A DNA stretch of 64,000 bases. Source: Telmatactis stephensoni (taxonomy: Eukaryota > Cnidaria > Anthozoa > Actiniaria > Isophelliidae). The position numbers and the translations under genes are program-made. Location of the stretch: contig JALIZF010001420.1 of NCBI GenBank assembly GCA_029948255.1, forward strand, positions 229,414 to 293,413. The letters are read 5' to 3'. The notes under the pieces are model-generated. The model worked only from the letters and a program-made list of their open reading frames with translations. It had not been told where the DNA came from and ran no database searches. This document shows positions 1 through 64,000 of this stretch, one piece after another; position 1 is the first letter of the stretch, and the number at the start of each line of letters is the position of its first letter.

Positions 1-3000
1 AAAGCACAAAGAAAAAACATTGATGACTGGCATCAACAGGTTGAAAAGGTAATTTAAAAAGTGGCTCATCCATGGTTCATATGCAGTTGGGCAAATTCAG
101 TTCATTAAATGAAAGCATAAAGCATGTGAGCCTGTGTGATATATCTCTTAAAATCACAGTGTATGTGTAGATGTGTGCAAACTCTATGCAGGTTTTGAGT
201 GTGTTGTACTTGTGCCATGGGCAAACCCACAAAAAATTACATTTCAGGTGGTCATTCTTGTAAATGCTGAATTATGCTCATATATAAATTACCCTTGTAT
301 TGTTTGTTGTTTTGCTTTCTATCAGTCACTGACATTGCTGCTATAAACTGTAAACAGTAGCTTGTTTCTGGTCAAACACAGAGTTCACTAAGGACTTAGA
401 AAATCAATTCAGGCCATTTTTTTATTTGACCATATTTGTATATTGGATTGCTGATGCTTTTCATGTGTTGAAGAATACTGATTACACACATACATCAAGT
501 TTCTCATGGACTATTTGCTGAGGAACCTCTCTACAATGCAAAATCTTCATTGATATAATTGAGGCTTTCAAAGAAGGCATCATCTTGCAGAAATCTTGAC
601 TTTAATTACTGAAAGTCAATAGCAGTAGTATTGATTAATGGATGTGGGATCAGTGGATTGTACTAGGCAGTTTCCATGAGACATACATGTGTAGTACATG
701 TATGTATGTATGTATGGTTGATAGAAAGTCCTATTAACAGCTTCACATTTATAACTGTGTGAGAAGAAGAGATTAGCCATTGTAGAGAGGCACACATTAC
801 ATGACTTGTTAGTAGTTTATCCTTCTCAATGTAGTTGACTGTTGACCATAATCTAAGGTAAGGGTTTCTTAGTACTATCATGACACCATGGCCTATGTTG
901 GATATTTCCTGTAGGAAATTAAAATAAGTGAAGAGGAACAAATAGGAAACCGACAAGAGGTAGGTATGGACCTTGATGACGAGCCAGACCAACCCCAGAC
1001 TAAGTCTGAATCGAGCCAGCACGAAGATGAAGATTCAGGTGAACCTCAAGCAAAGCAGTTAAAAATTGAAGGTACTGAGTGGTTGGAGCACAATATACTG
1101 TTGTAATTTATTCTCACACTTTTGTTAATGATTCTCTTCAACAATACATATGTCTGTAGATAATCCTTTGTAATAACAGGTAACGTGGGGTACTTAAGTA
1201 CTAGGCATTAGTTTTGCTTACATTTCTTGTACATTTGTACATGGAACATGTTAAAGAGTAATTGGAATTGTACTAGTATTCCATACGATATAGTGTCCCC
1301 AATTAGCTAGTAAGCTAAATACCATAACACTCAAATAAAGTTCATCTATCTATCTATCTATCTATCTAAGTTCATCTATCTATTCACTGAAGGGTCTCAC
1401 TAGACTGTTTGGTAGGTATAAGGGGTAGTTTAAGGTAACTATAATCTGAGTGGGACATTACTTTTCTGGGTAATGTTACTGGTGTTTCTAATGCAGCAAA
1501 TAAACAATGTGATGTTTGAAGACTATTTTTCACTTCTTTTTTTTACAAAAGTTTATTGTCTTGGGCCCACTTCCTTTGGAGATGTTTAAAGCACAGATGA
1601 ATCATTTTCAAAGACTTTTTTATTTCTTTCTCCCTAATTCCTTCCATTCTGTCTGCCCATCTTCCCTCTTCCTTCTGTCACATCCCTCCTTCCTTCCTTC
1701 CTCCCTCCCTTCCTTCCTTCCTCCCTTCCTTCCTTCCTTCCTTCCTTCCTTCCTTCCTTCCTTCCTTCCTTCCTTCCTTCCTTCTTCATTTTTTTCATTT
1801 TAATTTGTCTCTTCATTAGTTATAACACCATCTTTCTTCCCTACAAATTTCAACATGTTCTTTGTTTTTTTTTAGACTCTAGTGAAGGTACAAGTGAAGC
1901 CACTGCAGCTGCCCTGGAAGCACAAGACATCAAGTTCCGTGCCCAAAATGAAAGTCTGAAGGCTTTAGCTGAAAAGAATGCCTCCTTGATGTGGGAGGTG
2001 GAAGGCTATAAGAATGAGATTGTCGTTCTTAAACAGAGGTTTGCAAGTGTGTTTCAAAACAAAGACTTACAGGTATAAACTCAGTAGCATCTGTACTGCC
2101 AGTGGTACTCCTCATTTCTCTACCCCTATCCCCTCTTAATTGCTCTTTCCCCCCTCCCCCCCTTACATCGTGTTCCCCCTATCCTCCCTAACCATACATG
2201 TGCATCCATTGCAGGCTTGTTTATACCTTCCTCTCTCTAATATCCTCTCATTACTTTCTTGTCTTTACAGAAAACAATCTTACTCTGGGTCCAGTTGCTT
2301 GAAGCTAGGCTAGTACTAATTCAGGGTTGAAACTGAAGGTTTTCTTTGGGCTTAACCCTGAGTTAGTGCAAGAGACCATAATACTAAGAGAGCGAAACTC
2401 AGTATTGATGTCTGTGCGATGTTCGTGGCGCCTAAGACTATTTTTAGTAATTTCGCCATCGCGCGCGCAAGGCTCTTAAACAATAGAATTCATCAGCCAT
2501 ATTTCCAGGTGTTGTTATTAATATTCGTAACAGTTATTATCAGTATACTCGTATATTTTTTGATAGTATAGATTTTATGTTTTTAGATTTATGTCATTTA
2601 TCGAACACTGTTTTTATCATTTATTTAGTCTTTTAGATTATTCAGAAATACCGTTAGTAGTCTGTCTTATCTGGTCGCACTTAATTTGGAGCCTAGCTCT
2701 GTTGTGTGTACCATACTACGATAAACATATCTATCTTGACTTTTATCTTATATTCATGTTATTTCATTTGTAGCCTTTATTTCAAGTCGTAGTTAAAGCT
2801 GTGTAAATAAATAAATAAATAAATAAATAAACTGTCCCGTCCGCGCGCACGTCAAAAATCAAATTCTATTGGTTGAGGGCCTTGCGCGCGCGATGGCGAA
2901 GTTACTAAAAATAGCCTTAGCCGCCACGAACATGGCACAGACATCAATACTGAGTTTCGCTCTCTTAGTATTATGGTCTCTTGGTTAGTGCTAACCCACC

Positions 3001-4014
3001 TTCAAGCGACCTGACAAGAAAACGATGCTAACACTGATAATACTCTAAAGCTACACTTGTGGCATTTTAATATTTTCATTTTTATTTTTATTTTATGTTT
3101 TTTGGATAAATAAAGATTGCGTGGCTCATGACTGCTGTTCAAGGTTTGCAAAACTTTTTTCAACGTGTGAATTTAAATGCACCTGAGGTGAGCCAGTACA
3201 AATTGTCTTAATGATTGTCATCATTTCATTATTATAATCATAATTTAACCATGCTGCCTCGACCATGTTGCCTCCAAGTGAAGGGATCCTCATGAAAATG
3301 GCCAAAGTGCGTTTTTGGTGTCCATGTCCTGACATACCATTTCAGAGAAAAGATACTGTTTTGATGGGTTCAATTATACATCCATTATTGCAAAAGTTTC
3401 TACATCAATGACTTTTATCTCAACAGACATCCAATATAGAAGTAGATGTCGTGAAGCAGGATGACCCTTCAACAGAACAACAAACAACAGATACTGAATT
3501 TGACGGCCAGGAAACGAGTTCCACCACTGAAAACAAAACATATGAGAAAGAAGAAAAAGAAGAAGAAAATGGAAGCAAAGAAGAAGAAGAAGAACTGGCT
3601 GACCAAGAAATAACTGAAGGACATGTAGATTATGGGGAAGTCACTCCAGTGGAAACCAGTGAAGATGTAGAAGATTCAACAGTCAACGACCCAAGCACTG
3701 CTGAAGAGACTCAAGCTGAAGGAATGACAGATGTAGATAACATTGATGAAGACAGTGCCCAGAGTGCATGCCCCACTGAAGTTGTCCGCTTAACAAGCAA
3801 AGATATGACAATTGTGGGTCTGCTTTGCTCATACCTCCAAGTATGTCCCTACGGGGCCACAACTGAGCAAGTGTTAACGCACATACAGCGCCATATACAA
3901 GGAGTGTCTGCAGAAGAATTAGAGAAAGTTCTTGATGGGCTACCTATGTTATTCATAGGAGATGGCTTGGACTTTTACAACAAAACTTGGAAGTTTAAAC
4001 AAATTTTAGAATAA
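1..4014 (+). CDS. ENOX: Ecto-NOX disulfide-thiol exchanger (ENOX1/2-like), C-terminal exons, 5' partial
   Basis: ENOX proteins are cell-surface oxidases with NADH/hydroquinone oxidase and disulfide-thiol exchange activity (family knowledge). Four exons are visible: 1-48, 915-1071, 1876-2072 and 3427-4014, with GT-AG introns and consistent phase. The first exon reads KAQRKNIDDWHQQVEK, which fits the vertebrate ENOX segment KAQRKNIDVW. Exon 3 has the coiled-coil stretch with SLMWEVEGYKNEIVVLKQ. The last exon has a long acidic, Glu-rich insert and then the family C-terminal domain (VGLLCSYLQVCPYGA ... KTWKF). The N-terminal RRM and catalytic part lie left of the window. The acidic insert (about residues 1-100 of the last exon) is longer than I recall for vertebrates. 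The stop is TAA at 4012-4014. The assignment rests on remembered family sequence, but several separate segments agree. Confidence 0.85.
1335..1790. repeat. Microsatellites in an ENOX intron: (CTAT)n near 1340-1380 and (CCTT)n near 1683-1783
   Basis: The first tract is short CTAT repeats next to the motif GTCCCCAATTAG, which recurs in inverse near 32150 and probably marks the 3' end of an interspersed repeat. The second is about 100 bp of CCTT/CCCT. Open frames across it on both strands (poly FLPS or RKEG) are artefacts of the repeat. Confidence 0.9.
2369..2983. mobile_element. MITE with ~105-bp terminal inverted repeats and 7-8 bp target duplication
   Basis: The left end starts CAAGAGACCATAATACTAAG and the right end is its reverse complement. 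Pairing continues for about 105 bp, through the GCGCGCG-rich segment at 2460-2472 and 2884-2894, with few mismatches. GTTAGTG(C) flanks the element at 2362-2369 and 2984-2991. The core is AT-rich with an (AAAT)n tract at 2807-2831. It lies in an ENOX intron and has no coding capacity. A 7-8 bp duplication suggests hAT- or P-type mobilisation (inference). Confidence 0.8.
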
Positions 4015-4218
4015 TGTCTCTTAAACAATTGCAGGTTCCACGTTCAAGTTCTGTATTTTAATATTCGACGCAGGAAGCCCAAGTTGGAAGTTATTATTTT
4101 AATAAGCGCCTTTCTAAAGTCGTTTAAAAATAGCCCATCCCTCTCCTCCCTCGTTGTTATTTCTGGGGTGTGGACACCCCATTCGTTAGAAGTTTGCATA
4201 GTCAGTTGTACAGTTATG

Positions 4219-4224
4219 AATAAA
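4219..4224 (+). terminator. AATAAA polyadenylation signal of the ENOX gene
   Basis: AATAAA lies about 205 bp after the ENOX stop codon, the first good hexamer in the 3' UTR. Confidence 0.6.
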
Positions 4225-4484
4225 GACACATTCAAAATTGTAAAACTGTTGTTTGGGGAAGTGATGGCAAAACTTCCGTAAATCAGGGGCCGCGGTTAGG
4301 TGCGTGCCATCAGCGTATCGTCTGCCATGGATTTAATTAATAATCACTCATTAATCCATTGCCAGTAAAATGTAGCCTATGTTTCCACCTCCCCTAACCT
4401 AGAAGGAATCGAAACTACTCTAAGTTAAACGGGGCAAAGAAAAGTGTCTGCGTACGCTGGGAGAACAAAGGGCAACGTCAAACT

Positions 4485-4849
4485 CCAGGAAGTGACGTAG
4501 TAATACTTGAATTAGCACAAGTCGAGGTGTCTCTTCCTTCCGCAAATTTGATGAACGGGATCGACGTTTTATTTCGATTCTTTTCACCTCATCGCTTGGT
4601 TTAGTAAGTGACAGCAATACTTGCCACACAAACTCACTACGTAATGACTGAGTTACTAACATTTTCAACAGTTGCTGCTGTTCAAGTCATTTGACGTCAA
4701 TTCAATCGAACAATGACGTAGCTAACGCTCTCTTTAGAGGTAAAAAAATTAAATTTGCATTCATTCGTTGTTTTACAGTTTGCCATCACTCGGCCAGTAG
4801 TGTTGTCAAGTTTGTAACAAAATAAGTCGAATTTTGAAGCCGAACCACG
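4485..4849 (+). promoter_or_regulatory. Promoter-like segment with CRE sites and a possible untranslated first exon
   Basis: A perfect CRE palindrome TGACGTCA lies at 4692-4699, with half-sites TGACGTAG near 4491 and 4713. A strong splice donor, CCACG|GTAAGT, follows at 4849/4850. This looks like a promoter and a non-coding first exon on the + strand. The downstream partner exon is not identified; the candidate at 9811 or the esterase at 13833 are possibilities. No protein evidence supports it. Confidence 0.3.
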
Positions 4850-6079
4850 GTAAGTTCAGTAAACGTTTATAAAGTTTTGCCAGTACCAAGCAATGAACGA
4901 AATCCATACATCCTTCAATCCAGGTGAATGGTCCCCCAAAAATCCAGTGAGTTGCGCCACAAAATATATCCCGATTCAGGGCATCTCGGTGTATTGTACC
5001 GTGTAAACGTCTCGAAACCCGTTTTTATCATGTCGATTCTCGAAATTCATGTGGCAAACATTTGACGAAATTAAATTATACGCTATACTTTGAAAATGCA
5101 AATGAAATGTGATATTTTCGTTATGTACAAATAAGCCCATAAATGTTGTTTACAGCATGAAGGTGAGTTGCCCCTGGTAGCCGCAATAACTGTTGTTTTC
5201 ATTTCCCAGAGGATACTAATGAACAAAAGAGTTAGCCCGGCTACCAACGACAACCATATAAACAGCCCCTAAAGCTGCGGCGTTTTTCTTTAGTCGAACT
5301 AAGAGAACGTGTGGAAAATGAAAACGGAAAAAAACAGCTTCGTTGATATATTTATCTCGTTTATTATTGAAGTCTCCCTAGAAACTGTCTACTTATATTC
5401 TAGCCTCGAGCGATAGCTCGGAGCCGGAGATGAACGTCATGCAGACTGCATATTACACGGTGACGCGAAGATATGAAGTAAAAATGGCAAAGAACAAGAT
5501 TTTTTACTACAAGAAAAACAATATTTTTTACTACAAGAAGATAAACTTCATATCATCAAGCAACTGCGTAATTTTTATTTGTTTTAGGGGAAAACTATTT
5601 TACTTACCAAAATGACCGCGGTAAAACGGAAATCATTGATATCGAAATATGTTACTCGAGTCCCGGATGTAATTTCGTATGAAATTAATGAGAGTCCTAT
5701 CATGTCTATATATATATAACCTGGATGCGGCATTTCAAAGTCAGACCATGTATTTAGAAAGCCGCGCAAAGATACTGGACCCGCGCGAAGTTCCTTCACA
5801 TCGCGTACAACACAATGTCAACTATGATACCATGATTATTTCGCTAATACATTGAACCTTAGGGCGGAGGTTTTCTCTATCTATATTGCCCAGCACTAAT
5901 GAAGAATGATGATCATTGAGACGATGATCATTGATGAGACCTGTCGATGATCAAAGTTGTCCTATTGGCGAACCTTCAAGTAACTAAATTCACTTTTTGT
6001 GAGCTGATCTGAAAACTATCAAACATGGAACATCTATAATTGCATGTACCTTTCAATTTCATGTGCAGTACGTGTGAAA

Positions 6080-6595
6080 CGAACCGCATCGCGCCATGAC
6101 CGTGCCGTAACCGTGCCGTGACCGTACCAGCGCCGTGATGTCTATAAAAACACTCGAAATTCCTGTCGTAACCGGCGCGTGTTGTACTGTGACTGTAGAT
6201 CATATCATACCGCTACATAGCGGTTTTTGTTTGAGTGGGACACTGGCTCGCCAATATATCTTGACAGTGTCAGTGCCGTAATGTCTATAAAATCTTTCGA
6301 AATTCTTGCCGTAACCGTGCCGTGACCGTGCGGTGCCGTTTTCACAGTCATACGAAATCGGCAGTAGAGCAGATTTCGTATGAGTGTGAAACGGACCGCG
6401 CCGTGCCGTAACCGTGTCAGTGCCGTGATCTCTATAAAAACATTCGAAATTTCTGCCGTAACCGTGCCGTGACCGTGCGGTGCCGTTTTCACAGTCATAC
6501 GAAATCTACTCTAAAGCATGCATTCGAGATCTCTGCCGTTACCGTACCGTTTAGTAAGTGTGTAGTTACCGTGCCGTTTTCACAGTCATACGAAA
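6080..6595. repeat. GC-rich tandem and inverted repeat built from ACCGTGCCGT motifs
   Basis: Blocks of (A)CCGTGCCGTGACCGT alternate with TCTATAAAAACATTCGAAATT and TTTTCACAGTCATACGAAAT. At least three partial units of roughly 150 bp are present, some facing in opposite directions (CATACGAAATC at 6350 pairs with GATTTCGTATG at 6371). The repeat is much richer in GC than its surroundings. Short minus-strand frames across it (5976-6498) are by-products. The type of repeat is unknown to me. Confidence 0.7.
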
Positions 6596-8480
6596 TGTGC
6601 TCTAATATAGCCAGCTCATTGATTTACCTATCATTTCCACGTTGAAACCCAGAAATTAATCAAATTTACTGTAAGACTATGGCTATTGTCTACAAATTCC
6701 CACCCACATATACCATGCTGTTGCGAGTTAGCTTCTGCCTGCAGTTAGCTATAGTTCAAGCAAGCCATTTGCTGGTTGTAGTCATGCTATATTCCGTGAC
6801 CGACGGCAAAGCATGAGACAGGTGCATGGGCGTATGTTATTACGTGTTTTGGCAGCCAGTCAATTTACTAACGATTAAGTTGAATTGAAATTCTTACTTC
6901 GGTACGTCGTGCAGCGTTTGTGAAGTTGTAAGATTGAGAACTTTTTTATGGCAGTGAGTAGAGAGAAGAACGAAAAAAAAAGTTTGTTTTAGAAAAGAAA
7001 AAAGAAAAAACCTAGAAGTGAAAACCTGTGTTTTACACTAGTTTATCCGTCTAGGTTCCAATAACAAACCGATTTGTGAAACTTAAAAATTTCAGACTTT
7101 TGAGAGAGGACAGTTTTAATTTTTTTTTCCAGAAACTTTCACTTTGTTTGACAATTTATTATTTAAAATGGATGAGCTTGACAAAGACAGTTAAAGCATA
7201 AATTATCCACTGCCAATGAAGTCATTCGAATCATTTTGATTTTCGTGATCTTTGCATGGTTGGATCCATTAGATCTAGCCGACAAATGAAAAACTCATCA
7301 TTTTGGAACAGCCTGTGTTTAGGTGGAAATAAAAAGTTATAAATAAAACTGCCAGTTATCAAAGTCATTATTTGTTTTATGGTATATTCAATTGTAAAAT
7401 TATGATAATTTTTAAAGCATATACGGTATGCAAACTTATTTATTCAACTTAATTGTTGGAAGCCATTTAACTGTCATAATATATAATTCAGCGCGGTCTA
7501 GTAATCGGATATTTCATTATATCTCAACCCATGAATGGTCTAAGACAGTGATAATCTAGCAGGTAGCTTTATTTTTGCCAAAATGACTTGTCCAGGTGGC
7601 GAATGTCTTCTTTTGAAGACCAAGACTGAGATATATGTCAACGTGGTGGTTTGAAACTCTCCAAATACTTGCTTTTGTGACAAATGATTTCTGTAAATTA
7701 GCAACCTCTTTCATATTCGGACAAAGACTGGAATAATTAGTCAAGAACTACTGGAGTGCTTTTTAGTAGGTCATACTTGTTTGGCAAAGTTGTGAACACA
7801 AATCGAAATACACATCGCTGAAACTCCTGGAAATCTTCAACGCGCGTGGTCATTAATGTCTCATTTCTGCAGTAAGGTGAGATTTGACTGGAATTTTTAT
7901 CTGTTTCATATATATAGTCAGGATTCACTGAATATGTTTAAAGTTAATGTGTAAATTTAAAGCCCTCGTTGGTGCGACGTTGTTATGATTAAAAGCGCGC
8001 GATCTTTCTTTGGGAAGAATAATAATGAGGCCATGGCAATACAATTTGCTTTGGACAATGCTTTTAAACGATTCCATGCAAAACGATCCAAAGCAACTCT
8101 TGATCACTTAACTTAAACACAAGATAGATCGAAAAATAGAATTTAAAAAAATCGTGACCTGAATTTTATTTCGTGAGCTTTTATGAGGAAAAAAAAAACC
8201 TAAAAAAAAAGGATCACAAAAGAGCCGGTAGACATGGGCCCGATAGTCTTCCTGTTCTCTTTTATATTTTAAAATTCTTTTCATGCTTCCGAGCTTGGAA
8301 ATGTAATGCAGAAATTCAGTAATAAATTACCATCAGTGAATGTTCTCTAAAGACTCTGATTTCCAAGTCAAAATAACTGAGTCAAAATTAATACTTTCCA
8401 CGACAGGTTAACAAGACAGACCGTGTTTAATGACCATTTGCTAATTGAAGGCTTTTGGTGGCTGTTTTGAATCTTGAGAG

Positions 8481-8643
8481 CTAATAAGGTTCCGACCGAT
8501 TCGGACACTTCCCAATAAGCCGATATTTTCTTTTCTCGGTTTCTTTCAGTTCAGCTTCAGTTAACGTTTTCAGTTGAGTCCGACTTTCGCCTAAGGCATA
8601 GCGGAAGATATCACATAAAGCTCGTAGCGACGTTGGCTCCAGA
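8481..8643 (-). CDS. Weak candidate terminal exon, SOCS-box-like C-terminus
   Basis: On the minus strand a splice acceptor (TTCTTCCAG) is followed by about 54 open codons to a TAG at 8481. The translation includes PTSLRALCDIFRYALGE and ends KCPNRSEPY. The S-L-x-x-L-C-x-x-x-R pattern resembles the start of a SOCS box, but the rest does not match clearly. I found no convincing upstream exon to the right. It could be a real last exon or chance. Confidence 0.2.
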
Positions 8644-9812
8644 CTGGAAGAAAAAGAAAGGAAAAAAGGTTTAACAAAGGTCAGAATTTTTTTAAAAAAA
8701 ACTCTAAGACTAGGTATTAAAAGTTTGGTCGCAAAATGTATTTCAGACGTGGAAAAAGAACAACTCAAACTCTTTCGTTTAACTTTACACTAGGAGTTAC
8801 TGCTGATACCAGCCACTTGTTACTGACCGTGAAAAACAGACATACCTACCTCCAAGGGACCTGAACGTCAAAACACGTAAGTTGGAAAAAATTACAGTCA
8901 TTACAGATTATAATTATCCTTGAGAATTCACTGAACAACCCGGAATTCGTCTCGTGCTAGCCAACATCGAGTAGGCTTCACATCAGAACTTATGTCTTGC
9001 CCATTGTAATAAGTAAACCTGTTTGTGATAAACCAGGATGGAAAAAAGTTCGACAAATTAAGGTAATGTGTAATGCGCCGTGTTGAGCCATAGATGTTAG
9101 CGTAAATTTATGTTCTTTGAGTCAAAATACACACAGAAGAAGACATTTTTATTGCCTTCTTTAAGGAGAAAACCTATTCACCTTGATTCCTGGTAAAATA
9201 TTGTTTCAACTATAATTCGTCACCTTAGTGCTAGTTTCTTTTTTCACTTTTTTCGCGTAAAAGTTCCATTTCCTTTAGACAGTCCATCAAATATTCTTCG
9301 TAGTTACGCAGTCAAGATTTTATCTATTTTACTGAATTTGGAAATGCCACATTTGTTGGTTAATAGTAAATATACGGTGCCATTGACCTAAAAGTTTGAT
9401 ACTTCTCGAAAATTATATTCTAATTATATAATTTGTTTATCAAAAGCCATTTCACTGCCAGTACTATTCGCTAACTTGTTCGAACTTGTCAATACCACGT
9501 GAGCCGCAGCCAGTTTGTCGAGCTCCTGTTGTCTTATTCTGAGTATAAATTGTAGAAAGTTTTTTTCAAAGTCTTTGTATAAAATACGATAATCTGCTAT
9601 CTTGGAAACGACGTGACAGGAAGCAAGGTAGGCTAGAAACCCATCTATATAGCTAGGTTACCGACATTTTGTGTCAGTGAGAAAGTTTCGGCGTATGTAT
9701 AACTTTATTTGCTCCTAGAAGTGTATTTGACTGCTATATATAGATCGAAATCTTTGTTCGTGTCTTTACCAATCCAAATCTTAATGTGAGTCAATCATAT
9801 TTATTTTCAGGG

Positions 9813-10184
9813 ATGCAAACAGACGATGAACTTTTTCTTGGAGTAATTCTGATGCTGTTATTTTTGGGATTTTCTACCATGTTTTGCTTCTGTCTTTTGC
9901 CGACGAGAATTAAAAGCGTCCCTAAGCAAGATAAATTTTCACGAACTACAAGCGAAAAGCGATGCCTCAGGCATAAATTTAGAGTTGAAGACTTCGACTT
10001 TGAACATCTTGTTTATCATTCTCCGCAAGGGAAAGACGTTTGGAGGGCTAAGCTGAAAAATAGTAGTCAAATTGTGAACATTCAGCTCATTCCCGGTAGC
10101 CACTGTGTAATAGTTCATGATTGGACGTTAAATCTCGTTTCTGGGAGGAAATTGAAGCCAGGTCAATCCATTTCATTCTTATGA
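9813..10184 (+). CDS. Candidate small single-pass membrane protein, unknown family
   Basis: A 123-codon frame opens with ATG two bases after a good acceptor (TTATTTTCAG at 9801-9810). Upstream, a TATA-like GTATAAAT near 9542 and a donor (AGCAAG|GTAGGC at about 9627) could supply a 5' UTR exon, so the splicing suits an ATG at 9813. The protein has a short acidic N-terminus (MQTDDE), one hydrophobic segment at about residues 6-30 (LFLGVILMLLFLGFSTMFCF), then a basic cytosolic-type region and a C-terminal half rich in beta-type residues. I do not recognise the family. It may be a lineage-specific gene. Confidence 0.4.
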   Translation: MQTDDELFLGVILMLLFLGFSTMFCFCLLPTRIKSVPKQDKFSRTTSEKRCLRHKFRVEDFDFEHLVYHSPQGKDVWRAKLKNSSQIVNIQLIPGSHCVIVHDWTLNLVSGRKLKPGQSISFL

Positions 10185-11800
10185 TAAAGGAGTTGGAAGA
10201 CGTGCCGTCAAAACAGTCTTGTTCGCTGGAGGGGGAAATTTATGCCTGTTTCTGTGTACTGAGGCTTTACTTACACTCAAGCAACCAAAGACCTAGCTCT
10301 GTTAGCAAGTTTATCCTCCAGACATATCTTCTTGAAAGCTGTAAGGCAGCTCACGTTAATCTTCTATCTTATTAATTTTCAAATATACCCCTATTATTAG
10401 CAAAAAAGGAGGAAAAATCTGACACTTTTCAAGGTTTGTAAGAAAGCGATACACTCATCAACTATACAGCGCTATACATTGGTTTTGCTCAGCAGATATG
10501 CATTGGAGTCAGTTTGGCTGCACAGTAAGCCGGTTTACCCTCTAAAGACAATTTTCTTCAAAGTTATAACACATTTGACATTAATCTTAAATGTACTTAA
10601 AAACGAAGGTCTCTTCCACTTTTCAAGGTCTGTGAGAAAGCGATAGCATCCAAAACACTATACAATGGCATGGTATTCATCTCATTTCCCAAAAACCTTC
10701 ATTTTAACCTATAAAAAAACAAAACTGATACTTTGTGTAAGTTGTCGAACACTTTTTTCAAGCTAATTAAAAGTCATTTCTAAATGAATTGAGACATTTC
10801 AATTTGATCGCCCTAAACACAGAATCAACTGTCAAAGCATTGTTTTATATTCGAATAAACCAAATTTGGAAATTACAAAAGGCTAACTCAAGAGATTTCT
10901 CCAAGTTTTTGAGGCTCTGTTTATTAATACTAATTCAGCTAGATCAAACAATAAATCCCCCAAAAATGAACTGAGTATAACCAGAGAAAATTCGAGTCCC
11001 TTTGTTAATAGTCGGCGCGACGGGGAGCCAGTCTTTGTTTATAATTCATCTTCGAATTCAGTTCATTCAGGGTTTTTCTGCAATATTCATTGAAAATATG
11101 AAGTGCCGGAGAGAATGGTAGCTTAAGCATCTACAAAAAGCTCTAGAGCGAGTTTCTCGAAAAACTCGAAATCTTTACCGATCCGAAAAATTACGTGTGC
11201 GTGAACAATCGTAAACTTACCCGGACAATTTATCCAAATTGAAATAACGCCCACTTCGAAAAACGTACACCCATCAACTTTGTCAAGTAAGTTAACTGAC
11301 TGGCCCATAAAGCTGAAGTTGAGTTTCGAGAAATGAGCCCTGAGTTTAATTATGATTATGATATAGCTTTCAATAGCAGTGCCAACAGACTTCCTTTTCA
11401 GATTAATTTCTTTTGTCTGGAAACTTGTCTCACATGCGCTGTGCTGGTGCCCACTAGACATAAATCTTTCTAAACTATACGATCTATTTACACAAGCCTA
11501 GGAACATGATTAATGGATGGTAAATATATAAATCAAGTATTAAATGGTTGGCTTGAGTCAAAACAAAATCTAGTAACACGGGCTATAGCAACACGGCTGT
11601 GCAAGCAGTTGTCTGATTAGTGTGAGCAAACAAATCTTAGTCTAAAAGATTAACCAACGCATGTTTTTGTCAACCTTAATTAATCGCCATTAATTGTTTA
11701 CTGAGGGAGTAAGAAAGAGAAGAAAGGCAAGAAAGGAGATGTCGTCGCTATTTTTAGTTTTGTAAAAAGGAAGACAATACGGTTAAAGCGGCGGTTCGTT
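10185..11800. other. Non-coding stretch; a short duplicated segment
   Basis: CACTTTTCAAGGT(T/C)TGT(A/G)AGAAAGCGATA occurs near 10420 and again near 10617, each followed by related sequence, so a roughly 190-bp block is duplicated. A minus-strand frame at 11123-11461 has no recognisable domain and lacks support. Confidence 0.5.
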
Positions 11801-11801
11801 T

Positions 11802-12405
11802 CGATTGGCACTTAAAATAAATGAACATTGAATTGAAAAGAACCATAGAATCAGATAAAGCAGCTCATTCGATGGGCTTTGTAGGCTGCGCATGCGCTGT
11901 CTGCACTGATTTTGTTACCGGACTCGGCCGATTTCGCCCCCCGAGCAGTGAGCTCAGTTCAAGTTCAAGTTTTTTATTTACCTTCAGATTTAAGAGTACA
12001 GCTACATGGCGAAATATTTAGACTGATATAGTTAAAGGAAGAACACAACTGAAGACAATTTTATGGTCGAAGTGTGTGGTTGAGACTAGAAGAGCAAGCC
12101 TTATTACTTAAACATTGTCTGAAGTCTTCGCTTCAATAAGGCTTGCTCTTCTAGTCTCAACCATTGTGTTCTTCCTTTAACTATATATCTAAATATTTCG
12201 CCATGTAGCTGTACTCTTAAATCTGAAGATAAATAAAAAACTTGAACTTGAACAGAGCTCACTGCTCGGGGGGCGAAATCGGCCGAGTCCGGTAACAAAA
12301 TGCAGCCAGCGCATGCGCAGCCTACAAAGCCCATCGAATGAGCTGCTTTATCTGATTCTATGATTCTTTTCAATTCAACGTTCATTTATTTTAAGCCGCC
12401 AATCG
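11802..12405. mobile_element. Long palindromic (foldback) element, ~300-bp arms
   Basis: The left arm (CGATTGGCACTTAAAATAAATG...) is repeated as its reverse complement at the right end (...CATTTATTTTAAGCCGCCAATCG). The centre carries a tighter palindrome (AGAAGAGCAAGCCTTATTACT near 12090 against its complement near 12132-12155). The arms include GCTGCGCATGCGC-type sequence. Short open frames on both strands starting MN(I/V)ELKR are mirror images of the arms. No coding capacity and no clear target duplication. Confidence 0.8.
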
Positions 12406-12481
12406 CTCCAAGAGAACGAAATACATACACAGACAAAACTTTAGTCAAGATAGAAATTTATTGCTTAATTTTTTTTACAGA

Positions 12482-13700
12482 AGTATAGTCCAGGAAAATA
12501 AGGGCGCAGAATTGTTCAAATTTGTGTAACAAGCGTGAAATTTGGCACACTGATAGAGGTTCATTTCCTGAGCAATTCTGGATATTGAGCCACGCACGGA
12601 AATCAATTACTTACACATCAGAATGGCATGGAATAAATTATCTCAGAAACAAAACAAAAAAGAGCATCTAATTTTAATGTAAAAAGGTGTAATAAATTAA
12701 TAATTACTGATAAGGTAGAGTATGCTGAGTAATTTTTGATTAAGAGCCACGCCCCCTAATGGGTTAGAGAATTATATCTATGGAATATATTACATTTTAA
12801 CATTGATACAAAAAGAGTTTCCTCTCGTTGGTTCAATGTGAAATCTTGCTTGGACCCAAAGTGGTCCTGGATTTGGAGCCACACCGGCCCAAAAACAAGT
12901 ACTTCCAGTTTCAGTCAGTATAGCAATAGAATGTATCATTAATAAAATCGGCGAAATATATCTTCAGTTTTAGTGTATATAGAACCGTAATAGTGAAAGC
13001 AGTAACAACGTGATTAGCATATGTAGAGCTACGCCCTAATATAGAATAATGGTTCTTTCTACGGCTGCTTTTCGTTTTCGAAATCGACTTTTTATGATAT
13101 ACATTATACTATAACAACTATACTGTAAATACTCTATTAGGGCGTGGATCTATGCTTATCATATTTATATTACTCCGGCATTACTGCTTTCAATATCACT
13201 AAAACTAAAGGTGTATTTTGCCGGTTCTTTAGTTATATATTCCATTGTTATAAAACTAGAAGTACTTGCTTTTGGGTCTGGCTCCATATCCAGGATTACT
13301 TTGGACCTAAGCCTTTAATATTGTGCAAGATTTCATATTGACACCACGAGAGGAAAAACCTTTTGTATCAATTTGAGATATATAATGTATTCCATAGCTA
13401 TAATTTTCCAAGTATCCATTAGGGGCGTGGCTTTCAGTCAAGAATTACTCAACATACTCTACCTTATGGTATGCTTAATTACACCTTTTTGCATTAACAT
13501 TAGATGCTCTTTTTCTTTGTTTCTGAGATAATTAAGTTCCATTAATATCGATATGTAAGTAATTGATTTCTGGGCGTGGCTCCATATCCAGAATTACTGA
13601 GGAGATGAACCTCTATGAGTGTGCCTAGTTTCTACTGAGCTTGTTATTCAAATCTGAACAATTCGACATCAAGATTGCACCATTTTCCTGGACTATACTA
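12482..13700. mobile_element. Older long palindromic element, ~580-bp diverged arms
   Basis: The left arm begins AGTATAGTCCAGGAAAAT and the right arm ends with its complement near 13680-13699. The arms can be followed inwards past GGGCGTGGCTC-type blocks to a centre at about 13060-13130. They are clearly diverged, so the insertion is older than the 11802-12405 element. There are no credible open frames. Confidence 0.75.
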
Positions 13701-13832
13701 TTGTCGCTAAATTTTATGAACGCAGACTTACACTAGAACTTGGGCTACCTGTGCTAAAAGTTGAGCTCAGTCTTTCTCATCAGTATCAAATAACGCCTGG
13801 TAGATGTTGCGTATCTTCCTGTTTTATTGATC

Positions 13833-16800
13833 ATGAGTCGAATTGTAATAGTATTGGCAATTTCAGCCGTTTTTTCGGCTGTGATTATTCACCAATTGTA
13901 CAATCGTTTCTTTGGTATTCAAATTCCTGACGGTTACAACGCCAATTCTACATTTGCATACAGAGGCATTGCATTCCTTTTTCATTCCAGTCGAGATTGG
14001 GTAGGTGTGACTTTCTGTATATTTTTAGGCTGTACGTGTCGTCGTGTACTGCAATTAATTTTTCATATTACAAACATTAAATGCAGATTCCATTGTTTTT
14101 TTGAGCACTGTTCCACTGTGAGCAGCATTTTCCGCGCGTTTAACCGGAACATAATTAAGGGCAAGAATTAACCAACCATCACTTCCTTAACTCTATTATA
14201 AAACCGCAGTGGCTATTCATACGGTAACCGTACGGCGACTTGTAATTTCTATTCGTACGGACATTCAAATATTTCGATAATTTAAAGCAATTATTTAAGA
14301 TACCGATTTTAAACTATCATAACTTTGTTTAAAAGTAGGTAACAATTTGAGAAAGCTTCAACGCTCGAGATTTTATCGTGTAGATTTAGCCGAGCACAGA
14401 GTACACCAAGACGAAAAGCGACACTTAGAAAAATTTCACCGATTCGAAGACAGTGAAGGTCACTAACTAGCAATGACACTATCTTATTTAATTAACGGTA
14501 GATTTGCCATTTTTAGTTTTTGTTATCGAATTATTTCCATGAACGAATAAAGGCATGTTTTTATAGACGATTTATTCGCATTTCGGCTCGTAATTAGAAG
14601 GAAAAAACCCTCCGTACGAATAAGTCACGCACGCTATTCATACGGCAGCATTTAAAAACCATGTCTAAACTCAAAGAGGCCTAAATTCTGTGCAGTCAAA
14701 CTTTTTCTCAATACTTTAAGCATTGGTTTTAGACACTACGAAAATTGTTTCTGAATGTTCTGGTCCCATTTGGGCTCGATTTGCAGAGGAAAACTCCATG
14801 TCCGTACGAATAAGTCACGCACGCTATTCGTACGGCAGCCACGTTTTGTACATTTTTATCCTATTCAAGTACAAGTCTTTCTGTACCTGAATTTATCTTA
14901 CCTTTTTAAGTGATATTAGCGATCCAGAATTATTGTACGGATTTCGAATTTCGAATTTCTAATTCATGTACATCTGCGTGTGTCATATTGCGTGACGGAA
15001 TTTTCGGCGTGATCCTGGGTACCAAGAAAAATTCGCGGGAAACTTCGTACAACTTCTTGCAGCTACGTGGATTGTGGAATAACTTTTGGTTCCTTTTATT
15101 TACAACAATATTACTACTTCAAACCATTACTCATTCAAGCCATGAGAAGGACTAGAGGTATTTATTACTTGTGCTTTTTCTGTCATAGCTTATCTGCATT
15201 TGCAGCTTACAAATTTTCATTATTCCTTAGGGAATTTCACTAGGGTCCAAAGAGAACCTGATCCAATATTGCAGGTAAACTTGTAAACCTTGGATACAAG
15301 TGATATTGTGTTTTGTTATTGTTAAATGAAGTAATGAATTAGTGTCAATGAAGGTCATCAGTAGAGGCCAGTGCATATTTGTGGATTGCAAGTAGCTATA
15401 GCAGTTGTAGTACCTCTGAATAATCTGCATACACAACTAATATAACCTCAAAAATCTTGACTGTACAAAGTATACAAAGCCTTTTAAATATCAAATTTTA
15501 AGTTTCAATGAATGAATAACGTGATTGGATGGATGGATAAACTATGTATTTAATAAAAGAATGAATTACTGACTGTGAATCACTGAATCACTAAATTCAA
15601 TCACTGACTGAATGATTGCATAAATGGCTGATAAATGAATGCATTTCACAGTTTTAATTGTTATAGGGATCATAAAGATCATTTAAACAGCATAAGTTAC
15701 TGTAGTATAATCTTTTTTCAGGATATCATCATCAAAAACAGGTTTCATAAAGTAAACAGAGGTCTACTGTCTGAAATTGCATTCCCTTTGACTGGCAGTA
15801 CTGGAGCACAAACATTTCATTCAAAAATGCCTAAGGTTTTAACAGACCTTGGGACAACACATTTTATACCATGCCAAACTGATTGCCAAATAATGTTGCA
15901 AACCTTTCAAAAAAGAAAAGAATTAAATGCAATTTCCTGTTCTCTTGGTACTTATGACAAACAAAGGGTAGAGATATTACTCAAAATCCATGAACTAAAA
16001 GAGATTGCAGGCGCAGTTAAGTCAGAAAAGAAGTGGTTAGAGAAAATGGTAACCCCTCCCAATACAAATTGCTCTCCTCCCGAAGGCACAAGTGAGTTTG
16101 CTGATCTGATATTCCAAAACAATGATGGAAAAGTGGTGATCAACAAATCAGTGTTGACCTCTGATTTAGTAACACTGACTGGTGACAATTGGTTATCACT
16201 GTCATTAATACAGGCTTATGCTGACCTCCTTAACCTTAGTAAAGCCAATGGTAATTATACTAAAACCTATATTCTGAACAATCTTGTGGGATTGAAAGAA
16301 AAAGATTTGAAATTGCTTGGAGGAAAAGGAATGCAGTTTATCACATTAATTGTAAATGTTGCTGTTAAAGATGGTAAGACGTATGTCAGTAAGCATAACA
16401 TGCGTGGATGCCATTGGTCTTTGTTGTATATTGACACTCTTTCAAATAAGTGGCACTACATTGATACACTTGGTTGGGCAACCCCTGAAGACCTCGCTGA
16501 TATTGTAAATCCAATGGTACGTGCAATGTCATCCAAGAAGAAGTTACCAGCACAGGGAAGATTTGTTGCACACAAGTCAAACCCGAGGAGTGCAACTGGA
16601 ATCCACCACTGTGTTGGTAGCTGTTTGCCTAACATTCCACTTCAGAGCTGCTCATCAGTATGTGGTGTTATTGTAGTAGTTATGGCAGCAATATGCTCTG
16701 TCTTACCTACTCTATGGACAAGTGGATTTCTAAGCCAAACCTCTAGCCTACCTTGTTCTGTGAAATGGCTTTTAAAGCCATCAATGCATTCTAGTTATTT

Positions 16801-19800
16801 ACGTCGAGTGCTAATTCATTGGCTTTTGAGAAAGCACATTGATTTAAGCCTCCTAGGCTTTACCTTGTCTCCACATGGTAATATTAATGAGAGCCACTTA
16901 GATCATGAGCAGCAGAGTAAAACTGTTGATTCCAACATCAGTGATGATGATTTGATAACTGATATCAACAAACCAAATGATATGCATGATGATGGCGATG
17001 ATACGAAACCTGATGGTGACAATAACAAGCATGATGGTGGTCAAGTTGATGATGATGATGACAAGCCTGATGGTGACAATAACAAGCATGATGGTGGTCA
17101 AGTTGATGGTGATGATGACAAGCCTGAGGGTGACAATAACAAGCATGATGGTGGTCAAGTTGATGATGATGATGACAAGCCTGATGGTGACAATAACAAG
17201 CATGATGGTGGTCATGTTGATGGTGATGATGACAAGCCTGAGGGTGACAATAACAAGCATGATGGTGGTCAAGTTGATGATGATGATGATGACAAGCCTG
17301 GTGACAATAACAAGCATGATGGTGGTCAAGTTGATGGTGATGATGACAAGCCTGAGGGTGACAATAACAAGCATGATGGTGGTCAAGTTGATGGTGATGA
17401 TGACAAGCCTGAGGGTGACAATAACAAGCATGATGGTGGTCAAGTTGATGATGATGATGACAAGCCTGGTGACAATAACAAGCATGATGGTGCTCAAGTT
17501 GATGGTGATGGTGACAAGCCTGGTGAGAATAACAAGCATGATGGTGGTCAAGTTGATGGTGATGATGACAAGCCTGAGGGTGACAATAACAAGCATGATG
17601 GTGGTCAAGTTGATGGTGATGATGACAAGCCTGATGACAATAACAAGCATGATGGTGGTCAAGTTGATGGTGATGATGACAAGCCTGGTGACAATAACAA
17701 GCATGATGGTGCTCAAGTTGATGGTGATGGTGACAAGCCTGGTGAGAATAACAAGCATGATGGTGGTCAAGTTGATGGTGATGATGACAAGCCTGAGGGT
17801 GACAATAACAAGCATGATGGTGGTCAAGTTGATGGTGATGATGACAAGCCTGATGACAATAACAAGCATGATGGTGGTCAAGTTGATGGTGATGATGACA
17901 AGCCTGAAGATGATGGAGGTCATGAAGATGATGATTGTAGTGAAAAGCATGATGATGGAACTGGTATAACTATTGGAAGGGAATTCGATTCGTATGAGGA
18001 ACTGGAAGATGCCATTCAGATCTTTGAAAAGAAAAACTTTGTTAGTTTGTATAGGCGCAACTCAAGAAGCCTTAAAGCATATATTAAGAGATGTACAAAG
18101 AAAAAACCCAATCCCAATTTGACATATAGCGAAATTACCTTTGCCTGTGTTCATGGAGGAAAACAATTTAAAACCACCTCAAAGGGAAAGAGACCAAACC
18201 AAAGGTAGGCCAGCAGTGTGTGTTAATAACTTGGAGCCTGAAGATAACACAATTGCATCTTGATAACAAATTGTCACAAAAAAGAACAAAAAACCTATAA
18301 TTGCAATAAAACTACATTATTTCAGCTGCTCACCCTATTTACATGTGTTGCTCCCCTGAATTTTCTTCAGCAGCAAATTTATTTCTTGTTGCTTTTCTTT
18401 ATTCAAAGCACATTCCAAATGGGTTGTAAGGCTGTGATAAAGGTAACCATATCAAGAGATGCCCAAAAACTTGTTGTGCGTGAATTTGTCAACAAACACA
18501 ATCATGAAATAAATGAGGTAGGAACAATAAATAAAATCATGTAAGTGCAGTACCTAATTTTTGAAAGAGATCTGACATTTAGCTGATTCCTCATATATTT
18601 AACAGAAAAACAAAAAGTAAGTAAGTAATTTCTGTTTAATTTTCCCTCTTAAGAATTTATTCAAGCACCTTCCCAAGCAAAGAGGACTAAATAAGGACAC
18701 AAAAACTGAGGTACAACTAATGTTAAAGATGAGGGCAAACAAGAAGTTAATCCAACAACACATCAACCAAGGAACGGGAAAAGTTGTAACACTTAAAGAC
18801 ATCCATAATATGACACAAAAAACAAATGGTGGACTAGAAGAGCTGATCAAGAAAATGAAGAGTGTGCCAGGTATGAGATCTTACCACACATTACGAGTTA
18901 CAAGTTAGTAAAGATATGACCTTTAACCACCTCACAAACATGTTTAACTCCTAAAATTATATGCTTTCCTTTTTTTCATAAAAGTTGACACTGACATTAC
19001 TTTCTGATAGTAAATATGTAGGGGTATAAAAATCTAAAAGGATTGATTTTTTGTAGGTTCTAAAGTGGAGGTATACACCGATGAGGAAAAAAACCTGAAA
19101 GGTGTCTTCTATCAGGATGAACAGATGCAAAACATGTTTAAATCATATCCCGAGATATTTTTAGTTGATGCAACCTACAAACTCAATAACCTGAGAATGC
19201 CACTATATGTATTCTTAGTTGTTGATGGAAATGGGGAAAGTGAGATAGCTGCCCTCACACTGGTAGCAGATGAGTCAGAGGAAACTGTGCGCCAGATGAT
19301 GAAGTCTTTCAAGGAACATAATACAACATGGGGGGAAATAAAATGTATAATGGCAGATAAAGACATGACTGAAAGAACAGTGCTCAAGGAGGAACTCCCT
19401 GGCGCTGGTCTTTTGATCTGTCTTTTTCATACAATGCGAAGCTTTAAAAGAGAGGTGACAACGGAGAAAATGAACATATCAACTGACGAACGGACACAAA
19501 TCCTTGAAATCCTGCAGTGTATGGCCCATGCACGAACTGAGGAAGAATATAACAGCAACTACCAGCAACTAATGTCCATGAAATTTACTGCTGTAAAACG
19601 CTATTTTAATGAGAACTGGCATGACATAAGAGAACAATGGACACAATTTGGAAAAAACAAGTACCCACACTTCATGAATTATACTAACAATCGTCTTGAG
19701 TGTATCAACCAAAAACTTAAATCTGTTGTAAACCGTAATTCTGGGCTCATTGACTTCCATGAAGCTCTTCAGGACTGTATTTCATCGTTAAGAATAGAAA

Positions 19801-22800
19801 GGGATCATAGAGCTGCATCTATATTTCAAAAACGTCCAGCAGATCTAGGAAGTTTTTGTACCACTGAGCAAGAGTACTTTGATTTATGTACACCCTTTGC
19901 TTTTGCATTCGTTAAAAATCAACTCTCTCTTGTGGACAAGGTGGGAAAATTTAGGAAACAGCCTGGCAACAACCCGCATCTATATATATTGAACACCTCT
20001 GAAGGAGCTGTAGAGGTCAGCACAGACGGATGCACATGTCGTACTTTCAAGACAATGAAACTTCCTTGCAGGCATATATTTGCCTTAAGAAAAGAACTTG
20101 GAGAGGCATTATATTTTCCCAAGCTGTGCGACAAGAGGTGGTTGAAAAGTCACTATCTTTCTACCCATCGCATCTTCAAACATGATGATGCAAAAGTTAG
20201 TTTTGCACAAGAAAATGATTTTTCACCTGAAGATTCAATAACAGTTATAGAAGAAAAGAAAACCAGGTCTAGGGTACTCTCCCAGCATGAGAAGTATAGA
20301 AAAGCTTTTTTGCTGGCCCAGAAATTGGCAACCATTGCCAGTGAAGCATGTGGACAAGGTTTTAAGGACAAGCTTGCTGCACTGAATGACCTCATAGAAG
20401 CCTGGAGTGACAGGAGAACAACTGAGATGGACACAAACAAAGGAGAGGACAACTTGTCTACACTTGAAGAAACTGACAAAAACAACACACAAGATGTAAG
20501 AGACACACCTCATGATGCCAACAAATTTGACACAACTGAAGCTACAACTATTCCCACTGAATCTCTGGTGAACGGTAATATAGAAGAAGTAAAATCTGAT
20601 GCTGCATGCACATCCAAAGAAAAAGGTATGGCAAACAATATCACAAATTGATGTTTATAGTGTTATTAGTTTATATGCCATTCACCAATTTTTTTTAATT
20701 TATTGTTTCCCAGTTGATTTCTCTGAAATTAAGATGCCCCCAATAACGAGAAAGCGTGGGAGGCCAAAAGGAGCTGACCTCACGGCAATTGGACTGCCCA
20801 GAAAGAGAACAAAGCGAGGAAAACAGGGCCTGTTGAAACCAACTTTGTTCATCAACAAATCACCTACTGAAAAGGAAGAGTGTAAGCTTGATGTTAATAT
20901 GTAATATTATATAAGGTCAATTGAGACAATTAAGTACATTCTTTACTATATTGCCTTTTGCAGTCATACTACAAATGGTAACCAGTAAAGAAGTAATCCA
21001 AAAAGCTCTTGTAGAGGAAAAACTTATCACAGAAGAAGACCTTGAGCCTGCCTTGGAAAAAATACCTACCAAGCTTGTTGATGATAACATCAACATATAC
21101 AGGATAAAAAAGTATTTCACACACTCAGGCTGGAAAAAAATGATGTCTTTGGTTTCCAGAGTCAAAAAAGAAAAAAGTTGGCATTGCAAAAGCTGTTGCA
21201 GAGACTTGAATGACAAACAACAACAAATAGGATGTGATGTTTGCCTGGAGTGGTATCATATGTCATGTATTGGGAGATCTCGACCTCCAAGGACAAAGAC
21301 ATGGATATGTAGAAATTGCTGGTCCAATAAATAAGTATTAGATAGTCACTGAAGCCACCTGCATGTGTACCATAGTTCCAGAAAATATCCATACCCTGTT
21401 ATAGAGGGAATATGAAATTCTGGAGGGGAGGGGGTCCGAGAGAAAACAAAATTACAGAGTTTGTACGGAAAAATAGAAATTCCAGAGGATGTGGGTAATG
21501 AGGGTATGGATATTTCGTGAAACTAATATTGGATATATTATGTAATATTTATTTGCTTTTCTTAAGTGGCATTAGCTTAGAGTGTGTGTTTCTGGGTATG
21601 CTGGTGTTCTTTGATGACTGTACTGGCACAGCCCTTCCATTTTGCATTTGCCTGGAACATGTGCTGCTCTTAATAAGGAAACTTTTCTGCCCCGTGGAGG
21701 AGCTAGTCTTTCGCCTAGCCACGCGGGTTCTTTCTATTATCTCTTTCTTGCACCATAGAGGTGCTAGACTTTCAGCTAGCCCTATGGTCCCTTCCCCTTT
21801 AAAATCCTTCTGAACCTCCCTTTCCCCTGTAGAGGAGCTAGGCATCCGTCTAGCCTTACAGGATCTTGACCTCACTCCCCTTTTCCTCTTCCACCCCCTC
21901 TAATCTGTAAAGGTGGTAAGCTATCGCCTAACCTTACAGGCATCTTTCCTTATGCAAGCTCTTTCCATACAAGTGTTATGGCCCCTTCCCCTTTACTCTA
22001 TTAAAATTTGTCATAATGTTAGTCATTTTATGTGTTCTAAAAATAATTAGAACGGCATAAAAATCGGGCGTGCACTTTTTGGCCCATGTGGCCGTTTTTG
22101 AGTGTGGATGCTTCTTTGTTTGTGCCTATAATGTTTTTATGTCTGTCTCATTGGTCTGATAGTTTCTCCATACAGACCTAGTGCTGGTTTAATAAGTAGT
22201 TTACATCACACTCATGCATAATGCATAGACAGCATAGTGTTTATAAACCAAGGTTCAGTAACACTGTCATTGGCATGTTTATGTGCATGCATCTGCAGTA
22301 TAGTACAGGGCAGCATTTTCTTCCCTGAAACATGATTATTCATATTTTCAAAAAAAATGTAAAAATTAATATTCCACATATATATATATCTGTATTCTTA
22401 GGGCTTGTTTATGATTGATATTGAGGTTTTTCAGTCAAGTGATATTGGCAGATCAACAGAAGCCAAGGAAAGCCACAGAAGTATATAAATTATAAGGAAT
22501 AAATTGGAATATATATAAACATGGACATTATAAATGACTCATATATATGACTTCTTTGACTTTTTAAACTCTTTGAAAAAAATGATTCTTGGCATTAATT
22601 CCAAAACCACAACATTAGCAGTTAGAGCAGAACTAAATCGCTTCCCATTACATATTTCTATCTATATTTCAATGATCAATTTCTTCACTCATTTGATTAG
22701 TCATCAAGCTGGATGGTCTCCTTTCTGTTCATGACGACATGGTTATCTATGGCGTTGGAGAGACTGACGAGGCAGCACTAGAAGACCATGATCGTAAACT

Positions 22801-25800
22801 TGCCGCCTTCCTTGAGAGATGTAGAGAACGAGGCATCAAATTGAATAAGGCGAAGATGGAGCTTAGATGCACAGAGATTACATACCTGGGTCACGTGGTG
22901 ACCAATCAGGGGCTTAAAGCCAGACCCGGAAAAAGTCAGGGCCATTGTAGAAATGCCGGGACCTGAAGACATCAAAGCAGTACGCAGACTATGTGGTTTG
23001 TGAACTACCTCGCAAGGTTCCTGCCAAATCCTGTCGGATGTCCTAGAACCGATCCGACAACGCCAGGACGATGTAGAATGGCAGTGGAATAGTGCTCATG
23101 ACAAAGCATTTCAAACCATCAAGCTAAATGGTAACAAGTGCTCCATTGTTGAAATACTACGATACGCAAGCAGAGCTCACGGTCCAGTGCGATGCAAGTG
23201 ACAAGGGCATTGGTGTGGCCTTGCTCCAGAATGGTCAGCCCCTTGCATTTGCTAGCCGAGCACTGACAAACACAGAAACGAGATATGCCCCAATAGAAAA
23301 AGAAATGCTCGCAGTGGTATTCGTGCTAAACAAATTCAACCAGTATGTCTACGGCCTACCAGTGACAGTTAATAGTGACCACAAACCACTGGAAGCCATT
23401 GCACAGAAGCCGCTGAGGAATGCTCCCAAACGCTCCAGGGCATGCTTCTAAAGATCCAGAAGTATGACTTCAACATCGTTTACAAGCCAGGCACAAAGAT
23501 GTATCTGGCAGACACGCTAAGCAGAGCGTATATTTGCACACAACGAAGTCCCTGCGAGGAGTTTGAGCATGTCAACGCCACAAAGTTTGTTCTCATGACA
23601 GACAGAACAAAGGGACGAATCAGAGAAAGCACAGCGCAAGATGACGTGCTGCAGCAACTGACAAAGGCCGTCCTGAAAGGGTTGCCAGATAACGCTTATG
23701 AATGTACCAGCGACGCTGATGCCTTACTATGGTTTCCGCGACGAACTAGAGGCAGTACATGATGAGTTAGTATATAGAGGAAAACGACTTGTAATCCTAA
23801 AGAGTTTGAGACCAATGATGCGGCGAGTCACTGCACAGCTCCCATATTGGCATCAACGGCTGTCTGTGAGGGCCAGAGAGAGCATGTACTGGCCGTCAAT
23901 GAATGCGGATATACGGGCCTATGTGGCCCAATGCAAGACCTGCCGGTCATTTGAAAAACGCGCCAAGTCAAAGAGACGACTACGGAGCCATCCACCAACA
24001 GACAGGCCCTGGGAGAAGGTCTCAGCTGACCTTTTCACGCTGTAATGGCAAGGAGTACCTGGTTGTCTGTGACTACTTCTCCAACTTCATCGAGATCAAC
24101 TATCTAGGAGGCCAGCAAAGTCTTCTACTTGTGATGAGGAAGTTGAAAGGCTCATTTTGCAAGTATACGGCATCCCTGATTGCATGGTCACAGACAATGG
24201 CCCCCCAGTTACATCGGACAGTTTTAGGAAGTTCGCTGACAAATGGGACTTGACATTCAAACGAGCAATCCCGGGCACCAGCAAGCCAACGGCCTAGCAG
24301 AATCAGGTGTTAAGACCGCCAAGAAGTTGTTGCGCAAAGCAAAGCTGGATGGGCAAGACTCCTTTTTGGCTCTGTTGGCTCATCGCAACACGCCTTCAGA
24401 ATCAATGGGGACGAGCCCAGCGCAACGCCTTTTTGGACGACGAACCAAGACTCAACTTCCTGCCACTGCTGGATTGCTCAAGCCCCAAGGCATCGATACA
24501 GAATCCACAAAAGAGAGAAGAAAAATATCTCAGGCTAAGCAAGCACACAGTTACGACAAGCATACCAAAGATATGGAGACTTTTGAAGAAGGCGATATCG
24601 TGCGCATGCGACCTTTCCGTCTACATGAGAAGACATGGGACAAGGCAGTGGTTAGTAGAAGTTAGATCATCCGAATCGTATGACGTTGTGTGTAACGATG
24701 TACCTTACAGAAGGAATCGAGTGGACTTGAAACACACACCAGAGATGCCTTTAGAAAAGTCAAAGACTGCAAGCAAGGCATGTGATGCACCGCTACCAGC
24801 AGCTGGAGCCAACAGTGTTGGGGAAGCCACCACCCGCGACACCTGTGGCTCCAGCCACACCCAATCCTGTGATGACAACAAGACCCAAGGGACTGATAAG
24901 GGAACCTGCTTATTTGAAGGACTTTGTAAGATCCTAAATAATGTACAAGGACCCTTTATAGATAAAGACTTTGTATGATTCAAAAGACACTGTCACAAGG
25001 ACTCCATAGTATAGATTTGTTTTATTGTTTCGTTCCTGTTGTACTGACTGTCAATTAGATCTTAAAGGAGGGGGGATGTAACGTGATACTTAACTTCCTT
25101 TAGACTATCTGTATCATTATCGGTATCGGATTACTTGATCATGTATTGACTTGTATTAGCTCTTGGTTTCTCAATAAACGCATACAGAGAACCATACAAT
25201 TACGGGTTTCTAAAGATTTGAATGATAGTGGACATTTCTCTTGGTATACTACTTTATCGTATTTAGTAAAATTAGGTCAATCTAATTCAATGGAAATTCA
25301 TGATAAATCATTTACCAAACAATTTAGTACTTTTCTTAAATATATTTATATGAGTGACTGGGAAAAAGAAACAGAGAGAATAAGATCAGGAGAAATTAAA
25401 TCAAAAGTAGAATTATTTTTAAGAGTAAAACATAAACCTCATTTTGAGGAATATTTAGATATGATTAGAGATTTTAAAGTACGATCATCCGTTTCAAAGT
25501 TTAGAATGTCTGCTCATAACTTTCCAATTGAAAAGGGGAGACATTTGAATATTGAAAGGGATAAAAGAAAATGTGACATTTGTGAAAGTAGAGAAATTGG
25601 TGATGAATTTCACTACTTTTTCAAATGTTCCAACAATTTTATTAGAATTAGAAAACAATTCATAGACAAAATATTAGAAACAAACTCGATGTTCGAGTCG
25701 TTTGATTACCAAAATTTATTTAAATATATAATAAATATGAAGGACGAAAATATAATTAAAATAAGTGGTCAATATATACATGAACTACTAGAATGTTACA

Positions 25801-26093
25801 GATTAGTTAAGTCAGTTATGAATACAAAATGAATGTATAATTGTTATTATATTACGTACAGTTACTGTTAATTCTTTAAATATATATCTTCATGTAAACA
25901 AAGACAACTAACTTCAGATAGTGATATCCAACTCAACATATATTGCCAATGCATATATATAGGTTTGAATCACGGACCTGGAGCTAGTTATATGATATAC
26001 ATTCACATATTTAGAAATCTGTTATTCTTCTTTTTATTTCTTTAATTGTTGGGTTATACTCATGTATGAAAATACCAAAGTACCAATAATAAA

Positions 26094-26138
<45 letters not shown>

Positions 26139-29100
26139 TGAAAAGACATCACATCCCCATCACATAATGTCACATGAAAAACCTCATCAGATAGCAAGTT
26201 ATTTCAATAAACCCATATTAAAATGCAGTATATCTGGTGTACTTCCATATATGGACCATATATGTTTATTACCGTACGAATAGCGTGCGTGACTTATTCG
26301 TACGGACATGGAGTTTTCCTCTGCAAATCGAGCCCAAATGGGACCAGAACATTCAGAAACAATTTTCGTAGTGTCTAAAACCAATGCTTAAAGTATTGAG
26401 AAAAAGTTTGACTGCACAGAATTTAGGCCGCTTTGAGTTTAGACAAGGTTTTTAAATGCTGCCGTACGAATAGCGTGCGTGACTTATTCGTACGGACATG
26501 GAGTTTTCCTCTGCAAATCGAGCCCAAATGGGACCAAAACATTCAGAAATAATTTTCGTAGTGTCTAAAACCAATGCTTAAAGTATTGAGAAAAAGTTTG
26601 ACTGCACAGAATTTAGGCCGCTTTGAGTTTAGACAAGGTTTTTAAATGCTGCCGTACGAATAGCGTGCGTGACTTATTCGTACGGACATGGAGTTTTCCT
26701 CTGCAAATCGAGCCCAAATGGGACCAGAACATTCAGAAACAATTTTCGTAGTGTCTAAAACCAATGCTAAAAGTATTGAGAAAAAGTTTGACTGCACAGA
26801 ATTTAGGCCGCTTTGAGTTTAGACAAGGTTTTTAAATGCTGCCGTACGAATAGCGTGCGTGACTTATTCGTACGGACATGGAGTTTTCCTCTGCAAATCG
26901 AGCCCAAATGGGACCAAAACATTCAGAAACAATTTTCGTAGTGTCTAAAACCAATGCTAAAAGTATTGAGAAAAAGTTTGACTGCACAGAATTTAGGCCG
27001 CTTTGAGTTTAGACAAGGTTTTTAAATGCTGCCGTACGAATAGCGTGCGTGACTTATTCGTACGGACATGGAGTTTTCCTCTGCAAATCGAGCCCAAATG
27101 GGACCAAAACATTCAGAAACAATTTTCGTAGTGTCTAAAACCAATGCTAAAAGTATTGAGAAAAAGTTTGACTGCACAGAATTTAGGCCGCTTTGAGTTT
27201 AGACAAGGTTTTTAAATGCTGCCGTACGAATAGCGTGCGTGACTTATTCGTACGGACATGGAGTTTTCCTCTGCAAATCGAGCCCAAATGGGACCAAAAC
27301 ATTCAGAAACAATTTTCGTAGTGTCTAAAGAGTATTGAGAAACAGTTTGACTGCACAGAATTTAGGCCTCTTTGAGTTTAGACATGGTTTTTAAATGCTG
27401 CCGTATGAATAGCGTGCGTGACTTATTCGTACGGAGGGTTTTTTTCCTTCTAATTACGAGCCGAAATGCGAATAAATCGTCTATAAAAACATGCCTTTAT
27501 TCGTTCATGGAAATAATTCGATAACAAAAACTAAAAATGGCAAATCTACCGTTAATTAAATAAGATAGTGTCATTGCTAGTTAGTGACCTTCACTGTCTT
27601 CGAATCGGTGAAATTTTTCTAAGTGTCGCTTTTCGTCTTGGTGTACTCTGTGCTCGGCTAAATCTACACGATAAAATCTCGAGCGTTGAAGCTTTCTCAA
27701 ATTGTTACCTACTTTTAAACAAAGTTATGATAGTTTAAAATCGGTATCTTAAATAATTGCTTTAAATTATCGAAATATTTGAATGTCCGTACGAATAGAA
27801 ATTACAAGTCGCCGTACGGTTACCGTATGAATAGCCACTGCGTTATAAAACTCTATCTTTCAATTTCTCAGCTACAAATATTTCTGAATCCGCCTTTCTT
27901 TTGAGCTAGTTTAGGGATTGATCCTTCATTCTGTCATGGGGGTGGGGTTGAAGGGGTTGGAGGGTGGTGGTCATTGAAGGAAAAATGCCAAGAAAGATAT
28001 GAACCCCACCCCACCCTTATCATGTGATAAACAAATTATGGGCCCCTTATTCATCTGTTATCAAAATACCTCTTCTTTTTGCAGTGTCTTTTAGGTTTCC
28101 AATGGGGCCTGGTTGACAACTATTATATTTGCTATAGAAATACATTACATTTCCTTGCACAAATAGTCCATGTTGAATCATTTAAAGATCAGCTAGAAAT
28201 CAATGATACAGAGATATTTGGTACTAGAGTAAGGATATACAGGCCCATCAACAACACAGAGGGTAATATTGAGAAGAAAGAGGAAAATAAAGAATTGGAG
28301 CTTCTTCCTGCATTGATTTACTATCATGGAGGTGGCTGGACCATAGGAGGCTTAGGTATGAAGTGAAGCAGTGCAATATTATTCAGGTAGACTTGCTCCA
28401 AGTCTCGCTCGTTGATGTTTTCCGTTGTTTGGGCTTCCTGTGCCATTATTCGGATTCTCAGTTTACGAGCACTCTCCGAGGGAAACGGCATGAAAGAGGA
28501 GAGGAAAAACGAGCCGTTCCCCTCGGAGAGTGCTCGTAAACTGAGAATCCGAATAACGACACAGGAAGCCCAAACAACGGAAAACATCAACGAGTGAGAC
28601 TTGGAGCAAGTCACTCTATTATTCAGGTGGATATACATAGTAACAGGCTTGGGCCAGCTGGGTTCCTGTAGTATGGCTTCTGATCCAAATATACTGGTTC
28701 CTTTGTTCCCTCTTCACCACAGATCCTGACTACACAAGCTTTTAATTACCAATTTTTTTTCAATACACTCTCCAGATGAATACGATTTATTATGTAGAAG
28801 AATTGCTGCAGTTGCTCAAGTGGTTGTTGTCAGTGTAGAGTAAGTTATACATTGCAAAATTCAAACATTAACGATTGAGGACATCAGTCCAAAGATAATA
28901 TAGGTGAACTTTGATCAAATAGTAACTTTTCCTATAAATTTCTTAAAAATGAAGTTACTGCCTTTTTGATAATGATCAGGGCCGGATCCAGGGGGGTCCC
29001 ATGGTTGCCCGGGAATCCCTTTTCTCATTCTAATGAAATAATAATAATATATTATTATTAATCTTTAGCCAGGGTAGACCCATCAGCTAAAGCTGGTATC

Positions 29101-30973
29101 AATGGGTGCCCTGGTAAACTAATATAACAAAATAATAAAACAAACTAAAATGAATAAAATAGATAAAAATCCTAAAAAACACTAAGCCTAATTCCTAAAA
29201 CATAATATCATATGAACATTTCACAATGAAACATTTCTAATGAAATAAAACATTTTTATGCCGAGAACAAGATAAATGTGAAGTGAAACCCCCTGCGTCT
29301 GTCAGCCCTGAATCTGCCCCTGATGAAGATGTCTTATGTTACAGTTACAGGCTATCACCAGAATACCTGTACCCTACTGCTTTTAATGACTGCTATAATG
29401 TTGCCGTTGGTCTTCTAAACACTGGAGTACAGTATGGTGTTGATGTTAAAAGAGTTGTTGTGGCTGGAGACAGTGCTGGTGGGAATTTAGCTGCTGCTGT
29501 TTCTCATTATCTTGCATATGTTGGTGAAAAACATTGTAGAAAACAGTATTTAGCTGGGCAGGTTAGTTGTGAACCTCCTTTGCAGACATTCTTTGCTTAA
29601 TCACACAACAGTTAGCTAAGTATTCACACAATGCTTAGTTAAACATTTGTGTGACAAACCAAATAATATCTGCAAGGCTACTTAGTTTTTTGATAGATGA
29701 TAATTGGAATAATAGGAAATATTTTTATTCACTGCATTCTTTGGGCTTCCTGTGGTAAGCATCAGATTGAGGCTTTTGTGGGGAATGAGTAAAATGAATA
29801 AAAAATATATAGTATCACTGCAATTTTGTACGTTAAATTGAAATGTCTTGTAATTATTTAATTACGTGGTAAAATATAAATTATGAATCTCATTTGCTTT
29901 GGGATTATAATAATCTTGTCATTAATTAATTCAAATATATTCCTGCCATAACCATTTTCACAGTCATGAAAAAACTACTCTATGTACATGTGTTAACAGG
30001 AGCAAGGATGGCACAGTTGGTTAGTGCGCAGCCTTTGGTGCGAGAGGTCCCAAGTTTGATCCCCAGTGACTTCACATCCTTGTTTCGACTTCTTTCCTTT
30101 CTGTGTAGCTTTAATTAGCTTTATATACCCGTAAAACGGAGCACTGATGGATAGAGGGGTTAGAGGGCACACCTTCGAATGCTTAAACACGAGCCCCTGG
30201 CTCGGGAGAATTGAGCAACCACTCCCCACTCTTCGAAGTAAAATAAATTAACCTTTTTTAACGAGTGTAAATGGTCAGTCATGTTCTATTCTTGGTAATT
30301 TTTGTAAATCAATGGATTCTCTTTATAGATCCTGATATACCCATTAGTCCAGATGTTGGATTTTAACCTCCCATCGTATAAAACAAACGAAGAAGGAGTT
30401 ACCATCTCAAGGCGAGGTGTTGCAGAGTTTGTTTCAATGTACTTAACAGGAAATCTTGACCTTGTTGATGCAATGCTTGAAGGAAACCACTCAAAACACT
30501 TGGAAAACACAACTTTTATGTCATACGTTAGAACAAGTACAGAATCAAACAACGTACCATCAGAAGATATCTTTGACTTTGAAGAGACTAAAAAAAGCAT
30601 TAAAACGCCTTTTGTTGACATGAGTGACACAGCTGCTGAAGCTCTTATCCACTTCAAAGGTTCACCACTCATGGCTTCAAACTTTCGTGGAATTCCAACA
30701 ACTTTCCTGCTCACAGCAGAGTTTGATCCTTTGAAAGATGAAGGATTTCTATATGCAAAAAGACTAAGAAATGAAGGAATAGAGGTTGTTCATAAGCATT
30801 ATTATTCTTTCCATGGATTTGTTACTACAACAACTGAACCATGGCCTAATAGCCCTTTTGAAACACAAGAGGGAGCCGAAATGATGCAAGACATAATCGC
30901 TGCTGTTAACAGAATGACACCTGCAAGCAGGCAAACAGAAGAGGAACAAGGAGATGAAAAAAAAGATTCTTAA
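13833..30973 (+). CDS. AADAC-like: AADAC/NCEH1-like microsomal esterase, copy 1 (intron 1 hosts a giant MULE)
   Basis: Serine hydrolase of the hormone-sensitive-lipase (GDXG) family; relatives are type II ER-membrane deacetylases and cholesterol-ester hydrolases. Exons 13833-14000, 28085-28355, 28776-28839, 29345-29561 and 30329-30973 join in phase to 454 aa. Residues 4-22 form a signal anchor (IVIVLAISAVFSAVIIH). The oxyanion motif HGGGW is at about 137-141, GDSAGG is at 209-214 with nucleophile Ser211, Asp373 lies in EFDPLKDEG, and His402 in SFHGF. The spacing fits the family and all catalytic residues are present. Vertebrate AADAC is about 400 aa, so a charged insert before HGGGW (NTEGNIEKKEENKE) and a longer acidic tail add length. 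Intron 1 is about 14 kb because of the transposon at 14205-27842; introns 2, 3 and 4 hold other repeats. The ATG is the first in frame and matches copy 2. Confidence 0.88.
14205..14845 (+). repeat. Left terminal inverted repeat of the MULE (one subterminal unit)
   Basis: About 640 bp that pair with the right end. The outermost 60 bp contain three CGTACGG-type sites. Two palindromic sites at about 14612-14646 and 14804-14838 bracket one copy of the ~190-bp unit that is tandemly expanded at the other end. The two ends are very similar over the shared part. Confidence 0.9.
15142..21334 (+). CDS. MULE transposase fused to Ulp1 protease, acidic repeats, SWIM, AT-hook and PHD domains (1,658 aa)
   Basis: Predicted exons: 15142-15157, 15231-15274, 15722-18204, 18409-18517, 18654-18870, 19057-20625, 20714-20881 and 20964-21334. 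All junctions are GT-AG, phases agree and the sum is 1,659 codons with the stop. Domains: Ulp1/C48 cysteine peptidase with His251 (CHWSLLYID), Asp268 (YIDTLGW), Gln328 and Cys334 (Q-x5-C-G); acidic repeats at about 443-750; a ZSWIM3-type N-domain from about 775 into exon 4, with GCKAVIKV and HNHE zinc-ligand patterns; MULE core with Asp994 (LVDATY), C-x2-H at 1078-1081, Asp1057 (MADKD) and Glu1171 (NNRLE); SWIM C-x-C-x9-C-x-H at 1282-1296; AT-hook-like KRGRPKG in exon 7; C4HC3 PHD finger at about 1610-1654. The transposase half resembles vertebrate ZSWIM3. Exons 1-2 are the least certain part. No stop codon or frameshift is seen, so the gene may be active or recently active. Confidence 0.85.
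16990..17910 (+). repeat. In-frame 57/60-bp coding minisatellite inside the transposase gene
   Basis: About 16 units encode variants of DDDKP(E/D)GDNNKHDGGQVDG. Unit lengths differ by multiples of three, so the frame is kept. A higher-order block (units with GDGDKPGENNKHDGG) is duplicated near 17500 and 17720. Because the period is divisible by three, long open frames also appear in two other frames (16898-17950 minus, 16977-17969 plus); these are not genes. The product would be a very acidic, Asp-rich flexible linker between the protease and the DNA-binding part. Confidence 0.9.
21335..22700. other. MULE 3' flank of the transposase gene: hairpin array, otherwise nothing recognised
   Basis: An AATAAA overlaps the end of the transposase frame near 21328. 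Apart from the four hairpins at 21690-21940, this is AT-rich sequence with no supported gene. Short frames at 21517-21875 fall on the hairpin array. Confidence 0.6.
21690..21940 (+). repeat. Array of four covarying stem-loops
   Basis: Hairpins lie at about 21690-21728, 21753-21787, 21826-21862 and 21905-21940. Each has an outer stem, a 5'-side bulge AGG(A/T), an inner stem GCTAG/CTAGC (changed in the fourth) and a loop of about 8 nt. The outer stems differ but keep pairing: GTGG/CCAC, CCATAG/CTATGG, CCTGTA/TTACAGG and CTGTAA/TTACAG. Pyrimidine-rich spacers (CCTTCCCC) separate them. I know of no named family with this form. Confidence 0.6.
22700..25190 (+). mobile_element. Degraded Ty3/gypsy-type LTR retrotransposon fragment (pol 3' part plus partial 3' LTR)
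   Basis: Broken frames show, in order: a reverse transcriptase end (22739-22966, with ITYLGHVVT), RNase H (23128-23451, with VQCDASDKGIGVALLQNG), the tether with ADTLSRA (about 23442-23540), the integrase zinc-binding region (C-x2-C in QCKTCRSF near 23930), an integrase core piece (HQQANGLAES near 24255) and a C-terminal region to about 24670. Several frameshifts and stops separate the parts, so it is inactive. A purine tract (AAAGGAGGGGGG at about 25062-25074) precedes TGTAACGTGATAC, probably the 3' LTR start, which is truncated. The 5' half is missing. It is a secondary insertion in the MULE. Confidence 0.8.
25195..26142 (+). mobile_element. 5'-truncated LINE: reverse-transcriptase C-terminus with (TTA)n tail
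   Basis: An open frame to a TGA at 25830-25832 encodes a basic protein end with the zinc-knuckle-like pattern CDICESREIGDEFHYFFKC (C-x2-C...H-x4-C), typical of the C-terminus of non-LTR retrotransposon polymerases. The 3' UTR ends in ATAAAG(TTA)n at about 26090-26142, a microsatellite tail as in CR1/L2-type elements. The frame is intact but lacks the endonuclease and polymerase domains, so the copy is dead on arrival. The left junction with the LTR fragment is near 25190-25200. Confidence 0.75.
26271..27842 (-). repeat. Right terminal inverted repeat of the MULE with six tandem 190-bp units
   Basis: Palindromic sites start at about 26271, 26461, 26651, 26841, 27031, 27221 and 27400, giving a 190-bp period with a shorter last unit. 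Each site has arms CCGTACGAATA and TATTCGTACGG separated by 12 nt (GCGTGCGTGACT). The units are nearly identical, so the expansion is recent. The last ~440 bp (27403-27842) match the left end of the element. The left end has only one unit. Confidence 0.92.
28389..28616. mobile_element. Foldback MITE in esterase copy 1 intron 2 with 12-bp direct repeat
   Basis: The arms run from GACTTGCTCCAAGTCTCGCT through TTTACGAGCACTCTCCGAGG and return as the reverse complement after a short loop near 28485-28515. TATTATTCAGGT flanks it on both sides (28377-28388 and 28617-28628). Similar frames on both strands in this stretch are mirror images of the arms. Confidence 0.8.
28977..29322. mobile_element. hAT-like MITE in esterase copy 1 intron 3
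   Basis: The left end CAGGGCCGGATCCAGG and the right end CCTGAATCTGCCCCTG are imperfect inverted repeats of the widespread CAGGGGCGGATCCAGG type. The inside is AT-rich (ATTATTATTAATC near 29050). The flanking 8-mers are similar but not identical, so the target duplication is doubtful. Confidence 0.55.
30003..30255 (+). mobile_element. tRNA-derived SINE in esterase copy 1 intron 4
   Basis: The head has a pol III A box (TGGCACAGTTGGTTAGTG, about 30008-30026) and a B box (AAGTTTGATCCC, about 30051-30062) at tRNA spacing. A tRNA-unrelated body and an A-rich end (AAGTAAAATAAATTAA) follow. Confidence 0.7.
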
Positions 30974-31435
30974 AAAGTTATTTGTAATATTTTACTGCCA
31001 TATTATAATTTTAAAACATGATTCGTTTTCTCAAAAATAGACAAATGGATAGAGAAGTGAATGTGTTGATAGGTTTTTATTCCATATATACACAATATAG
31101 ATATATTTTTAGAACAAACAATAGATAGATATATTTTTAGAACAAACAATATATTTCAGTTTAGAACAATTATTTTATAAACGTATTATAACCGAATTAT
31201 TGTTGTCAGGAACACTGTCACTACTCTACTACTTAGCTTGATTTCAAACGGTGAGAGAACATCTGCTTTACTCCCGTCCCAGGGAAGCGTATGAAAATTC
31301 GGCAGAAAATTATGCTGCCATGTGCTTATCCTTAGCCCTATCCTTCTTTTAGAGGGAATCATGTTCCTTTATCAGCTACGCAAGTTCATACCCTTGGTCA
31401 CGCTTTGCCTTTCACGATGCTGTTCTTTTTCTTCA
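30974..31435. other. Esterase copy 1 3' flank, no gene seen
   Basis: AT-rich sequence with a duplicated ATATATTTTTAGAACAAACAATA block near 31100-31150. A related ATATATTTTTAGAACAAA sequence occurs near 44430 after the second esterase gene. Confidence 0.5.
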
Positions 31436-31670
31436 AAGGCGGTGTTACACGAGGCGATTTTTAACTACGATTTTCAGCGCAACGGCGTTGCGGTAAAAAT
31501 GTTTCTCGTGTAACATGACACTCGGAACGATTTTCCTTACAATTTTCGCTTCGGCAACGCGTTGCGAGTTTTTGAATCCAAGTCAGAAACTCGCAACGCA
31601 AAATATTGCAAGTTGTTGCAACGTTGCGCGGAAAATCGTGGTTAAAAATCGTCTCGTGTAACACCGCCTT
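31436..31670. mobile_element. MITE with ~40-bp inverted ends (AAGGCGGTGTTACACGAG)
   Basis: The left end AAGGCGGTGTTACACGAGGC continues with GATTTTTAAC(T/C)ACGATTTTC and the right end is the complement. The interior is rich in TTGCAACGTTGCG-type palindromes. No target duplication is evident. Confidence 0.7.
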
Positions 31671-32569
31671 AATGCACGCGCGCTATCTGTGGAGGTCACT
31701 TTCAAGATCTTTGTCGTGTCCTTTGTTGCGATCTCTGTCACGTCTGTTTCTGCGTTGGTCATTATTTTTATAATTTCTCGGAATTTTGTTTTTTTGTTTT
31801 CAGTTCTGTTTTTGTTTATTTGTTTGTTTTGTTTTTATGGGCTTGATTTGGCTTTTGAGTTTTTTCCCCCATAAATATAAAGTGGTTTCATTAACCCGTG
31901 AAACACACTTAACTTTATTGTATCACTCTTTAATACACCCTAATTCGGCGATTGTGTTGTTTTGTTGTTATTTGACTATCATACTTTAGCTAATACATTT
32001 TTACGGTGGCCCACAGGGGCAAAACACAATGCAAAATTCCTTTGAAAACACAACAAAGTTTTATGAAACACAACAATGTAGTAGTAGTAGTAGTAGTAAA
32101 TCTTTATTAAAGTGTCTAATCGTTCTAGCGCTAGGTTGCACTAATTGGGGACACAACAAAATATAATCGATAACAAAATCTACATAATAATAATATGATA
32201 CATAATTAAATAATATGATAAAATTATCCTAAAAATATATAACCTGTTTCCTAAAAATATATAATATATATATAAACAATACATACATATGAATAGATAA
32301 GCTCTAAAAATATAATAATTAATATAAGAAAACTTTAACTTAACAATCTTTCACAGAACACAACAAAGTCTCGTGGAACACAACAATCTTTCACTGAACA
32401 CAACAAAGTTGCGTGGGACACAACAATCTTTCACCGAACACAACAAAGTTTCGTGGAACACAACAATCTTTCACTGAACACAACAAAGTTGCGTGTTTTC
32501 ACTTGTAAAAGTAGCGACGCAAGCATAAACGCTAGCGCAAAAGAACGGAAGGTTTTATTTTTCTTGCAG

Positions 32570-32780
32570 CGGGCTTACGTCGTCTTGCGTCATCTTTCGT
32601 TGTCTTTCGTTGTCTTGTGTCGTCTTTCGTTTTCTTGCGTCGTCTTGCGTTGTCTTGCTTCGTCTTGCGTTGTCTTGCGTCGTCTTGCATGCGTTGTGTT
32701 GAGTCATCGTGCGTGGTCTTGCGTGGTTTTCCGTTGTCTTGCGTCGTCTTGTGTTGTCTTGCGTCGTCTTGCATCGTTAG
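32570..32780. repeat. Minisatellite of TCGTCTTGCGT-type units
   Basis: About 210 bp of imperfect 10- and 15-bp units (GTCGTCTTGC, GTTGTCTTGC, GTCGTCTTTC). Short frames on both strands with repeating VLRRLAS or RQHKTTQD are products of the repeat. Confidence 0.85.
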
Positions 32781-32802
32781 CGTGAACCAGGCATTATATC
32801 GT

Positions 32803-32945
32803 GTTTTATCCCACACCATAGCGAATACAGCCAATCAGAAAGCAGGAAAGCCGTTGTATATTCGGCGGTATTCAACTGTCTCTTCCCATGAGACATTGCC
32901 ATTATTTGCTGTATTTTCTATGGTGTGGGCTTAGTTTAGGATAAA
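32803..32945. mobile_element. Short MITE with inverted ends CACACCATAG...CTATGGTGTG
   Basis: TATCCCACACCATAGCGAATACAGC near 32814 pairs with GCTGTATTTTCTATGGTGTGGG near 32908-32928, followed by a second partial match (TTAGTTTAGGATAAAA). It is nested in the large 31880-38891 element. Confidence 0.5.
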
Positions 32946-35900
32946 ATATTTGTATATATGTATTTGCTACCTGACGCATAAAATCAAATCAAAGCCATTT
33001 GAATTCATGCTACGGGGACAAATTCTAATGTAAGTCAGGAATTTTGTAAGAAATGGTTTCCAATTTTATTATTCAAATAGGTATTTAAAAGTAAAAATAT
33101 TTCACTTGCGAGAAAAAAAGGCCTGACATTCGAAAAGAGAAAAAAATAGGAAAAAAAGTCCAGATATTCGAAAAAAAAAGGAAAAAAGGAAAAAAAGAAA
33201 GAAATTTGTGATGTCTAGGAAATGCACCCCACAGAAACAATGCAGTAAGATATATGAATAATTATAGTTGAAAATAAAAAATGAAAATGAAATTTATCAG
33301 AAAAAATATCAAAAACACCAAACATTTAAAAACAAGTTCAAAAAGATGTAATTTTAACTTAAAGGATGGGAAAGAAACGAAAAAAATGAAGAAAAAAGAA
33401 GTCAGAAAAGAATCCGGCGTCGACGAGGATCGAACCTGTAACCCCTTAAAGAGCACCCCCCGGAAATAAAATAACAGACTGAATGAATAACTGTAAAAAG
33501 AAAAAAAGAAAATGAAATTTTGGGACGATTCTCCCGAGACATTCTGAGAAGCTGAGACATCGAATCGACTTACGTTACGGATGAAGATTTCTGCCCCATC
33601 CACGCTATCCCGGTGCTACATATTACAGTTATCTTAGCCCGAAGGCCAGGGAGGGAGACGATATCCGGACCCTAATCCATACCTTTAGATATCACCTTAG
33701 ACCGCTGCGCTACCTAGACACTTAATATATTTAATGACTAATTGGGGTAGTCTATTCGGCGAAGTTTCATTGTAATGCTAATACTCCCCAGGGAAAGAAA
33801 TGAACCAATCAGAGTCCAGCTATCAAAAAATAGCTGTTTTGTAAATAAATAGAAAGAGAAAATAAAAGAATAAGTTTTCAGGAACATCGAGCATTGTTTT
33901 ACTCTATCGATTTGTCCCAATTCCCCAAGGAGATAGAAGAAGCAATCAAAATCTAGTCGATTGAAGAGGGATCAATAAATGTCCATGATTATTTTAAGTA
34001 CAGCAAGCTTCAAGCCGTTACGTACGCTATTACTTATGGATTTTTATTTCAGTTCCAAAGTGAAATGATCGGCCTCACTGAAGATGTTCCGAGTTGGAAT
34101 CCACGTTTCTTATTTCAGGAATATCCCTAGAGCGTAATCAGATTAAGACATCAGCAAAGGTAAGTTATTTTATAAGTTAAGGCGATTTAAAATTTGGATT
34201 GATACTTTTAGCTCATCGTTTTAAAACAAAGCTCGTAGTTGTTTACATGTACGCGTTTGTTCTTCAATATTAACACCAAATTTGTTAGTTACAGGGTCGA
34301 TTTGAGTTTAATTGTGTAAGTGGACGAGAAATTAAATTATAACTGATCTTGTCAAAATGTATCCCCGAAAACTCCACAGAGAATCTCGTAATGCAGAATG
34401 CCAAACTCGCGCAAGTTTTCATATTGTCGTATTCAAAATATTGGGAAATGTCATTTCTGCCCAGAAACTTAATAACAGAAAAAGTAAACCTTTTAAATCT
34501 TGTGCTTTCATTAAATGATGAAATCTTTCAAGTGATTCACTGCTCTGCCTGACGAATTATCCTATACATAGTCAAGATAACTAAAATTACACAATTGCAT
34601 GTAAACCAGACTGAGACACGCACGTCACGTGATTTGACATGTTTCACCGCATTTGTGCTATTTTTTAAACCACAGGTCACTTACGCGCGCTCGTCAATTT
34701 TGAACATTTACATTCATTTGCTTCCAGCGCGAGGTGAATTCGTTCGAATCGTGTTCTAAAAAGAAATCGAATGGGGGACAACACGTGAAGGTTTTTATAA
34801 GGGTGTGTGCGGAGTCTTAGCCACCTGATTATACTCTCCTGGATTTATTCGTTATTTTTGATGTTAGTCTTGTGGTTAGAGAACGGGAACTAATTTCGAA
34901 AACTGAAGAACTGATGTCCAAAGCTGTTTTTTTATTATAATCGGTACCTATTTTAATATCCCATATCAATCTTGGGGTGGGAAAGGGGGTGGGGTGGGTG
35001 TGGGAAAGAACTAGAACCCTTCACTACCCCTCTGACTTTCTTATGCGACTGCGATGGGGCTATTGTTAATGGGGCTTGTTGCTTAATTTGTAGAAACCCA
35101 GAACACAAGATGTTATTTTCCCTGTAGCTTGTAATATTGTACACAACATGCATCGTGCGTGTGTCCGATCCTGCAACAGGTGCGCGCAACAGTTAGAGAA
35201 GTAGAAACAAGTTCTTTTTCTGAAGCCATACCAACCTTGCAACAGATCGCGCAACAGCTACAGAAGTACAACCGAGCTTTTTTCTGGGGCATTGCGCGCG
35301 CCTATTGCGCGCAACATTGCAATAACCTTGGACTACTTAAATTGTTATGAGTTGGATTTTGGTATTTCGAACCTTAGTGGCTACCATTTCCAGAGCTAAT
35401 GCACACATTCCAGATGGCGCGGAGCTTCAGTAACGAAAATTCGGATAAATTTCGACGAATTTTTCGTTCTTTTACTCAAGTAAGCATACGTCTGTTGTGA
35501 GCAGGGCCAGAGTTCAAACGTCGCCCGAACAAAAATTTTTACACATGGTCTTAAATAAAGGTTTTGCATTGAAATTGAAATGTGTGTTGAGATAAAGCTT
35601 CTTAAAATTCCATCATGGTCAACGATTTACCGGATAGCATAGTGGTAAGTGAATGGACTAAGATTCAACGGGTTGAGGGTTCGAGGCTCGGTAGGGTCGG
35701 TAGGGTCGATGTGTAAGATATCATTTGCGATTTTTTAAAGATCAGAATAGTCAATTCCTTAAATTTTAAGACTTTCTGACTTCTAGTGTGTGTCTAAAAT
35801 CTCAAATGCAGTGCATTGAAGGTAAAACTTCTCAAATGTGTGTAATATGTGTATGGCATGACTAGTAACTTGGTAAAAAACCTGATGCAGGTCTTGAATT

Positions 35901-36600
35901 CAAAATTCAAAACCTGTCCCGGGTCTTCCCCCGAAACTTCAAAACCTACATTAAACAATGGAAATAGGGTGTGGTTAGTTTTTAATTAAAATGAAACACT
36001 TAGAATCATAGATAAAAGCAGTTTTCTGATAAACGTCTTTAAAGTCCGTATGCTTTTTCCTTGTGCTTGTCTATTGACACCTATCGTTTCCTTCGAAGTC
36101 TAGATATGAGCATAGTCTGGATTTTAACCTTCTTCTCTGGATGGACTGGATGGAGAAGGTCGAAACATGGCACTAATGTATTTTAAATGATGCATTATTT
36201 TTAGCAAGCAGCGCTATTAAACGTTTGATAGATAAAACGGTTTTCTGATTTACATCGTTAAAGATCCGACATAAAACGTGGTTTTCGTTTTCGTGACAGC
36301 CCAGATAAATTATGAACATAGTTCGAATTTTAACCCCTTTCGATCTCTGAATGGAGAAGGTTGAAATCCGAGTACCATGTATTATAACTGCTGCATTATT
36401 TCTTTAGCAAGCGGCGTTATTAAACGTTTGATTAACTTACCATTTATATACAATATAGAACATAATGAGACTAATAAAATTAGCAATGTTGTCCACTTTG
36501 AAGCTCCATGTCCAAGGACCTGAAAAATGTTCAACCAAATCTGAAAGAAATTTCTCATCCTCACTAACTAATTAGTTGCTTGTGAAAGACTTGTGTACTG
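32946..36600. other. Interior of the large inverted-repeat element: no supported gene
   Basis: AT-rich sequence with A-rich runs near 33100-33200. tRNA-like pieces on the minus strand lie near 33419-33440 (B-box-like GGATCGAACC, read inverted) and 33690-33715 (A-box-like TAGCGCAGCGG, inverted); they are too far apart for a single pol III promoter. A possible splice-like segment (TTATTTCAG|GAATATCC...GCAAAG|GTAAGT at about 34118-34159) has no coding partner. Confidence 0.4.
35628..35760 (+). mobile_element. tRNA-derived SINE fragment
   Basis: An A-box-like GGATAGCATAGTGGTAAG (about 35633-35650) and a B-box-like GGTTCGAGGCTC (about 35677-35690) are at tRNA spacing. A short CGGTAGGGT direct repeat follows. 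The 3' limit is not clear. Confidence 0.5.
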
Positions 36601-36907
36601 TAAAACATTGTTGGGTCTTGTTGTGTTCTGTGAAAAATTGTTGTGTTCCACGAAACTTTGTTGTGTTCATTGAAAGATTCGGTTGTGTTCCACGAAACTT
36701 TGTTGTGTTCAGTGAAAGCTTGTTGTGTTCTACGAGACTTTGTTGTGTTCTGTGAAAGATTGTTGTGTTCCATAAAACTTTGTTGTGTTTTCAAAGGAAT
36801 TTTGCATTGTGTTTTGCCCCTGTGGGCCACCGTAAAAGTGTATTAGCTAAAGTATGATAGTCAAATAACAACAAAAGAACACAATCGCCGAATTATTAAA
36901 GAGTGAT

Positions 36908-38855
36908 TGTTACGATTAAAGTAACATAACGAAGGTTCTGGTTCGTGTGCGTTTATTCCCTGTCGTCAACGCGCTCGCGCGCCTCTATGACGTAGTTAAT
37001 TACAATTAGTATCCGTAAACATAAACTTAACAATGCTCACAACACCCTCCCGGGCCGACAATTACAATGACAAGGGTCACAAAAGTATAGAAAATAGCAT
37101 TATAGTTATTATTCATCGTTAAGTTCTTTGATTCTCTGCATAGCTCTTTCAGCAGCAAGCCGCTTGGGACGGTTCTTCTCAGGTTCCTCTTGTGTTGGCT
37201 CAGGGACTTCGGTGTCAGTTGTTTCTTCCTGCACCTCCATGGGATAGAGCTTTTCTATGGGTCTACAGAGTTCCCTTCCGGAGCTTATCCTCACGCTCAC
37301 TGACCTAACCAGCCCATCTTTTCCTGGATGCAGCTTAGTAACAATGCCCATTTTCCAGCAGATACGTGGTGTGTCATCGTGTATAAGTACAACGTCTCCC
37401 TTGGCAACTGCCTTCTGGTGGGCTGTGCCTTGCCTTTGGTAGTGATGCTCTCGCAGTCCCGTCAAATATTCCTTTTGCCATCGAGCCCAAAAGGTCTGCA
37501 TTGTTTTCTCATAATACCTTGCCCTCTTAACGAGTTCCCTTGCAGAAATCCCAAAGGGGACGTAGTCTGGATCGGTTTCTTTCTCGTGATCTGGTAGCGC
37601 TAGGAGTCGATACCCGCATAAAAAGTGCGCTGGAGTAAGAGGAGGAGCGTCGTCGAGTCCCACATAGGGATATGTTAATGGGCGGCTGTTTAAGACTGCT
37701 TCTACCTCGGTCAGTAAGGTGTTCAGCTCAATCATGTTTAGAGAGGCTCTACCGATTGTTTTCTTCAGACATCTTTTCGTCATTCCTACAAGTCTTTCGT
37801 AGAACCCTCCCCACCAGGGGGCTCTCTCTGCTATGAACTTCCATTTGATACCGTTGTTGGTAAAAAACTGTTGCGATTTAGGCAATGTAAGGATTCGAAG
37901 ACTTAGTTCCTTGATGTCTTGTGCTGCGGCTTTGAAAGTTTTAGAATTATCGGAGATGATGGTTTCAGGGACACCTCGTCTGCTAACAAAGCGTCTGAAT
38001 GCCCTGATGTTTAATGTGCACTCACTGATGTTAATTATAGTCTAATTGATAGTTAATTACATTCTCTCTTTGATGACATCATAATTAGAGATTACACAGG
38101 CAACCCATTTACATTATAATATAATATATTTACGACACCCTCCCGGGCGGCCAAAAGTTGCAAGTTGCAAGTTTAGACTGTCTATAGCATTTCTTCAAAA
38201 GTCTTATTAGTCGCTTGCAGGATCCTGCCCACCAAAGGGGGCTCTTGGTCTGCTTCAGGATTGTAACGAGTGTTTGGATGCTGGACACAGTTTCTGTTTG
38301 TTTACAGTTTGCATTATTCCTTTGGTTCTTGCCTGGTCTTCTTGGCTGTGTCTTCCCTTTTCTTATTCTTATGGATCGTGTTTTTCCGTTTAGCCAAACT
38401 TTATTCCCAATGCTATGGTGTTTCTTCCTGTCCTGCTTTAGATCCACCCCTAGCTCTTTCGTTTCACGTTTATGCTCTGGTTTGCCGTTCGACGTTCTAG
38501 CAATGCCATTTTGCTTTGCTTTCATGTTATGACTGTCCAGCGGTACAAAACTTTCAGTGGTTGCTGCAACAGTGCTTTGAATGACATTGCTCTTTGCTAG
38601 TGTGTCAAACGTCAAATACTCTAGATTTGTCGCTAGGCTTAGGAGTGCTGAGAATGGACTTCGGTGCGTTTTGCTGTTTACTTCATTTAGCTGGCTGCGG
38701 TCCTCATTCCTTGAATTGATCAACTTCTGGATTTTGGAAATGCGAATTAAGAGTTGGTCTTGGTCATTAAGAGCCGCTTCAACTTCTCTATCGATTGATT
38801 CTTGATCGTCAAAGGTCATGGCTAACTTTATGTCTAGTGCCGATGTTTCATTCAT
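36908..38855 (-). mobile_element. BEL/Pao LTR retrotransposon remnants (two partial elements)
   Basis: Read on the minus strand. 38855-38130 is an open frame with a charged gag-like N-terminus (MNETSALDIKLAMTF) that ends with a decayed echo of integrase (SPLWWAGSCKRL). An LTR-like segment, TG...CA, lies at 38029-38137. From 38028 to 37109 there is the integrase core end and C-terminus (RRGVPETIISDNSKTF, then ERAPWWGGFYERLVG and a DUF5641-type end with WKMGIV and PIEKLYP). A 137-bp LTR, TG...CA, follows at 36908-37044, next to a purine tract CCCGGGAGGG. Reverse transcriptase and protease are missing. Both units are internally deleted and inactive. Confidence 0.75.
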
Positions 38856-38902
38856 ACAATAAAGTGTGTTTCACGGGTTAATGAAACCACTGTACACTTT
38901 AG

Positions 38903-39046
38903 AGTGATGGCACTTAATCCGTGAAACAAAATCTAATAGTCAATATATCTAATAGTCGAATCAAAACAAAAGAAAACAATAGAAATAGTGTCTACTAATG
39001 TCTGTTAGGCTAATACCTATTTCACGGATTAAGTGCCATCACTCTA
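38903..39046. mobile_element. Short MITE related to the large inverted-repeat element
   Basis: AGAGTGATGGCACTTAATCC at the left is inverted at the right (GGATTAAGTGCCATCACTCT). It shares TAATAGTCAA and ACAAAAGAAAACAA-type subterminal sequence with the MITE at 58775-58864 and with the right arm near 36855. Confidence 0.7.
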
Positions 39047-39069
39047 ACTAAACCACTTTATCAGCTAAT

Positions 39070-39320
39070 TAATTTAGTTTAGTTTAGTTTAGTTTAGTTT
39101 AGTTTAGTTTAGTTTAGTTTAGTTTAGTTTAGTTTAGTTTAGTTTAGTTTAGTTTAGTTTAGTTTAGGTTTAGTTAGTTTAGTGTAGTGTAGTGTAGTGT
39201 AGTGTAGTGTAGTGTAGTATAGTGTAGTGTAGTGTAGTGTAGTGTAGTGTAGTGTAGTGTAGTGTAGTGTAGTGTAGTGTAGTGTAGTGTAGTTTAGTTT
39301 AGTTTAGTTTAGTTTAGCGT
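39070..39320. repeat. Pentanucleotide microsatellite (AGTTT)n and (AGTGT)n
   Basis: About 250 bp. It starts as AGTTT repeats, changes to AGTGT repeats, then returns to AGTTT. It abuts the 3' end of the minus-strand SINE at 39325-39571, so it probably grew from that SINE's (TAAAC)n tail (inference). Confidence 0.9.
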
Positions 39321-39324
39321 ACTT

Positions 39325-39571
39325 TTTTAAAGTTTAATAGTGGTGTGGGTTCTTTAACATTCCTCCATTGCAAGGATATGTGTAGTGGGACATACGCTTT
39401 AACGTCCTTATCCGAGAAGATGTGAAGGTCTAACCGTTTGCAAATGTAGATACAAAGGCAGCACCTTCTCAATTATTTTAAGACCCAGAGTATTGGCCGG
39501 CCGGGGAATCAAATCGAACCCCGACCTGCTGCACTGAAGACTGGCGCTCACCAACTGAGCCAACCGGGCGG
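39325..39571 (-). mobile_element. tRNA-derived SINE, minus strand
   Basis: On the minus strand the head reads GCCCGGTTGGCTCAGTTGG (A box, about 39553-39571), then GGTCGGGGTTCGATT (B box, about 39506-39520), and runs left into a body ending at the pentanucleotide tail. It sits about 190 bp upstream of esterase copy 2. Confidence 0.75.
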
Positions 39572-39759
39572 ATGTGCAGCGTGAGAGGCTTCTTCGGCTC
39601 GAAAAGTTTTCCCTCCAGTTTTCTCTGGTTTTCCAAATATTTATTCTTCCATTTTGAACGCGATCTGGGCTGCCTGTGTTTTTAGTTAGAGTTCAGTCTT
39701 TCTGATTATCATCGAGGAACGCCTGGTAAATCATTGCACTTTGGGTTTGCTTGTCGATC

Positions 39760-42700
39760 ATGAGTCGAATTGTCATAGTATTGGCAATTTTAGCCGTTTG
39801 TTCTGCTGTAATTATTCACCAATTGCACAATCGTTTCTTTGGTATTCCAATTCCTGACGGTTTTAACCCCAATTCAACTGTTGCTTACCGAGCTGTAGGT
39901 TTCGTTATCAGTTTTGGCAAAGATTGGGTAGGTGTTGTTTATTAAACTTTTAATAGCTGTTATAAAACAACTCAAACTTCTTTAATTCTGAGCCTAATCT
40001 TTCAACCTTTTTATACATGATATTTCAACATTTACCTTTCATTTTGAGCAAGCAATTTTTCAAGTATTTTTGTTGAATTATATTAATGATATTTTCTATT
40101 TTAAAGTGTCATTTAGGTTGGCGATGGGGACTTGTGGACAACTATTTCATAAGCCTTCGGAATGCATTAAATTTCTTTTCACGAATTGCCATTGTACACA
40201 CATTTAAAGATCAGCTAGAAATCAATGATACAGAGATATTTGGTACTAGAGTAAGAATATACAGGCCCAGCAACAACACAGAGGGTAATATTGAGAAGAA
40301 CGAGGAAAATAAAGAATTGGAGCTTCTTCCTGCATTGATTTACTATCATGGAGGTGGCTGGACTGTAGGAGGTTTAGGTATGTTACAAAGTCAAATCCTA
40401 GAAGCCTTTAAACAATAGGTAGCCTAAACATAGCATCAGTGGATTAATTGTGATATTATGGTTTCTCAATTAATTTTTGAATTTTCATATGGTATCAGGA
40501 ATGTGCTTCTAGGATATCACTTCAAAGTATATAACATTTGCTAATATATCTTCATGACATTAGTCTGATAGTCAAAGAACACATTGGTGTAGAAATATAG
40601 TCTAGGGTTACCAAATTTTTCGATGTACTGCTCTCACTAAAAAATAATTAAATAAATATCTCCACAAATTTAAGAGTACAGAAACAGTTCTCCTGTATAT
40701 TTTTCTAAAATATATTCTCTTTAAAATTAACTTTTATCCAAGATATTTTGTATGTCAATTATGGATAAATGATTTTTTGAAGTTTAGGCCATGTTGGCTA
40801 AAAGTTACCAACCATGATCTGCAGACATCGACTCACCAACAAAACCTGACTTGTGGGGTAGGGGAGATAAATGTATTTGCTGTATATATATAATATCTCC
40901 CTTACCCCCAGAGTCAGGTTTTCAGTAAGATGAGGATAAAGAATTTGCCAATGACATGTGATTTGTAACACTGTTACTTGTCTTTATCTTATACATACTC
41001 CAGATACAGTGGATACATTCTGTAGGAGAATTGCTGCAACTGCTCAAGTTGTTGTTGTGAGCACAGAGTAAGTTGTACAAATGCTGCAAAATTTTAGTAG
41101 GACTATATAGTAGTATACATTATGATGATATGATGCATGATGATGAAGATGATAATGATGATGATAATTTTCTGCTTGACCAGGCCAGTTATAAACATAT
41201 TATTGGTTGTGTGGTAACAAAAGAAATGTCATTTCCAAATAATGATGTCTTCTTAATATTTTACAGTTACAGGCTATCACCAGAATACCTGTACCCTACT
41301 GCTTTTAATGACTGCTATAATGTTGCCGTTGGTCTTCTAAACACTGGAGTACAGTATGGTGTTGATGTTAAAAGAGTTGTTGTGGCTGGAGACAGTGCTG
41401 GTGGGAATTTAGCTGCTGCTGTTTCTCATTATCTTGCATATGTTGGTGAGAAACATTGTAGAAAACAGTATTTAGCTGGACAGGTTAGTTGCACATAATT
41501 AATTCTTTTTGTAGCAATTCTCTGAATATATAGTGAATAATAATGCAAACACTCACTGGACCAGCACTAGCTGTCCATATTAGAGAGGTGTCTGCTTTAT
41601 AGACTGAGAGCTTCTCACCATAAAGCCTCTCTTACATGATGCAACTTATTCTGCAACATTGCTTGCAACACAGAGATGAACCATGTGTACATCTCTACAA
41701 CAGGTGCACAAAACATTTGCAGGTTTAGTATCAAGTTCTACTTTTCCTCTGCTTGGTCGTTTACTCTCCCATACTGGAACAGTTGAGAGCAGTCAAGAAC
41801 CAGTTGGATTTCTTGCTTTTGATTTTCAGATTTCAGGAAAATAAATAAATGCAAGGACCTGGTGTTGATAAAACTTTCTGGGCATTTTATTATTTCAATG
41901 TATTCAAGAAAGTTCAAATTAGTGTGTTTCAAATGCATTTACAACAATCGATATAATTCTAGACTTTGATTGAAGTTGACCAGTGGAAATACGCACTTGA
42001 TCTACAACACACACAAATCCAGCAGTAATGTCCAATACTTAGCTTCTATAGTTTGTATTGTCATTCTGAAGAATTGCTACCGTATTTTTGAAAATATATA
42101 CGATCGTAATTTCCTCCTGACCAGTACTTTTCCGATTTACGTTTTGTTGATGTTCTTGAAGACCAATAGGATGACAGCTTCAATGAAACTGAATCGCATT
42201 TTATGTACCTATCAATGTCTTGCCCCACCGGGGGGAGCCCGGGCATACAGGGGCTATTGACAAAAAAACTTGTGCCCATGGGAGGGGCTGCTTAGCATTT
42301 ATTGACACAGGGGTCCCCTAGGGTAGGGTTTATTGACAGTTTTGACAGATTTTAATATTGTATTATTGTATTCAATCTTCTATCTGGATTAATGTTAAAT
42401 CATACTAACAGAAATTCAATTCAGGAATTCTGGAATTTCAATTGTCATTTTTTCAGGGTCCCTAAGAGGGGCTTATTGACAATTTTTTTCAAAAAATGTC
42501 AATAGCCCCTGGGTATGCCCGGGCTCCCCCCATTGGGGCAAGACATTGATAGGTGCATTATACCATTTTTGACATCTACAAATCTCTCAATCTGCTTTTC
42601 TAGGATAAACATATTTACAATTCTATATGTTAGCACAAACAGTAAGCCATGCACTCATTGAGCGACTATTTTTGTAATGGATTCTCTTGATAGATCCTGA

Positions 42701-43338
42701 TATACCCAAGCCTCCAGATGTTGGATTTTAACCTCCCATCTCACAAAAACAATGAAGTAGGAGTGGCAACCTCAAGGCGAGGTGTCGCAGAATTTGCATC
42801 AATGTACTTAACAGGAAATCTTGACCTTGTTGATGCAATGCTTGAAGGAAACCACTCAAAACACTTGGAAAACACAACTTTTATGTCATATGTTAGAACA
42901 AGTACAGAATCAAACAATGTACCATCAGAAGAAAGCTTTGACTTTGAAGAGACTAAAAAAAGCATTAAAAAGCCTTTTGTTGATATGAGTGACACAGCTG
43001 CAGAAGCTCTTATCCACTTCAAAGGTTCACCACTCATGGCTTCAAACTTTCGTGGAATTCCAACAACTTTCCTGCTCACGGCAGAGTTTGATCCTTTGAA
43101 AGATGAAGGATTTCTATATGCAAAAAGACTAAGAAATGAAGGAATAGAGGTTGTTCATAAGCATTATTATTCTTTCCATGGATTTGTTACTACAACAACT
43201 GAACCATGGCCTAATAGCCCTTTTGAAACACAAGAGGGAAAGGAAGCGATGCAAGACATAATAGTTGCTGTTAACAGAATGAAAACTGCACGTAGGCAAA
43301 CAGAAGAGGAAGATGATAATGAAGAAAAAGATTATTAA
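39760..43338 (+). CDS. AADAC-like: AADAC/NCEH1-like microsomal esterase, copy 2
   Basis: Tandem paralog of the gene at 13833-30973. Exons 39760-39927, 40107-40377, 41004-41067, 41267-41483 and 42694-43338 have exactly the same lengths and phases and give 454 aa. It has the same signal anchor (IVIVLAILAVCSAVIIH), HGGGW, GDSAGG with Ser211, Asp373 in EFDPLKDEG and His402 in SFHGF. Introns are short (intron 1 about 180 bp). Exon 4 differs from copy 1 at only two bases of 217, while exon 1 and the first third of exon 2 differ strongly. Intron 4 holds a MITE (42205-42556). The C-terminus is acidic and differs slightly from copy 1. A likely polyadenylation hexamer (AATAAA) is near 43848. Substrate is not predictable from sequence. 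Confidence 0.9.
42205..42556. mobile_element. MITE in esterase copy 2 intron 4 (ends ACCTATCAATGTCTTGCCCC)
   Basis: The left end ACCTATCAATGTCTTGCCCC plus GGGGGGAGCCCGGGCATA is mirrored at the right by TATGCCCGGGCTCCCCCC and GGGGCAAGACATTGATAGGT. Several TTATTGACA motifs inside are also in inverted pairs. Confidence 0.8.
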
Positions 43339-44478
43339 AAAGTTATCCAAAAATTTTTATCATATGTATTTTACACCACTCCCTTCCAAGGTAGAATCTT
43401 TTTAACTTTCCATGGGAAGCCAGTTAGGCAACAATGCACCCTGTCTCCAGTGGCGTTCTCTTTTTTATGTTTGAATTTTGAGACTCATAGCAGATTGCTG
43501 TTTTCCATTCAACATCCAAGGAGAAAAAGTCCAGAAAAGCTCTGGGACCAGGTTAACAGCCATGTTATACAAACAGAAAACCTAGAAACAGATAAATATT
43601 CACACAATTTATTTCACATAGAGTGGATAGTGTCATCTTTTTTGCTGGACAATGGAAATCCACTCTTTTGGTATTGAAGGCACTATGTGTTAACAGTTGG
43701 ACCAAGAGTATGTAGCACCACCTAGTGGATAAATCTTTATCTAGTTGATAAACTGTCCTTGTTGTCAATGAAATTTATCCATTTGATAATAAATTATTTA
43801 ACCAAGAGCACCATCTGCTTGTCATTCTGATGGAGTTGATTTAAGAAATAAAAAAGTTTTTACTTTTATCAAATAACAAGTGCACAAATTTACGAAAAAT
43901 TCGAAAAAAGTGACCTGAGCGTGTTTGATACTCTTATCAACGTTTTTGGCCAATCAGAGCACGTGTATTATTTCAATTATTTTATAATTTATATTAAAAA
44001 AATGCTATTTACTTAATTCCATTTTTCTGTGAGTCTGTACACTAATAGATCCACAGATGACATCAAAATGCAGTGATTTCAAGCCACCTTATTTTCACAT
44101 CTTTTGTGAATCTGTTCGGGTACACGCACATGGAAAAATAGAATCTCTTTTATATGACATCCAACAATTTCAACCAACTAGAGCACCCATAACATTCAGT
44201 GACGTCATCTGTGTGTGTACTGTAATCACACACACGGTTCTCGACCAATCAGATTGCGTGTAATATATCAATTAAATCTCAAGTCGGTGCAAATTGTAGT
44301 GTAAAACATGGTCAACTATGAGCAAGCGTGATCCTGTGATAGACTAGCTAGTAAGCAGAATGGTAAAACGACACTGTTCATAGGTTTTTATTGTTTTCAT
44401 ATATACAAAAAGTAAATGTATTAGGTGATATATTTTTAGAACAAAATCTTAACGTTCCATAACCGAATTGTTTAATTA
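43339..44478. other. Intergenic region between esterase copy 2 and UPF3 (convergent ends)
   Basis: The two genes end facing each other. I see only AT-rich sequence and short chance frames. Two TGACATC/TGACGTCA-like sites near 44055 and 44200 (AGTGACGTCATC) resemble CRE sites but have no promoter context. Confidence 0.5.
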
Positions 44479-47400
44479 TTAGACATTGTCAGCAGTCTCT
44501 GGTTTACTACTCCCACTTGCTTGACTGTCATTTCTTTGCTCTTTAGCAGAATCACGTTCTTTATCACGACGATCACGATTTCTATTTCTCGCACGATCAC
44601 GTTCTCGGTCACGCTCCCTCTCACGATGCCGTTCCCTTTCTTTATCGCGCTCTCTGTCACGGTCCCTTTCGCGATCTCTTTCACGATCTTTATCCCGCCC
44701 TTTGTCACGGTCTCTGTCACGTCTATCACCGCGCCGGTCACGATCTCTTTCGCGATTTCTTTCACGATTTTTGTCGCGAGGGTCGCGGTCCTTGGTCTCT
44801 CGTTTTTCTTTTTCACGACTGGCGTCGCTTTCTTGGGTTTTCACTGGGCTCGACTTGGCTTCTGATTTACCTTTGGAGGGGAAAATATTGTCATCATTAC
44901 CACAACCACCGCCACCACTACCATCATCATCATCATCATCATCAGGTCTCATCATAATCATCAACTATTTCAGAGTCAATGTATTTAGCTATTATACCGG
45001 TAGGCTAACTGGGGGCACTAGAAAATAAATATCATCACCATCATTATCATCACCTACCAAAATGGTCGGCACTATCTGGTCGCGTAGTTCGTGACCGAGG
45101 CTGATAGATGGCTCTATCTGGTCGATCCTGGAAACAGAGTAACAATACAAGATGATTATCCCAAGAATGAATACGAATAGCTTGAATAGGAGACTTAGGC
45201 CTAGGGCAAACGTCGAATCTAAGTCGCGTCGAATACATTTAAAATAGGTGCGACAAAGAGTCGACTTCATTCCAGCGTGGTAGCAAACGTCGCACCTGTG
45301 CCGAACCGCTGTCGCATTATCCGACTTGGCAAGTCGAACCCATGCTAGAGTCGAATCAATTAATTTGAGTCGAATTTAATTGCAGCAAACGTCGCACCAT
45401 TCATGCGCCTATTTCAAAATAAATAGGTTCGACGAATTAAATTCGACTAAGATTCGACGTTTGCCCTGGGCCTTAGTTGATCATTCTAGCCTGTGTGGCT
45501 GGCGCTGAGGGGAGGAGGGAAGACGAAAGGCAGGGGGAGGATCTACCTTCTTTCTCTCCATCCCCCTCCCCTCCCCCGAGTCGCCCACGCAGGCAGTTCC
45601 AAAAAAGACTAACCTTGTTCTTAACTCGATCTCTTTCAATTTCCCTTTTTCTCGTTGCTTCCTTATCTCTCTCCTGCTCCCTTTTCTCCGTTGCCCCATG
45701 TTCAGCGATTTGGTCTTTTTCGGCATCCGGCTTTTTGGCGCTTTCTTCTTTTTCTTTCTCTCTGCCTTTTGCCAAGCTCTGATTGTTTCTGTTGCCACTT
45801 GATCTGCTTTCATTCGGCGGGTTATCGCGTCGTCGGTCGTCCGTATACCTATCGTTGTACCTTCGGCCTCTGTCTTCACGTCCCTTTGAAGTATCAGCGC
45901 CGTCACGCCTATCACTTTCTGGTCGATCGCGACGGTTGCCATGACGACGGTCGTCAGCGCGGCTGTTTGGTCGACCTGATTCGGGACGGTCCTACAAATA
46001 GGGGACGGGTAGGTGAATCATTTGCGTAAAGCTTATTTGATTTCTGTTCCTTTATACCTTTCCTTCTCGTTCCTTTTGATTCCTTTGAGGTCTTGTGTCT
46101 TTTTCAGGAGGAGAATCCTTTAAGAACAACGTCAAATAATGTGGGTTAGGAGAAGAAAGAGAGTAAAGGAGGAACAAAGAAAGAAAAAATATAGCGAGCA
46201 AGGAAAGAAAGAGACTAAAACTGAAAAAGAATTTGGTACCTTGCCTTGCGCGCACATAACAGATAAAGTCACGTTCCATCAAAATGAAATTGAAATTTTG
46301 GGCAGTTTAGTCCCTTTGGTCTCCGTAGCCTCTCCCCTTTTCCCCTGCCCTTCCCCTTCTCCTCCCCCTCCCTCCCCTGGAGAGCCTGTAGGCAGGCTAT
46401 GGTCTCCGTGAAGGTTTGAATTCACTTTCAAAAATAACTTTATGAAAGACTTAAACCGACCTTTTTGTCCCTACTTGATTTCCTTTCATCTTCTTTTCGG
46501 TTTTGATCCCGACGACCTGTATCTCGATTGTCAACCTTTTTCCTGTGTAACATATTGATCAGTGAAGAAGTCTTACAAACCTTGAAAACATTGTTTGTAT
46601 AGAAGAAATGTACTTTGAAATAAATTTGAGGGATCAGTATCATAACGACAGAGTACAAATGACTTAATAATTATGCTACTATAACCTATCCAAACCTACG
46701 TTGAGCTCTTGTTTTTATCATCTCTTGGTGGGGGTGCTTTAGAATCCTTTGATGGAGGATTTTTCTTCAAATTCTGTAAGTCAAAACAAAAGAAACGTTG
46801 GAAATACTGGACAGACATTCCTACTGTAGTATCTCCAGTCCTTCCTGCTTCTTATGAGGGAGACAGCTCAGGAAACAGCTTTAATTTGTGTTGTTTTTAA
46901 GGGGAGAGGTCCACGCCCCCTCCTGGGACAACTTTGGAACCTTTCGTTCTCGATACTTTTCTTATCCTCTTGGTCCATGATGATTTTAGTTTAATCTATA
47001 ATCCTGTACCCAGTAGGGCACTGCCTCCAACAAAGAGAGATACCAAAAAAGAATAAACATATATGAAAGAAAGAACACAAGAATATAGAAAAGAAGGAAG
47101 GGAGGAAGGAAAGGAGGAATGAAAAAAAGTACAATCGACTACAATTCTAGTTTAATGTCAAACCAGTACCTTAGGTGTCTCCTCCTTTTCTTGTCTTTTT
47201 TTCTACAAAAAAGTTTGATAAACACATGAAAATCATTCATCCTACAGTCTGCAACATCACTTCAATGCCTTTTTCCCATTTCCTTGTCAGTCTTTCCTAT
47301 TCAGTCATTCCTTCCTTGCTTTATTTATCAACAAACTGTTCATCCACTCTTTCCATTTTTTTTTCATTTTATTGTGCCTAAGAGTCAAACTCTGACCATC

Positions 47401-49762
47401 TTGTTTCAGTGGCTGTATACTAACCAACTAAGCCTATCCTTTGCTTCAGTATTCTATTAATTGTTCATTTTTTCAATCACCCACTTATTCTCAAATCGTA
47501 ATACTGATGTCCATTAACTTATTTGACCTGAGAGTGAATGCCAGTTAACAGTGAATAGCATATCTCTATGATATAAAACAGCAGAACCTACCCCAGCACC
47601 AAGCCTTGATGTTGCTCTATTAGTTCTCTTCATTTTCACATATTCCAAAAGTGGTGTAGACTTCTTTTCAATATTTTCTGTTGAACAAATTAAAATGTTC
47701 ATCGATGTTCTACAATGAATTGCCTCTGGACAGTAACGCCAGCACCATATATGGCACCCTGTCTTTAATGGCCAAGGTATTAATATCATGGCACCCAACT
47801 TTTACAACCAAATGACTTTTGTACTGGGTGAAAAGGTAGAAGTAAAGTACCATATTTTACATTTTGGTAACTTGCGCCAAGGCTGCAGCCTTTCAAACCA
47901 TTACCTGAGGCCAATGGTGCACACTCCTCCTCCCCCTCTCTCTATCTCTCTCTCGCCATCAATGCTCTATTTTAAGGGTATTTTAATTTTTTAATTTTTA
48001 GCTTTATGTGTGTGTGAGGTAACTGGGTAATGAACTCATGCAGGAACTCTCAGTACAATGGGCATACTAATAATGAACTAAGCCACAAACTGAGTCACAC
48101 AATAATCAACTTATGTTCATTGGCAAATGTAAATGTGTTACTTACTGTCTTTTCTAGCCTCTATTTCTTCAAGGTGTGCCTCTATGCTTGGTAATGGTTC
48201 CACTTCTTTTTCAAGTGACTCAAGAAAGGCAAGGTAGTCTTTATCTAAAAATGCAGTATTAAGGATATTAATTATCAGGGATTATTGCTATTGTCTTAAT
48301 TAAGAATATGGATGTGCCCTGTGACCTGCATACTGTTCTCCAAAGAGACAGGCAGCCCAAAATTTGTAAAAAGTAATGAATTTGAAGAAGGCTGATGAGC
48401 TGTGCTATCTGATAATCAGGCTAGGTAATCAATGCCTGAAGGGCGCAAGCCTTCATTACAGTATAATAATCTATTTGTCTATAATGAAAGCAAAGGCAAT
48501 TTAGTCTAAAATGAGCTTTGAGCCCAAAACTTTTATTTCAATTATAGAGCAATTTTTGAATGAGGGTGAAATAGCTGACCCATGACTGTGTCAGTAGTGT
48601 GATGTCAATAAAAACATTGAAGATTCTTGCCACAAGTGTGCTATGCAGTGAACATGCCATTCTATCAGTCCCCTACTGCAGAGATTCCACGAGAGAGGTG
48701 CATGTGCATAGCTGGCCAATTTGCACTTTTAATCTTTGCTCCTTGGGTGATTGATAGAATTCCAATCAAACTTCAACTTCCAGGTACAATGTAAGTCTCA
48801 TTTCATTTTCAGTCACATGTAAATCAACTACTCTATCTGTGATGGAATGGCACCTTGTTCAATGGTGTTACACTTTGGATCCTTTCTGTTCTTTTTCTTT
48901 GGAATTCCTTGATAAGGTGCATATTCCACAACAGCTGGGTAATACTGCCCTGTTGATAATATTAGCATTGTATTATAATTATCAATTTCATCATGTCATA
49001 ACGACAATGGGCAACAATTTGTAGAGTGCTGCATGGGTGAACAAAAATAGACATTATGACAATTCAGTTTAATTTTCATGTTTACAATTGGGTTTAAACC
49101 TTAATTGAAAGTTGCATATATTTACCTCTGTCATCTGTAAACAAAAAGCCATCAAATTCATCCCTAAACTTGATTATGTCATCAGGATTTGTGAAATTGA
49201 TATATGCTCTTGAAAACATCCCTGGATCAAAGCTGTTGAGGGTAAAAGTAGAGCAAACATTGGTTTTGCAATCCACAGTCTCAAAACAAAAAGAGATGAC
49301 AGTCTGCAAAAACAAATGCAACTAGTTTATTATTTTCTTAATTACCTTAGCTTTCCATCGACGAAATAAAAGAAATCGTACTCTGGCAAAACACCAAGAC
49401 ATTCTTTCAGCTTTTCCTCTGTCAAACTCGGAGGCAGCCTTCGTATGACAACCTAGAAAGAATAATACAGAAAAATTACTAAAGAATACATGTAGATCGA
49501 CATTCAAAAAAGTATATTATTTTTGCACAAGAATTGAAGTATATACTATTCCAGCAATTCAACACACCTTTGTAGGGAATAAACTCTTCTCTCTTTTACT
49601 TTTAGCCGCTACTTTCGTCTTCTCGACGTCCGATTTTCCCATTTTCCAAGAAGGATCCAAATAAAACCTCATCCAACAGCCTCCATTGTTGTCTTCGTGA
49701 CTAGTGCCAATCCTTCCCGGTCTATAATTTGCATTTGGTGATCGTAATACAGCCTCCAGCAT
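44479..49762 (-). CDS. UPF3: UPF3, nonsense-mediated mRNA decay factor
   Basis: UPF3 links UPF2 to the exon-junction complex in nonsense-mediated decay. Thirteen exons (minus, 5' to 3'): 49762-49568, 49452-49346, 49232-49126, 48949-48854, 48244-48146, 47677-47592, 47202-47170, 46773-46700, 46542-46461, 46117-46058, 45991-45614, 45127-45058, 44870-44479. All phases agree; total 592 aa. The RRM-like domain starts at about residue 66 (VVIRRLPPSLTEEKLKE) with SRAYINFTNPDDI and YYPAVVEYAPYQ. The middle segment has STPLLEYVK. The exon-junction-binding motif is at about 440-452 (DRPDRAIYQPRSR; human has DRPAMQLYQPGARSR). The tail is a long RD/RE dipeptide region and ends ETADNV. Start: ATG at 49762; a later Met (SWKMGKSD) is an alternative. 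The gene holds one MITE (45195-45474). Confidence 0.92.
45195..45474. mobile_element. MITE in a UPF3 intron
   Basis: The inverted ends read TTAGGCCTAGGGCAAACGTC at the left and the complement of TAAGGCCCAGGGCAAACGTC at the right. The interior is built from GTCGAA(T)- and GTCGCAC-type short repeats (AGTCGAATCAATTAA, GTCGAATTTAATTG). It lies between the exons at 45127 and 45614. Confidence 0.8.
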
Positions 49763-49863
49763 TTTCACATGACTCTACAGAGGTCTCACGTGAGTTCTTC
49801 CAGATAATTTTGCATTTATTCGCTTATATTGGACTTCGGTCTTGCTACTGAACCAAATCGTCA
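49763..49863. promoter_or_regulatory. Bidirectional promoter between UPF3 and RagA, with a TCACGTGA E-box
   Basis: Only 101 bp separate the two divergent start codons, so both genes must share this promoter and have very short 5' UTRs or overlapping ones. An E-box palindrome TCACGTGA lies at 49786-49793; its core agrees with the CLEAR element bound by TFEB-type factors. No TATA box is seen. Confidence 0.6.
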
Positions 49864-55558
<5,695 letters not shown>

Positions 55559-55893
55559 AAAGATAAATGATAATAATAATTAATTTAGGTTATGCTATTT
55601 TGCTATATTCTGCATGAAATGTGAAAAATGCACCCAGTCTAAATAAATATTATGCAAATCAATGCAAATCAGCATGTCTAAACTTGATTGGGTGAATGAG
55701 TGATTCTGCTTAATTTACATGTATATGATAGTGAAGCACTGGGCAAATTAGGAGAACTGGTTTTTTTCCTCACTATTTTCGTTCGGCTGTTTGAATGTTA
55801 TGAACTATTGGATTGTGTAGAATTATGATTAAGGAAAAATCACTCTAAGGTCTAGCACACCAACGAAACAGGATGTTTTAAGTATCCCTGCCA

Positions 55894-56094
55894 ATTTACA
55901 CGGTGTAGCTTTTGCCTACAACTTTGCATGCAACTTGCTTACAACATACATACAACATGAATTGCGTCGTTGTAAATCAAGTCTACAACTCACCTGCAAC
56001 TGTTGCATGCAAAGTTGCACGCATGTAAATAGTTGCTAAAATATGTAAGCAAGTTGCACGCAACATTTGTAGGCAAAAGTTGCACTGTGTAAAT
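55894..56094. mobile_element. MITE with TTTACAC...GTGTAAA ends and TTGCATGCAA-type core
   Basis: The left end ATTTACACGGTGTAGCTTTT plus GCCTACAA is mirrored by TTGTAGGCAAAAGTTGCACTGTGTAAAT. The inside is full of GTTGCATGCAA and TTGCACGCAA words. It lies between the RagA and DMRT 3' ends. Confidence 0.75.
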
Positions 56095-56170
56095 CATTCT
56101 TTAGATTGTACTTGTAAATTAATTTAATTTATCCACTGTAAAAGGTAAATATGACGAATCCAAAAAAGGT

Positions 56171-56388
56171 AAACATGATACTGGACTTTTGTTGTGTACA
56201 GTTGTGTATTTGTTGTGTATACACAATTCCTTAGACTTAAAGGCTTTTAGACCTAAGGAATTGTGTCTATTTTGGCTTGTCCTTTACAAGCTGTTGTTAT
56301 GCTTTGAAATTAACATAGTTGAGAATGATCTGATAGTGGATTGAAATATACGGCACACAACAAAAGTCCAGTATCAAGTTTTCTTTTT
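56171..56388. mobile_element. MITE with ends GATACTGGACTTTTGTTGTG
   Basis: GATACTGGACTTTTGTTGTG at the left is inverted at the right (CACAACAAAAGTCCAGTATC). A nested inner palindrome (CACAATTCCTTAG / CTAAGGAATTGTG) lies at 56223-56268. Confidence 0.75.
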
Positions 56389-57002
56389 TTCAGACTCATC
56401 ATGTTATGTTTTACCTGAAATTGTCAGGAATTCATGGATTTATCGTCTATAGGTTACTCAAAATTACTATAATATTAAAAATGTGTATTATGAGTTTATT
56501 TTATAATTTACTGATGTTGCCACAATGTTAGTGGTGGCTAAATCAACAAAGTGAACTATCAGTCTAGGAGTTGTGTATCCTTACACGGAAAATTTTTCTA
56601 TCATCCTTGCCACTGTCTTTCGAGTGCTCCGACTTTAGTGAAAACATAAATATGTGAAAATCATTCAATATTCAAAAGTTTGATAAATAAAACACCATTT
56701 AAATGGATGCAGTATATAATAATCTGGTCTTTAAGAGAGATGTTTGCTGTTGTACTTTCAGTTGATATGGATTCTAGCTGATTCTTCATCTAGTTTTGTA
56801 TACAAACAATTTTTGAAGATGGTTATTAAGTTATGTGAGTACATGACCAGCCCGTCGCCAGAGGGGGTTCGAAGGCTCGAACGAAGCCCCTCCCCTTTCC
56901 TCGACCTTCAAATCCGAAAAATGTGGAAAAATACAGAGAAAACACCAACACCTTTCCTGAGCTCTTTTGGGACGTTGTATACTGTTCTAGGTTCTTCAAA
57001 TA

Positions 57003-59738
57003 TCAATCCTCCGGTGACTGTCGAAGTCTGTCAAACTGTAGAGTTGAAGTTCGAGGGCCAGAAGAAAACGTGCACCTTGTTGCTATGGGTGAAAACTTAG
57101 ACACGTGACCATACATCTGTGCATGCGTCTGACTACGTGATCTATGTATACCCATATTTGGAAACGCAGTAGTGGTTGCCATGGTTTCCACTGGTGGAAT
57201 AACTTGTTGCTGGGTAACTGCAAATTCTTCTTGATGGAACTCGTTTTGACCTTGTGGTGATTGGTAGTTGGTTGCTAGGATACATTCAATGGCGTTGACA
57301 ATGTCATTGTCACAACCCTGAAGGATTAACTCCAGTGTGTAACGTCGTAGTGTTGGGAAGATTTTGACCAGGACGTCAAGAGGCATTGGAGGCTTAGGCG
57401 CAGCATTTCTTTTAGCAATCCTGTCGTGTCTTGAGAACCAAGAATAAACTGAGACATTATTACTATATCTGTGTGCAGCTATGATTGGTTCACTGCTGGC
57501 TTTTGGTATCATATCTACTAACAATGGACTGTCCATTCTGTCTGTCTGTCCATCTTCTGTTGACTGGCTAGAGTGGCGTCGCATTTTTGGTTGAAGTTCA
57601 TAGTTCTTTGTTCGTTCGGCTGGCCTTCCTGTGCGTTCTCGTTTTACTCCGACTACTGCTGTGGTCTCGTGAAAGGTTTCTGAAAAGTCGTGTGTAACAT
57701 ATTCAAATATTAGAATATTTGTACTAAAACTAATCTCATACTTTTGTATTCATTTGCCTAACATTCATTCAAATACAATCATTTGGTATACACCTATTTC
57801 AAAAAAGGTTGTCACCGCTAAGAGCGATAGGCGATAGGTAATAGGTCATTCCAAGACCGCAAAGCACTATTGATTTCTAATTGATTTACATATGAATAGC
57901 CAAATATTTGATGGAAGAGTGTAAAGAAAGATTTAGGATGGCTTAATTAAGAAATCAATAGTGCTTTGCGGTCTTGGAATGACCTATTACCTATCGCCTA
58001 TCGCTCTTAGCGGTGACAACCTTTTTTGAAATAGGTGTATATCTCATTGTCTGTAGAACGCTAATTGCACTGAAAAAAGATGGCAAATAATTTTTGAATA
58101 GAACCTTATGAACAGCGTTCGCACGATGCCCTTCACAGTAATTTTCATCCTATAACAGAAATTTCACTGCAGAAACGTCTAAATAGCCGATCGTCAAAAT
58201 CGTTTTTATTAATTCACTCATTCATTCACTGTCACTATTCATTCATTCGTTCGTTCGTTCGCTCATTCATTCATTCATTCATTCATTCATACTTTCTTTT
58301 TTTCTTTTTTCCTTTTTTTCACTTGCAAATTTTAGAATAAAACTAAAATACACCTTTGAGTTTCTCGGGTTAAGAGTTACTACTAATAACTGTATGTTTC
58401 GGGCGCCTATTCGTAGCAAATAACGCAACGACAGCACACAAGTTTCATGTGACTTTGCATTGCGTTGTAACTCGTTCTAGACGTTCTTACTAGATCTGTG
58501 TGTTTGAAAAGTCTAATTCTATTGACCAAAATTATTGGTACCTGCAGATATTTTATGAGTTTGTGTGTTACAAAGTATAGGTAATATCCAGTGATTTGCA
58601 TTATTTAGTGATATAAACTTGCTAATGGATTTTAACTGGTACTTAATTAAACTCTTCTACGCTGTACACTTGATGCTATACGCGTGAGGTTTCACTGAAG
58701 TGTGTTGGCATTTGAAATTTACTCTCTAAAACGTACTATATAGTACTACAATTTTGTACTAGATTTATTTGTATTTAACCCGTGAGCAAAAACTAATGGC
58801 TAACGTTCAATAGTCAAATGGACACAAGAAAACAATACTGATGAATTAACAATTCACGGGTTAAGTCAAACCACTCTATATGTTTATTTAATTTTTGTAG
58901 TCTTTAGCTATCAACAGCTCGTCACTTTGAAGAAAATCAAAGCAAAAAAGACCATCGACAATTGCCGGTACATATCAGGACAATTAGTAAAACTAACAAA
59001 CTCATCTAGAACTGAGTAGCAGTGACTATAAACTCCACTTATGTACCATCATAACAAGTAACACTTAGAACGTAATTTTCCTAGCTTAATTCATGCGTTC
59101 TTGCTCAGTTTCTTCCTCTCTTTCGTAATTCATTCTTTCTTTCCTTTCCTTTCATTCTTTCCATTCTGTCTTTATATTTCCTAGCTGTCGTTCTTTCTAC
59201 ACTAGATATCGTTTCTTTCTTTCCTAGCTGTCTTCTTTATTTAGAATTACTTCAAATCAGTTGCAGTCTACATTCATGGATCGTTCTTCGTCCATTATCC
59301 TATCCCTGCACTTTAACCAAAATGATATCATTGAAGGCGGTAAAATAATTTGTTATTCTTACCGTTTTGACTGTCTAGCACAGAACTATTTGAAAACGTC
59401 TTCATTTGCGACAACGTCGAGCTCTCATGACACTTCTGATCATGAACGTCAGTTTCACCAACCTGATTAATTGACGTGTTATAGTCACCCATGTTTTGAC
59501 TGGCGCGCTCTGCTATTCTCTGTACAGTTCGTCCTGGAGCAGAGTGATATCTTAGTAACGCTACTCTCGCAGCAGTTATTTTCTGTCTTTCAGAAATAAG
59601 CACACACTTCGCGCAAACACAGTCACGCCACTGACAGTAATGCTTATGTCCCTTGAGGTCCGACTCCATGTTGTGATTTCTACAGCGAGCGCATTTTGGA
59701 TTCCGAAACGAGCCTTTTGATGCTTCCTCGGCTTGCAT
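57003..59738 (-). CDS. DMRT: DMRT transcription factor (DM + DMA domains)
   Basis: DMRT proteins are DNA-binding regulators of sex determination and neural or germ-cell development in animals. Two exons, 59738-59363 and 57679-57003 (minus), join in phase to 350 aa. The DM zinc module (about residues 14-66) has the expected ligands: CARCRNH, H-K-H-Y-C, C-V-C-A-K-C, then [20 protein letters not shown] (CUE-like) domain is at about 223-262 ([25 protein letters not shown]), so this belongs to the DMRT group that keeps DMA (A1/A2/3-type, and cnidarian relatives). Between them lies a basic RERTGRP stretch. The start is the ATG at 59738. The intron contains a very young MITE (57787-58041) and an older one (58775-58864). 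Confidence 0.93.
57787..58041. mobile_element. Young 255-bp MITE with perfect 91-bp inverted repeats in the DMRT intron
   Basis: TATACACCTATTTCAAAAAA at the left is followed by 71 further bases that match the reverse complement of the right arm without a mismatch by eye. The loop (about 73 bp) is AT-rich. The ends begin with TATA, so any TA duplication merges with them. Confidence 0.88.
58775..58864. mobile_element. Short MITE (TTAACCCGTGA ends), same family as 38903-39046
   Basis: TTAACCCGTGAGC at the left and AATTCACGGGTTAA at the right are inverted. The interior AATAGTCAAATGGACACAAG plus AAAACAATA is shared with the MITE at 38903-39046, and the ends resemble those of the 31880-38891 element. 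Confidence 0.65.
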
Positions 59739-59744
59739 TTCCAA

Positions 59745-60850
59745 GTTAATTAGCAGTGCCGTCTTGCTGAGTTTAAAGTAGGACCACCTCGTGTCGGCTT
59801 TTTGCTGTCATTAGGACGGTACATAGAACTCCACTTTTATTATTAGACTGGAAATAGCGACTTTAAATATTTAAGTGTTTATTGATTATAGTAAAAGAAA
59901 AAAAATTACTTCATTCATATAGATTACTAGTTAGCTTTTATGTTCATTCATGACAGTACAATTAATAATTTGTTTAGTACAATTACAACACGTGGTCAAA
60001 TTCTGCTTTCTGCCGTCTCGTAAGCTATTTCAAACCACCATAAACTGTGAAAGCAGAGAAGGGCCACCTATTAGTTTAGACTTCCGACTTGAAAATTTCC
60101 AACTTTCCGAAAATTTCTGACTTTTCATTTTTTATAAATACAAACTTTTTCAGACAATTATCGGAAGTCCAAAAGTAGAAGTCAGACTCAGGTGTTTCAA
60201 GGCTTGGTTTGACCCTGATTTCCACCAAAATTGGGGTTTTAAGAACGTCATGTCTTATTCTTGATGGAAAAGAGTTATTTTAGAAAAGAGGTCACGTGAC
60301 CTAATTTGCATATATATTTTTCTCAAATATCTTTTACGTTGAAGTCGATAGACAAGATGCAAAGGCTTATTCATATATGTGCTCAAAATACCTAACAAAT
60401 GCAGTGAATTTAACTTCGATCAACTAATAAGGTTGTGTACTCTCCATTTTCAAAAAATCATTTTTGTCGCTTTAAGGTCACGTGACCAACAAAATGAAAA
60501 AATTGTTGCCTTTAATCACTTTCACTTCTGGACCTATATCTGACACACACAAATAAAAGCCAATTGAGTTATTAATGGAACAAAAAACTGTGAGATTGGC
60601 ATAAAAACCAAGCCTTAAATCGCCTGAGGAAACAGGTGCTGGTCCTTCTCGGCTTACGTAGTTTATGGTTGCTTTCACTCCTCTAGCGACTCAATCAAAA
60701 GCGAAAGCAACTTTATAATGCTCCGTTTTAATTGTAATTACATTTGCGAAATTTTCTATCGTTGTGCGTACTTATGCTTGCATCGTGAAACAGTGGTAAC
60801 GATCATTGTTAAAATTGAAAACAGCATAGATGAACACTCTATGGACGATG
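59745..60850. other. DMRT 5' flank; repeats with TCACGTGA palindromes
   Basis: No gene seen. GGTCACGTGACC-type palindromes occur at about 60290 and 60477, with related ones at about 61355 and 61371. The surrounding text (TTTGCATATATATTTTTCTC; AAAATGAAAAAATTG) suggests a dispersed repeat rather than a promoter. 60241-60245 repeats TTTTAAGAACGTCATG-type sequence once. Confidence 0.45.
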
Positions 60851-60888
60851 CCTATAATGGCTTTTCCACCCTGGAAAAGCCATTATGA

Positions 60889-60963
60889 GGCAGCATGGCC
60901 GAGTGGTCAGAGCGTTGGTCTCGTAATCTGGCGGTCCCAGGTTCGATTCCCGCCGGCTCTGCC
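60889..60963 (+). tRNA. tRNA-like sequence, apparent anticodon CGT (Thr), possibly a pseudogene or SINE head
   Basis: It has tRNA-like A and B boxes (TGGCCGAGTGGTC and GGTTCGATTCC) and acceptor ends that pair for five bases (GGCAG/CTGCC). The loop CTCGTAA would give anticodon CGT. The anticodon stem pairs mostly through G-U wobbles with a U-U mismatch, the T stem is poor and the inner acceptor pairs fail, so it may not fold as a working tRNA. A perfect hairpin (ATAATGGCTTTTCCA/TGGAAAAGCCATTAT, 60854-60886) directly precedes it. No SINE body is obvious afterwards. Confidence 0.45.
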
Positions 60964-63050
60964 AATAGCTTAGACTGAATTTGTTCTAATTTCGATTAGT
61001 TCAAATTCAGTTTCTCGATCATGCTTGTAATATAGCCAACTGGTTTGCCTCCTTGCCAGTTGGGATTTTTAAACACTTTATGTTTACCGATTATCAGTGT
61101 GTATTTATTTCAGGATTTGAGGACCAGGTTGGAAAAAAGCCTTGCTTTACCTGTTATATCCTCGTTAAACAAAGAGTCTTTTTTTTTTCAAAGTTGCCAT
61201 AGCTACGTACGTATATTCTATAGTGAATTCATTGCTCAAACATGACTTAGACTATGTTACGGCCTGGGTATTTGGCCCAATTCAATATCACTGCTACTAT
61301 TCTATACTTTCAATCCAACTATTTATACCATAATCGTATTAAGGATCCTAATGTCACGTGACGTTTTTAAGGTCACGTGATCCTTCCAACGATTTTTTAG
61401 GCAAATCATTAAGAACGAAGAGATAAACAGGACTACGTTTAAACATCAAGTCTACATTGTTTCCAAATATCTCCTTCAAAATCCATGGAGAGATGGGGCT
61501 TAAAAACTAATCTTGAGAAGTGATCAAAAGCGTTTAATTCAGTGTATGGCTTAGTTTTTCTACATCTTCATTTTACTGCAATTTTCATAATAATGCGAAC
61601 TTTGACCTTCAAACAGTCCGTTGGAATTTGGTTTTTCGCTTCCGCCCACTTCAAACAAACAACCAAAAAATACTCATAAAGATCCCTAAAAACCTACCAA
61701 ATGACTGAAAACGATCTTTAGACGATTGTAACAGCTAAATATGATTTTGATATTCGGTTAGCTTTCGTATTTTTGATTTTTAATTTTGACGGAAGCTAAT
61801 TTGGTAAAAAACACTTGAGTGTTTACATGTCCGAGTTCGCGTGATTTTGAAAATTGCAGTAAGTGAATTTTCCATTTTCCATTGGCCCCCCTTTTTATGA
61901 CAGTATACTTATTTGTCACATTGAACTGTCAGCAAACTAGTCAACACAAATATAGTATCAACAAAAATATTGTATCAGCAACATAAATATAGTATCAACA
62001 ACACAAATATAGTATCAACAACACAAATATTAATAGTATCAACAACAAATATAGTATCAACAACATCAGTTATCTTTGATAGATAGGAATAATGCACTGA
62101 TCTACCAAGTTATATTTAGAGTTAAACACAAATACATGGTATAGGGTCTGGTGATCATTTGTTTTATCAATTAGAACTTATTATCAATTTCTGTGATCTT
62201 TGGGTGAGTTTAACTCAATGGATTAGGAGTTTTTTAAGATGTTTTTGGTTTGTTGGTTCATATTTTGTTTGTTTTCGTTTCGTTTTGTGTTTGTTTATTT
62301 TTTTAACTAAGCGCATATTTGATCATTTGGCCATGGAAAACAACGCGCTATGTAAAATAACCATTATAAATGTTATGTAATATAAATAATATCAATAAAA
62401 ATATCAAAAATCGTACTTTATTTATTAACGTGCGTACTTTGCGAAAGCACACATTTTCAGTGCATGGCCATGATTTTACACTCACCCACAAGCGGCAATG
62501 GATTACTTGACTCTTTTAGCAATACAGACTTTGTTAGTTGTTTTTAGCGAATTTGCATGACAGAAGGACGGACTGACTGACGGACGGATGGACGGACGGA
62601 CGCACAGACGGACTGACGAACTGACGGACTGACGGACTGACTGACTGAACCGTTGACTGACGGACTGTCTTTTAAAAGATGAATTCCATTTGTTTTGGTT
62701 TTCTGTTTATTGTCTTGATTTTCGATGCTTCAACACCAACAACAACAACCCTATAGTGTATTAGAGCACGCTTGGTCACGGCCAAGAAGACTGGGTGCAA
62801 CTCCCAGTGAGGTATATAGAGTTGAAGCCAGTCCTATAATAACGGTTAGTTTAACAACCAACCAAACAAAACTTTAACGACATTCAACATCTCCATTTGC
62901 TTGTCTTCTATTTTATCGCACATGTTTTTTCCAAGCTATACATCACAACAGTACTAAAAAAACCTAAACATCGCAGTTTTTATTCTCCCGATCGATAACA
63001 AAAACTACTATTTCTAATTGTTGTTTTCTTCTTTATTTTTATTTTTATTT
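60964..63050. other. Non-coding right flank with short tandem repeats
   Basis: About 21-bp units of AGTATCAACAACACAAATAT lie at 61950-62062, and a GACGGACTGACT-type minisatellite at 62565-62665. No supported gene is seen. Confidence 0.6.
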
Positions 63051-63059
63051 TTTTTACAG

Positions 63060-64000
63060 TGTACCAATTTACGCCATTTTTGACCATTTTCCATGGGCTA
63101 TAGCCTTTGCTTTATTACGATTTTGGACCATTTACCATGGGCTATAATAGCCTTTGCTTTTTGTGGATTTTTGGCCATTTTTGAGCATTTTGCATGGGCT
63201 ATAGCCTTTGCATTTTTTCGATTTTTGGCCATTTTTGAGCATTTTGCATGGGCTATAGCCTTTGCATTTTTCGATTTTTGGCCATTTTTGAGCATTTTTA
63301 ATGGGCTATAGCCTTTGCTTTTTTTCGATTTTTGGCCATTTTTGAGAATTTTGCATGGGCTATAGCCTTTGCATTTTTTCGATTTTTGGCCATTTTTGAG
63401 CATTTTTAATGGGCTATAGCCTTTGCATTTTTTCGATTTTTGGCCATTTTTGAGCATTTTGCATGGGCTATAGCCTTTGCATTTTTTCGATTTTTGGCCA
63501 TTTTTGAGCATTTTGCATGGGCTATAGCCTTTGCATTTTATCGATTTTTGGCCATTTTTGAGCATTTTGCATGGGCTATAGCCTTTGCATTTTTTCGATT
63601 TTGGCCATTTTTGAGCATTTTGCATGGGCTATAGCCTTTGCATTTTTTCGATTTTGGCCATTTTTGAGCATTTTGCATGGGCTATAGCCTTTGCATTTTA
63701 TCGATTTTGGCCATTTTTGATCATTTTTAATGGGCTATAGCCTTTGCATTTTTTCGATTTTTGGCCATTTTTGAGCATTTTTAATGGGCTATAGCCTTTG
63801 CATTTTTTCGATTTTGGCCATTTTTGAGCATTTTTAATGGGCTATAGCCTTTCCTTTTTTTCGATTTTGGCCATTTTTGATCATTTTTAATGGGCTATAG
63901 CCTTTGCATTTTTTCGATTTTTGGCCATTTTTGATCATTTTTAATGGGCTATAGCCTTTGCATTTTATCGATTTTTGGCCATTTTTGATCATTTTTAATG
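63060..64000. repeat. Tandem repeat of 53-56 bp units running off the window
   Basis: At least 17 units, each with the palindrome GGGCTATAGCC(T) followed by TTTGCATTTTTTCGATTTTTGG-like and CCATTTTTGAGCATTTT-like sequence. The first units are the most diverged. Variants (AGCATTTTGCATGGG or ATCATTTTTAATGGG) come in runs, as expected from local duplication. Frames on both strands (AIAFAFFRF, KCKGYSPCKMLKNGQKS) are artefacts. Confidence 0.92.

Follow-up and report, generated by a model that had tools for sequence, protein, structure and literature searches.

A Mutator-like transposon of Telmatactis stephensoni with a predicted transposase extending from a SENP/Ulp1-like protease to a PHD finger

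The window, a stretch of 64,000 nucleotides of DNA from the cnidarian Telmatactis stephensoni, contains what looks like a fusion of a cysteine protease, a transposase and a PHD finger. The question is whether these parts belong to one protein and, if so, what kind of element encodes it and what the additional domains might do there. The preferred reading, at a probability of roughly 0.78, is that of a Mutator-like (MULE) cut-and-paste transposon of a ZSWIM1/3 - Rehavkus-like group with a single transposase chain. The order along that chain would be SENP/Ulp1-type cysteine protease, acidic linker, ZSWIM3_N (FAR1-like), RNase H-like DDE core, SWIM, AT-hook and PHD.

The gene model and its single chain

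As originally predicted, eight exons on the forward strand encode 1658 amino acids without an internal stop; the model was reproduced with GT-AG introns and one terminal stop. Exons 1-2 (15142..15274; 15142-15157 and 15231-15274) are followed by exon 3 (15722..18204), which holds the protease domain, the acidic repeat and the start of ZSWIM3_N. The ZSWIM3_N/FAR1-like region ends in exon 4 (18409..18517; gene model and Pfam, as for exon 3), and exon 5 (18654..18870) is assigned by the gene model. Exon 6 (19057..20625) specifies the RNase H-like MULE transposase core and the SWIM finger, exon 7 (20714..20881) an AT-hook motif, KRGRPKG (~20752-20772), and exon 8 (20964..21334) the C-terminal region with the PHD finger (~21194-21319). 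The residues named for the two catalytic sites (H251, D268, Q328 and C334 of the protease; D994, D1057 and E1171 of the transposase) are all at the positions assigned to them. Pfam recognizes ZSWIM3_N (3.1e-8), ZSWIM1-3_RNaseH-like (1.2e-41), MULE (2.5e-21) and PHD (2.6e-7) in this protein; SWIM, at 19.0 bits, is slightly below the cut-off of 19.6. Exons 1-2 contribute 20 residues and the start codon, and are identical in two sibling copies. Outside the window family they have no support: sought upstream of three other loci, they gave shuffle-level or weak scores, the best being equalled by 46/100 (C218), 44/100 (C266) and 6/100 (C389) shuffles.

Might two adjacent genes, for a protease and for a ZSWIM3-type transposase, have been merged only on paper? 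Annotation of the two parts as distinct proteins in Paramuricea clavata (P0007 and P0029, on contigs both 76171 long) speaks for this, as do the N-terminal (protease) homologues, which are short proteins. However, the shortness of the latter reflects the search, which admitted 0.55 to 1.75 times the query length, and exon 3 alone reaches from the protease into ZSWIM3_N. P0001, a single prediction of 1493 aa, is collinear with the window protein along its length, the linker excepted (its PHD finger is missed by Pfam and found by alignment and motif). Moreover, a sister family in the same genome has the same domain order in a single, uninterrupted 1601-aa stop-to-stop frame. Because this frame spans both parts, separate genes, an outcome that would have told against the original prediction, are very improbable. 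The observed domain fusion is real and, as judged by the collinearity of P0001 and the recurrence of the same order in a related family, exceeds chance.

The element, its ends and its copies

The gene is enclosed by terminal inverted repeats (TIRs) of about 630 bp. The left TIR (14205..14839, forward strand) starts with CGCAGTGGCTATTC and contains ~1.4 units of a 190-bp repeat; the right TIR (27218..27842, reverse strand) is overlapped by a tandem array of 6.2 copies of 190 bp on its inner side (26272..27435). The 403 outermost bases of the two TIRs are identical, and the target-site duplication TTATAAAAC flanks both ends (14196..14204 and 27843..27851). The window copy measures 13.6 kb and three other copies measure 10.4-10.9 kb, the difference being due in part to a segment at 22709..25198 (forward strand) with broken Ty3/gypsy-type pol pieces. 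Four other long copies lack this segment and have 22 bp in its place; by that comparison of sequences it is a later retrotransposon insertion.

Nine elements could be read at both ends. Six have perfect 9-bp target duplications, one matches in 8/9 letters, and in two the duplication is absent. TIRs, target duplications in the 8-11 bp range of MULEs (typically 9) and a MULE/ZSWIM core of RNase H-like type with DDE residues place the element in this superfamily. Seven introns, the ZSWIM3 family name and intact catalytic residues might instead suggest a domesticated host ZSWIM3-like gene amid transposon debris. Such a gene would be a fixed locus without TIRs or target duplications. The full element, however, occurs at several further sites with its own TIRs and differing perfect target duplications, and its outer TIR is common to short copies as well; the target duplications rule out domestication for the window copy, and as a general account it is barely credible.

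Sibling copies have open reading frames and target duplications. Together with the 1601-aa sister-family frame they support the claim that an intact transposon of an animal encodes the fusion as one chain. The element has apparently been mobile in the recent past and is apparently autonomous. Its ends are defined, it has target duplications as well as copies that are still open, and it looks like a young, possibly still mobile animal MULE. (A paralogous hydrolase gene at 39-43 kb yielded no clean empty site: its exons align, and the intron around the insertion does not. Viral contigs, scanned once, contained no relative.)

Protease, linker and PHD finger

The protease domain (16055..16843, forward strand) is highly diverged. 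The claim of a C48 protease fails by profile, in the sense that Pfam gives no C48 match in the window's protein at E<=1 (a relative, P0002, gives one at 0.088, under the cut-off), and sequence comparison with SENPs yields E values of 0.7 or worse. The predicted structure is what sustains it. Built on 20 alignment rows, among them more distant sequences of this genome, the prediction reaches pLDDT 79.7 and pTM 0.75 (an earlier one, from 22 rows of closer homologues, had a pLDDT of only 40.7), and its top structural matches are SENP1, SENP2 and Ulp1. A SENP/Ulp1 fold is thereby supported at the level of modelling. Human SENP1 and SENP2 and yeast Ulp1 share the H-D-Q-C residues, whose spacings of 17 and 6 match those of SENP1, but have only 15-18 percent identity over aligned residues. 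They differ also at the position before the catalytic Cys, which is usually Asp in such proteases and Val here. In an alignment of 22 sequences the catalytic residues are retained in 20/20 (H), 19/20 (D), 19/19 (Q) and 19/19 (C) of the rows that cover them. Residues and modelled fold would fit cleavage of SUMO-like conjugates.

Next to the protease lies the acidic linker, encoded by a 57-bp tandem repeat of 16.4 copies (16990..17907, forward strand) that varies in number between copies. Three otherwise identical copies have 16, 11 and 2 units, which makes it doubtful that the large acidic repeat is a functional part. The juxtaposition of the protease with a linker of unconstrained length is compatible with another role, in which the protease would act on the transposase chain, either by cleaving it, in the manner of some viral CE-clan proteases, or by shielding it from SUMO/ubiquitin-linked turnover; there would be no role in chromatin, and the PHD finger would be a protein-protein module. 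Viral CE-clan proteases are indeed among the fold matches, but at lower rank than SENP1, SENP2 and Ulp1, and the conservation of the PHD finger also argues against this proposal, which we regard as unlikely while still deserving attention.

The PHD motif is present in 23/111 proteins. It has the features of H3K4me3 readers, that is, the C4HC3 pattern and aromatic cage positions: Trp two residues before the His in 21/23 and, likewise in 21/23 (18 W, 3 Y), an aromatic side chain at the second position ahead of the first Cys. These positions align with Trp of TAF3, in which they form the H3K4me3 cage. Reading of a histone mark would fit the residues and fold of the PHD finger.

A mechanism can be sketched on this basis. 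The DNA-binding parts would hold the TIRs, and the DDE core would excise and insert the element with a 9-bp stagger. The PHD finger, of TAF3/ING/BPTF type, would dock the complex on H3K4me3-marked nucleosomes close to gene starts, while the protease would take SUMO, or a modifier akin to it, off proteins encountered at the complex (for instance the transposase, or factors of silencing or repair), the single chain keeping all three activities at one place. That one chain reads H3K4me3 to land near active gene starts, strips SUMO there from silencing or repair proteins and cuts DNA is proposed tentatively, with the odds against it; the one insertion site placed relative to a gene tests no targeting. 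The original interpretation is, as a whole, partly supported.

MULEs frequently capture pieces of genes, and the extra domains of an otherwise ordinary animal MULE could be captured passengers without a role. The protease is absent from many relatives among those listed, and P0012-type homologues carry the same protease joined to C2H2 fingers. It has also decayed at three places in the same genome: His and Asp are gone in C308, Gln is replaced by Glu in C792, and stops interrupt C389. On the tree, elements with the protease fall into two distinct lineages, and the relatives that lie between these apparently lack it, implying that not all such elements need the protease. The four protease-bearing rows are not one clade and require 3 changes, a number as low in 65/500 label shuffles, so that possession of the protease shows no clear clustering. 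Among the rows scored as protease-free, some may be gene models cut short. Against passengers without a role stands the retention of catalytic residues and domain order in the window family, C218 and P0001 at ~34-39 percent identity, which renders that account improbable.

Comparison with known systems

A putative SUMO protease and a putative histone-mark reader on one transposase hint at an element that chooses and alters the chromatin in which it moves. The window MULE allows direct tests of whether Ulp1 domains carried by transposons take part in transposition, as PMC2836005 suggested, and of whether a transposase-borne PHD finger steers insertion to H3K4me3, with which maize Mu insertions are described as correlating (PMC2774946). 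The one-chain protease-MULE-PHD architecture was not found described in the open-access papers looked into, a scope that makes absence weak evidence.

A close likeness is to Rehavkus (Rehavkus-1_TC and others), which, as described in PMC6446971 and PMC10218199, shares the 9-bp target duplication, a transposase accompanied by a PHD finger, tandem repeats within the inverted termini or immediately interior to them (here the minisatellite at 26272-27435) and a comparable size, about 9.5-10 kb. In these accounts its hosts are insects and annelids, and it forms the outgroup of the MULE tree (PMC6446971). The window TIR of about 630 bp exceeds the 26-400 bp tabulated for Rehavkus (PMC6446971), a range and no strict criterion; hence the name Rehavkus-like. 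The N-terminal SENP-like protease is a further difference, Rehavkus being compared by description.

Ulp1-carrying MULEs had been thought of as plant elements. They are known there, but PMC2836005 also records Ulp1 from Mutator elements of two animals, hydra and lancelet. Like the window element, these are DNA transposons in which a MULE-type transposase occurs with a C48 protease; by comparison with their descriptions, the window protease stands at the N-terminus and has diverged beyond recognition by Pfam. P0135, with C48 after its SWIM region and no sequence link found to the N-terminal protease (E 1.2), may be of this kind. The Figure 1e legend of the same paper names Ulp1 and PHD domains for Ginger1 and Mutator transposases, so that a published animal MULE with both may already exist. 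Ginger1-9_HM of hydra does resemble the window protein in joining Ulp1 and PHD to an animal transposase, but its Gypsy-integrase-type core, 4-bp target duplications and C-terminal extra domains (PMC2836005, as described there) are unlike those of the window element, which accordingly is not a Ginger1. Predicted proteins of aphid, sea slug and sea star (P0037, P0041 and P0035) share the ZSWIM RNase H-like core and PHD finger, and the first two ZSWIM3_N as well, but these predictions are without the N-terminal protease.

A predicted single chain from protease to PHD finger

The original prediction was of an intact eight-exon gene (15142..21334, plus strand) encoding an Ulp1 protease, MULE transposase, SWIM, AT-hook and PHD finger in one protein. 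All of its introns are GT-AG, the joined frame of 1658 aa ends in a single terminal stop, and each protease and transposase residue that had been named is found at its position; exons 1-2 remain a prediction. ZSWIM3_N, the ZSWIM1-3 RNase H-like domain, MULE and PHD score above Pfam cut-offs, SWIM falls slightly under, and C48 gives no Pfam match at E<=1. When only gap-free rows of the core alignment (114 aligned rows from 110 proteins) are counted, D994 is conserved in 106/108, D1057 in 109/109 and E1171 in 106/107. The PHD finger has 13 PDB matches at E<=0.001, all to chains of TAF3, CXXC1, ING4, ING1 and BPTF, whose PHD fingers are H3K4me3 readers. Motif search of 111 proteins (the window protein, its 1493-aa relative P0001 and 109 listed relatives) finds strict C4HC3 in 23, a lower bound because some of the remaining 88 are fragments and at least one (P0066) has a PHD that Pfam detects and the motif misses. 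Of the 23, 21 have Trp two positions ahead of the His and 21 have an aromatic residue at the second position before the first Cys.

That these domains share one chain is supported by a related family in the same genome. Its copy on contig C218 reads without interruption from stop to stop for 1601 aa. This one frame covers a protease-like region, an acidic repeat different from the window's, ZSWIM3_N, the RNase H-like core, SWIM (sub-threshold), an AT-hook motif and PHD, and its product shares ~34 percent identity with the window protein; a near-copy on C266 breaks off after 1126 aa. Tandem-repeat TIRs of its own bound the C218 element, and its flanks match at 8/9 letters. Its frame opens after an AG, at the position corresponding to the start of exon 3 in the window; C218 may therefore also have a short exon upstream. 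P0001, predicted on a 240-kb contig, is collinear with the window protein except in the linker (identity 39 percent in the protease and 34 percent elsewhere), and in Paramuricea clavata the two halves are separate entries, P0007 and P0029, on contigs of the same size. Together these observations make it very unlikely that separate genes were fused only on paper.

The element, its copies and its insertion site

Counted from its true ends (14205, 27842) the element measures 13,638 bp and the first 403 bases of its TIRs are identical; 14196-14839 and inverted 27848-27218 are 97 percent alike over 645 columns. A 190-bp tandem repeat (6.2 copies) occupies 26272-27435, and the left TIR holds ~1.4 units of it. 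The segment 22709-25198 holds pieces of reverse transcriptase, RNase H and an integrase zinc-binding domain; the four further long copies have 22 bp in its place, which makes the segment a later arrival. A 242-aa ORF followed by a (TTA)n run (25104-26138; common to the other long copies from 25199 on) has nothing clear in Pfam, and resembles a non-LTR retrotransposon end caught inside the element.

The host assembly (483.5 Mb, 1782 contigs) was searched with 356 bases of TIR. Of 74 candidates 40 were scored, 19 matching at ~100 percent and 21 at 77-79 percent. Five long elements (C3, C122, C701, C853 and the window's own C532) and four short ones of 1.4-1.8 kb, known from their ends (C152, C153, C263, C297), have both ends at ~100 percent; C635 has one lone end. 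Perfect 9-bp target duplications flank C532 (TTATAAAAC, directly outside both ends), C122 (TATCACAAA), C853 (TTTCTAAAA), C701 (TTTAAATTA), C263 (TAAATTATA) and C153 (TAAATTATT); 8/9 letters match at C152, and the flanks read for C3 and C297 show no target duplication. Those of C297 (186631-188419), GAAATTTTATT and AATAAAATTTC, are mutual reverse complements.

Exons 4-8 are identical among C3, C122, C853 and the window. The whole frame is open in C122 (1566 aa) and C853 (1397 aa), whose proteins differ from that of the window only within the acidic repeat (16 units in the window, 11 in C122, 2 in C853); C3 is without 14840-15798, hence without exons 1-2, and C701 has insertions and a stop. Such a set of copies is typical of a recent burst. 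The 77-79 percent matches (C1001, C18, C288, C243, C194, C223, C28 and others), several paired ~1.2-1.4 kb apart, probably represent a related family of short elements.

Judging from exon order, the element apparently sits within intron 1 of an alpha/beta-hydrolase-type gene whose ATG (13833) is 363 bp before the insertion. This gene (13741-14008 / 28073-30973) and its duplicate (39666-43338) are Abhydrolase_3 genes, which we take to be arylacetamide-deacetylase-like. A DMRT-type gene with DM domain and DMA motif lies at 57003-59807 on the minus strand, and a 54-bp tandem array of ~16 copies (63147-63995) at the window end. Maize Mu insertions correlate with H3K4me3 (PMC2774946); a single site is no test of insertion preference.

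History of the protease

In a tree of 31 rows the four that bear the protease form two lineages, the window with P. clavata and C218 with P0001. Rows apparently without protease fall between them, so that three changes are needed, a number as low being reached in 65 of 500 label shuffles. An old fusion followed by losses or exchange is tentatively favoured, because the protease is homologous in both lineages and starts at the same exon boundary. In P0135 the order is different from that of the window protein: both C48 and a PHD-like Cys cluster come after SWIM. The protease domain of the window protein also occurs in P0012-P0017 and P0023, for which a C2H2 zinc-finger domain is listed; proline-rich repeats are present as well in P0012 and P0017.

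Comparison with described transposons

Published Rehavkus elements combine 9-bp duplications with PHD and a minisatellite ahead of the 3' TIR (PMC6446971), and the 9.5-kb Rehavkus-1_TC is described with a 164-bp unit within its inverted termini (PMC10218199). Ulp1-bearing MULEs, cited in the original prediction as known from plants, have animal precedents: PMC2836005 reports Ulp1 for hydra and lancelet Mutator elements and Ulp1 with PHD in Ginger1-9_HM, and one of its figure legends mentions Ulp1 and PHD domains for Mutator transposases as well. An N-terminal SENP-like protease with C-terminal AT-hook and PHD in a MULE transposase was not found in the open-access literature searched.
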